DNA of 43,851 bases from Sphaerochaetaceae bacterium (GTDB lineage Bacteria > Spirochaetota > Spirochaetia > Sphaerochaetales > Sphaerochaetaceae): assembly GCA_028532915.1 (NCBI GenBank), contig JAQQAI010000033.1:1-43851 (forward strand), in the 5' to 3' direction. Position numbers and translations under genes: made by a program. Within the stretch, counting starts at the first letter, position 1. The number at the start of each line of letters is the position of its first letter. The notes below the pieces were generated by a model. It searched no databases and was not told the origin of the DNA. It saw only the letters and a list, made by a program, of their open reading frames with translations. Positions 1 to 43,851 of this stretch are shown here, one piece after another.

Positions 1-174
1 TCCAGAACAGTAAGCAGCAAGACGCTTCATATATATGCAACCATCCCTTCAAGAACTACGGTAGAAGTTTCTGATAACGGTCAAGTCTTCTTCACTTCCA
101 ACAATTCAGCGGCGGCAACAGATGTGATCCAATCTGAAGGTAATACCACAGTGCTCTCAGTCGTCGCCAGATAA
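1..174 (+). CDS. C-terminal end of an unidentified protein (partial)
   Basis: An open frame enters from the left edge and ends at TAA 172-174, leaving 57 residues. The visible part is rich in Ser, Thr and Val with alternating polar and hydrophobic residues, which suggests the last strands of a beta-sandwich domain as found at the C-terminus of many carbohydrate-active enzymes. A terminator follows directly and the next gene is a sugar symporter. A glycosidase such as an alpha-L-rhamnosidase would fit, but the fragment is too short to name and no catalytic motif is visible. Confidence 0.55.
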   Translation, partial: SRTVSSKTLHIYATIPSRTTVEVSDNGQVFFTSNNSAAATDVIQSEGNTTVLSVVAR

Positions 175-199
175 CTAGATTAGCATTCTGATAGGTAAG

Positions 200-230
200 A
201 GATCCGCTTTCACCGCGGATCTTTTATTTT
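200..230 (+). terminator. Intrinsic terminator of the left-edge gene
   Basis: A perfect 8-bp stem (200-207 with 215-222, AGATCCGC/GCGGATCT) closes a 7-nt loop and is followed by the T-rich run at 222-230. It lies 26 nt after the stop codon of the partial gene, so it separates that gene from the symporter operon. Confidence 0.85.
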
Positions 231-239
231 GCAGAAAAT

Positions 240-268
240 TTGACCGCTTCGATATGGCGTGGTACGAT
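240..268 (+). promoter_or_regulatory. Sigma-70-type promoter of the GPH symporter/U32 operon
   Basis: TTGACC (240-245) and TACGAT (263-268) are separated by exactly 17 bp. Transcription would start near 275, giving a leader of about 60 nt before the ATG at 336. The promoter lies just after the terminator at 200-230, as expected for a new transcription unit. Confidence 0.6.
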
Positions 269-335
269 AGTCCAGACCATCCTTACCTGTCGCTGACGAT
301 AAGAGAGTCTATTTCAGATCTAGAGGGGTGCTATT

Positions 336-1700
336 ATGACTCTGCAGTCGACGGATAAAGTGAGCACACGTGAGAAGCTCGCCTACGGGATGGGTTGTTT
401 CGGACAGAATCTAGCCTATTATTTCATATCGAATTTTATCTTTTTCTTCTACACGGATGTCTTTTACATCCTTCCCGCTGCAGCGGGAACGATACTGCTC
501 ATCACGAAGATCTGGGACGGTATAAACGATCCTATCATGGGAATAATTGTCGACAGGACCCGTTCGCGGTGGGGGAAATTCCGACCGTGGCTTCTGTTCA
601 CTCCCATCTTATTCGTTCCTATAAGCATCCTCTGTTTCTCGGCTCCCGATCTGACTTATACGGGAAAGATTATCTGGGCCTACGCCACCTTCATCTTTTT
701 CGACATAACCTACACCGCAAGCGATGTTCCTTTCTGGGCAATGTCATCGGCTATCACAAGCGATCCGGTGGAACGTAACTCGGTTGTGGTCTATCCCCGG
801 TTCATCGCGACAATCGCGATCGCCCTGGCGACGGTGGGGACCGTTCCTCTCATTCACTTCTTCCAGAATCCTGATCATCCCGACAGAGGGTATCAGCTCA
901 CAGCTCTGTTTTACGGGATTATCACTGTCGTGTGTTTCGCATTCACCTTCTTCTTCGTGAAAGAGAGGGTGAAGACCGGCAACGATACTGAACATGCTTC
1001 CAAAAAAGATGTGTTCACCACGCTTTTGAAGAACAAGCCGCTGGTCATTCTGATCGTGAGCGGTCTGTTTGTGAACATGGCCACGGGAGCTAAACTTTCC
1101 ACTCTCATCTACTATGCGAAATACAATCTCAACAATGAGATGCTCAATCCTCTGGTTGCAGGGATCAACATCCCCTTCATCCTTGCAGGGATAGTGATCA
1201 CCCCCTACATCGCAAAGAGATTTGGAAAGAAGATGACCTACATCATCCTGCTGGGCTTATTTGTCATAGGCTCTCTGGGATTCTATCTTTCTGGCTGGGA
1301 CAATCTTGTTTTGATATTAATGTGGAGCTGCGTCAGTTCGCTCGGAATGGCTGCTCCGCTGGTGCTGCAGACATCGATGCTCGCCGATACGATCGAATAT
1401 GCCCAGCTGAAGACGGGGAAAAGACAGGAGGGGCTGATCTTCTCGACTCAGACCTTCATGGTGAAACTCTCCAGCGCCCTCACTTCATGGATCACAGGGA
1501 TCATCCTCACCGCTACAGGTTTCGCCGCCAACCAGATACAGAATCAGAGAGCACTGGCAGGGATTCACTCCATCATATCGCTGCTTCCTCTCATCTGTGC
1601 GGCTATTGCAATAGTTCCCATGGTATTCTATCCTCTCACTGAGCGTTTCCATAAGGAGATAATGACTCAATTACGTCAAAGGACAGAAGAAAGCGAATAA
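336..1700 (+). CDS. GPH-family (MelB-like) sugar:cation symporter
   Basis: A 454-residue, twelve-helix membrane protein of the glycoside-pentoside-hexuronide branch of the major facilitator superfamily. It is expected to bring a sugar or glycoside into the cell with Na+ or H+. The family signature WDGINDPIMG lies at residues 60-69. Asp61 and Asp65 match the cation-binding aspartates of E. coli MelB, and the signature is followed by the usual basic stretch RSRWGKFRPW. The ATG has an AGGGG box 9 nt upstream. The substrate cannot be read from sequence; the gene-tail at the left edge may be the matching enzyme. The stop codon shares one base with the start of the U32 gene, so the two are probably translationally coupled. 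Confidence 0.9.
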   Translation: MTLQSTDKVSTREKLAYGMGCFGQNLAYYFISNFIFFFYTDVFYILPAAAGTILLITKIWDGINDPIMGIIVDRTRSRWGKFRPWLLFTPILFVPISILCFSAPDLTYTGKIIWAYATFIFFDITYTASDVPFWAMSSAITSDPVERNSVVVYPRFIATIAIALATVGTVPLIHFFQNPDHPDRGYQLTALFYGIITVVCFAFTFFFVKERVKTGNDTEHASKKDVFTTLLKNKPLVILIVSGLFVNMATGAKLSTLIYYAKYNLNNEMLNPLVAGINIPFILAGIVITPYIAKRFGKKMTYIILLGLFVIGSLGFYLSGWDNLVLILMWSCVSSLGMAAPLVLQTSMLADTIEYAQLKTGKRQEGLIFSTQTFMVKLSSALTSWITGIILTATGFAANQIQNQRALAGIHSIISLLPLICAAIAIVPMVFYPLTERFHKEIMTQLRQRTEESE

Positions 1701-3907
1701 TGATTGAATTGACATTACCTGCAGGTTCATTCGAATGTGCACTTCAGGCCTTCAAGTGGGGCGCTGATGCAGTCTATCTCGGACTCACATCATTCTCGGC
1801 ACGAAAAGGGGCGAAGAACTTCACGATCGATGAGCTTTCCGTGATCAAAGAGATAGCTTCGAAAACGGGCAAAAAAGTGTATGTCACGATAAACACTATC
1901 TTGAACGATGAGGAGATGGCCCTTCTCATTCCTATCATCCGCACCCTCGATCTTCTTCGCATCGATGCTCTGATCATCCAGGACCCCGGTCTCGCTTCTG
2001 TCGTGCGCTCCATAACCCCTTCTTTAGAGATACATGCGAGCACACAGTTGGCGGTACATTCGGTTGAAGGCGTGAAACAGCTTGCCGAACTCGGATTCAC
2101 CCGTGTGGTCCTCTCGAGAGAACTCACGCTATCGGAGATCGAACATATCCGAAGAGAATGTCCCGATATCTCGATCAAGGTTTTCATACACGGAGCGATG
2201 TGTTACGGCTTTTCGGGACTGTGTATGGCATCGAACATCCTCACTTCAAGAAGCGCAAACAAAGGAGAATGTTCACAGATATGCAGAAGCTACTTCTCGA
2301 ATGATGATCACAGGTCGATCTACCCTTTTTCGATGAAAGACCTCTCAAGTTCGAAAGAGACGATCAGGACTCTGAAAGAAATTGGGATAGATTCACTGAA
2401 GATAGAAGGCCGGATGAAAAGCCCTGAATATGTGGCGGCTGCAGCCCGGTATTACAGACTTCTTCTTGATGAAAAACCGGATGACATCATCAGCGAGGCA
2501 AAACAGCATCTTGATACCGCATTCTCCCGCGATCAAAGCGGAGGATGGCTCGCATCCTATGATAAAGAATCTGTCGCCTCCGCCAGAACGACCCCTTCAC
2601 TGATCACACCCGCCTATCCGGGACACACCGGAGTTTCTGTCGGCACACTGTATCCTTATCGTCGTGAACATAACGGACTGTACGAGGTACGCTTCACCGA
2701 AGCAGCACATCTGCGTGACGGTCTGATGGTATTGCTGGAAAAGAAAGGATCCATATCGGAAGCTGTAAAATTCAGTCTCAGCGAGATGTACGATCTTTCG
2801 ATGAAGAAACTGACAAGGACTGAATCGGGTGAAAAGGTTCTTATCAGGCTGCCGCAGCACATATCGGCAGAAAACCCTGTTCAGCTCTACCGGATAAAGG
2901 AGCATGATGCAACGCTCTCGAAAGAAGCGAAAGAAAGCGGCAGAGAGTTCAGACATCCTGCAGCTCTTTCTGTAGTGCTCTGTGATGATTCTGTGACGGT
3001 GGAAATCTCAGGTCTTCCCGAATGGACCTGTTCCAATGTGAAACAGACTCTCCCTCTCGACATACAGGATGCGAAAAAGATCCAGATGGTGAAAGAGAAC
3101 ATCGAAAAGGTGTTTTCACAAAGCGATTCACGATATATCAACGTTGAGTCCGTATCTGTCACTTATGGAGGTACAAGAGAACTCGAGTGGCTGTTCATCC
3201 CGGTGAGCGCTCTCAAAAATGTACGGCGCACTGTGTTCAATAATCTTGACCGTAGGATCGAAGAGGCCATAAACAGACCGCTTGGGAAGATGCCGGCTGT
3301 ACAACAAAAAGGGATAAGACTTCCCGAAAGAGATTCTGTCTCCCCTATCGTTTGTGAATCTGTTTTTTTCGCCGATCTTGCGGGCATAGCAGATAGATTG
3401 ATGAGGGGGGAAAAAGCGGAGAATCTGCTCAAAAGAATTGACCGGTACCTCTTTGTCCCGCTTCCTCCGGTATGTTTTAACGAACAGGAGGCTATCGGGT
3501 ATCTGTCACAGATACGATCTCTGACCGATACTCCGCTTCTGATCGGAGTCAACAACATCGCCCACTTCTCCTATTTCAGCGATCTATCCTACATCATCGA
3601 TATCTACTGCTATATTGCCAACAGAGAAAGTGCGGCCCTTCTGTCATCGATGAAACCCGATTGTCTCGGGGCCTATCACTGGATAGAACGAAAAATCGGC
3701 GATACGGCAGATTATCCCGTTGTGATCAGTGATGCGGGAGAGGATTTCACGCCTTTGCTGTTCATAAGCCGCAGCTGCTACCGCTACGATGTGCTCGGTC
3801 TCGGCTGTAAAGGGTGCACGAGAAACGGTCACTGGGAAGTTACTCAGAACAGCCGTCGATATTCAGTCGATGTGCACAACTGCATCACAACCGTCTCTGA
3901 AAAGTAG
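1700..3907 (+). CDS. Peptidase U32-family protein (RlhA/TrhP-like hydroxylation enzyme)
   Basis: A 735-residue member of the U32 family. The best-known members (RlhA, TrhP) hydroxylate 23S rRNA or tRNA, although the family was first named as collagenase-like peptidases. The N-terminal half carries the family core: GADAVYLG at 21-28, a cysteine cluster at Cys168, Cys175, Cys191 and Cys195 suited to an Fe-S cluster, and the KIEGRMKSPEYVA block that follows. The C-terminal part (about 380-735) is divergent, as in long U32 proteins with a DUF3656-type extension, and ends with a second Cys group in LGCKGCTRNGH. The start overlaps the symporter stop by one nucleotide. The RNA target is not predictable; a tRNA, rRNA or protein substrate is possible. 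Confidence 0.85.
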   Translation: MIELTLPAGSFECALQAFKWGADAVYLGLTSFSARKGAKNFTIDELSVIKEIASKTGKKVYVTINTILNDEEMALLIPIIRTLDLLRIDALIIQDPGLASVVRSITPSLEIHASTQLAVHSVEGVKQLAELGFTRVVLSRELTLSEIEHIRRECPDISIKVFIHGAMCYGFSGLCMASNILTSRSANKGECSQICRSYFSNDDHRSIYPFSMKDLSSSKETIRTLKEIGIDSLKIEGRMKSPEYVAAAARYYRLLLDEKPDDIISEAKQHLDTAFSRDQSGGWLASYDKESVASARTTPSLITPAYPGHTGVSVGTLYPYRREHNGLYEVRFTEAAHLRDGLMVLLEKKGSISEAVKFSLSEMYDLSMKKLTRTESGEKVLIRLPQHISAENPVQLYRIKEHDATLSKEAKESGREFRHPAALSVVLCDDSVTVEISGLPEWTCSNVKQTLPLDIQDAKKIQMVKENIEKVFSQSDSRYINVESVSVTYGGTRELEWLFIPVSALKNVRRTVFNNLDRRIEEAINRPLGKMPAVQQKGIRLPERDSVSPIVCESVFFADLAGIADRLMRGEKAENLLKRIDRYLFVPLPPVCFNEQEAIGYLSQIRSLTDTPLLIGVNNIAHFSYFSDLSYIIDIYCYIANRESAALLSSMKPDCLGAYHWIERKIGDTADYPVVISDAGEDFTPLLFISRSCYRYDVLGLGCKGCTRNGHWEVTQNSRRYSVDVHNCITTVSEK

Positions 3908-3944
3908 AAAGAGGGAAGTGCATTCATGATACACTGCCCTCTTT
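3908..3944. terminator. Hairpin between convergent genes, probable bidirectional terminator
   Basis: Arms 3908-3920 and 3932-3944 form a 13-bp stem with one mismatch and an 11-nt loop. It begins at the stop codon of the U32 gene and precedes the end of asd on the other strand. T-tracts on both sides are short. Confidence 0.65.
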
Positions 3945-3962
3945 CTGTGATGGCATCTGCAA

Positions 3963-4985
3963 TTACGACCGGGTAATATTGTACTTTCGGACGAACGCTT
4001 CCGCGTTCTGAATCGATCCTCCTGCACTTCCTTTCACCAGGTTGTTCACAAGGAGCATGAAACCTATCTTGTTCCCTCTCTTTTTGATTCTTCCTGTATA
4101 GACTTCCATTCCGTTGGGAGTTCCCCAGAAGGCATACTTAGGCTGGGGGAAGGTATTCGAACTGTCATAGACGACAGGACGTGCAGGAGTCGAGGGAAGG
4201 TCGGGGACCTCCCTGAACTCATCCCAGGTCTGAATGACATCTTCGATCGAAGGATCTTCTTCAAGAGTAAGCCAGACAGCCTCAAGATGGCCGAACATCA
4301 CAGGGACACGGACACAATAGGCATCAACGATCGGATCGAAATCGAGGATCTTCTTGATTTCCAGTGCGATCTTCTCCTCTTCACCGCCGATATAAGGAAT
4401 ACAGTTATCTGTTATATCGAATGATGAGAGTCCGGGATATCCTGCACCGCTGACAGATTGATAGGAACATACGCTGATCTCTTTGATCCCGTATTTTCTC
4501 AACGGAGCGACTGCCATCGCAAGACCTGTGGTGACACAGTTCGCATTGGTGACGACAAAACCTTTTTCAGGGAATCCCTGCTTCTCGATGAATGAGAGTG
4601 TCTCCATGTTCGTCTCGGGGATCAGGATGGGGACGTCATCGTTATAGCGCATAGCAGAGGCGTTACTGAATATATAGAAACCCATGTCTCTGAGAAGAGG
4701 TTCAGCTTCGGCGGCAACTGCGGCAGGAAGAGCCGAGAAGACGATCTTCACGCCTCTTTCTTTCATCACATCGGCATTGAATTCACTGATAACTCTGTTT
4801 CTGATGGCATGAGGCATTTCAAATGGGAGCAGCCAGTGTACCGTTGACCCGTATGTCTGATTCGCTCTGGCGGCCGATGCCGTCAGATAATCGACTTCAA
4901 ACAGAGGATGGTCTGCAAGCATCCACATGAATACCTGTCCGACTGCGCCTGTAGCTCCGATTACGGCTACTTTGATCTTTTCCAT
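3963..4985 (-). CDS. asd: Aspartate-semialdehyde dehydrogenase, archaeal/fungal-like type
   Basis: A 340-residue NADPH-dependent enzyme that reduces L-aspartyl phosphate to aspartate semialdehyde, the branch point to lysine/diaminopimelate, threonine and methionine. The nucleotide-binding GATGAVGQ motif is at residues 10-17 and the catalytic cysteine is Cys150 in NANCVTTGL, followed by SGAGYPG. The NxNCxTTGL form and the C-terminal SAGGSIQNAE segment are those of the archaeal/fungal subfamily rather than the E. coli Asd type. GAGGAGAA lies 6 nt before the ATG. The gene stands alone, convergent with the U32 gene. Confidence 0.9.
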   Translation of the reverse strand: MEKIKVAVIGATGAVGQVFMWMLADHPLFEVDYLTASAARANQTYGSTVHWLLPFEMPHAIRNRVISEFNADVMKERGVKIVFSALPAAVAAEAEPLLRDMGFYIFSNASAMRYNDDVPILIPETNMETLSFIEKQGFPEKGFVVTNANCVTTGLAMAVAPLRKYGIKEISVCSYQSVSGAGYPGLSSFDITDNCIPYIGGEEEKIALEIKKILDFDPIVDAYCVRVPVMFGHLEAVWLTLEEDPSIEDVIQTWDEFREVPDLPSTPARPVVYDSSNTFPQPKYAFWGTPNGMEVYTGRIKKRGNKIGFMLLVNNLVKGSAGGSIQNAEAFVRKYNITRS

Positions 4986-5035
4986 TTTCGTTCTCCTCAG
5001 AACCTCACGTTCTTACTTTCTGAAATATTGAGAGG

Positions 5036-5065
5036 ACTGTATCCCAAAATCATGTATTTATGCAA
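5036..5065 (-). promoter_or_regulatory. Candidate promoter of asd
   Basis: On the minus strand TTGCAT (5065-5060) and TACAGT (5041-5036) are 18 bp apart, about 50 bp before the asd start. Both boxes match consensus at four positions only, and the region is AT-rich, so other placements are possible. Confidence 0.35.
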
Positions 5066-5159
5066 TAGGTTTATCCATTTTTATGTTTATTTAATTACAT
5101 TAAGTTCTTATAATAACAATCTGTGCTTATAAACAACTGTATTGTTACATAAAAACTTA

Positions 5160-5188
5160 TTGACTAAAAAGCCTAACATCGGTATGAT
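5160..5188 (+). promoter_or_regulatory. Promoter of tRNA-Ala
   Basis: TTGACT (5160-5165) and TATGAT (5183-5188) are spaced by exactly 17 bp and lie 12 bp before the mature tRNA 5' end. Each box has five of six consensus bases, as expected for a strong stable-RNA promoter. Confidence 0.75.
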
Positions 5189-5200
5189 TGTCTTACTTTT

Positions 5201-5274
<74 letters not shown>

Positions 5275-5281
5275 AAGAAAG

Positions 5282-5310
5282 GGTTGCTGGTTACACAGCA
5301 GCCTTTTTTT
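5282..5310 (+). terminator. Intrinsic terminator of tRNA-Ala
   Basis: An 8-bp stem (5282-5289 with 5296-5303, one G-U pair) and a 6-nt loop are followed by seven Ts at 5304-5310, starting 8 nt after the tRNA. Confidence 0.9.
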
Positions 5311-5390
5311 ATTTTACTATCCTTTCCCATCCGATTATCTTATCCTTTATTTATAATCTCGTTCCAAAAAAGAACAAAGGAGGAAGAGAT

Positions 5391-6440
5391 ATGAAAAAGA
5401 TCGTAATTGCCGGAGGAGGAATTGCAGCTCTTGTTCTGGCAAAGAATCTTGAAAAAAGTCAGAACGTGGAGATCACTTTGGTTGAACCGAAAGACTATTT
5501 TGAAGTCCCCTATGCACAGCTGAGGGCACTGGTCGAACCGGATTCATTTTCGCGGACTATCAGAGCACCTTACGGGGAACTTCTCAAAGAGGTCACCCAT
5601 ATCAGAAAGAAAGCCGAACGGATAGCGGAAGATACACTCGTTCTTGCAGACGGATCCACAGAATCTTTCGACTTCCTTGTCCTGGCAACCGGCTCAGGTT
5701 TCAGCCGCTGGCCGTTTCTGAAAAGCGGGATATCCGATATGGAATCAAGACAGAAACAGGTGGAAAAAGAGAGCGAAATCCTGCAGAAGGCAGAATCGGT
5801 ACTCATTGTCGGCGGAGGATCCGTAGGGGTGGAACTTGCCGGTGAAATCGCATATACATGGCCTTACAAGAAGATCTCGCTGGTAACAGGTTCCGACAGA
5901 CTGATGAAGGAACTGGATAAAAAAGCTTCCAGGCGGGCTCATACCCTTCTGTCCGGTCTCGGAGTCGAAATCAGATATAATACACGGATTGATGAAAAAA
6001 GTGACGGAGTCTGGAAGAATGATCAGGGAGATATATTCTCAGCCGATGTCATCTACCCGGTGACAGGTTCTACTGTCAACAGCGGCTGGCTGGAATCTTC
6101 CGGTATTCCTCTGAATGAAAGGAAAGCTGTCTGTGTCGATAACCACCTCAGAGTCAAAGGTTATGACAGTATATTCGCTATCGGCGATATCAATGATGTG
6201 GCGGAACAGAAACTGGGAGCGCTGGCGACAAAACAGGCGAATGTGGCCTCAAAGAACATCCTTAAACTCATAGCTGATCAAAAAGCGCCTCTATTGATAT
6301 ACAAACCGGCCAAAGCGATGGGATTCATTCCTATCGGACAGAAAAAAGGGGTCGTTCAGATTTCCTCTATGCACCCCAATTTTCTTATCTCGATGAAACA
6401 GCGGGATCTGTTTGTCTCGATGTATATCAAGAATCGCTGA
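5391..6440 (+). CDS. FAD-dependent pyridine nucleotide oxidoreductase, FSP1/AIFM2-like
   Basis: A 349-residue flavoprotein of the NDH-2/AIF group, probably passing electrons from NAD(P)H to a quinone or other acceptor. The FAD-binding GGGIAA is at residues 8-13, the NAD(P)H-binding VGGGSVGVELAGE at 140-152, and the second FAD motif IFAIGDIND at 261-269. The N-terminal block YFEVPYAQLRALVEP and the overall length resemble the AIFM2/FSP1 branch rather than respiratory NDH-2, and no C-terminal membrane helix is visible. The frame is open back into the tRNA, but the real start is the ATG at 5391, preceded by AAGGAGGAAG. Its tail overlaps the convergent DUF3343 gene by 14 nt. Any functional link to the neighbouring selenium genes is unproven. 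Confidence 0.82.
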   Translation: MKKIVIAGGGIAALVLAKNLEKSQNVEITLVEPKDYFEVPYAQLRALVEPDSFSRTIRAPYGELLKEVTHIRKKAERIAEDTLVLADGSTESFDFLVLATGSGFSRWPFLKSGISDMESRQKQVEKESEILQKAESVLIVGGGSVGVELAGEIAYTWPYKKISLVTGSDRLMKELDKKASRRAHTLLSGLGVEIRYNTRIDEKSDGVWKNDQGDIFSADVIYPVTGSTVNSGWLESSGIPLNERKAVCVDNHLRVKGYDSIFAIGDINDVAEQKLGALATKQANVASKNILKLIADQKAPLLIYKPAKAMGFIPIGQKKGVVQISSMHPNFLISMKQRDLFVSMYIKNR

Positions 6441-6681
6441 GATCGCTGGTGTGAACGATCTCGTATGATCCGTCATCTTTCAACTGATAGACAGTCTCCA
6501 GGTCCTTCATCCTGAAACCGATATCCCACGAATCACCCTTATAATGGGCACACGTTCCGCATGAGGATGAGAGCACCCGGGGAACGGGTGCCAGTCGGCA
6601 CCCGATTTTCTTCGATTTTGCATAACGGCGGAACTGGACGGCTCCGTACTGACTGTAGAATGTTGCTACAAAGTTCGTCAT
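6427..6681 (-). CDS. DUF3343 putative Se/S carrier protein
   Basis: An 84-residue protein with the DUF3343 pattern. Cys28 is followed by a VPR motif and then a SSSCGTC segment holding Cys41 and Cys44. Members occur next to yedE, tusA-like and selD genes and are proposed to carry reactive sulfur or selenium. The ATG overlaps the stop of the TusA-like gene (ATGA), making it the last gene of the yedE operon. Its 3' end overlaps the oppositely oriented flavoprotein gene. Confidence 0.8.
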   Translation of the reverse strand: MTNFVATFYSQYGAVQFRRYAKSKKIGCRLAPVPRVLSSSCGTCAHYKGDSWDIGFRMKDLETVYQLKDDGSYEIVHTSDLSDS

Positions 6682-6884
6682 CGTTTGTTCAGATTCAGCT
6701 TCCAGCCGTAGTCTGTATCCTCTATCGTCACATCATATTTCATTGCTTTGGCAAATCTTCCCACATTTTCTTTTGCGGCAATATTGTCGACAAGGACACT
6801 CAGCTGCTCTTCCTTCTTATCGACAGCTCTCTTGGTTTCGATTACCGGCTGGGGACAAGAAAGTCCTCTTGCATCAATTTCCAT
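6678..6884 (-). CDS. TusA/SirA-family sulfur (selenium) carrier, YedF-like
   Basis: A 68-residue protein with the family's CPxP motif at Cys10-Pro13 (GLSCPQP). The cysteine carries persulfide, or possibly selenide, between enzymes. A longer upstream frame exists, but the start at 6884 is set by the strong AAGGAGGC box 7 nt before the ATG, the match to the family N-terminus, and its position 1 nt after the yedE stop. YedE and YedF-like genes are standard partners. Confidence 0.85.
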   Translation of the reverse strand: MEIDARGLSCPQPVIETKRAVDKKEEQLSVLVDNIAAKENVGRFAKAMKYDVTIEDTDYGWKLNLNKR

Positions 6885-6885
6885 G

Positions 6886-7953
6886 TTAAGCCTCCTTCTT
6901 CTGAGAGTTGATGATGATAAATGCGATCGCGGTAATGACCACAAATCCCAATATTGTTGCAACCTGCCCTGCGGCAGTAGGTCCGTTCGGAGAAGATGCG
7001 AGACCGAAGTTATGAGCCATAGCGGCTCCTGCAAGCATCCCTAGAACACTCATCGCACTGTCACTGTTACCTTCTCCGGCTAAAATAGTCTGCCTGAGAG
7101 GACATCCTCCGAGAAGAACCGAACCGTAACCTACCAGTGCCATTCCGAGGAAATTCCACAGCCAGCTTGTATGTGCCACACTCTGACCGGCGAATCCCAA
7201 CGTGAAGTTCCCCGTGACGAGATTCATGATCAAAGCAGCGACGAAGACCATGACAGATCCTGTAAGCAGTGTCGAATCTCTGAAGAGGAAGACGTCTCTG
7301 ATACCGCCTGCCATGCAGAATCTGTTTCTCTGTGCCAGAGCCCCCACGATCAGACCGGCAGCGAGTGAAATGAGAATCGGAGCATGAAGAGAGCCGGGTC
7401 CCGATTCACTGAATTTGAGAAGAGAGGGGATGAACAGAAGAACGATCAGGATCGCCGCGAAGACCCACCCTATCGCAGAACCTTCCACCTTCGTCTGCTT
7501 ATAGCTTCTTCCCAGAGTGAACCCTTTGTTCAACAGGAGGGATCCTCCTATGATACCGCTGATGAATCCGAGCAGTCCTACAAATGCATTAAGGTCTCCT
7601 CCCGCCAGTCTTAATATCATCCTGAAAGGACAGCCGAGAAACACCAGAGCCCCTATCATCACAAAGAAAGAGATGATGAACCTGAAGACGGGGGATGATC
7701 CACCTCTCGGTCTGAATTCTTTCTTCACTATACTGATAAGCATAGATCCCAGCAGCAGTCCGATGATCTCGGGACGTGCATACTGTACTACCGGTGCGCT
7801 GTGCAGAGATAGAGCCCCTGCTATATCGCGGTAGAAACAGGCGATACAGAATCCCATGTTCGCCGGATTTCCCAGCAGAACAAGGACTACGGAGATGATC
7901 CCTGTGATCACCCCGGCAAGAGCAAGTGACTTCTTTTCCTTAGAAATTTCCAT
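6886..7953 (-). CDS. yedE: YedE-family putative selenium transporter
   Basis: A 355-residue polytopic membrane protein with the YeeE/YedE repeat structure, two halves each ending in a Gly-Cys-Pro segment (LGCPFRM, GGCPLRQ). Cys36 and Cys39 in GFCIACF and a later RNRFCMAGG are the conserved thiols that are thought to handle thiosulfate or selenium species in transit. The placement with a TusA-like protein, DUF3343 and selD argues for the selenium branch. First gene of its operon, with a strong ribosome site and a promoter in the 86-bp divergent gap. Confidence 0.85.
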   Translation of the reverse strand: MEISKEKKSLALAGVITGIISVVLVLLGNPANMGFCIACFYRDIAGALSLHSAPVVQYARPEIIGLLLGSMLISIVKKEFRPRGGSSPVFRFIISFFVMIGALVFLGCPFRMILRLAGGDLNAFVGLLGFISGIIGGSLLLNKGFTLGRSYKQTKVEGSAIGWVFAAILIVLLFIPSLLKFSESGPGSLHAPILISLAAGLIVGALAQRNRFCMAGGIRDVFLFRDSTLLTGSVMVFVAALIMNLVTGNFTLGFAGQSVAHTSWLWNFLGMALVGYGSVLLGGCPLRQTILAGEGNSDSAMSVLGMLAGAAMAHNFGLASSPNGPTAAGQVATILGFVVITAIAFIIINSQKKEA

Positions 7954-7973
7954 ATTACCTCCATATTGTGTTT

Positions 7974-8003
7974 ATTATAGCCGTTGTTTATTTGAAAATA
8001 CAA
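7974..8003 (-). promoter_or_regulatory. Promoter of the yedE operon
   Basis: On the minus strand a perfect TATAAT (7979-7974) lies 18 bp after TTGTAT (8003-7998), 20 bp before the yedE start. The leader would be very short. Confidence 0.55.
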
Positions 8004-8039
8004 TGGGATTTTTCACAATTTTGTGTTACCCTTTTATGT

Positions 8040-9188
8040 ATGAATACCATCTATCTCGATAACGGAGCCACCTCATGGCCCAAGGCACCCGATGTGAGTG
8101 TGACCATGGAGCGGTTCATCCGCAATGAGGCTGTTAATATCGGACGCGGCGGGTACGACCGGGCCTATGAGACCGCAGACCTCATCCAGAACTGCAGGGA
8201 AAAGCTTGCCTTACTGTTTGGAGCGCAGGACAGCAGAAATGTCACATTCACCCTTAATGTGACCCATGCACTCAATACTCTCATCTACGGAATGTTCACA
8301 CGTGAAGATCATGTTCTAGTAAGTGCTCTGGAACATAATGCGGTGATGCGTCCGCTCACCGAGCTGGGCATCCCCTACACTCTCATTCCGTGCACAAAAG
8401 AGGGATATCTTATCACAGAAAGGATCCCGTCTCTGATCAGAGAAAACACGAAAGGTCTGATCCTTACAGCAGCGTCGAATGTATGCGGTTCGATCCAGCC
8501 GGTGAAAGAAGCGGCAAAGATCGCAAAGGATCACGGTCTTCTCATATTCATTGATGCAGCTCAGCTGCCTCCCGATTCATCTCTTTCTGTTAAAGACGAT
8601 CATTTCGATGCGATAGCGTTCACAGGACACAAAAGCCTGTTGGGACCTCAGGGAGTAGGAGGGATCGTCTTCTCCAAAAAGACCGCACATCAGTGCTCTC
8701 CGTGGGCGTGCGGAGGGACGGGCAGCAAAAGTGATGAACTGGCGATGCCCTCCTTCTTACCCGACCGGTTCGAAGGCGGGACGCAGAACCTTCCCGGGAT
8801 AGTGGGACTTTCAGCCGCACTTGATTTTGTGATTGCAAACAAAAAGAGTATAGTGAAGCATGAGATGAGCCTTACAAAGAAACTGCTTTCCTATTTCAAT
8901 GACGATTCGAGGATATCGGTCATCGGACCGAAAGACTGCACGAACCGCACAAGTGTGATAAGCGTCGATTTCCCCGATCTCGATAACGCCGAAGTCGCAT
9001 ACAAGCTCTTCGAAGATTCGGCAATAGAGACAAGAGTCGGGCTTCATTGTGCTCCTGTAGCACACAGGAGTCTGGGAACGTTTCCCCGGGGAACAGTACG
9101 TTTCTCTTTGGGATACGCAACGACAGAAAAAGAGATCGACCGGACGATCGAAGCATGTAAAAGAGTACTGGATTCGATGTCCAGATGA
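8040..9188 (+). CDS. Cysteine desulfurase-family aminotransferase V (EF2568/CsdB-like)
   Basis: A 382-residue PLP enzyme. Lys198 in FTGHKSLLG should bind PLP, Asp172 sits in IDAAQ, and the mobile-loop cysteine is Cys337 in GLHCAP, followed by GTFPRGTVRFS. This is the class-V family known from selenium clusters (the EF2568 type), which removes S from cysteine or Se from selenocysteine. Its position directly before selD suggests that it supplies selenide to SelD. The ATG at 8040 begins the family's usual MNTIYLDNGAT. No good ribosome site precedes it, so translation may be weak. A longer in-frame start at a TTG-type codon is unlikely. Confidence 0.88.
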   Translation: MNTIYLDNGATSWPKAPDVSVTMERFIRNEAVNIGRGGYDRAYETADLIQNCREKLALLFGAQDSRNVTFTLNVTHALNTLIYGMFTREDHVLVSALEHNAVMRPLTELGIPYTLIPCTKEGYLITERIPSLIRENTKGLILTAASNVCGSIQPVKEAAKIAKDHGLLIFIDAAQLPPDSSLSVKDDHFDAIAFTGHKSLLGPQGVGGIVFSKKTAHQCSPWACGGTGSKSDELAMPSFLPDRFEGGTQNLPGIVGLSAALDFVIANKKSIVKHEMSLTKKLLSYFNDDSRISVIGPKDCTNRTSVISVDFPDLDNAEVAYKLFEDSAIETRVGLHCAPVAHRSLGTFPRGTVRFSLGYATTEKEIDRTIEACKRVLDSMSR

Positions 9189-9204
9189 GAGCGGAGGATG
9201 AAAA

Positions 9205-10233
9205 ATGAGTGATGTGAGACTTACACAGATGGTAAAAACGAGCGGTTGTGCTGCAAAGCTGCCGCCTGCAGCACTGCAGCAGGTGCTGGAGAGTCTTCCT
9301 GTGATGACCGACGAGAATCTGGTGGCGGGCTTCGAAGGAAACGATGATGCACTGGTCTACGACCTTCCTTACGAAAAGAATATGGTCATGCTGCAGACCG
9401 TCGATTTCTTCCCTCCCATGGTGGATGACCCATATACCTTCGGTCAGGTTGCCGCAGCAAACGCGCTGAGCGATATCTACGCGATGGGAGGCGAGGTGAA
9501 AGTCGCCCTCAACCTGGTGTGCTTTCCCGCATGTCTTGAGCTTCCTGTTCTTAAAGATATCCTTCTGGGAGGACAAAACAAGGTTGCCGAAGCCGGAGGA
9601 GTCATTTCCGGAGGTCATACGATCAGCGACCCTACCCCGAAGTACGGGCTCAGTGTCACAGGTTTTGCCCGTAAAGATAAGGTTTGGTCGAACAGCGGTG
9701 CTGCCGAAGGCGATCTGTTGGTGCTGACCAAACCTCTGGGAGTCGGAATCATCAACACGGCGGTAAAAGCGGGTCTTGCAAGTGAGATCGCGGCAAAGAA
9801 GGCCATTGACAGTATGACGAGGCTCAACAGGAAAGCCCGTGATGCGGCAGTGCCTTTCTCTGTCCATGCAGCTACCGATATCACAGGATTCTCTCTGATC
9901 GGACATGCGAGAGAGATGGCGGAAGGTTCACATGCGACGTTGACTCTCTTCGCCCCTTCGATCCCGATCATCGAAGAGGCTCTCGAGTATTCTGCGATGG
10001 GACTCAATCCGGAAGGACTGTACAACAACCGTGAATATCTTGAACAGCATGTAAAATCGAGTCCATCACTCTCTACGGCATTTCAGGATGTGCTGTTCGA
10101 TCCGCAGACTTCCGGGGGCCTCCTACTCAGCATGAGTGAATCCGATGCTGTAGAATACAGCAGAGCAACAGGCTTTCCGATCATCGGGCAGGTAACTAGG
10201 AAGAAAGATCATTTCATCGAGATCGCAGGCTGA
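9205..10233 (+). CDS. selD: Selenide, water dikinase (selenophosphate synthetase)
   Basis: A 342-residue enzyme that makes selenophosphate from selenide and ATP. The N-terminal catalytic pair is Cys15 and Lys18 in SGCAAKLPP. The active residue is an ordinary TGT cysteine, not selenocysteine. The PurM/AIR-synthase fold is visible in the DNALVY-like segment, the QTVDFFPPMVDDP block and ATDITGFSLIGH. GCGGAGG lies 9 nt before the ATG, 16 nt after the desulfurase stop. The last 20 nt overlap thiE on the other strand. No selA, selB or tRNA-Sec is in the window, so the user of selenophosphate is unknown. Confidence 0.95.
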   Translation: MSDVRLTQMVKTSGCAAKLPPAALQQVLESLPVMTDENLVAGFEGNDDALVYDLPYEKNMVMLQTVDFFPPMVDDPYTFGQVAAANALSDIYAMGGEVKVALNLVCFPACLELPVLKDILLGGQNKVAEAGGVISGGHTISDPTPKYGLSVTGFARKDKVWSNSGAAEGDLLVLTKPLGVGIINTAVKAGLASEIAAKKAIDSMTRLNRKARDAAVPFSVHAATDITGFSLIGHAREMAEGSHATLTLFAPSIPIIEEALEYSAMGLNPEGLYNNREYLEQHVKSSPSLSTAFQDVLFDPQTSGGLLLSMSESDAVEYSRATGFPIIGQVTRKKDHFIEIAG

Positions 10234-10861
10234 CAGTTTGCCCCTTTTCTTTATCGATGAGTTCTTTCAACTGCGCTGCACGACCGCCAATATCCCGGTG
10301 TGATAAAATCGCGGAGACCACTGCAACTCCATCGGCCTTACATCGCAGGCAAAAGGGAATCGTGTGTTCGTTCATCCCTCCGATGGTCACAATCGGTATC
10401 GACACGTGTTTTCGGATCTCTTTCAAGGTTTCAAAGGAGACTATGGAGGCGTCCTGTTTTGTGGGAGTTTCATACATTGCCCCCACCCCGATATATGAAG
10501 CACCGAGGGCCTCGGCCTCGAGCGCTTCCTTTACCGTGGTCACAGAAACACCGAACGGGATCCCTGTCTGTGCAAGGAGGGACCTGTCAAGATCACTCTG
10601 ACCGAGATGAACCGCCCGGGCTTTGACCTTGCATGCCACTATGATGCTGTCGTTGATCACAAGAGGAACGCCATAGCTGTCGCAGATTGCCTTGATCTGT
10701 CTTCCCTCTTCGATGAATTCAGCTGTATCGAGGTCTTTCTCTCTCAGCTGAACCATCGTCACACCACCATCGAGAGCCTGCCGGAGGCAATCTTCGAGCC
10801 GTCTTGTCCCGACCAGATTCCTGTCGGTTACCAGATAGAGAGAATAGTCAGCTTCATTCAT
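10214..10861 (-). CDS. thiE: Thiamine-phosphate synthase
   Basis: A 215-residue TIM-barrel enzyme that joins HMP pyrophosphate and thiazole phosphate to thiamine phosphate. The family marks are YLVTDRN at 9-15, VQLREKDLD at 37-45, LGQSDLD, and IGVGAMYETPTK. The start is fixed by GGAGG 8 nt upstream and the ATGA overlap with cytX. Last gene of the operon. Its 3' end overlaps selD. Confidence 0.93.
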   Translation of the reverse strand: MNEADYSLYLVTDRNLVGTRRLEDCLRQALDGGVTMVQLREKDLDTAEFIEEGRQIKAICDSYGVPLVINDSIIVACKVKARAVHLGQSDLDRSLLAQTGIPFGVSVTTVKEALEAEALGASYIGVGAMYETPTKQDASIVSFETLKEIRKHVSIPIVTIGGMNEHTIPFCLRCKADGVAVVSAILSHRDIGGRAAQLKELIDKEKGQTVSLRSR

Positions 10862-12066
10862 GATCTTTCCTCCGGTGAAAGACGACTGAGCACTATAGAA
10901 CCAGCACTGACGATGATGAAAATCAGAATAGAACTGCTTGCACCTGCAACCACATTCTGCATCACATGATAGAGGATGAATCCCGATATCCATAGACAGA
11001 GATTATTCACGCTCCATTTCCTCTTTTCTTTCGATCTGCTGCGCAGGAGAAAATAGTCGGTGAACAAGATCGCATATAATGGGGCAAATACCGATCCTAT
11101 TCCATATAAAAAGGGTTCGATACCTTCCATGGGAAGAAAGAGAGCAAGAAGAAGACTGAAGACACACAAAAAGATCGACATCAGATTCTTTCGCTTTACA
11201 GGATAGATATTCACCAGACTGTCACAAGCTGAATACACATCGAGGTAGGTCGTAGTTACCGTTGAGAAAAGCACGATGAACAAAGATCCGACAGTCAATC
11301 CTGAAAGGACAAGCATACCGGCAAGATCTGCGACGTTCGTACTGAGAGCCAGGGCAAGACCCAAAGTAAACATACCGCTTCCGACAACAGTATATCCGAT
11401 GACACTTCCTAGCGGTCCCGCATATTTTGAGCGGGCATGCTGAGTATAGTCGGCTATCAGAGGAAGCCAGGAAAGGCACATCGCAATATTCAGCTCCACT
11501 CCCTGCCAGAAAGTGAGCGTCTGTTCTCCTGCGCCTGCGGATGAGAAGGCATAGGTGTGAAAAAGACGATACCCTATTGTGATACACAAGGTGAGCAGCA
11601 GTAGGACGACTGTCGAATTTATTATCGAAAAATGGCGCGAAAGAAGGATGAGCCACACGCAAATCCCTGATGCGATGATGATCATCCACAACACCGGATT
11701 ACTGTAACCGTAGACCATGAGTGATATCTGATCGAAAACGGCCGAGCCCTGAATCATCATGATGGCGGTCCACCCGACAAGCTGCAGAATATTACAGGCG
11801 GAAAACAGATAGGAGCCAAAAATCCCGAACGAAAAGCGGGTACATTCCATAGCCGGTTTTTTCATCACCGACCCCATCACGGCTGCCAGATAGAGAAGGA
11901 TGCCTCCGATGAGGTGTCCTGTGATGATCGCAGAGACGCCTTTTAGAAAGCCTAAGGGGGCGAGAATCGCCCCTGTAACGATCTCAGCAATGGAGATTGC
12001 GGCTCCGCTGTAGATAAGGAACAGCGAAATATTCGAAAGCTTCTTAGTGTTAGTATTCTCTGACAT
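10858..12066 (-). CDS. cytX: NCS1 permease, CytX-like hydroxymethylpyrimidine transporter
   Basis: A 402-residue, about twelve-helix transporter of the NCS1 nucleobase family. Between thiM and thiE under TPP riboswitch control it is almost certainly the HMP (or related thiamine pyrimidine) importer known as CytX. The start at 12066 has GGGAGG 5 nt upstream. The coding region overlaps the thiM end by 17 nt and thiE by 4 nt. No thiC or thiG is present, which fits a salvage lifestyle that needs imported pyrimidine. Confidence 0.85.
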   Translation of the reverse strand: MSENTNTKKLSNISLFLIYSGAAISIAEIVTGAILAPLGFLKGVSAIITGHLIGGILLYLAAVMGSVMKKPAMECTRFSFGIFGSYLFSACNILQLVGWTAIMMIQGSAVFDQISLMVYGYSNPVLWMIIIASGICVWLILLSRHFSIINSTVVLLLLTLCITIGYRLFHTYAFSSAGAGEQTLTFWQGVELNIAMCLSWLPLIADYTQHARSKYAGPLGSVIGYTVVGSGMFTLGLALALSTNVADLAGMLVLSGLTVGSLFIVLFSTVTTTYLDVYSACDSLVNIYPVKRKNLMSIFLCVFSLLLALFLPMEGIEPFLYGIGSVFAPLYAILFTDYFLLRSRSKEKRKWSVNNLCLWISGFILYHVMQNVVAGASSSILIFIIVSAGSIVLSRLSPEERS

Positions 12067-12880
12067 ACAACCTCCCTCTCTTTCGGAGCATATGGCTTTC
12101 GAATACACTGACAGCATCGATGAGATGAGAGTGAAAGGTTCCCAGACCCTTTGCTGATTCTGCCGTCTCTCCTGCGATCGCCATTACTGCGATAGCCGTT
12201 GCTGTCGCCGTGAGGTAAGAAGTAGATACACCACACAGCGTTGCGACCATCGAAGTGGACATGCACCCGGTTCCTGTGATCTGTGAAAGTCGTGAGGTGC
12301 CGTTCTCTACTGTAACGACATGAGTAGAATCACAGATGATATCGGTTTTTCCTGTGACAGCGACGATGCATCCGACTTTCCGTGCAAGAGCGTGCGCTAT
12401 GTCAGCTATCTTCGATATATTATCAGGATCGTCCTTTTGGGAAACATCGACTCCTGCCGTATGAGATGTTGATCCGGCGACACTGAGTATTTCTGAAAGA
12501 TTTCCTTTGATCACAGATGGGGATGCGATCGATATCAGTTGATGGACCGAATCGGTTCGAAAGAAGGTTGCACCTGCTCCTACCGCATCGATGACGATGG
12601 GGATACCCTTCTCTTTCGCGTGCGGTGCAGCTGCACACATCGATTCGAAGGTCCGTGAGTTGAGTGTCCCGATATTCAGAACCAATGCATCACTGATATC
12701 TACGATCTGCTCTACCTCACATATCTCATCGGCCATGATCGGAGATCCTCCGAGAGCAAGTACGATATTGGCACAGTCGTTTACCGTGACGTAGTTGGTG
12801 ATGTGGTGAACGATCGGTTTTCGTTCACGCACCTTCTGCAGAAGATCCTGTCCTTCTCTAAAAAGCTTGTCATTGTTCAT
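12050..12880 (-). CDS. thiM: Hydroxyethylthiazole kinase
   Basis: A 276-residue kinase that phosphorylates the thiazole half of thiamine. Family features are the HHITNYVTVNDCAN block near the N-terminus, ALGGSPIMADE, IDAVGAGAT and the C-terminal TGTGCMSTS anion hole. Two ATGs compete. The one at 12880 has GGAG 7 nt upstream and lies 1 nt after the thiD stop; the one at 12892 has no ribosome site and is inside thiD. Confidence 0.93.
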   Translation of the reverse strand: MNNDKLFREGQDLLQKVRERKPIVHHITNYVTVNDCANIVLALGGSPIMADEICEVEQIVDISDALVLNIGTLNSRTFESMCAAAPHAKEKGIPIVIDAVGAGATFFRTDSVHQLISIASPSVIKGNLSEILSVAGSTSHTAGVDVSQKDDPDNISKIADIAHALARKVGCIVAVTGKTDIICDSTHVVTVENGTSRLSQITGTGCMSTSMVATLCGVSTSYLTATATAIAVMAIAGETAESAKGLGTFHSHLIDAVSVFESHMLRKRGRLYVREY

Positions 12881-12881
12881 A

Positions 12882-13691
12882 TTATTCTCCATTGTCGGTC
12901 AATCCGTTTTGATACAGGTCATAGAAATGATGGGTCGGGCCGCATCCTTTTCCTATGTCCTGAGCATGAGCGATAGCGCCTGTCACATACTTTTTTGCAT
13001 CGGCAACTGCCTGATCGTATGGTTTTCCCAGAGCGAGATTCGCTCCAATCGCCGATGAGTAGGTACATCCTGTTCCGTGAGTGTTTTTCGTATCTATCCG
13101 TTTTTCCGAGTAAAGCCTCACTTGTCTCCCGTCAAACAAGAGGTCTACGGCATCGCCGGTGAGGTGTCCTCCTTTGACCAGAACGTATCGGGGTCCATAT
13201 CCGTGCAGGATCCGTGCGGCCTTTTCCATATCTTCAACCGAACTGATGCTCATGCCGGTCAGTATCTGGGCTTCCGGGATGTTGGGAGTAAGCACATCGG
13301 CCAACGGGAGGATATGGTCGATCAGGGACTTACCGAGACTGCTGTCCATCAAAGGAAAGCCGTTTTTCGCGATCATCACCGGGTCAACTACGACATTTCG
13401 GCACTTCCATTTTTTCAACTGGGAAGCGACTGTCTTCATTACTCTCTCTGAAGGCAGCATTCCGATTTTTACTGCATGGACAGCAATATCCTCGAACACG
13501 GATTCACACTGAGAAGCAATCATCCTTGAAGTGATTTCCTGTGCTCCTATCACCCGGGTGGTATTCTCTGCTACGACAGAGACGATCACGCTCATCCCGT
13601 ATACGCCATGAGCCGCAAATGTTTTCAGGTCAGCCTGAATACCGGCGCCGCCGCTGCAGTCAGATCCTGCGATCGTCAGAACATGTTTCAT
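12882..13691 (-). CDS. thiD: Hydroxymethylpyrimidine / phosphomethylpyrimidine kinase
   Basis: A 269-residue ribokinase-fold enzyme that phosphorylates HMP and HMP-P. The N-terminal IAGSDCSGGAGIQADLK (about residues 7-23) binds the pyrimidine, and THGTGCTYSSA near residue 210 is the catalytic anion hole. First gene of the thiD-thiM-cytX-thiE operon. Its AAGGAGG ribosome site and the first base of its ATG lie inside a 14-bp hairpin that follows the second TPP riboswitch, so its translation is probably regulated. Confidence 0.94.
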   Translation of the reverse strand: MKHVLTIAGSDCSGGAGIQADLKTFAAHGVYGMSVIVSVVAENTTRVIGAQEITSRMIASQCESVFEDIAVHAVKIGMLPSERVMKTVASQLKKWKCRNVVVDPVMIAKNGFPLMDSSLGKSLIDHILPLADVLTPNIPEAQILTGMSISSVEDMEKAARILHGYGPRYVLVKGGHLTGDAVDLLFDGRQVRLYSEKRIDTKNTHGTGCTYSSAIGANLALGKPYDQAVADAKKYVTGAIAHAQDIGKGCGPTHHFYDLYQNGLTDNGE

Positions 13692-13758
13692 ATCAAATCC
13701 TCCTTATATCATCGAAATAGCTGAGATAGAAAAACATCATCAATAAGGTAATTTGATA
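13691..13758 (-). promoter_or_regulatory. Ribosome-site-sequestering hairpin upstream of thiD
   Basis: In the minus-strand RNA, bases 13758-13751 pair perfectly with 13698-13691 (8 bp), and 13748-13743 pair perfectly with 13707-13702 (6 bp), with a small internal loop between and a 35-nt apical loop. The paired 3' side holds half of the AAGGAGG box and the A of the ATG; the rest of the box is in the internal loop. It starts directly after the second aptamer, so it is the likely expression platform for translational control. Confidence 0.65.
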
Positions 13759-13844
13759 ACAGCTTCCCTACGCCAGTATTAACTGCCAGGTTCCAAGGGT
13801 CAGGTTTTAACCTTCTCAACTCTTTCGAGTCCCCCCGCACAATC
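13755..13844 (-). ncRNA. TPP riboswitch, second (thiD-proximal) copy
   Basis: The minus strand carries the THI-box core: a G-rich 5' strand (GCGGGGGGAC), TTGAGAAGG matching the CUGAGA pyrimidine-sensing element, ACCCTTGGAACCTG, and GGCGTAGGGAAGC at the 3' end. P1 is weak (GAT with ATC and GC with GC). It differs from the upstream copy at two core bases. No U-tract terminator follows; a ribosome-site hairpin does. Binding of TPP should lower thiD expression. Confidence 0.93.
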
Positions 13845-13858
13845 CGTTTGAAATATGT

Positions 13859-13881
13859 AAAAAAAACTCCCGAAAGGGAGT
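13859..13881 (-). terminator. Intrinsic terminator between the two TPP aptamers
   Basis: On the minus strand ACTCCC-TTTC-GGGAGT is followed by eight Us. It is the expression platform of the upstream TPP riboswitch. The sequence TCCCT in its 5' arm could instead pair with AGGGA in the 3' end of the upstream aptamer, a simple antiterminator. A second small hairpin with a GAGA loop (13902-13887) sits between aptamer and terminator. Confidence 0.9.
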
Positions 13882-13901
13882 AGTGCCGGTCATCTCTGAC
13901 C

Positions 13902-13991
13902 GATTCTGCTTCCCTACGCCAGTGTTAACTGCCAGGTTCCAAGGGTCAGGTTTTAACCTTCTCAACTCTCTCGAGTCCCCCCGCATCAATC
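13902..13991 (-). ncRNA. TPP riboswitch, first (promoter-proximal) copy
   Basis: The same THI-box core as the downstream copy is present at 13908-13984. P1 is better here, pairing GATT with AATC and TGC with GCA. It lies a few bases after the predicted start of transcription and about 20 nt before a strong terminator, so TPP binding should cause early termination. Confidence 0.94.
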
Positions 13992-13997
13992 GTCGGT

Positions 13998-14026
13998 AGC
14001 TTACTCCTATTGCGTTTGTGTGTCAA
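13998..14026 (-). promoter_or_regulatory. Promoter of the thiamine operon
   Basis: On the minus strand a perfect TTGACA (14026-14021) is followed after 17 bp by TAAGCT (14003-13998). Transcription would begin near 13991, which is exactly where the P1 stem of the first TPP aptamer starts. Confidence 0.7.
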
Positions 14027-14039
14027 CCTGCTTTAGAAT
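14010..14039 (+). promoter_or_regulatory. Candidate promoter of the Gfa-like gene
   Basis: TTGCGT (14010-14015) and TAGAAT (14034-14039) are 18 bp apart. It overlaps the divergent thiamine promoter, so the two polymerases would compete for this site. Confidence 0.4.
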
Positions 14040-14091
14040 TGATCTACCATTTTTAGAAATTCAGCAACAGATTTTGCGAAGGAGAATCCAT

Positions 14092-14514
14092 ATGAAACAT
14101 ACAGGCTCCTGCCTCTGCGGCAGCGTTACATTCACTGTGGAAGGGGATTTCGATGCTTTTTATCTGTGCCACTGCAGCCGCTGCAGAAAAGATACCGGAT
14201 CGGCACATGCTTCAAACCTGTTCTCATCATCAGCGCACCTGCACTGGCTGACAGGAGAACATCTGGTGAGAACCTACCGGGTTGACCGAACTGAGCACTC
14301 GAAGAGTTTCTGTGCGCACTGCGGATCTGCTTTGCCGACAGTGCAGATGGACGGAACCTTACTTGTTGTACCTGCCGGTTCGTTGGATACGGAAATATCA
14401 ATTGAGGCTTCAGCACATATTTTCACCGGCAGCAGAGCCACATGGGATGAAGAACTGGAGAAGATTCCCCACTTCAAGGAAGGTCCTCACATCAAAGAGG
14501 AGATGACGACCTGA
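14092..14514 (+). CDS. Gfa/CENP-V-domain protein
   Basis: A 140-residue zinc-binding protein of the glutathione-dependent formaldehyde-activating (GFA) family. The seven expected cysteines are all present: Cys7 and Cys9 (CLCGSV), Cys26, Cys28 and Cys31 (CHCSRC), and Cys74 and Cys77 (CAHCGS). The family is broad and most members have no proven activity, so a formaldehyde role should not be assumed. The ATG at 14092 is chosen over upstream codons because GAAGGAG lies 8 nt before it. Its last 28 nt overlap the convergent chrA gene. Confidence 0.85.
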   Translation: MKHTGSCLCGSVTFTVEGDFDAFYLCHCSRCRKDTGSAHASNLFSSSAHLHWLTGEHLVRTYRVDRTEHSKSFCAHCGSALPTVQMDGTLLVVPAGSLDTEISIEASAHIFTGSRATWDEELEKIPHFKEGPHIKEEMTT

Positions 14515-15032
14515 ATCCCTCCTGACAGCAACAAAAGGATTATAGGGTTTATCTTTTTCAGCCGGAGTATCAGAAATACTGCAATGAATATGATAAGGGA
14601 GACGATGGAGAACGAATCGTGAGCTTCACCGAAGATTGCCAGCAGAAAGATTGACAGGCCCGCACTGGATATCATGGCGACGATAGCCGGGCGAAGGCCG
14701 GCAAGGATTCCCTTCATCCAGTCGAGTTCCTTATATCTGAAATAGATAAACCCCAAAAATACAACGAAGAGAAGAGAGGGGATCAGGCATCCCAGCGTTG
14801 CAATGAGAGCACCGGTGAAAGAATTGAGACGCATTCCGACGAAGGTTGCACTGTTGATCGCAATCGGTCCGGGTGTCATCTCTGCGATCGAGATCAGATT
14901 CGTGAATTCGGTGAGGCTCATCCACTGATGATTTATTACCACCTGCTGCTGTATAAGAGGAAGAGCGGCAAGCCCTCCCCCGAAACTGAGAGCTCCTATA
15001 CTTACAAAAGAAAGAAACAGCTGCCCTAACAT
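14487..15032 (-). CDS. chrA: Chromate transporter ChrA-type, short subunit
   Basis: A 181-residue membrane protein equal to one half of a classic two-domain ChrA. It has the N-terminal SFGGGLAALPLIQQ block (about 16-29), then EMTPGPIAINSATFVG and the conserved GxxxxxLxxLRPAI region. It overlaps the other half by 7 nt. Short ChrA pairs act together to export chromate or another oxyanion; the real substrate here is unknown. Its 3' end overlaps the Gfa-like gene. Confidence 0.85.
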   Translation of the reverse strand: MLGQLFLSFVSIGALSFGGGLAALPLIQQQVVINHQWMSLTEFTNLISIAEMTPGPIAINSATFVGMRLNSFTGALIATLGCLIPSLLFVVFLGFIYFRYKELDWMKGILAGLRPAIVAMISSAGLSIFLLAIFGEAHDSFSIVSLIIFIAVFLILRLKKINPIILLLLSGGIQVVISSLM

Positions 15033-15583
15033 CGTTTTTCTCCTTTTGCGGACAATCTGGAATAAAAGAACCCTATCAGAGCAGATACGAGTATGACAAA
15101 CATCACATTGACATTGCCGAAATAGATCACCACGAAAGAAAGAACCATCATGATGATGTATATCACCTCTTTTTTCTTTATCACATTGATCCCCAAAGAG
15201 ACGACAACATCGGCAATAACCGCGGCGACCGCCGGCTGAAGTCCTCTCAGAAAGGCTTTGACAAGCGGGTTTTCGCTGAACCGCGAATATCCGACCGAAA
15301 TGATGGAAATGATCAGAAAGGGAGGGAGTATGGTGGCGATAAGCGAAACCGCAGCTCCTCTCATCTTCCCGATCTTGTAGCCGACGAGCACAGAGCCGTT
15401 CACCGCGACGGCTCCGGGACTCGATTGTGCGATCGCGATGATATTGAGCATCTCCTCTTCATCGATCCATTTGAGCTTATCGACGAACCTTTCTTTCATA
15501 AGAGAGACGATCACATACCCTCCGCCGAAGGTGAAAAGGCTCAACGTGAACATGATTCTGAACAGTTTCCAGTATTTTTTCAT
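15026..15583 (-). CDS. chrA: Chromate transporter ChrA-type, second short subunit
   Basis: A 185-residue partner of the gene at 14487, again with the FTFGGGYVIVSLM block, AQSSPGAVAVNGSVLVG and a GLQPAV segment. It is the first gene of the pair. No clear ribosome site precedes the ATG at 15583, which is unusual here. The gene diverges from a LysR regulator 76 bp away, the usual arrangement for a regulated transporter. Confidence 0.85.
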   Translation of the reverse strand: MKKYWKLFRIMFTLSLFTFGGGYVIVSLMKERFVDKLKWIDEEEMLNIIAIAQSSPGAVAVNGSVLVGYKIGKMRGAAVSLIATILPPFLIISIISVGYSRFSENPLVKAFLRGLQPAVAAVIADVVVSLGINVIKKKEVIYIIMMVLSFVVIYFGNVNVMFVILVSALIGFFYSRLSAKGEKRC

Positions 15584-15603
15584 TACATGGCAAGTATAGA
15601 CAA

Positions 15604-15632
15604 TTGCATTATATAAGTAAAATACATATTAT
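15604..15632 (+). promoter_or_regulatory. Candidate promoter of the LysR gene
   Basis: TTGCAT (15604-15609) and TATTAT (15627-15632) are separated by 17 bp. On the opposite strand a perfect TATAAT (15613-15608) overlaps the same stretch and may serve the chrA pair. Autoregulation by LysR would act on both. Confidence 0.5.
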
Positions 15633-15659
15633 TTATAGTAAGTATAAGGATATTATTAT

Positions 15660-16520
15660 ATGACAATTCGGTATCTGGAAATCTTCATAGCTGTTTGTGA
15701 GCACAGAAGCACAGTAAAAGCTGCTTCAAGACTGCATATCAGTCAGCCGGCAGTATCTCTTGCGGTCAAAGAACTTGAATCCTACTACAAAATCCGCCTT
15801 TTCGACCGTATCGGGAGAACTCTCGTGCTTACCGAGAACGGAAAGACCTTTCTGGAAAGAGCGAAGACGATCGTGTCGATGTTCAACACACTCTCTTCAA
15901 TAGATGAGCAGAAAGTCAGTGTGGGAGCTTCGATTACAATAGGCACCTATATGATGCCACAACTGGTGAAAGAACTGCAGGAGAGTGATCCCGAGATGGT
16001 TGTATCGACTATCGTGTCGGATTCCATCAGTGTAGTGAAAGCTATTAGGGAGGGAAGGGTCGACCTGGGCCTGATAGAAACTCCCCTTGCCGAAACAGAT
16101 GATATCTACGCAAAACCTTTGATGAATGATTCACTTGTCGCCGCCTGTTCACATTCTCATCCTCTTTGCACATCAGAAAGGATAAGCATTGAGGAGCTTT
16201 CGGGATACCGGTTGTGCGTGAGAGAAAAAGGGTGTGCCTCACGAAACATCATCGATGCACTTTTTGAGAGAAATGGAGCAGATATGAAGGTTTCATATGA
16301 GAGTATCAGTAATCAGGGTATCGTCGAGGCTGCGAGAAATGGAATCGGAGTCGCCATTTTGCCGACACTATGGGTAACGAACAATGATCTACATCCTGTC
16401 TGGATCGATGAAAAAGAGGTACAAAGGAGATATTCATTGATCTGCCTGAAACAAAAAAAGATGACAAAAGCCATGAAGGCAGTCGAAGAGAAACTCTTCT
16501 CCCCTCTTCTTTCACAATGA
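15660..16520 (+). CDS. LysR-family transcriptional regulator
   Basis: A 286-residue regulator. The winged helix-turn-helix occupies about residues 1-60 (MTIRYLEIF start, ISQPAVSLAVKELE recognition helix) and the effector-binding domain follows. AAGGA lies 9 nt before the ATG. Divergent from the chrA pair and thus most likely its regulator. The inducer is not predictable. Confidence 0.9.
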   Translation: MTIRYLEIFIAVCEHRSTVKAASRLHISQPAVSLAVKELESYYKIRLFDRIGRTLVLTENGKTFLERAKTIVSMFNTLSSIDEQKVSVGASITIGTYMMPQLVKELQESDPEMVVSTIVSDSISVVKAIREGRVDLGLIETPLAETDDIYAKPLMNDSLVAACSHSHPLCTSERISIEELSGYRLCVREKGCASRNIIDALFERNGADMKVSYESISNQGIVEAARNGIGVAILPTLWVTNNDLHPVWIDEKEVQRRYSLICLKQKKMTKAMKAVEEKLFSPLLSQ

Positions 16521-16699
16521 AAAGCACCTCAGATTTCAAAAAAATAGTGATAACATCCTCTCTGCTATCATCCGCAAAAGGAAATAATCAAAAGATAATG
16601 GTTCCTGATTCATTGCAAATGAAGTTTACGAAATCTGCAGGGAGAACCCCCTGCCTCTTCTATGAACAGAAAGAGATATCCGTAGCGATCAAGGCAGGG
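16521..16699. other. Gap between convergent LysR and response-regulator genes
   Basis: No gene is seen. The only structure is a 6-bp hairpin at 16637-16654 (GCAGGG with CCCTGC), followed on the plus strand by a short pyrimidine run. It may end LysR transcription but is weak. Confidence 0.4.
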
Positions 16700-17506
16700 T
16701 CAGGTAGACATTCCTCCTTTCTTATATTCCAGCGGAGTCATCGCAAAATGTGTTTTAAATATTTTACAAAAATAACGATAGTCCTTATATCCGACTTTCT
16801 CTGCCACCTGGTATACTGTCAAAGTCTTCTCTTTCAACAGAAACGATGCTTTGTTCATCCTGTAAGTAGTCAGATATTCTAAAAAAGTATACCCAAGATA
16901 CGTTTTAAAGTGCTCTATCAGCCCTCGTTCGCTGATTCCGAGGTATTGTGCGATATCGGAAGCCTTCAGATGTTCACTATAGTGTTTTTCAATGATGCTG
17001 ACAGCATCCTGAACATAAGATTCACGATAATCGCTTGGAAGAGGGTCAGTCAGTATGGGCACTTTCTGCATCCTACCTTCCAGAGTCTCAAGTTTCTTTT
17101 CAATAGATTGCTCGTTCTTTTTCTGTTCGATAGACTCTACGGTTCGTGCCAGCACAGAATATAATTCCTCCGGATTAACAGGTTTCAGGATATATCCTTT
17201 CACTCCATACTCCACAGCTTTCTGTGCATATGAGAATTCAGGATGCCCGGATATGATAATGAATTCCGGGGTATTTTTCATTGAAGACAAATCTTTTATC
17301 ATTTGCAGACCATCTTTTCCCGGCATGGCGATATCAGCAATGACTATATCTGGATTCAGTTTTCTGACCATCACTTCCCCATCACTTCCATTATCGCTTT
17401 CTCCAATTACTCTCAGGTGTAATTTTTCCCATTGTGTAGTCACAATGATACCTTTTCGCAACACGTCTTCATCCTCAACAACTAGAACCTTAAGTATTGA
17501 ATTCAT
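16700..17506 (-). CDS. YesN-type response regulator with AraC output domain
   Basis: A 268-residue protein with a receiver domain (about 1-125), a linker, and a C-terminal AraC-type double helix-turn-helix (about 165-265). Asp58 in IVIADIAMPG is the phosphate acceptor, acidic residues Glu11 and Asp12 are near the N-terminus, and the conserved lysine is in GYILKPVNPEEL. The start overlaps the stop of the histidine kinase (ATGA). As last gene of the ABC operon it most likely activates that operon. Confidence 0.92.
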   Translation of the reverse strand: MNSILKVLVVEDEDVLRKGIIVTTQWEKLHLRVIGESDNGSDGEVMVRKLNPDIVIADIAMPGKDGLQMIKDLSSMKNTPEFIIISGHPEFSYAQKAVEYGVKGYILKPVNPEELYSVLARTVESIEQKKNEQSIEKKLETLEGRMQKVPILTDPLPSDYRESYVQDAVSIIEKHYSEHLKASDIAQYLGISERGLIEHFKTYLGYTFLEYLTTYRMNKASFLLKEKTLTVYQVAEKVGYKDYRYFCKIFKTHFAMTPLEYKKGGMST

Positions 17507-19230
17507 ACCGTGTGATCCTCCTTTATCCGAATGACTACCTGTGTACCATTATTTATTTTTGTATCAATCATGATGGTAGCACGGTTTCCATAATACAAAT
17601 CCAACCGACGAACGATATTCTGTATTCCTGATCCTCCTTCCGCAACATCCTTGAGCTCATGGAATTGACATAATGACCGGGCAAGTTCGGGTTTCATACC
17701 CAGACCGTTGTCAATAATCCTGAAGATAATTGTATTATGTTCTTTCACGACTGATAAATCGAGAAAACCTCCCCCCGGTTTCTTCTCTATACCATACATG
17801 ATAGCATTTTCAACTAGAGGTTGGATCAGAAACCTCGGTATCATTATATTCTCAACGGAAGGGTCGATGTGGATATCGGTTTTCAGTCTTGCACCCAATC
17901 TCCTTTTCTGGAGGGCAAGATATTTCTGAATGATATCGAACTCTCCTTTAATCGTGACAGCTCCTTTACCAAGATCCAGTGTCCCTCTCAACAATGCTCC
18001 CAGTTCAACAACAGTCTGTGAAGCATCTTCTATCTGTCCCAGAAGAATGTACCATTTAATCGTCTCCAGACAATTGAAAATAAAATGAGGATTTGTCTGA
18101 GCCTGAAGAGCTTTCAGTTCTGATGTTCTCAGGCTCTGCTCTTTTTTTGTACTGACATCTATCAGGTGTTTCATTTTCTTTGTCATGGCGTTTACGCTTT
18201 TTGCAAGATCACCAAATTCATCCTTTCTGTTAGTAACTGTTCGTGCCGAGAAATCTCCTTCACTCACTCTCTCGAGACATTGGACCACCTCGTTTAAAGG
18301 TTTTGACGCTCCTTTGGATACAGAGAAGGCAAAAATCAGACAGATAATGGTCATTACACTCGTAAGAGCAATTATGATGACAGCCACCAGATGAGTAATG
18401 GAATTGATCTGGACCAACTGGGAGTATTCCAGAATATAAAAAGGAAATATGGAGCTTTTCACCAGTGAAAAGATATAGAAATCATTCACGATTCCCAAAG
18501 GAGGTTCAGAAGTTGAGTTGTTTTTTGTATCTTTTACGAGAGTAAACGCCACTGTATCAGGAATATCTCCGTAAAGATCCCTTTTTTCGATCAGAAATTC
18601 ATCGAGCATTGCGAGATTATGGTTAGCCGATTCAAAAGAATTATTGATTAGAAAACGGATCTGGTCTTCATAGACATCGATGAGGACGATACCTGCCAAT
18701 GACCCGTTCTCATCGAGCTTCGTCTGAGCAAGTGTAAAAAAGCGACCTGTAGCATCATCATTCTCGTGATAATATATGACCGGATTTCCTTCTGCCTTGA
18801 GTGCTTTTCTGAGGACTCCCCAGTTACGATATCTTTCTATGTAATATTCTTGTGGAGTTCTTACGGTATTGACGAGGACCTTGCCATCGGGACTTATCAC
18901 ATGAATATCCGGTTTAATGCTCATACCTGTGAACAGAAGATATAGATTATCATATATTTCTGCAGAAGATTCGTTAAGAGTTTCCATAGAACCCTCAAAC
19001 AAAGAAGAGAAAGCCGTATCGTGAATGATCGCATCTGATATCGATACGAACTCACGAATGAATTCTTCCATCTGATTCGTTGCATGACGAGCAAATTGAA
19101 CTGATTCTGTACGAGTCTTCTGAACAAGAATGCGTTTAGTGATAGTGTAGGAAATAGGTCCCAGTATCAGAAGGGGAAGAACTCCGATCAGAAGAAAAGA
19201 TAACAATAATTTATAGAAATACCTTCTCAT
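17503..19230 (-). CDS. YesM-type sensor histidine kinase
   Basis: A 575-residue membrane kinase: helix at about 8-30, an extracytoplasmic sensor domain (about 35-275), helix at 281-303, HAMP, then the His_kinase domain with His382 in NPHFIFN and an HATPase with DNGLGM and GGSGIQN. The ATG at 19230 is preceded by GGGAGG at 14 nt, which is too far for comfort. An in-frame TTG at 19236 lies 8 nt from the same box and may be the true start. Either start lies within the end of the phosphatase gene (about 20 nt overlap), indicating coupled translation. It presumably senses the ABC transporter's substrate or its binding protein. Confidence 0.9.
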   Translation of the reverse strand: MRRYFYKLLLSFLLIGVLPLLILGPISYTITKRILVQKTRTESVQFARHATNQMEEFIREFVSISDAIIHDTAFSSLFEGSMETLNESSAEIYDNLYLLFTGMSIKPDIHVISPDGKVLVNTVRTPQEYYIERYRNWGVLRKALKAEGNPVIYYHENDDATGRFFTLAQTKLDENGSLAGIVLIDVYEDQIRFLINNSFESANHNLAMLDEFLIEKRDLYGDIPDTVAFTLVKDTKNNSTSEPPLGIVNDFYIFSLVKSSIFPFYILEYSQLVQINSITHLVAVIIIALTSVMTIICLIFAFSVSKGASKPLNEVVQCLERVSEGDFSARTVTNRKDEFGDLAKSVNAMTKKMKHLIDVSTKKEQSLRTSELKALQAQTNPHFIFNCLETIKWYILLGQIEDASQTVVELGALLRGTLDLGKGAVTIKGEFDIIQKYLALQKRRLGARLKTDIHIDPSVENIMIPRFLIQPLVENAIMYGIEKKPGGGFLDLSVVKEHNTIIFRIIDNGLGMKPELARSLCQFHELKDVAEGGSGIQNIVRRLDLYYGNRATIMIDTKINNGTQVVIRIKEDHTV

Positions 19231-20041
19231 TCTCAATACGGCTTCCTCCCTTCTGATATATTTCCCGAACAACGGAAGTATACCACAAGTGAAGCTGGTT
19301 ATTCGTCACAATAATGTTCCCTGAAAATTTTATCTCCGGTTCAAAAAATGACAATCGCCCGCCGGCTTCGCTGACTATCACAAAGCCTGCAGCAACATCA
19401 TGATATTTCAATCCGTATTCGAAATAACAGTCAGCTTTTCCGTCAGCAACATAACTGAGATGGAGTGCAGCTGATCCGAAATCACGAACATCTCCGGTCT
19501 CAATGCACATCCGTCTTATCATTTCAGAATACGTATCAATAAAATGAGGATACCGCAGAGGAGGTGATATGATTGTCAATGCATCTTTAACCTCACTCTG
19601 AGATGAACATGTTATTCTGGTCTCATTTCTATATGCCCCTCTCCCCCGAACAGCCCAATACAGATCATCATGCACAGGAGAATAGACAACCCCCAATAAA
19701 GGGACATATTTTTCTGTTTCATAGGCGATACTTATCGTATAACCGGCAATCCCGTGAACATAATTATTGGTGCCGTCGATCGGATCGATTATCCACGTAC
19801 CCCCGTCTCCATACCTTTCGATACCGGTTTCTTCTCCCTGGAAATTATCTGATGGAAATTGTTCATGAAGATAATTCTTTATAATTCTTTCACTTTCAAG
19901 ATCCATCAGAGTGACTACATCACTTTTTCCTTTGAAAGAAGTCCCCAATTCGGACAACTGTTTTTCTTTGATCATGGCACCTGAAGTTTTCGCAATCTTC
20001 TTCGCAGCCTCCAGTCGTTCTGTTATGTCTGTAAAACTCAT
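19211..20041 (-). CDS. Inositol monophosphatase-family phosphatase
   Basis: A 276-residue Mg2+-dependent phosphatase. The metal ligands are visible: Glu70 and Glu71 in GEET, Asp86 and Asp89 in DPIDGTNN, and an aspartate in the C-terminal YHDVAAG. The family covers inositol phosphates, fructose-1,6-bisphosphate, histidinol phosphate and 3'-phosphonucleotides. Placement between an ABC permease and its two-component system suggests that it removes phosphate from the imported compound or its product. No signal peptide, so cytoplasmic. Confidence 0.88.
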   Translation of the reverse strand: MSFTDITERLEAAKKIAKTSGAMIKEKQLSELGTSFKGKSDVVTLMDLESERIIKNYLHEQFPSDNFQGEETGIERYGDGGTWIIDPIDGTNNYVHGIAGYTISIAYETEKYVPLLGVVYSPVHDDLYWAVRGRGAYRNETRITCSSQSEVKDALTIISPPLRYPHFIDTYSEMIRRMCIETGDVRDFGSAALHLSYVADGKADCYFEYGLKYHDVAAGFVIVSEAGGRLSFFEPEIKFSGNIIVTNNQLHLWYTSVVREIYQKGGSRIENEKVFL

Positions 20042-21717
20042 ACCACACTTCCTTTCCCTTTGGTAAACTTGTTGAAGATAATCAACGAAATGATTGTCGC
20101 AAAGGTAAGAATACTGGCAAGAGCTGCTGCTGTTCCATACCCGTCTTTCATTATTTCGGTATAGATTGCTACAGAGATCGTGCCGGTTCTTCCAGAATAG
20201 AGTATCAAAGTAGAGCTTAGCTCGTTTATCGTAGCTATCCAGCTGAGAATAGCTCCGGAGAGAACGCCGGGGAGCATAAGAACTGCCGTAATCTTGAAGA
20301 ATGTCTTCAAAGGAGATACCCCCAGATTGATTGATGCCTCTTCAGAGGACAAGTCAAGCTGATAGAGGATTCCGGTACTTGATCTGATAATGTATGGAAT
20401 CTTCCTGATAGTATAGGAAACAATCATTATGACTGCTGTTCCGGTTAGAATAAGCGGAGGCTTGTTGAATGCCATGATAAGAACGATACCAAGAACAGCC
20501 CCCGGGATGACGTAAGGCGACATCAGGATAAAATCGAGTACCGAAGAGAGTCTCGATCTTCTTCTGACGATAATATAAGACGAGAACATTCCAATGATAA
20601 TCATGAACGCCATAGCTATTGTCGAGTAGATGAAGGTGCGTATGATGTTCGCTGAAAGTTTGAACCAGACAGAGCGGTAACTGTTCAGACTGAACCCCGG
20701 GACAAAAAGCGGACCATGAGTTTTGATGAAAGATGTTGTAATAGTAGTAATCTGAGGAGCAAGTGCCATCAGCGCTACAAGATAACATAAGACAGTGAGA
20801 ATAGCATATGGAACAGGATTCAATTTTTTGACTTCAGGCGGCCGTAATCCGGACATATGGTAACTTTTTTTTGAGATAATCACCTTCTGAAGCAATAAAA
20901 CCAACAGTGAACAGATAATTATGACTACACTCAATGTACTTGCGACGGTGGCATTTCCACCTATTTCGCTCATATACTCTTCATATACAAGTACCGGAAG
21001 GACCTTATACCCTTCTCCTATGAGCATCGGAGTTCCAAGGTCAGCCAATGAAGTCATGAATACAATGACCGCTCCCGAAGTGATAGTCGGCATGATCAGA
21101 GGAAAAGTAACTGTTATGAGTTTTTTGAATCCGTGAACTCCAAGGTTTTCAGCAGCTTCTTCCAAAGAACTGTCAAAAGAATTCAAAGCACCTTGGACAT
21201 ACATATAAATAAATGGAAATAGTTTCAGTGTAAACACCAGTATCAGCCCGTTGAAACCATAGATTGTGGGCATCTCTATTCCGACCTGTCTTACGATGTT
21301 TGTAATAAAACCGTTTCTTCCCAGTAGGATGATCCATGAATATGCACCGATAAAAGGAGGAGACAATAGGGAAATTACAACCATCGCATTTAATATCTTC
21401 TTTCCGGGAATATTAAACCTTGCAACGACATATCCCATGGGCACACCCAGAATCAGTGCAAAGATCGTTGTTGTTATTGAGACAGCAAAACTGTTTTTGA
21501 GTGTATTGAAATAATATGGAAGCCTGAAAAAATCGATGTAGTTGGAAAGAGTGAACGCTCCTGTATCTGAAGAAGTGAAACTTCGGGTCACCAGCCCCCC
21601 CAGCGGATAAATGAGGAAAAATATCGCGAGAGCAAATAATATAAAAGTGACGATGGTCCAGAATGTGGGACGGGGAACTTTCTTTTCGATGAATGCCTGT
21701 TTTATCATATTATTCAT
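20038..21717 (-). CDS. ABC transporter permease, double-length Fe3+/AfuB type
   Basis: A 559-residue protein made of two fused permease domains. Each half carries an ATPase-docking (EAA) loop: LEEAAENLGVHGFKK in the first and SEEASINLGVSPLKT in the second. Fused permeases of this kind serve Fe3+ (FbpB), thiamine (ThiP), phosphonate and hexose-phosphate (AfuB) importers. GAGGAAGC precedes the ATG, which overlaps the ATPase stop by 4 nt. Confidence 0.9.
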   Translation of the reverse strand: MNNMIKQAFIEKKVPRPTFWTIVTFILFALAIFFLIYPLGGLVTRSFTSSDTGAFTLSNYIDFFRLPYYFNTLKNSFAVSITTTIFALILGVPMGYVVARFNIPGKKILNAMVVISLLSPPFIGAYSWIILLGRNGFITNIVRQVGIEMPTIYGFNGLILVFTLKLFPFIYMYVQGALNSFDSSLEEAAENLGVHGFKKLITVTFPLIMPTITSGAVIVFMTSLADLGTPMLIGEGYKVLPVLVYEEYMSEIGGNATVASTLSVVIIICSLLVLLLQKVIISKKSYHMSGLRPPEVKKLNPVPYAILTVLCYLVALMALAPQITTITTSFIKTHGPLFVPGFSLNSYRSVWFKLSANIIRTFIYSTIAMAFMIIIGMFSSYIIVRRRSRLSSVLDFILMSPYVIPGAVLGIVLIMAFNKPPLILTGTAVIMIVSYTIRKIPYIIRSSTGILYQLDLSSEEASINLGVSPLKTFFKITAVLMLPGVLSGAILSWIATINELSSTLILYSGRTGTISVAIYTEIMKDGYGTAAALASILTFATIISLIIFNKFTKGKGSVV

Positions 21718-22790
21718 ATCAGAGCTTCCTCTCCATTTTTGCTATAAATATTAATCCTTGATTCATCAAATGTTATTCCGATAAGATCCCCTTCTTTCCG
21801 CATTTTCAGCGTATCTTTAATATATTCATTTACCTGAATCGTCTGGTCATTCGGCAGTGAAACTTCATAATTGATAAAATCGCCCAAGAATGTAACAAAT
21901 TGGATTCTTCCATGGATTTTGCTCGATTTTTCGTCCACAATTCTGAATTCTTCAGGTCTGACCGCAAGTATAGCTTCGCCCTTATATTCTTTGCTCAATG
22001 GCATCTCAAAAACTTCATCATAAACTGTAACCTTCGATTTTTCTGAACCAGAAGTCACCATGCATGGAAGGAATGTCGAAGTACCGATAAAATTCGAGAC
22101 AAAGGTATTCACCGGTCTCGTGTAGATTGTCAAGGGATTTCCTACCTGTTGTATAGTACCCAGATTCATAACTGCAATTCGGTCTGAGATAGCCAGTGCC
22201 TCTTCCTGGTCATGGGTGACATATACTGTTGTGATCTGAAGGTTCTGCTGAATCTTCTTTATGACGGATCTCATCTCAACACGTAACTTAGCATCCAGAT
22301 TACTCAAAGGTTCATCCATCAGCAGAACATCCGGTTTGATCACGATTGCTCTGGCAAGTGCTACTCTCTGCTGCTGACCTCCGGAGAGTTTCGAAGGTTG
22401 TCTCTCTTTATATTCCAACATTTTCACCAGATCGAGGACTTCATCAACCTGCTGCTCAATTTCTTCTTTTGAAAGATTCCTTGCCTTAAGACCATAAGCA
22501 ACGTTATCAAAGACTGACAAATGTGGAAAAATCGCATAATTCTGAAAGACCATTCCAGTGTTTCTTTTATGGGCCGGTATGGAATTTATCACAGTATCTC
22601 CGAACCTGATAACTCCATCCTCAATGGTATTAAAACCTGCGATCATTCGTAAAAGGGTTGTCTTTCCGCAACCTGAAGGTCCTAACAGAGTAAAAAACTC
22701 TCCTTTTTCAATTGTCACAGAAACATTCTTGATTGCCGTAAAATCACCATAACGCTTGATGACGTTCTCAATTGACAGCATCTGACTCAT
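21714..22790 (-). CDS. ABC transporter ATP-binding protein, PotA/FbpC/AfuC type
   Basis: A 358-residue ATPase: Walker A GPSGCGKTT at 37-45, Q-loop around 83, signature LSGGQQQ at 135-141, Walker B LLMDEP at 156-161, and a C-terminal TOBE-like region that often takes part in substrate-linked regulation. The start at 22790 has AGGAG 9 nt before it; the frame is open further upstream but has no better site. A stable hairpin separates it from the binding-protein gene. Confidence 0.92.
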   Translation of the reverse strand: MSQMLSIENVIKRYGDFTAIKNVSVTIEKGEFFTLLGPSGCGKTTLLRMIAGFNTIEDGVIRFGDTVINSIPAHKRNTGMVFQNYAIFPHLSVFDNVAYGLKARNLSKEEIEQQVDEVLDLVKMLEYKERQPSKLSGGQQQRVALARAIVIKPDVLLMDEPLSNLDAKLRVEMRSVIKKIQQNLQITTVYVTHDQEEALAISDRIAVMNLGTIQQVGNPLTIYTRPVNTFVSNFIGTSTFLPCMVTSGSEKSKVTVYDEVFEMPLSKEYKGEAILAVRPEEFRIVDEKSSKIHGRIQFVTFLGDFINYEVSLPNDQTIQVNEYIKDTLKMRKEGDLIGITFDESRINIYSKNGEEALI

Positions 22791-22831
22791 CGTGAAGTTC
22801 TCCTTTATTGAGATGTTTGCATTTCGATCTG

Positions 22832-22859
22832 GCTGCAAAGGACGGTCGTCCTTTGCAGC
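22832..22859 (-). other. Intercistronic hairpin after the ABC binding-protein gene
   Basis: A perfect 12-bp stem (22832-22843 with 22848-22859) closes a GGTC loop. It has no following U-run on the transcribed strand, so it probably protects the 3' end of the binding-protein message or partly attenuates, which would give more binding protein than membrane parts. Confidence 0.75.
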
Positions 22860-22875
22860 ACTAGAGAGTGAAGAT

Positions 22876-23889
22876 CTACCGTCCTACGATCAGATCCTTC
22901 CATTGATTCATGATCCGGTCTTTATTTGCACCGACCCAGACTGTATCGTATGGTATGTCACCGAGTTCATCGTTCGGAACCATGATCTCAGGTAACTCGA
23001 TATCATTTCTGACTGTCCTTCTGTTAAGATCTCCCATTAAGGACTGGACGTCTTTGCTCAGGATGAAGTTGACGAATTTTTTGGCATTCTCCATATTCTT
23101 TGCACCTTTAACGATTGCAATAGGACTTGGAACCTTGGACGAACCTTCCACAGGATAAACAACTCTCAGGTTCGCACCAGCTCTCTGATATCTCAGAGCA
23201 GCTTCCTCATAGGTGATACCTACAGCGTACTCACCGTCAGACACCCCTTTGAACGTACCGGAAGAAGAACCTAATAGTTTGCCATCAAGGTTTTCTACGA
23301 AATCTGCCATATACTGCCAACCTACTTCATTGTCTCCTCCCATAGAAAGAAGCTGAATAATCAATGCCATGAACGCTGATCCTGATCTGGCAGGATCTGC
23401 ATGAGCTATTTTACCTTTGAACTTTGGATTCAGCAAATCAGCCCATCCGGTAGGAACATCTTCCGGTGCAACTAGTTTCGGATTATAGATAATCACCATC
23501 GGATCGATTGTTGTTCCGTGCCAATGGTTATCGGGATCTCTGGTCACATCAAAAACATTGTCCATATGATCGGTTTCAAATGGTTCAAGCAGATCGATAA
23601 TCACCTGATATGAATCAGATCCGCCTCCCCACAGAACATCCGCAAGAGGATTATCCTTCTCTGCTTTGATTCTGGAAACAAGCTCACCTGTTCCGGCGCC
23701 CACAAGATTTACCCGGATTCCAGTTCTTTCCTGAAATTCCTTGATGATCGGATCTGTCCAGTCGGCAGCATGCGAATAATACAACGTCAGTTCATTGGAT
23801 TCTTCCGCCGGTTTTTCTTCGGCACCGGCTGCGAAGACCGAAAGGGATACAGCAAGAAGCAATACCGTAAAGACTAATACCTTTTTCAT
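22876..23889 (-). CDS. ABC transporter substrate-binding protein, AfuA/FbpA type
   Basis: A 337-residue secreted protein with a signal peptide (about 1-20, cleaved after VFA) and mature N-terminus AGAEEKPAEE. The fold is that of family-1/AfuA binding proteins: LTLYYSHAADW near the start, VLWGGGSDSY, and NPKFKGKIAHADPARSG in the hinge. It lacks the run of tyrosines that clamps Fe3+ in FbpA, which favours an organic (phosphorylated or phosphonate) ligand. AAGGAG precedes the ATG. First gene of the operon. Confidence 0.85.
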   Translation of the reverse strand: MKKVLVFTVLLLAVSLSVFAAGAEEKPAEESNELTLYYSHAADWTDPIIKEFQERTGIRVNLVGAGTGELVSRIKAEKDNPLADVLWGGGSDSYQVIIDLLEPFETDHMDNVFDVTRDPDNHWHGTTIDPMVIIYNPKLVAPEDVPTGWADLLNPKFKGKIAHADPARSGSAFMALIIQLLSMGGDNEVGWQYMADFVENLDGKLLGSSSGTFKGVSDGEYAVGITYEEAALRYQRAGANLRVVYPVEGSSKVPSPIAIVKGAKNMENAKKFVNFILSKDVQSLMGDLNRRTVRNDIELPEIMVPNDELGDIPYDTVWVGANKDRIMNQWKDLIVGR

Positions 23890-23922
23890 AAAATTCTCCT
23901 TTTTAATTAATCCTTTTTAAAA

Positions 23923-23998
23923 AGTTTATGAGCGTTCTTTTCTGCCCGCAAGGAGATAATCAGGCAAATATGTCGATAAATCAGCAAAGATGTCAGCA
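23923..23998 (-). promoter_or_regulatory. Candidate activator-dependent promoter of the ABC operon
   Basis: Three imperfect direct repeats on the minus strand, TGCTGACATC (23998-23989), TGCTGATTTATC (23986-23975) and TGCCTGATTATC (23966-23955), lie directly before a weak -35 TTGCGG (23951-23946). A weak -10 TAAACT (23928-23923) follows after 17 bp. This is the geometry expected when an AraC-type regulator bound upstream helps polymerase. Confidence 0.4.
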
Positions 23999-24084
23999 TG
24001 AATTATCTAAAGATAATAGTTTTACTAATATTTTATATTACTATTCGCAATTTTTTTCGGTGTCAGATTATACAATATCTATCT

Positions 24085-24113
24085 GAAGGACAGCAGCTAC
24101 GCTGCTGTCCTTC
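24085..24113 (-). terminator. Hairpin after the GHL6-type gene
   Basis: A perfect 12 to 13-bp inverted repeat (24085-24097 with 24101-24113) starts 14 nt after the stop codon. No U-run follows, so termination would be Rho-assisted, or the stem protects the message end. Confidence 0.6.
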
Positions 24114-24126
24114 TTCAGACTATTGT

Positions 24127-26274
24127 TTATTTGACCGATATGACTGCGATATCATGGTATTCGAGCAGAGGTATGAATAGTTCGGTGATACCGTCTTCAA
24201 CCTTGAATTCGAGTTTTTCACCACGGGGCTGCAATACAGCATCTTTTACTTCATATCCGCTGATTCTCACTTTCGTATTATGAGTCGGGATGATCTTCTG
24301 AATAAGCTCTCTGGTTTCGATATAGCTTTCACCGCCGAAAATATGATCTCTGGACAGCATCGGCTTGCCTTCCGAGAATGAAATACCTTTATTTGCCTGT
24401 CCGTTCACCATATGCACATAGAGGGTATCTTCAGTTTCAAAGGTTGTCACTTCTACGAGAGCATCCTGTACAACTTCTACTTTAAGCTCTTTTCTCATCG
24501 TCGTCACAATTGCATTATGCATGATAGTTTTCAGTTCAGGAAAACTGGTGATCAGATAGTTCTTCTCTATCTCCCCGCAGAAATAGACACACCTTCCTTT
24601 TCCGAAATCATTTACGACACAGGCGGTTTCATCCGTATACACGGCAGGTGGATTTGCCATCGAGTTGATGAATCTGTCGTCACTCGGTTCGGTATAGGGA
24701 TATACGACAGTCGCTGCGGCTTTACCTGTCGTCAATTCGACCTTCTGCGATACGCCCCAGTTCGTCATCATTCCGTCTTCACTGGTATTCTTTCCGATTT
24801 CGCTAGTATTATCATATTTATGGAATACTCTTGAGTAGCTTCCGGTATCATCGATTCGAGAAGCCCCGAAGACATCACTGAGTCTGAAATTCTGCAGTGG
24901 TGAACCTTCACAGTCACATAATGAGGTAGATCCGCTGGCAACAAGTCCGCCGCCATCTTTCACGAAAGACCGGATCTGGTCGCATTCGGTTTCCGATAGA
25001 CAGGCTACGTTGGGTAGAATCAGCGTATCATATTTTGAAAGCGTCTTTTCATTGGTGTCGACTATGATGTTATAGTCGATCTTCAGCTCGGTGAGAGCCC
25101 TGAAGATACCGTACAGATGAGCTTTCACATCGGGAGTTCTTGAATGCCGCCCGTACCATACCATCGTATCTTCACTGTATAAGACGGCTACCTGCGCCGC
25201 ACTTTTCCCTTTATTGCTCCAGGGAACTCTCTTTTGAATCTCGTTGAACACGATTCTGTGGCGGTCCCACATCTCTTTCTGCAGTGTCCCGTCAGGCCAC
25301 ATGATATCGTGATAATGAACTGCACATGCATTCGCCAGGACAGTGAATGATTCGTATCTTATCTGATCGAGTGTCTTCATATTTGGAGCATCGTTATGTG
25401 TCCCCGGTCTGGTCATAAACCCGATCTCGGGCAGATTCTTACAGAGAGTCTTGCAGATTTTGCTTATCGCACTGATTGGAAGATATCCGTGCTCCCAGTA
25501 AATGTCGCTGTAAATAAAATCGGAAAATCTTGCAATCTCGAGGTTCTGGGAATTCATACCCCTGTCCTTAAGGAGCTGATACTGGGGATAGAGAACCACA
25601 TCATCTTTGACCTTTCTGACCTCATCGAAGATCTCTTTGATGAATGTCTCGTTGCTCTTCCTTCTGAATCTGATGTAGTTTCTGAAAACAGGATCATTGA
25701 AATCTTCTTTTTCGGGAATATCGGACCGGTACTGCGCCTTGAATTTTCTTCTGCAGTTCTCACAGTAGCAGATCTTATCGGAGAAGAAGGCCATATCGAG
25801 CAGCATCCCGTCTATATCTCTCATCTCGAACAGTTTTCTCACCATGTATTTGATGTATTCTCTGTACGGACTGTTCATGCACACGACTTTCTCTGCACCT
25901 ACAGAAAGAGGCTTTCCGTCTTTTCCGACCTGCCTCCAATCGGGATGCATATCATACTGGTCCTTGTCGTAGACTGCGGTGAAATAAGCTATGATGATCT
26001 TATCGGTATTCTTTCTGAAATAATCGATGCTCTGCTGCAGCTGGTCGACACCATTGAGTCCCGGCATCATCTTTCCGAATCCCAGGTCAGTGTACCAGTA
26101 TCCTGTGAACGTCCGGGCTGTCACTATCACCGCTTCAGCGTCCTGATCATCTAAGGTTTTGATAAAATTCTGAATATCATACCGTTCAAGTATTCTGGTT
26201 TCCCACCCCTCATAATGCTGACTAATATAGGAACGACAATAGCTTTCGTTCATCCGTTCTAAGACACTAGACAT
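24127..26274 (-). CDS. GHL6-type putative glycoside hydrolase with beta-galactosidase-like trimerisation domain
   Basis: A 715-residue cytoplasmic protein with no signal peptide. Residues 1-340 look like a TIM barrel of the hypothetical glycosyl hydrolase 6 / GH42-like type, with VIVTARTFTGYWYTDLG near the start and DIDGMLLDMAFFSD at about 154-167, then a Cys pair CYCENC. Residues 360-560 resemble the class-I glutaminase-like trimerisation domain (LYSEDTMVWYG, YDTLILPNVACLS, VKDGGGLVASG). The rest is a small beta domain. Substrate unknown. It diverges from the TRAP operon and shares an operator-like sequence with it. GGAGGG precedes the ATG. Confidence 0.75.
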   Translation of the reverse strand: MSSVLERMNESYCRSYISQHYEGWETRILERYDIQNFIKTLDDQDAEAVIVTARTFTGYWYTDLGFGKMMPGLNGVDQLQQSIDYFRKNTDKIIIAYFTAVYDKDQYDMHPDWRQVGKDGKPLSVGAEKVVCMNSPYREYIKYMVRKLFEMRDIDGMLLDMAFFSDKICYCENCRRKFKAQYRSDIPEKEDFNDPVFRNYIRFRRKSNETFIKEIFDEVRKVKDDVVLYPQYQLLKDRGMNSQNLEIARFSDFIYSDIYWEHGYLPISAISKICKTLCKNLPEIGFMTRPGTHNDAPNMKTLDQIRYESFTVLANACAVHYHDIMWPDGTLQKEMWDRHRIVFNEIQKRVPWSNKGKSAAQVAVLYSEDTMVWYGRHSRTPDVKAHLYGIFRALTELKIDYNIIVDTNEKTLSKYDTLILPNVACLSETECDQIRSFVKDGGGLVASGSTSLCDCEGSPLQNFRLSDVFGASRIDDTGSYSRVFHKYDNTSEIGKNTSEDGMMTNWGVSQKVELTTGKAAATVVYPYTEPSDDRFINSMANPPAVYTDETACVVNDFGKGRCVYFCGEIEKNYLITSFPELKTIMHNAIVTTMRKELKVEVVQDALVEVTTFETEDTLYVHMVNGQANKGISFSEGKPMLSRDHIFGGESYIETRELIQKIIPTHNTKVRISGYEVKDAVLQPRGEKLEFKVEDGITELFIPLLEYHDIAVISVK

Positions 26275-26300
26275 ACGCCCTCCAGTTGGTTTCTTTCCTC

Positions 26301-26328
26301 ATTGTACTATAAATATTTCAAAAATCAA
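26301..26328 (-). promoter_or_regulatory. Promoter of the GHL6-type gene
   Basis: On the minus strand TTGATT (26328-26323) and TACAAT (26306-26301) are 16 bp apart, 27 bp before the ATG. Confidence 0.55.
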
Positions 26329-26338
26329 TAGTAATATA

Positions 26339-26348
26339 ATATGACTAT
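26339..26348. promoter_or_regulatory. Operator-like repeat, copy 1
   Basis: ATATGACTAT followed by A/T and TAA. It lies 10 bp upstream of the -35 box of the minus-strand promoter. The same sequence recurs at 26496. Confidence 0.4.
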
Positions 26349-26444
26349 ATAATTTTTTATCTATAAAACATTTTACCAGAATATACCTCTTAAACTATTA
26401 TATTATAATTATTTATATCAATATATTTTTTTTGAAAGTTTTTT

Positions 26445-26473
26445 TTGACAACCAGAAAAACCCGTGATACTAT
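26445..26473 (+). promoter_or_regulatory. Promoter of the TRAP operon
   Basis: A perfect TTGACA (26445-26450) is followed after 17 bp by TACTAT (26468-26473). Transcription would start near 26480. Confidence 0.7.
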
Positions 26474-26495
26474 TCATTTAGCAATTAATTATATG

Positions 26496-26505
26496 ATATG
26501 ACTAT
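26496..26505. promoter_or_regulatory. Operator-like repeat, copy 2
   Basis: ATATGACTAT just downstream of the expected TRAP transcription start, a position where a bound GntR-type protein would block transcription. Confidence 0.4.
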
Positions 26506-26580
26506 TTAAATCGAGAAAGGTTTTGCCATGCCGGTTTTTTAGTCGATCATAGGAAAGAAATCCAAAAAAAGGAGAAAGAT

Positions 26581-27600
26581 ATGAAAAAACTTTTGGTTTT
26601 ATTGCTCGTTCTTATCATGTCGGCAGGGTTCGTCTTCGCAAACGGTCAGGAGGAAGCTGCGGCCGATGAAAAACCTGTGTTCCACTGGAAATATGCTCAC
26701 ATGAATGCTGAAGCCAACCAGTCTGGACAGATGGCAATCTGGTTCTGCGAGAGACTCGAAGAGCTCACAGACGGTGGAATCCAGACGAAGATCTACCCCA
26801 ACTCTCAGCTCGGTTCAATGATCGAACAGCTCGAGATGGTAGCTACAGGAACAGTTCAGTTCCACCACGACACATGGGGAAATCTCGGATCACTGGTAGA
26901 CGAACTTCAGGCTTTCGATACACCGTATCTGGCAAAATCGGTAGAAGATTATGTCAAACTGAACTCGCCAGAAAGCCCGATCTTCCAGGAGGCAAATGAG
27001 AAATTCATCAATCAGGCCGGAGTAAGACTACTCGGATCTACATATGGTGGAGCCCGCTGTCTCACTTGTAACTTCCCCATCTACTCTCCCGATGATCTCA
27101 AAGGTGTGAAGATCCGTGCTATCCCGGCTCCGATCTACGTGACTGCTGTAGAAGGAATGGGTGCAATTGCTGTACCTGTTGACTGGGTCGACGTACCTGC
27201 AGCTCTCTCTACCGGTGTTGTCGAAGGTCAGGAGAATCCCCCTTCAACAATGTATGCTGTAAGAATGCAGGATATGCAGAAGTACATGATGGATACCAAG
27301 CATATCGCAGCAATCGGTCCTATGATGGTCAACGAAGAGGCATTCCAGTCTCTGCCTGCCGATTATCAGGAAGCAGTATTGCAGGCTGGACGTGAAACCG
27401 CCGAGAAATTCACTGAACAGGGTATCAGAGAAGAGCAGGAGATCATCCAGAAACTCATTGATGAAGGAATGACATTCATCACAGCAGAAGATGGATTGGA
27501 TGTGGATGCATTCAAGGCAAGCGTTGACAAGAAAGTAGCAGAGAACTTCCCTCAGTATGCTGATTTCTACGCTGAAGTAAAAGAGTATCTCGGATACTGA
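26581..27600 (+). CDS. dctP: TRAP transporter substrate-binding protein (DctP type)
   Basis: A 339-residue secreted protein. The signal peptide ends after VFA at about residue 20 and the mature start is NGQEEAAAD, typical of spirochaetes. The DctP signature is seen in YPNSQLGS and in DDLKGVKIRAIP, whose Arg normally pairs with the ligand carboxylate, then STGVVEGQENPPST. The ligand is therefore expected to be acidic (a sugar acid, dicarboxylate or sulfonate). A strong AGGAG box precedes the ATG. Confidence 0.92.
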   Translation: MKKLLVLLLVLIMSAGFVFANGQEEAAADEKPVFHWKYAHMNAEANQSGQMAIWFCERLEELTDGGIQTKIYPNSQLGSMIEQLEMVATGTVQFHHDTWGNLGSLVDELQAFDTPYLAKSVEDYVKLNSPESPIFQEANEKFINQAGVRLLGSTYGGARCLTCNFPIYSPDDLKGVKIRAIPAPIYVTAVEGMGAIAVPVDWVDVPAALSTGVVEGQENPPSTMYAVRMQDMQKYMMDTKHIAAIGPMMVNEEAFQSLPADYQEAVLQAGRETAEKFTEQGIREEQEIIQKLIDEGMTFITAEDGLDVDAFKASVDKKVAENFPQYADFYAEVKEYLGY

Positions 27601-27621
27601 TTGATTCACAACGTATGAACC

Positions 27622-27654
27622 TGTAGAGGATCGTCTTTCCGGCGGTCCTCTACA
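27622..27654 (+). other. Intercistronic hairpin after the TRAP binding-protein gene
   Basis: A 12-bp stem with one G-U pair (27622-27633 with 27643-27654) and a 9-nt loop, without a following U-run. It fills the gap between dctP and dctQ and probably stabilises dctP mRNA. Confidence 0.7.
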
Positions 27655-27674
27655 TTGAAAAGGATAAATTGATT

Positions 27675-28184
27675 ATGCAAACAAAACCAGAAAAGCTGTT
27701 CGAACAAGTCTTTTCCGTATATGCAAAAATACAGATTGCCTGCCTGATACTGATTACGGTTCTGCTGTTCGGACAGGTTATAATCCGCGAGGTCTTCAGT
27801 ATAGGACTCCAGTGGGTATATGAACTTTCCTGTATGCTGCAGGTCACAATGATCTGGCTCGGACTTCCGTCTCTGCTCTATCACGGGGAGGATATCAAGA
27901 TAACTGTCTTATATGATATAGCTCCTCCGATGATCAAGAAGGGATTGAAGATCCTATCCTACCTGGTAATCCTCTCCAGTGTGATAATGATTTCAGCCGG
28001 ATATGTGATGTATATGGACAAACTTGCTTTCACAAAGAGTGCGGCGATGAGAATGCCGAACTACCTTTTCTTCGGAGCTTTCCCGTTCGGGATCATCATG
28101 ATCATTCTGGTTCTCATCTTCAAGACCAAATCGATGCTGCAGATGGATAGTTCTGCCGACCTGAATACAGGAGATGCAAAATGA
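27675..28184 (+). CDS. dctQ: TRAP transporter small membrane subunit (DctQ type)
   Basis: A 169-residue, four-helix protein with the DctQ pattern: an early long helix, then VIIREVFSIGLQWVYELS and a central MIWLGLPSLL, with charged HGEDIKI following. The ATG at 27675 has AAAAGGA 10 nt upstream. It overlaps dctM by ATGA. Confidence 0.88.
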   Translation: MQTKPEKLFEQVFSVYAKIQIACLILITVLLFGQVIIREVFSIGLQWVYELSCMLQVTMIWLGLPSLLYHGEDIKITVLYDIAPPMIKKGLKILSYLVILSSVIMISAGYVMYMDKLAFTKSAAMRMPNYLFFGAFPFGIIMIILVLIFKTKSMLQMDSSADLNTGDAK

Positions 28185-29461
28185 GCGGATATGTTGTACT
28201 AGGATTATTTTTCGGCCTGATCTTCCTCGGAGTTCCGGTCGCTTACACACTGATATTCTCATCAGGTCTCTTTCTGATATTCAGCGATATGTCGTTGCTG
28301 ACACTCATGCAGAGAATGGGCGGATCGATGAATTCGATCACACTGCTGGCCGTTCCAACCTTCATCTTCGCAGGATGGATCATGAACCACGGAGGACTTA
28401 CCAATGCCCTGTTCTCGGCGGTCAATACGTCCCGTATCTGCCGTGCAAAAGGAGGTCTCGCCTACGTAAATGTCATCGCGAGTCTGATCTTCGCAGGAAT
28501 GTCGGGAGCCGCTCTGGCCGACCTCGGCGGATTGGGAAACATCGAAATGACGGCCATGAAGGAAAACGGATATAAGGATGAGGATGCTTTGGGGATCACC
28601 CTTGCCTCTTCGGCTATCGGTCCGATATTCCCGCCGAGCATCCCGTTGCTGGTATATGCTCTCATTGCCTCGGTTTCGGGTATCAAGATCCTGATAGCAG
28701 GTATCGTTCCCGGTGTCCTTTTGACTGTGACTTTGATGATCATCATCACGCTCAATGCACGAAGAAAGAACTACCCGAAAGGAAATGTAGATATCAGCAA
28801 AAAAGAGAAACGATCTATTCAGCTGCACAGCATCCCTGCCATGTTTGCTCCGATCATTCTTCTCGGCGGGCTGTTCTCAGGATTCTACAGTCCTTCAGAA
28901 CTTGCATGTGTTGCAGTTGTCTATTCGTTCGTGGTGGGTAAATTCTTCTATAAGAAGGTCACCTACAAAAATTTCATAAGTTCGGCAAGAGAAACTACCA
29001 CGATGATCTCAAATACGATGTTCATCCTTGCAGGAGCTACCGTCTTTGCATTTGTTCTTACAGTCGAACAGATTCCTCAGTCTCTTGTCGTTCTTCTCGG
29101 ATTCGTTGCCGACAGTAAGGTCCTGCTCATCATCATGATCAATGTGATTCTTCTCATCGTCGGTATGGTACTCGATACAGGAACGGCTACTCTCGTTTTC
29201 ACTCCGATCTTCCTTCCGCTTCTCAAATCGGTCGGTATGGATCCCATCCAGGTCGGTATCTTCATCTGTCTGAACCTGGTCATCGGTCTGTATACACCAC
29301 CGTTCGGAGTCTGTCTGTTCATGGCATCAACGATGTCCGAAAAGCCTATCGAGAAAGTCGTGAAGGCAGTAGCACCCTACTATATACCATTGTTCGCAGT
29401 GCTCCTGCTCGTCTCTTTCTGGCCGCCATTGAGCATGTGGCTGCCTTCTGTACTGGGATAA
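28181..29461 (+). CDS. dctM: TRAP transporter large membrane subunit (DctM type)
   Basis: A 426-residue, about twelve-helix permease of the DctM/SiaM group. Typical segments are AVPTFIFAGWIMNHGG, FAGMSGAALADLGGLG, IPPSIPLL-like FPPSIPLLVYAL and TPPFGVCLFMAS. It uses the Na+ gradient to take ligand from the binding protein. Translationally coupled to dctQ. Confidence 0.92.
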   Translation: MSGYVVLGLFFGLIFLGVPVAYTLIFSSGLFLIFSDMSLLTLMQRMGGSMNSITLLAVPTFIFAGWIMNHGGLTNALFSAVNTSRICRAKGGLAYVNVIASLIFAGMSGAALADLGGLGNIEMTAMKENGYKDEDALGITLASSAIGPIFPPSIPLLVYALIASVSGIKILIAGIVPGVLLTVTLMIIITLNARRKNYPKGNVDISKKEKRSIQLHSIPAMFAPIILLGGLFSGFYSPSELACVAVVYSFVVGKFFYKKVTYKNFISSARETTTMISNTMFILAGATVFAFVLTVEQIPQSLVVLLGFVADSKVLLIIMINVILLIVGMVLDTGTATLVFTPIFLPLLKSVGMDPIQVGIFICLNLVIGLYTPPFGVCLFMASTMSEKPIEKVVKAVAPYYIPLFAVLLLVSFWPPLSMWLPSVLG

Positions 29462-29472
29462 GAGGCGTATAA

Positions 29473-30351
29473 ATGAATGATATATCGAACTGCAGATCAT
29501 TTCTCTATGTACCATGTAATCAGCAAAAATACATGGAGAAGATCCCTTCCACCACCTGTGATGCGGTCATCTTCGATCTTGAAGATTCGGTGAGGTTGGC
29601 GGACAAGAAACAGGCCAGAAAGAATCTGCTCGGATTCGGTTTCGAAATCGTTCGAAAAGCCCGGGAGAAGGTCTTTCTTGTACGGGTCAATGCTGTTGAC
29701 AGCACCTTCGCCGAAGATGATATCAGGGCGGCCGTCTCGCTGAAAGCAGACGGTATCGTCCTTCCAAAATCTACTGCCCGACAGGTCGAATCTGCAGATA
29801 CGATCATTCAGAACTCGGTTGATGACGGACAGGATTTCGTCATCATCCCTCTTATAGAAACGGCGTTGGGAGTCCAGACCATCTGGGAGACTGTCAATGC
29901 TTCACCGAAAGTGAAAGGGGCTCAGTTCGGAGCTGAGGATTTCACTCGAGATATCCAGGTCGAGAGGACTGCTTCAGGTAAAGAGATCGAATATGCGCGA
30001 AATAGAATGACAATCGCATGCAGAGCAAAGAACATTGCTGCGATAGACACTCCGTTCGCCAATTTCAAAGATCCCGAAGGTCTTGCAGAAGATACCAGAA
30101 ATGTGAAGAGCATGGGAATGACAGGGAAGACCTGCATTCATCCTTCACAAATAGATGTAGTGAATTCGGTATTCACTCCGTCCGAGAAGGAAGTATCCAG
30201 GGCACGGAAGATCGTGAACTGCTGGGAAAACCACGGCAGTATCAATGACGGGGTCATCGTGATTGAAGGAGAAATGGTTGATAGGCCTATATATCAAAGA
30301 GCTAAGAATTTATTAGAAAAATACAATAAAAAAAAGGAGAATGTAGTTTAA
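29473..30351 (+). CDS. HpcH/HpaI-family lyase, CitE-like
   Basis: A 292-residue TIM-barrel enzyme like the citrate lyase beta subunit and malyl- or citramalyl-CoA lyases. Seen are FLYVPCN (10-16), FDLEDSV (34-40), the substrate-binding Arg71 in RVNA, Glu129 in IPLIETALG and Asp156 in GAEDF as Mg2+ ligands, and KTCIHPSQ near the C-terminus. It should split (or form) a 3-hydroxyacyl-CoA, releasing acetyl-CoA or a similar unit and a 2-oxoacid or glyoxylate. No citrate lyase alpha or acyl-carrier subunits are near, so it acts alone. Starts 11 nt after dctM. Confidence 0.85.
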   Translation: MNDISNCRSFLYVPCNQQKYMEKIPSTTCDAVIFDLEDSVRLADKKQARKNLLGFGFEIVRKAREKVFLVRVNAVDSTFAEDDIRAAVSLKADGIVLPKSTARQVESADTIIQNSVDDGQDFVIIPLIETALGVQTIWETVNASPKVKGAQFGAEDFTRDIQVERTASGKEIEYARNRMTIACRAKNIAAIDTPFANFKDPEGLAEDTRNVKSMGMTGKTCIHPSQIDVVNSVFTPSEKEVSRARKIVNCWENHGSINDGVIVIEGEMVDRPIYQRAKNLLEKYNKKKENVV

Positions 30352-30376
30352 TATTGATAAAGGGAGTTTCTATAAT
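30348..30376 (+). promoter_or_regulatory. Internal promoter before the GntR gene
   Basis: TTAATA (30348-30353) and a perfect TATAAT (30371-30376) are spaced by 17 bp. It overlaps the end of the lyase gene and gives a 60-nt leader, allowing the regulator and later genes to be expressed apart from the TRAP genes. Confidence 0.5.
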
Positions 30377-30440
30377 ACTCATAGATACGTTTGGTTGATA
30401 TACAATTTTATAAATTTTGTGCTACATTGGAGAGACAAAG

Positions 30441-31148
30441 ATGGGAACAAGAAGAAAGAAAACTTACGAGTATGCTATTGATGCAATCAAAGATCTTCTC
30501 ATACGCGGAGAGATCTGTGAAGGTGAGAAGCTGCCAAATCAGGTAGAATTTGCTCGTCAGTTGGGTGTCAGCAGACTTTGTCTCAGAGAAGCTCTGACGG
30601 AACTGGAATCAATCGGTGTCATCGAACAGAAGCCGAAACGGGGAACGATCATCGTCAGCGGTGATCCGAGCAAATGGGTTCCGCCCGTCGAAGCTCCTCT
30701 GATCTCCGATGCCGATGCATTGTATGAACTGATCGAATCCAGAAAGGTTATCGAAGTGGCCATCACCAAACAGGCAGCTATCAACATCACCGATGATCAG
30801 CTCGATCAACTCGAAAAGATCATCACTCAGATGATGGTGTTTCATGTAAACGGTGATGAGTCCGAGTACAGTAAGATAGATATGGAGTTCCACCTGATCA
30901 TTGCACAGGCGGCAAACAACCGATATCTGCTGAATATGTACATGACCACCGTCGTCCTCATGGAGAAACTGATCAACGAAATCAACCAGAACATTCCCGA
31001 TATCATTAAGAACTCGAAACGGACTCACCAGAAGATCTACGAATCACTGAAGGTGAGAGATCAGAAGATGGCGGCAAAATGGACGAAGGTCCATATCGAC
31101 CGTGTGTGGGAATACTACACAAAATACTATCTGAAAGAATCGGACTGA
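30441..31148 (+). CDS. GntR-family regulator, FadR/FCD subgroup
   Basis: A 235-residue regulator. The winged helix is at about 5-75 (FARQLGVSRLCLREALTELE, then the wing VIEQKPKRGTIIV), followed by an all-helical FCD domain with the metal/ligand residues in DMEFHLIIAQAANN and a later THQKIYESL and KVHIDRV. FCD regulators commonly bind carboxylic acids, in line with a TRAP substrate. The ATG at 30441 is chosen because GGAGAG lies 7 nt before it. Probably controls this cluster through the repeats at 26339 and 26496. Confidence 0.9.
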   Translation: MGTRRKKTYEYAIDAIKDLLIRGEICEGEKLPNQVEFARQLGVSRLCLREALTELESIGVIEQKPKRGTIIVSGDPSKWVPPVEAPLISDADALYELIESRKVIEVAITKQAAINITDDQLDQLEKIITQMMVFHVNGDESEYSKIDMEFHLIIAQAANNRYLLNMYMTTVVLMEKLINEINQNIPDIIKNSKRTHQKIYESLKVRDQKMAAKWTKVHIDRVWEYYTKYYLKESD

Positions 31149-31233
31149 ACAGGTTTCCTGAATTCCGTTTGCGAGTGAATACAGCAGCATAATTCCACGT
31201 TATTAACACATACCTGCAAGGAGGATTGTATAC

Positions 31234-32610
31234 ATGAAAAATGAAGATGTGAATGAACTGATAAGAAGGTCCCGCTCTGCACTGAAGCAGATTGAAAACT
31301 ATAATCAGAAACAGGTCGATACTCTGGTCTCTGCTATAGGATGGGCCGGTGTACAGAAAGAGAATATGGAGAGGATCGCCCGAAAGGGGATGGATGAGAC
31401 CCGTCTGGGAACGTTCGAAGGCAAATACAACAAGATGTCTTTCAAGATCAGAGGGATCATGAGAGATATGAAAGGCGCAAAAACTGTCGGCATTATTGAG
31501 GAGGATGAAGCAAAGGGGCTTGTAAAGATTGCTAAGCCGCTTGGTGTCATCGGAGCTCTGGTTCCATGTACAAACCCCTGTGTTACACCATTTCTCAAAG
31601 CCATGTGGGCGATCAAGAGCAGAAACAGTATCATCTTCTCTCCCCATCCCCGATCGAAAGAGACGAACACCATGGTATGCACACTGATTCAGGATGTCCT
31701 GGAACAGTACGGAGCTCCCAGGGATCTTGTTCTCTTCATCGAGAACCCCTCGGTTCCTATGAGCAGCGAACTGATGAGCTGCTGCGACACGGTTATAGCT
31801 ACCGGTGGAAGCGCCATGGTGAAAGCCGCCTACAGCTCGGGCACTCCGGCTTACGGTGTCGGAGTCGGAAATGCGATGGTCATCGTTGATGAGACTGCAG
31901 ACTATGCTCAATATGCAGCCGAGATAGGTATCGGTCAGCAGAATGATAATTCAACCGGATGTTCAACAGAAAACGGGATCATCGTACACAATTCAATCTA
32001 TGAGAACATGGTCGCAGCTCTCGAACAGGAGGGAGCTTATATAGTCTCCGACGAAGAGAAAAAGAAACTCGAACAGACTCTTTGGGTAAACGGTATTCTC
32101 AACCGCAACATCGTAGGACAATCAGCTGCGACAATTGCAGATATGGCAGGCATAGCAGACGGGAAAAACCCGAAATTCCTCGTAGTTCCTGAAAATGATT
32201 GCAGTGTTCAAAGTAAATTCACCACTGAAAAACTGTCGCCGGTCCTTACCATTTATTCATATGAAAATTTTGATGATGCCATTAAAATGCTCAACGACAT
32301 TCAGAGCCGGTGCGGTGCGGGTCATTCCTGCGGGATTTACTCTACCGATGAGGAAAGAATCATGAAAGTTGCCATGCAGACCAGAACGTCACGTGTGATG
32401 GTCCGTCAGTCTACAGGATTGGGTAATGCCGGTTCATGGGAGAACGGGATGCCGGTGACAGCAACGCTGGGATGCGGGTCCTGGGGTGGAAACAGTATCA
32501 GCGAGAATGTGAATCACAGGTTCTTCTATAACGTGACCTGGGTCTCGAAGAAAATTAAAAAGGAGATAGTCCCGGACGAGGTTCTATTTGCCGATTCACT
32601 GGAAAAATAA
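31234..32610 (+). CDS. CoA-acylating aldehyde dehydrogenase, sulfoacetaldehyde dehydrogenase (SauS)-like
   Basis: A 458-residue enzyme of the EutE/AdhE-N family that turns an aldehyde, NAD(P)+ and CoA into an acyl-CoA. The catalytic cysteine is Cys243 in NDNSTGCSTENG, and KPLGVIGALVPCTNP lies at 101-115. By recall the pattern (WA..EN.. near the N-terminus, DN.T.CS.EN at the active site) is closest to the acylating sulfoacetaldehyde dehydrogenase branch. Related members use succinate semialdehyde or propanal. No microcompartment targeting extension or shell genes are seen, so it works free in the cytoplasm. The exact aldehyde is not established. Confidence 0.82.
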   Translation: MKNEDVNELIRRSRSALKQIENYNQKQVDTLVSAIGWAGVQKENMERIARKGMDETRLGTFEGKYNKMSFKIRGIMRDMKGAKTVGIIEEDEAKGLVKIAKPLGVIGALVPCTNPCVTPFLKAMWAIKSRNSIIFSPHPRSKETNTMVCTLIQDVLEQYGAPRDLVLFIENPSVPMSSELMSCCDTVIATGGSAMVKAAYSSGTPAYGVGVGNAMVIVDETADYAQYAAEIGIGQQNDNSTGCSTENGIIVHNSIYENMVAALEQEGAYIVSDEEKKKLEQTLWVNGILNRNIVGQSAATIADMAGIADGKNPKFLVVPENDCSVQSKFTTEKLSPVLTIYSYENFDDAIKMLNDIQSRCGAGHSCGIYSTDEERIMKVAMQTRTSRVMVRQSTGLGNAGSWENGMPVTATLGCGSWGGNSISENVNHRFFYNVTWVSKKIKKEIVPDEVLFADSLEK

Positions 32611-32644
32611 ACAATAGAGTTATACAGATTATCAGGATGGACTA

Positions 32645-33310
32645 ATGAAGAAGATTTTTACAATTTACACAAGCACGGCTCTTATCGAACCGGTCAACAG
32701 CAACGTGAGCACCTACCTCAAGGATGTTGAGATCATCAATTTCCTCGATGACAGCATCATCAAGGAGGTAATCGCAAACAACAGAGCCACCGATGGGGTG
32801 TTATCCAGGATGGAACGCTATTACAAGATCGCAGAAGAGATCGGATCCGATATCATCTGGCAGACATGCTCGTCGATGGGCGACACCGTAGATATGTTTC
32901 AGCCGTCAATTTCCATCCCGATCATCCGAATCGACGAACAGATGGCCCGCAACGCAGTCGAACAGCTCGACAGGATCGCTGTCCTTGCGACGCTTCCGAC
33001 CACATTGGGCCCCACCATCACCCTGGTCAAAAAGATAGCAAAAGAAATGAATAAGGATATTACGATCATCGACGGTCTTGCAGAAGGCGCCTTCGATGCC
33101 CTTCAGGCGGGAAATCCCGATAAGCATGATGAGATGATCGTCGCGAAGGCTGTTGCACTCAAAGATGAATGTGACGGGTACGTCCTCGCTCAGGGATCGA
33201 TGGCCAGAGTCTCACAGCAGATCATCGATAAATCACAGAAGCCGGTGTTCACATCTCTGGAATCCGGTTTCAAGGCATTAGCCGAATTCATAGAAAACAT
33301 GGAGAATTGA
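32645..33310 (+). CDS. Asp/Glu racemase-superfamily protein with one catalytic cysteine
   Basis: A 221-residue two-lobe protein of the Asp/Glu/hydantoin racemase family. The first-lobe cysteine is present (Cys75 in WQTCSSMGD). At the place of the second-lobe cysteine the sequence reads LAQGSMAR (181-188), so no thiol is available there. True two-base racemases need both. It may be a decarboxylase, isomerase or lyase, like arylmalonate decarboxylase, which also keeps only one cysteine. Sits 34 nt after the aldehyde dehydrogenase and 4 nt before the transketolase. Confidence 0.78.
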   Translation: MKKIFTIYTSTALIEPVNSNVSTYLKDVEIINFLDDSIIKEVIANNRATDGVLSRMERYYKIAEEIGSDIIWQTCSSMGDTVDMFQPSISIPIIRIDEQMARNAVEQLDRIAVLATLPTTLGPTITLVKKIAKEMNKDITIIDGLAEGAFDALQAGNPDKHDEMIVAKAVALKDECDGYVLAQGSMARVSQQIIDKSQKPVFTSLESGFKALAEFIENMEN

Positions 33311-33314
33311 AGCG

Positions 33315-34124
33315 ATGGAAAACTTACAGAAAATCGCCAATGGACTGAGAGCAGATGTGCTTGATATGGTAGTTGAAATAAAGGACGGTCATCCCGGCCC
33401 CGCTTTCTCTGCCGCCGATATCATCACTGCCCTCTATTTCGGCGGACACATTCATATCGATCCTGAAAATCCCGACTCGCCGGACCGCGACCGGTTCGTC
33501 CTCTCGAAAGGTCATGCCTGCCCTCTTTTGTATGCTGCACTGATCAGGAAGGGAGTCATCGATAAAAAACATAAGCTCACTCTGAGAAAGATCGATTCGA
33601 TCCTTCAGGGACATCCTGATATGATAAAGACACCGGGAGTCGATGCGAATTCAGGGTCGCTGGGAAACGGACTGGCAATGGCTTATGGAATGGCTAATGC
33701 GCTTAAGCTGCAAAAGTCATCCCGCTATGTCTACGTCATCTGCGGAGATGGAGAACTGGGAGAAGGGATCACCTGGGAGACGTTCATCAATATCGGCAAA
33801 TCTCAGATGAAGAATATGATCGTCTTCATAGACAACAACCGCTGGCAAAGCGGTGGCTCCATCACCGATGTAGGAGGAATCGGCAGCCTCAAAGAGAAGT
33901 TTGAAGCCTGCTCGCTTCAGGTGATTGAAATCGACGGTCATAATTTTACCCAGATATTTGAAGCTGTCGCTGCAGCCAAAGAATCAAATAAAGCGACTGT
34001 AGTGATAGCGCATACGATAAAAGGAAAAGGTGTCGATTTCATGGAAGAAGATAATTCCTGGCATAAAAGGGTACCGACTGCGCAGCAGTATGAGAGCGCA
34101 CTCAGACAGTTGAGAGGAGAATGA
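33315..34124 (+). CDS. Transketolase, N-terminal (TPP-binding) subunit
   Basis: A 269-residue subunit with the TPP/Mg2+ motif GDGELGEG (144-151) to DNN (173-175), GHPGPAFSAADI (25-36) and SKGHACPLLY (64-73). Split transketolases are common in archaea, Firmicutes and spirochaetes, and several have special substrates (apulose-4-phosphate, sulfofructose). Being inside a catabolic operon rather than with pentose-phosphate genes suggests such a special role. The stop overlaps the partner gene by 4 nt. Confidence 0.9.
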   Translation: MENLQKIANGLRADVLDMVVEIKDGHPGPAFSAADIITALYFGGHIHIDPENPDSPDRDRFVLSKGHACPLLYAALIRKGVIDKKHKLTLRKIDSILQGHPDMIKTPGVDANSGSLGNGLAMAYGMANALKLQKSSRYVYVICGDGELGEGITWETFINIGKSQMKNMIVFIDNNRWQSGGSITDVGGIGSLKEKFEACSLQVIEIDGHNFTQIFEAVAAAKESNKATVVIAHTIKGKGVDFMEEDNSWHKRVPTAQQYESALRQLRGE

Positions 34125-35059
34125 TGATGGCAGAAATTACTACAAGAAGAGCCGTGAGTGAAGGCCTTCTGAAACTCATGGAATCAGATGAAAGAGTCGT
34201 TCTGGTCTCATCCGATTCGGTAGGAGTGATCAAGGCTCAGGATATCGTCGAACGATACCCAGACAGAGTTATCGAAGTGGGAATCGCAGAACAGCTCGCC
34301 GTCGATACTGCAGCCGGTCTTGCAGCTGCCGGGATGAAACCATTCTATGTGACCTATGCGGTGTTCGCTTCCATGAGAGCATGTGAGCAGGTTCGCTCGA
34401 TGGTCGCATACCCCCATCTGAATGTGAAGATCATAGGAGCAAACGGAGGAATGGGATCGGGAGAAAGAGAAGGGGTCTCTCATCAATGTTTCGAAGATAT
34501 CGGGATATTCAGAACCTTTGCAGGTATGACGATCCTCTCCCCTTCTGATGCATCTCAGGTCGAAAAGGCGATCATCGCCGCATCCGAAATAGACGATCCT
34601 GTCTATATCAGAACAGGAAGCGGAAAAGAAATAGCCCTGTGGGATGATGAAGAGCCGTTCGAGATAGGAAAGACCATCGTCCGCAAAGAGGCGGACAGTG
34701 ATGTAGTTCTGTTCTCTCACGGCTTTATCATGCGCGAAGTGATGAAGGCCGCCGGGGAACTCGAGAATGAAGGAAAGAGCGTGAAGGTTGTAGAAGTTCC
34801 CACGATCAAACCTCTGCCGCAGGAGGCTATCCTGCAGCATGTCGAAGGAGCTGCCAACGTGGCCGTGGTCGAAGACCATTCTGTGTATGGAGGACTCTCT
34901 TCTGCGATAAGTGAACTTCTTTCCCGCACCGACCCGAAGAAGATCACCACTGTCGCACTGCAGGATACCTTCCCTGAATCGGGTTCTGCTGCCGAGCTTT
35001 TCAGCAAATATAAGATGGATAGCAAAGCGATAAAAGAAAAACTGCTGACGATCATGTAA
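34121..35059 (+). CDS. Transketolase, C-terminal subunit
   Basis: A 312-residue partner. Glu57 in VGIAEQLAVD is the glutamate that activates TPP. The pyrimidine-binding and C-terminal domains follow, with GGMGSGEREGVSHQ at about 107-120 and the third domain from about 180. Three ATGs in a row (34121, 34124, 34127) share the GGAG box; any could be used. Confidence 0.9.
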   Translation: MMMAEITTRRAVSEGLLKLMESDERVVLVSSDSVGVIKAQDIVERYPDRVIEVGIAEQLAVDTAAGLAAAGMKPFYVTYAVFASMRACEQVRSMVAYPHLNVKIIGANGGMGSGEREGVSHQCFEDIGIFRTFAGMTILSPSDASQVEKAIIAASEIDDPVYIRTGSGKEIALWDDEEPFEIGKTIVRKEADSDVVLFSHGFIMREVMKAAGELENEGKSVKVVEVPTIKPLPQEAILQHVEGAANVAVVEDHSVYGGLSSAISELLSRTDPKKITTVALQDTFPESGSAAELFSKYKMDSKAIKEKLLTIM

Positions 35060-35093
35060 TGATCAGAAAACCGAAATATTTTGGAGGAAAAAT

Positions 35094-36512
35094 ATGAAAA
35101 ATACATGGAAAGCCTGGGATAAGGACGAGAATAAGAGATTCATCATCCTTACAGATATGGAAAATGAACCTGATGACTCTCAGACTATGGTCAAACTGCT
35201 GATGTATTCCAACGAGATCGATATCGAAGGGCTGATCGCAGTCACTTCCTGCTGGCTGCAGAACGATGTTTTCCCGGAATCGATCGAAGACCGGATCGAA
35301 GCGTACAATATCGTCAGACCGAATCTGGAGAAACATGCGAAGGGATGGCCTACCAGAGAAGAGCTGATGTCGGTTGTCGCCGGTGGACAGGTAGGGTTCG
35401 GGATGGATGCCGTCGGAGACGGCAAATCAACCAAGGGCTCCGATTTGATCATCAAGGCTGTCGATAAAGATGATCCGAGACCAATCTATTTTTCGATCAA
35501 TGCAGGAGCAAATACACTTGCTCAGGCTTTGTGGGATGTGAAAAGAGACCGCAGCGCTGAAGAAGTAAAGAAGTTCGTATCAAAATTGAGAGTCTATGAT
35601 GATTCCGGTCAGGATAATGCCGGAGCATGGATCGCATACACATTCCCTGAACTGTTCTATGTGAGAAACTATCCTCAGGTCTACTCTCTGTTCGGACCGG
35701 AGCTCAATCAGGGACCGCAGCCGTGGAAACCGCTGAATCAGTATCAGTGGGCAGAGAAGAATATAAGAACCCGCCATGGAGTTCTGGGAGCTCTCTATCC
35801 GCAGAGAATCATCTTCAGCGAGAAGATCAGAGAAGGAAGCTGCTGGTTCTGGTTCATGGACGGTGGCGGTACTACCGGTGTTATCGGACTGGTGAACAAG
35901 GGCCTGTATGATCCCGAAATGATCGAATGGGGCGGCTGGGGCGGCCGTTTCAGCAGAGAAAAACGGTTCATCGAAGCAGGTGAAAGCCTCTCGAGAAACG
36001 ATATCGACGAATCTGCTTATACTGATGCTCTCATGTACCCGTGTGCAGCTGACTCCTGGTATGACGAGGATGAAGATGTCGCATACGGTGAAGGGCTTTT
36101 CATCCCTCTGTGGAGATGGAGAAAAGATATCCTTCTCGACTTCCAGGCCAGAATGGACTGGTGTGTGAAACCATATGATCAGGCCAACCATCATCCCAGA
36201 GCTGTCGTCTTCGGTGATGATACCAGAACGATTCTCGAGATGGACTGTGAAGCTGGAACAACTGTCTCTCTGGACGGCTCGGCCTCCTATGATCCGGACG
36301 GCGATCCTCTCAGATACAAATGGTATCAGTACCCCGAAGCCGGAACATATAAAGGAAAGGTCCCGGTGAATAATGACAGAACATCTTCTTCCGAAGTAAT
36401 CATTCCAGAAGATGCAAAGGGAACGACTATTCATATCATCTTCGAGGTGGCTGATGAAAATCCCGTTGTCGCACTGAAGGCCTACAGAAGAATCATTTTG
36501 AACGTGAAATAA
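35094..36512 (+). CDS. DUF1593 nucleoside-hydrolase-like protein
   Basis: A 472-residue protein. The N-terminal domain (about 14-330) resembles inosine/uridine nucleoside hydrolases: the acidic metal-binding cluster is Asp21, Glu23, Glu25, Asp27 and Asp28 in LTDMENEPDD. The C-terminal part (about 385-472) is a small beta-sandwich with VSLDGSASYDPDGDPLRYKW, a PKD-like turn, as in Sde182-type proteins. Most relatives are secreted; this one has no signal peptide and should act in the cytoplasm. It probably hydrolyses a ribosyl-type or other glycosidic bond. GGAGG precedes the ATG. Confidence 0.8.
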   Translation: MKNTWKAWDKDENKRFIILTDMENEPDDSQTMVKLLMYSNEIDIEGLIAVTSCWLQNDVFPESIEDRIEAYNIVRPNLEKHAKGWPTREELMSVVAGGQVGFGMDAVGDGKSTKGSDLIIKAVDKDDPRPIYFSINAGANTLAQALWDVKRDRSAEEVKKFVSKLRVYDDSGQDNAGAWIAYTFPELFYVRNYPQVYSLFGPELNQGPQPWKPLNQYQWAEKNIRTRHGVLGALYPQRIIFSEKIREGSCWFWFMDGGGTTGVIGLVNKGLYDPEMIEWGGWGGRFSREKRFIEAGESLSRNDIDESAYTDALMYPCAADSWYDEDEDVAYGEGLFIPLWRWRKDILLDFQARMDWCVKPYDQANHHPRAVVFGDDTRTILEMDCEAGTTVSLDGSASYDPDGDPLRYKWYQYPEAGTYKGKVPVNNDRTSSSEVIIPEDAKGTTIHIIFEVADENPVVALKAYRRIILNVK

Positions 36513-36528
36513 GAATCACAGCATATTC

Positions 36529-36559
36529 AGGAAGTCCCGTTCTTTCATCGGGACTTCCT
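36529..36559 (+). terminator. Hairpin after the DUF1593 gene
   Basis: A perfect 11-bp stem (36529-36539 with 36549-36559) with a 9-nt loop, followed by CGTTTATC rather than a U-run. It begins 16 nt after the stop and may only partly stop transcription before the dehydrogenase. Confidence 0.6.
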
Positions 36560-36593
36560 CGTTTATCGTATGGATACAATAAGGAATAACAGA

Positions 36594-37550
36594 ATGAAAA
36601 TCGTCATACTCGACGCCTATGCATTGAATCCCGGTGATCTCAGCTGGGAAAGAATGGAAAGTCTCGGAGAAACTGTTATCTGGGACAGGACAGAAGAAAA
36701 AGATATCCTTTCGAGGTCTCGTGGGGCTCAGATACTCATAACGAACAAGACTCCTTTGTCTAAAGAGACCATCGAACAGCTGCCTGAACTGAAATATATC
36801 GGTGTGCTTGCAACCGGCTACAATGTGGTCGATATACAGGCGGCCTCCGAGAGAAACATCCCTGTCACAAACATCCCCACCTACGGCACGGACTCTGTGG
36901 CCCAGATGGTATTCGCCCATATCCTCCATCTTACCCAGCACGTCGCCGAGCATTCCGAGTCGGTGAAAGAAGGAGATTGGACGAACTGTCCGGACTTCTG
37001 CTACTGGAACTACCCGATGATCGAGCTGGCGGGAAAGACTATCGGGATCGTGGGATTCGGAAGAATAGGAAGGAAGGTTGCAGATATTGCCAATGTTTTC
37101 GGCATGAAAGTCCTCGCTTATGATGCATTTGCCGATTCGATGACGTCGACGGTCGCGACCTTCGTAGACCTTGATACACTCTTTTCCCAGTCCGATGTAG
37201 TGTCGCTGCACTGCCCTCTTTTCCCCGAGACTGAAGGTATCGTGAACGAACGGAATCTTTCAATGATGAAACGGTCGGCCTTCCTCATCAACACCAGCAG
37301 AGGTCCTCTTGTGAACGAAGAGGATCTGACAAAAGCGCTTAATGAGGGTACTATCGCGGCAGCCGGACTGGATGTGGTATCGACTGAACCGATCAAGAGT
37401 GACAACCCGCTGCCTGGCGCGAAGAACTGTTTCATCACTCCTCACATCGCATGGGCGACATTCGATGCAAGAAAGAGACTTCTTGATACCGCCGTGGATA
37501 ATGTAGAAGCTTTCCTGAAACATATCCCTGTGAATGTAGTCAATATGTAA
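36594..37550 (+). CDS. D-2-hydroxyacid dehydrogenase (glycerate dehydrogenase-like)
   Basis: A 318-residue NAD(P)H enzyme that interconverts a 2-oxoacid and a D-2-hydroxyacid. GFGRIG (154-159) binds the nucleotide, and the catalytic triad is Arg236 (TSRGPLV), Glu265 (STEP) and His284 (HIAWAT). The N-terminal NKTPL and GVLATGYNVVD blocks resemble hydroxypyruvate/glycerate dehydrogenases. The start at 36594 is preferred because AAGGA lies 9 nt before it; the ATG at 36570 has none. Its 3' end overlaps the flavoprotein gene by 11 nt. Confidence 0.88.
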   Translation: MKIVILDAYALNPGDLSWERMESLGETVIWDRTEEKDILSRSRGAQILITNKTPLSKETIEQLPELKYIGVLATGYNVVDIQAASERNIPVTNIPTYGTDSVAQMVFAHILHLTQHVAEHSESVKEGDWTNCPDFCYWNYPMIELAGKTIGIVGFGRIGRKVADIANVFGMKVLAYDAFADSMTSTVATFVDLDTLFSQSDVVSLHCPLFPETEGIVNERNLSMMKRSAFLINTSRGPLVNEEDLTKALNEGTIAAAGLDVVSTEPIKSDNPLPGAKNCFITPHIAWATFDARKRLLDTAVDNVEAFLKHIPVNVVNM

Positions 37551-38727
37551 GCAGCTGCCGTGCCCACGCAGAAGTCTCTTCAAGAGCCTTCTGTGCAGGG
37601 TTCCATTTGCTTCGCAGCGGTTCGCTGATTATCCCGCAGCCGCACTTCTCTAGAAAGCTGCTGATTTTCGCCGGTGCTTCTCCTGTCCATCCGTAGCATC
37701 CGAAAGCGGCAGCTTTTTTCTTCTTCATCTTCATCTCTTTGAAGAAGTGAAGGAATCCTGCGACCGAGGAGAGCATGTCGTTTCCCACGGTCGGAGATCC
37801 GACAAGGACCATCTTCGATCTGAATATCTCGGTGATCATATCAGTCTTATCGGTCTTTGCGATGTTGAACACTTTCACGGTCACATCTTTATCTACCGCG
37901 GAAATACCTGCCGCTATCGTATCGGCAAGCATTCTCGTTCCCTCCCACATCGTATCGTACACTATCGTTATCTGATTCTCCTGATAATCATCACACCACC
38001 GGCTGTATCTCTTCACAATCTGAAGAGGATCGTCTCTCCAGATGACCCCGTGTGAAGGAGCGATGATATCTATAGGCAGATCCAGCTTGATAATCTGTTC
38101 AAGTTTCCTCTTCACCAGGACATTGAAGGGAGTAAGTATGTTCGCATAGTATTTGAGTGCTTCATACTCCAGAGCGCATTGGTCGCAATTATCATTGAAC
38201 AGAGAGTTCGAAGCATAATGCTGGCCGAACGCATCGTTGGAAAAGAGGATATTATCCTCTGTCAGATAGGTCGCCATGCTGTCGGGCCAGTGGAGCATCG
38301 TCATTTCGACGAACACCAGTTGTTTTCCGTTACCAACGTCCAAGGTGTCGCCGGTTTTCACTACGTGATAGTTCCATTCTTTGTGATATTGCCCCTGTAA
38401 TGAGTCGACTCCTTTTGCCGTGCAGTAAATAGGAACATCCGGGATCTTCTCCATCAGGGCGACCAGAGCTCCGCTGTGGTCGACTTCACCGTGGTTCACC
38501 ACGACCGCATCGATCGAATTCAGATCGATCTCATGCTCTAGATTTCTGACGAACAGATCGCTGTAGGGACGATAGACTGTATCTATAAGGACAGTCTTCT
38601 GTTCTCTGATCAGATAGGAATTATAAGTCGACCCCTCGTGTGTTGAAAAGTCGCTTCCGTGAAATTGTCTCAGTTCGGTATCGATGAATCCGACCCAATC
38701 TACATTGTTTTTGATCTTTTTGTACAC
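37540..38727 (-). CDS. FprA-type flavodiiron protein
   Basis: A 395-residue A-type flavoprotein that reduces O2 to water or NO to N2O and protects anaerobes. The beta-lactamase-like domain has the diiron ligands His79, Glu81, Asp83 and His84 (HGEVDH), then HWPDS, SNDAFGQH and APSHGVIW. The flavodoxin domain follows from about 255, with YDTMWEGT binding FMN. No rubredoxin domain is attached. The start is GTG at 38727, preceded by AGGAGG. Confidence 0.92.
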   Translation of the reverse strand: MYKKIKNNVDWVGFIDTELRQFHGSDFSTHEGSTYNSYLIREQKTVLIDTVYRPYSDLFVRNLEHEIDLNSIDAVVVNHGEVDHSGALVALMEKIPDVPIYCTAKGVDSLQGQYHKEWNYHVVKTGDTLDVGNGKQLVFVEMTMLHWPDSMATYLTEDNILFSNDAFGQHYASNSLFNDNCDQCALEYEALKYYANILTPFNVLVKRKLEQIIKLDLPIDIIAPSHGVIWRDDPLQIVKRYSRWCDDYQENQITIVYDTMWEGTRMLADTIAAGISAVDKDVTVKVFNIAKTDKTDMITEIFRSKMVLVGSPTVGNDMLSSVAGFLHFFKEMKMKKKKAAAFGCYGWTGEAPAKISSFLEKCGCGIISEPLRSKWNPAQKALEETSAWARQLLTY

Positions 38728-38827
38728 AGCGCCGCCTCCTCTGTCTTTCTATTTATACGGTCTTTTTACATATCTTTACTATATCATGATTTCGTCATAC
38801 TCAGTGTTGCATTTATCACATATAGAC

Positions 38828-38857
38828 GAAGGCATCACAGATAGATGTGATGCCTTC
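38828..38857 (-). terminator. Hairpin after the NhaC-type antiporter gene
   Basis: A perfect 12-bp stem (38828-38839 with 38846-38857) with a 6-nt loop, 22 nt after the antiporter stop. No U-run follows on the minus strand. Confidence 0.65.
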
Positions 38858-38879
38858 TGACTTTCAATTATGATGATTA

Positions 38880-40460
38880 TTACTCTTCTTTCACTGTGCC
38901 ACCTGCCAACAGTGCAATATCCTCGGCTGAGAAGTTGCGCTTCTGGTAGGCATTTCCGATGATTTTCACTGCGAAGAACAGCACGATCAGACCGGCTATG
39001 AGCAATATCCACCCCTGCCTGACCACAGATGAGAGAAGGTAGAGTACTCCTGAGATCGAAGCGACCAGTATCGCATAGGGAGCCTGCGTCTTCACGTGAG
39101 CAATATGATCCGATCCCGCGAAGATCGAAGCCATCACCGTCGTATCTGATATCGGAGAACAGTGGTCTCCGAAAATAGAACCGGCAAAGATCGCTCCGAT
39201 GATGATCTGCACCAGTGGAAGGCCTCCGATCGTATATGCAAGAGGAATTCCGATCGGGGTCATGATTGCCATCGTTCCCCAGGAAGTACCGGTGGAAAAT
39301 GATATGAACATACAGATCAGAAAGATGATAAACGGAAGCAGTGCCGGACTCATCCATCTCTGAGTTGATTCTACAACGAAATCGGCTGTTCCAAGAGCAC
39401 CGGTGACAGTTCCGATCGACCAGGCTAGTATCATGATGATCAGAGCCGGAAGCATCGTCCTGATTCCACCCATGATAGTATCCTCGATTTCTTTGAAACT
39501 GAATCTCTGGATGAGAGCCAGAATCAGACCTACAAATGACATCGCGAATGCGGCCCAGGTAAGTGCAACATCTACTTCAGTATCGGCTAAAGCAGTCATC
39601 AAATCTTTTCCTTCCGGTCCGCCTCCGGTATACCATAGGGCCCAGATACCGACACCGATGAGTGTTACCAGAGGAAGGATGAAGAACCATACGTTCGCCT
39701 TTTCCTGATTTATAGGGTCACCGAGATCCATCTCTACAGAAGAAAGGGGAACGGCTCCGTCTTCGATGAGTTTTCCTGTCTTCACAGCTCTCAGTTCTGC
39801 TTTTGCCATCGGACCGAAATCTTTATTGAAGATGAAAAGAGGCACCGCAACAAGACTCAGAATGCTGTAGAAATTCCATTGAATGGAACCGAGAAACGCA
39901 AAATAGGGCTGAGTCTCGACGAGGGAAATCGATACGAATGTCGCCGCAATGAGAGAAACCTGAAAGCCTATCCAGTCCGATACAGGTCCGATTGTGGCCA
40001 TCGGAGCTGCTGTCGCGTCAAGAATATAGGCGAACTTCTCCTTCGATACCCGGTATTTTCCGTTGATATCCTTCGCGGCATTCCCTGCGATCACGGAATT
40101 CACGTAGTCGTTGAAAAAGACGACTATTCCCAGAATCCATCCGAACAGTTGAGCACGTTTGCGGTTGTTGATCTTGTTCTGAAGAGAACGGGTGAGTGCA
40201 TAAGAACCTCCGACCTTATACATCAATGCAGCACCGATACCCAACAGGGCTACAAGAACGAGAAATCGTGCGTTCCAGCTGTCGGTCATCACATCCTTCA
40301 TCCAATCGAAGGTAACAGCGACCGCAGCGAACGGGTTCCCTCCGCTGTAGATCAATCCTCCTATCAGAATACTGACGAATAATGATATCACCACTTTTCG
40401 TGTGGCGATAGCCAGAACGATCGCGACCAAAGGCGGTACGATAGACCATAGACCAAACAT
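38880..40460 (-). CDS. NhaC-family Na+/H+ antiporter-like transporter
   Basis: A 526-residue, about eleven-helix membrane protein. Family blocks are FFNDYVNSVIAG (N-terminal half), ATAAPMATIGPVSDWIG, FSTGTSWGTMAIMTP and the signature GDHCSPISDTTVMAS. NhaC relatives exchange Na+ with H+, or with organic anions such as malate/lactate (MleN). Next to D-glutamate genes, an amino acid or organic-acid exchanger is possible but not shown. The ATG at 40460 has AGGAGG 7 nt upstream. Confidence 0.88.
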   Translation of the reverse strand: MFGLWSIVPPLVAIVLAIATRKVVISLFVSILIGGLIYSGGNPFAAVAVTFDWMKDVMTDSWNARFLVLVALLGIGAALMYKVGGSYALTRSLQNKINNRKRAQLFGWILGIVVFFNDYVNSVIAGNAAKDINGKYRVSKEKFAYILDATAAPMATIGPVSDWIGFQVSLIAATFVSISLVETQPYFAFLGSIQWNFYSILSLVAVPLFIFNKDFGPMAKAELRAVKTGKLIEDGAVPLSSVEMDLGDPINQEKANVWFFILPLVTLIGVGIWALWYTGGGPEGKDLMTALADTEVDVALTWAAFAMSFVGLILALIQRFSFKEIEDTIMGGIRTMLPALIIMILAWSIGTVTGALGTADFVVESTQRWMSPALLPFIIFLICMFISFSTGTSWGTMAIMTPIGIPLAYTIGGLPLVQIIIGAIFAGSIFGDHCSPISDTTVMASIFAGSDHIAHVKTQAPYAILVASISGVLYLLSSVVRQGWILLIAGLIVLFFAVKIIGNAYQKRNFSAEDIALLAGGTVKEE

Positions 40461-40540
40461 ATATAACCTCCTTATATATAAGTCATCTATAGTCAAGTAT
40501 TGCATACTCACTCCTACAGGTAAAGTATTTTTTTGCTTTT

Positions 40541-40570
40541 AATATATATTTGAATATATTATTAAAGCAA
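40541..40570 (-). promoter_or_regulatory. Candidate promoter of the antiporter gene
   Basis: On the minus strand TTGCTT (40570-40565) and TATATT (40546-40541) are 18 bp apart in an AT-rich 177-bp gap; the leader would be about 75 nt. AT richness makes alternatives likely. Confidence 0.35.
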
Positions 40571-40637
40571 ATTTTACAATACACCATTCCTGATTGTTAA
40601 GGTTATAGATTGAGGCTGATTGGTGAATGTCAGATTC

Positions 40638-41696
40638 TCAGAACGAGAACCCCAGTCCCGGCTTGTCATGCGGGTATACATATCCGTCTATGATCTTGAC
40701 AGCTTCGTAACTCGGATCATCGATGAATTCCACATGTCCGTCCAGATCCCCATAGAGCACGTTGGGGCTCGATAGTGCGAAATGCAGTGCCGCCGCGATT
40801 CCGAGACCCGCCTCATCCATACATCCGACCATCGTGCGGCTGTGCACGGAAGCTGCCACGGCATCAAGCTGCAGGGCCCTGCTGATTCCGCCGGTCTTCG
40901 CCAGTTTGATGTTGTACATATCGGCGCCACCGTAAGAGTGAAGACGCGAGACATCTTCTGGACCCAATACCGATTCATCCGCCATCACCGGTAACGAAGG
41001 ATTTCTGAGGATGCTGAATGCGGAGAGATTCTTCTTCGCACAAGGCTGTTCTATGAATTGTCCTCCCATCTCATGAAGAGCTGAAATGCACCGTTTGGCA
41101 TCTTCTATGCTGTATCCCTGATTCGCATCGAAGTAAATCTGCATTTCAGGTCCCACCTTTTCGCGAATCTTGAACAGCTTCTCCACATCCTCATCGATTG
41201 AGACTCCGCCTTTGATCTTAAGAGCCTTGTAGCCTCTTTTTTTCCATGAGAGCGCCCGTTTTACCACTTCATCGACACTGTTGATCCCGATAGTGATGCT
41301 GCTGAGCATCCTCGACCTCTTCGCTCCAAGCAGCCTGTACAAAGGAAGATCGGCCTTCTTTCCCAGTATGTCGTAGAGAGCCATATCGACCGAAGCGAGT
41401 GCTGTGGGATCTTTCGGCATCTTCGCATGTATTCTGTAGATCAGGTCGGTATAAGAAAGAGGGTCCTCTCCCAAAAGCATAGGGATAGCCACATCATGCA
41501 GGGCCCGCGAGACCGTATGTTCATTCTCGCCCGTGACTTCCTCATCGAAGGCACTGCAACCGAAACCGGAAATTCCTTCGTCTGTATCTATTCTGAGAAA
41601 ATAGTTTATCACGGAGTCTGTGGTACTGTAGGCAATGACAAAGGGTTCTTCAAGCGTAAGGCGCACCGGCCATACGTCGCATCCTGTAATCTTCAT
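40638..41696 (-). CDS. dgcA: Enolase-superfamily epimerase, DgcA-like (N-acetyl-D-glutamate racemase / dipeptide epimerase)
   Basis: A 352-residue MLE-type enolase. Catalytic lysines are Lys160 and Lys162 in KIKGG on one face and Lys264 in NIKLAKTGG on the other. Mg2+ ligands are Asp190 (FDANQGY), Glu216 (EQP) and Asp240 (ADES). Such enzymes are usually called L-Ala-D/L-Glu epimerases. Because the next gene upstream is the DUF1611/DgcN type, the better reading is DgcA, which turns N-acetyl-D-glutamate into the L form. A GAGGTGATC box precedes the ATG, 4 nt after dgcN. Confidence 0.85.
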   Translation of the reverse strand: MKITGCDVWPVRLTLEEPFVIAYSTTDSVINYFLRIDTDEGISGFGCSAFDEEVTGENEHTVSRALHDVAIPMLLGEDPLSYTDLIYRIHAKMPKDPTALASVDMALYDILGKKADLPLYRLLGAKRSRMLSSITIGINSVDEVVKRALSWKKRGYKALKIKGGVSIDEDVEKLFKIREKVGPEMQIYFDANQGYSIEDAKRCISALHEMGGQFIEQPCAKKNLSAFSILRNPSLPVMADESVLGPEDVSRLHSYGGADMYNIKLAKTGGISRALQLDAVAASVHSRTMVGCMDEAGLGIAAALHFALSSPNVLYGDLDGHVEFIDDPSYEAVKIIDGYVYPHDKPGLGFSF

Positions 41697-41700
41697 AAGA

Positions 41701-42771
41701 TCACCTCTCTTTCATCTTCTCTCTGATGAGCTCCACCAGAGGAGTCAGATCATCAACAAGGGGATCGAGTGTGATCAGATGTGTCTTTTCAGCAATCTTC
41801 GCACACTCGATGGCGATATCATCCTGACTGATCATCTCGTGATTGACCGTTACTGCTATCACCGGTTTTCCGCTAAGAAGACGTATTGCCTGAAGCTGTG
41901 TATCGAGAGGATGTATCTTCGCTCCGGGAATCCCGTCGTACTCGGTTCTCTTCGGAGAGTGCTGAACGACGATGGCATCAGGCTGTCCTGCAGAGAGGAT
42001 TTCCATCCCTCCCGGATAAAGGGGGTTCATCAGACTTCCCTGCCCTTCGATTATCATTACATCGGGACTCTGTTCATCCCAGGCCGAGAGGATCGCATGT
42101 TCGATCTCCCCTGCAACGAAATCATTGATCAGAGAATCCATTCTCACTCCGTAGCGTGCTCCCTGAAGCCAGGCAGTCTGTCCCGTTCCGATCATCTCGG
42201 TTCTGATTCCCGCTTCATTGAGAGCATCGGCAAGCTTCCATGCAGTGGTACGTTTTCCGACACAGGAATCGGTTCCCAGCAGTGCTATCCTGAAGGATCT
42301 CACTTCCCTGATTCGTCCGGTGTAACTGTGCAGCTCGTTTCTCGGAGGGATCTTTCTGATATCACGGATGACGACATTGTGCTTTTTCGCAGCTTCGACC
42401 ATTTGGGGGTCTTCAGAAAGGAAATAGTGGAGACCGCAATCGACGTTCAATCCGAGCGAAAGAGCATGAAGGATATCATCCCTCATTTTCTGAGTAAGCC
42501 GTCCTCCGTCGGTTGCGATACCGAAGACGAAGTGGGTTATCGGGTTACCGGCTTCTACGGCAGCTTCGACTGCCGAGTCGATACAGTCGTAGATAAGAAT
42601 ACCCGATTTCTTTCCGTCGAGATATTCTCCTGCATCCTTTCCCGCAAGTTTGCTGTCTATCACGCCGGCAACATCATAGCGTCTGGTAAACCGGACCAGA
42701 CCATGAGCTGTCTTTCCCCACATCGTATCAAAATGTTCATCACAATATACAAGAGCCACACCATCGGTCAC
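41701..42771 (-). CDS. dgcN: DUF1611-family protein, DgcN-like (D-glutamate N-acetyltransferase)
   Basis: A 356-residue protein with an N-terminal Rossmann-like domain (about 1-140) and a C-terminal P-loop domain with GTDSCVGKRT at 166-175, followed by GTGQTAWLQGARYG and VMIIEGQGSL. These are the marks of DUF1611, of which DgcN acetylates D-glutamate in the DgcN-DgcA route. The start is GTG at 42771 with GGAGGTG before it. Pairing with DgcA suggests a way to turn D-glutamate, for example from peptidoglycan, into L-glutamate. Confidence 0.83.
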   Translation of the reverse strand: MTDGVALVYCDEHFDTMWGKTAHGLVRFTRRYDVAGVIDSKLAGKDAGEYLDGKKSGILIYDCIDSAVEAAVEAGNPITHFVFGIATDGGRLTQKMRDDILHALSLGLNVDCGLHYFLSEDPQMVEAAKKHNVVIRDIRKIPPRNELHSYTGRIREVRSFRIALLGTDSCVGKRTTAWKLADALNEAGIRTEMIGTGQTAWLQGARYGVRMDSLINDFVAGEIEHAILSAWDEQSPDVMIIEGQGSLMNPLYPGGMEILSAGQPDAIVVQHSPKRTEYDGIPGAKIHPLDTQLQAIRLLSGKPVIAVTVNHEMISQDDIAIECAKIAEKTHLITLDPLVDDLTPLVELIREKMKER

Positions 42772-42909
42772 AACAACACCTCCTCTTCTATGATTAGTAC
42801 ACTTTCACAGCGGAAGCAAGGAGAAAAAAACAGAGAGGATATATTTTGTCATTTTTTGTCAAAGTGTCCAAATAATGAGACAGTGAAGGTTGATTTTAAC
42901 CGACGATCC

Positions 42910-42935
42910 GCCCCGAAGAACAACTCCTTCGGGGC
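42910..42935 (-). terminator. Hairpin after the ABC-2 permease gene
   Basis: A 9-bp GC-rich stem (42910-42918 with 42927-42935, GCCCCGAAG/CTTCGGGGC) with an 8-nt loop, 15 nt after the permease stop on the minus strand. The U-run is missing. The rest of the 178-bp gap up to dgcN shows only a TTTTGTCA direct repeat (42845-42862). Confidence 0.6.
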
Positions 42936-42949
42936 AGACCGAAATGGAA

Positions 42950-43851
42950 TCACATCCTCACTTCCTTTCTCTGAAATAGAATATAACTGAGAACGAACAG
43001 GATTATGATGATCGATAAAAAGGCCGTGATATGAGGCCAGATCAGCAGAAGACTCTGGGCGAACGGCAGAGCGCTGCCCATCACAGCTCCCTGGAGCTGA
43101 CTGAACAGCACCACTGAAAGCGACCGTGTTGAGGGGTGCAGAATCGCCACAGCCGATTCGTTGAAGAGTGTGTATGGCGACACTCTTCCCAAAACCACCT
43201 CAAGTTGTGCGGCATGGAAACTGTCGCGTCCCAGTCCGTACGATAGAAGCTGGGAGATCATCGGCCAGAAGATCATAAAGAACAACCACAGAGCCAATGC
43301 AACCAGAGCCGATACGGCACTCTGGCGGAATACGATCGAAAAGAGCATTCCGGTCAGGTACCACACCGTGGCATAGAACACTGTGATGATATAAAATGTA
43401 AACGCTCGGGCAATCTGCTCTGTTGATGGCGGAACTCCCAGAAACAGCATCGCACTTCCTATGACAAGAAGCCACAGTGCCAGAAGAACGACAGCCATCG
43501 AACTGATCGCTCCGAGAACCTTTCCGAACAACAAGGCATCCCTGTAAATAGGTTTTGAGAGGATTCTCCCCAGTGTCCTGTTCTGGTACTCACAATTGAC
43601 AGCATCGAACCCGAGCGCGATTCCGGTCAAAGGAACTAAAAAGGAGACAAAGGAGAGAAAGGAGGGGATAGGCCCCTGACTGATCGTAAAAAGGTTGAGC
43701 AGCATAAACGAATCCTCTCCCACGTACGATCGCAGTGTCTGAGCAGCTACATACATACTGGCACCTGCGGTCAGGATGATCAGTCCCATCAGGACGATCA
43801 TCCTGATGTTCCCTGCATAATCCTGCATCTCTTTGAGCCATACAACCTTTA
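42950..43851 (-). CDS. ABC-2 type transporter permease (partial, 5' end outside the window)
   Basis: At least 299 residues of a permease of the ABC-2/NosY-type. The N-terminal amphipathic segment WLKEMQDYAGNIRM leads into a first helix; the loop CEYQNRTLGRILSKP is the usual coupling region after helix 2, and four more helices follow. A methionine codon at 43828 could be taken as the start, but the frame stays open to the window edge with family-like residues (KVVWLKE), so the true start lies beyond 43851. Substrate unknown; an ATPase gene is expected upstream. Confidence 0.82.
   Translation of the reverse strand, partial: KVVWLKEMQDYAGNIRMIVLMGLIILTAGASMYVAAQTLRSYVGEDSFMLLNLFTISQGPIPSFLSFVSFLVPLTGIALGFDAVNCEYQNRTLGRILSKPIYRDALLFGKVLGAISSMAVVLLALWLLVIGSAMLFLGVPPSTEQIARAFTFYIITVFYATVWYLTGMLFSIVFRQSAVSALVALALWLFFMIFWPMISQLLSYGLGRDSFHAAQLEVVLGRVSPYTLFNESAVAILHPSTRSLSVVLFSQLQGAVMGSALPFAQSLLLIWPHITAFLSIIIILFVLSYILFQRKEVRM

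Follow-up and report, generated by a model that had tools for sequence, protein, structure and literature searches.

Results

The window, a 43,851-nucleotide stretch of the genome of a Sphaerochaetaceae bacterium (contig JAQQAI010000033.1), contains an operon on the + strand at 26581-37550 in which gaps between genes are short. The first three genes, at 26581-29461, encode the TRAP transporter that the initial annotation had placed in this cluster: the solute-binding protein DctP (26581-27600; PF03480, 2e-59), to which TRAP DctP proteins come closest among solved structures; the small permease DctQ (27669-28184), recognized by its position in the order DctP-DctQ-DctM and by a 60% match to DctQ of L092, the one orthologous operon found (genome G313); and the large permease DctM (28181-29461), which matches L092 DctM at 76% and DctM of other TRAP loci at 40-49%. 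A gene for a CitE-type CoA-thioester C-C lyase of the malyl-/citramalyl-CoA lyase superfamily (29473-30351; PF03328, 5.5e-45) starts 11 bp after DctM. The initial annotation had made no mention of this gene. A GntR/FCD regulator (30417-31148; PF00392 and PF07729) lies between the lyase and an acylating aldehyde dehydrogenase (ALDH; 31234-32610), with gaps of 65 and 85 bp. The ALDH is followed by one gene, encoding an Asp/Glu-racemase-fold enzyme (32645-33310; PF01177), and then by both subunits of a split transketolase at 33315-35059, an arrangement previously described for this locus and borne out here. The N-terminal subunit (TKn; 33315-34124; PF00456, 7e-48) and the C-terminal subunit (TKc; 34121-35059; PF02779, PF02780) overlap by 4 bp.

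Two further genes complete the operon. The first encodes an Sde182 family, nucleoside-hydrolase-like protein (35094-36512; PF07632, 1.2e-82; PF21027), possibly an intracellular glycosidase, and is also kept in L092; the literature searched made no mention of DUF1593. The second encodes a D-2-hydroxyacid dehydrogenase (36570-37550; PF02826/PF00389) that scores 314 bits on PRK06487, below the cut-off of 448. We propose that it is a 2-oxo acid (glyoxylate) reductase; its gene was not found in the L092 operon. A GHL6/GH42M glycoside-hydrolase-like gene (24127-26274, - strand; PF14871, PF08532) is divergent from the operon, and whether it belongs with it is uncertain.

The window ALDH is a 458-residue protein with catalytic Cys243. 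It had been described as closest to the sulfoacetaldehyde branch, and its best NCBIfam profile is indeed SauS (NF047625); its score of 474.7 bits nevertheless falls under the curated cut-off of 600. Four plasmid SauS-type ALDHs whose genes adjoin CoA-ligase genes reach 676-811 bits, and the range is about 475-562 bits for ALDHs whose partner genes are of quite other kinds, so the SauS resemblance of the window enzyme is generic. Phylogeny, a check put forward by the initial annotation, places it outside both sulfonate clades: AU tests rejected trees that put it with the SauS-type clade (p-AU 0.0003) or the SqwD clade (p-AU 0.00011), and in the ALDH tree, which did not include PduP itself, it groups with neither EutE nor SucD. 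ALDHs partnered with CitE-type lyases form one group with moderate support (91/87), and of the five ALDHs whose partner is an HMG-CoA-lyase-type gene, four branch beside it (94/74). All 10 lyase-partnered ALDHs have a glycine, Gly242, ahead of the catalytic cysteine, as against none of 52 others, an association that rests on about two independent origins. A scan of the genome contigs with the window ALDH gave three matches, all unrelated.

The catalytic residues Cys243 and His364 are present, as are Lys71 and Ser244. The latter pair corresponds to Lys70 and Ser243 of SucD, where they bind the ligand at its distal carboxylate (PMC10249356); both are replaced in AdhE/EutE. This residue complement is that predicted for an acylating ALDH acting on anionic aldehydes. 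Clostridium kluyveri SucD (8CEI), a succinyl-CoA reductase, is the closest solved structure by sequence and shares the lysine and serine, but belongs to a separate clade and has Ile where the window enzyme has Gly before the catalytic cysteine. SauS likewise shares the catalytic Cys and His and the anion-binding Lys and Ser; in contrast to SauS, the window ALDH has Gly rather than Ser before the cysteine, and no CoA-ligase partner. Structure models predicted from single sequences had mean pLDDT values of 35 for the ALDH and 38 for the racemase-fold protein and were set aside.

For the lyase, the best models are citE and RipC, with a TIGR01588 score of 195 bits, below the cut-off of 443, and the structures to which the protein aligns are those of malyl-CoA lyase and CLYBL. 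It is of CitE/RipC/CLYBL type, with a putative thioester substrate of CoA rather than ACP and putative malyl-CoA specificity. Five genomes (the window, L092, L050, L093 and L046) combine a CitE-type lyase and TRAP genes with an ALDH of this branch, and three of the five have a complete split transketolase. A parallel arrangement is found on Shinella and Ponticoccus plasmids, where, with TRAP genes present, a related ALDH gene lies between genes annotated as hydroxymethylglutaryl-CoA lyase and iron-containing alcohol dehydrogenase; the Shinella lyase exceeds the NCBIfam HMG-CoA lyase cut-off. These loci, which we infer to be of mevalonate type, resemble the window in TRAP import, in an ALDH with Gly242 and in a terminal retro-Claisen CoA lyase. 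They differ in that an alcohol dehydrogenase, rather than transketolase, would make the aldehyde, and in that the lyase has the HMGL rather than the CitE fold.

In the transketolase tree the window enzyme nests (100/100) among those of a conserved cassette of this bacterial class, composed of racemase, transketolase, TRAP, transaldolase-like, cupin and GntR genes, and SqwGH-type transketolases form a separate clade (100/100) that does not include it. The window follows the cassette order racemase-TKn-TKc, with matches of 41-48% for the racemase, 43-61% for the transketolase subunits and 42-47% for DctP; the TRAP genes are homologous but lie upstream of the racemase in the window and downstream in the cassettes. 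The transaldolase-like and cupin genes of the cassettes are absent from the window operon, which has CitE, ALDH, Sde182 and 2-hydroxyacid dehydrogenase genes in their place. An alignment of 14 homologues of the racemase-fold protein shows one conserved cysteine (TCSS) and, further on, a QGS motif; a PDB sequence search with this protein gave no match.

Discussion

We propose, at about even confidence, that the operon at 26581-37550 degrades a carboxylated sugar by way of transketolase, an acylating ALDH and a CitE-type lyase, with candidate substrates as follows. What the data show are the genes and domain families present, the conserved pairing of ALDH with CitE, the phylogenies and the signature residues; the substrates, the order of the steps and the feeding of the ALDH by transketolase are what we infer from the locus. 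The TRAP system would import a sugar acid; its preparation would fall to the racemase-fold enzyme, possibly together with the Sde182 protein. The split transketolase would then transfer two carbons, as a ketol unit, to a phosphorylated acceptor; what remains, a carboxylate-bearing (hydroxy-)aldehyde, would be converted by the ALDH, with NAD(P)+ and CoA, to a 3-hydroxyacyl-CoA. The simplest case would be conversion of 2-hydroxy-4-oxobutanoate to malyl-CoA. The CitE-type lyase could split the 3-hydroxyacyl-CoA, yielding acetyl-CoA together with a 2-oxo acid, which for malyl-CoA would be glyoxylate, and reduction of the 2-oxo acid by the 2-hydroxyacid dehydrogenase would rebalance redox.

The competing explanation that survives best, although we consider it rather unlikely, is that two modules lie side by side, the racemase and transketolase handling one sugar acid as in the transaldolase-cupin cassettes, and the ALDH and CitE-type lyase taking an aldehyde made by another enzyme. 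Racemase-TK-TRAP cassettes without the ALDH occur in about ten genomes, the source genome included. In L092, which retains ALDH and CitE, TKn is reduced to a broken remnant and TKc is missing, suggesting that transketolase may be separable from the ALDH-CitE pair, and L046 has a transaldolase-like gene in place of transketolase beside the module. Against this, L050 and L093 join another split transketolase to TRAP, CitE and ALDH genes, and sulfo-transketolase loci and L100/L137 likewise pair a split transketolase with this ALDH family.

It is improbable that the PF03328 protein is instead an upstream aldolase that makes the aldehyde. HpcH/HpaI aldolases also belong to PF03328, and the ALDH gene of L038 adjoins a PF03328 gene without a BLAST match to the window CitE; a CoA lyase is favoured by the models (citrate-lyase-beta/RipC) and the structures (malyl-CoA lyase, CLYBL) to which the window protein aligns. 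Less probable again is that the ALDH forms malonyl-CoA from malonate semialdehyde, a possible reaction of those paralogues whose genes adjoin MmdA-type carboxyltransferase genes. A paralogue in the same genome (C52; 48% identical) adjoins MmdA-type and transaldolase-like genes, but Pfam searches found no MmdA-type gene in the operon, the window ALDH lies outside the MmdA clade, and its Gly242 and Gly395 correspond to Ser and mostly Cys/Ser, respectively, in MmdA-partnered enzymes.

The idea of the initial annotation, that transketolase makes sulfoacetaldehyde for oxidation to sulfoacetyl-CoA, is the least probable of all: the SauS profile match and an anion-binding Lys and Ser that would suit a sulfonate too are outweighed by the score and placement of the ALDH, by a transketolase outside the SqwGH clade, by sulfoacetyl-CoA being an unexpected substrate for a CitE-type lyase, and by the complete sulfo-transketolase locus on contig C9 of the same genome (SqvD, SqvB, SqwI, SqwGH, SqwD and SqwKL equivalents), of which SqvD, SqvB, SqwI and SqwKL equivalents were not found among the 30 window proteins scanned. 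That annotation had also reported no sulfo-sugar isomerase or ligase nearby, and Pfam searches of the same 30 proteins agree, with no match to sulfo-sugar isomerase, DUF4867, RpiB-type isomerase or SucCD-type ligase. Its broader outline, in which a split transketolase acts on a ketose acid to give an anionic aldehyde for an acylating dehydrogenase, stays plausible apart from the sulfonate, and carboxylate analogues were among those it listed.

The oxidative variant of the sulfo-transketolase pathway (SqvD, SqwGH, SqwI, SqwD, SqwKL) shares with the window a split transketolase and the same large acylating ALDH family; it differs in that the window enzymes fall in other clades, isomerases and a SucCD-type ligase are missing, and the exit is a CitE-type lyase. 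With somewhat less confidence than in the general proposal, we suggest that the operon encodes a carboxylate counterpart of that pathway, in which transketolase would turn a 3-deoxy-type sugar acid into a hydroxy-dicarboxylic semialdehyde, and the derived acyl-CoA would undergo retro-Claisen cleavage by the CitE-type lyase to acetyl-CoA and glyoxylate. Our literature search returned nothing relevant on transketolase with malyl-CoA lyase, on transketolase/transaldolase uronate routes or on bacterial mevalonate catabolism. If the pathway is right, it would be a form of carboxylated-sugar degradation with one acetyl-CoA-yielding branch, of which we found no earlier description in the literature searched. 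If the counterpart reading is true, this bacterial class would contain several pathways, the proposed one among them, that have an acylating ALDH in common and differ in their exits: CoA ligase, decarboxylase, HMG-type lyase or CitE-type lyase.

Annotation by best profile would label the window ALDH and many paralogues "sulfoacetaldehyde dehydrogenase-like", and such naming would overstate sulfonate degradation in these genomes. Hydroxyacyl-type members of the family may be told apart from those of the sulfonate and malonyl types by their neighbouring genes and by whether Gly or Ser precedes the catalytic cysteine.

Results and Discussion

The operon, from DctP at 26581 to the 2-hydroxyacid dehydrogenase ending at 37550, runs in one direction throughout (+ strand; gaps of -4 to 85 bp). 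The initial annotation had placed an acylating aldehyde dehydrogenase (ALDH; catalytic Cys243) at 31234-32610 and a split transketolase (TK) at 33315-34124 (TKn) and 34121-35059 (TKc), and all three genes and their coordinates were borne out. Missing from it was a CitE-type lyase gene at 29473-30351, which we consider the most informative neighbour. Elsewhere in the window, Pyr_redox, Sulf_transp, class-V aminotransferase and AIRS (SelD-like) genes at 5229-10230 are possibly involved in selenium or sulfur handling; a purine/thiamine-type permease with hydroxyethylthiazole and phosphomethylpyrimidine kinases at 10858-13691 likely serves thiamine salvage; and a DUF1611 gene adjoins an MR_MLE enolase-superfamily gene at 40638-42771.

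The ALDH had been described as most like the sulfoacetaldehyde branch. SauS is indeed its top NCBIfam profile, but the score, 474.7 bits, falls short of the cut-off of 600. Scores are 676-811 bits for plasmid ALDHs that neighbour AMP-binding or SucCD-type ligases and about 475-562 for ALDHs with other partner genes. A tree was built from 64 acylating ALDHs. In it, the window enzyme and its relative from genome G313 (69% identical) cluster with the remaining CitE-partnered ALDHs (support 91/87), and this group adjoins four of the five ALDHs partnered by HMG-CoA lyase (HMGL)-type genes (94/74); SauS-type and SqwD-type ALDHs form distinct, fully supported clades. The phylogeny rejected both sulfonate placements: trees constraining the window pair were worse by 56 log units with SqwD (p-AU 1e-4), by 41 with SauS (3e-4) and by 64 with both (1e-5). 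EutE and AdhE, as long branches, were excluded from fine placement, and AU tests were run without EutE.

Partner genes vary across the family. CitE-type, TRAP and ALDH genes are combined in the window, L092 (the orthologous operon in G313), L050, L093 and L046, with a complete split TK in the window, L050 and L093. An HMGL-type lyase, Fe-alcohol dehydrogenase and TRAP genes accompany related ALDHs at L135 and the plasmid loci L104 and L105, which we read as mevalonate-type catabolism, and L100 and L137 hold a SauS-like ALDH, HMGL-type lyase, CoA-transferase and split TK in a single run. Other paralogues adjoin class-III aminotransferases, or MmdA-type carboxyltransferases with transaldolase-like and sometimes TK genes (L031, L033, L034, L036, L040, L043, L136 and L148); the latter arrangement suggests a malonyl-CoA-type exit.

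Clostridium kluyveri SucD binds the distal carboxylate of its ligand through Lys70 and Ser243 (PMC10249356). They align to Lys71 and Ser244 of the window ALDH, positions kept across nearly all anion-type branches (L046, L050 and L093 have Arg in place of Lys71) and substituted in AdhE and EutE. This supports an anionic substrate aldehyde, carboxylate and sulfonate not being separable by these residues. With lyase-partner labels fixed before residue inspection, Gly directly precedes the catalytic Cys in 10/10 ALDHs with a CitE-type or HMGL-type lyase nearby versus 0/52 others, although the Fisher p of 9e-12 overstates this evidence because the tree requires just two changes for either trait. 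Gly395, aligned to a SucD pocket residue, trends likewise (7/10 versus 0/52). Such a pocket may be roomier, suiting a larger hydroxylated acyl group.

A racemase search and inspection of gene neighbourhoods uncovered a conserved cassette in about 10 genomes, including the window's own (on contig C9): racemase, TKn, TKc, DctP, DctQ, DctM, transaldolase-like, cupin (Pfam-verified in four genomes) and GntR genes (L094, L170, L171 and L173-L179). It is possibly a uronate-like sugar acid route. The window TK nests within the cassette TKs (100/100), and SqwGH-type TKs form another clade. One Cys (TCSS) is conserved in all 14 racemase homologues, and a strictly conserved AQGSM stretch occupies the position of the second Cys of two-cysteine racemases; the window racemase-fold protein is thus unlikely to be a two-base racemase of the classical kind. 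At L169 (5957-11713), a racemase-TK pair adjoins apiosidase-like, BKACE and GH43 genes.

Family chemistry allows a reaction sequence to be proposed. If the CitE-type protein acts like its CoA-lyase relatives, its substrate would be a 3-hydroxyacyl-CoA whose carbinol carbon bears a carboxylate. The preceding aldehyde would be a 2-hydroxy-4-oxo acid, of a type that a TK would set free from a 3-deoxy-5-ulosonate. Acetyl-CoA and glyoxylate would be the products from malyl-CoA, and the 2-hydroxyacid dehydrogenase would reoxidise the NADH made by the ALDH. Our survey, mostly of one bacterial class and plasmids, found one orthologous operon, L092, otherwise conserved and ending (6110-6610) in a TKn remnant that carries a deletion, TKc being absent. 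This makes it less certain that the TK supplies the ALDH. Mainly for this reason, we give the sugar-acid proposal an even chance.

The sulfo-TK chemistry initially proposed for the window is not sustained: its ALDH lies outside the SqwD and SauS clades, its TK lies outside the SqwGH clade, and the sulfo-TK genes sit on C9. There, a complete oxidative sulfo-TK locus (G000:C9:387-10797; L032) carries a FucI-type isomerase (PF02952), DUF4867, an RpiB-type isomerase, split TK, SucCD-type ligase genes, a DASS-type transporter and an ALDH falling in the SqwD clade. DUF4867 occurs once in this genome and in 0 of 14 control genomes. These genes correspond to SqvD, SqvB, SqwI, SqwGH, SqwKL and SqwD, known sulfo-TK components (PMC9594981, PMC11659671, PMC12890257). 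The bacterium therefore appears to have a sulfoacetate-forming sulfo-TK variant at C9, the window being a separate locus.
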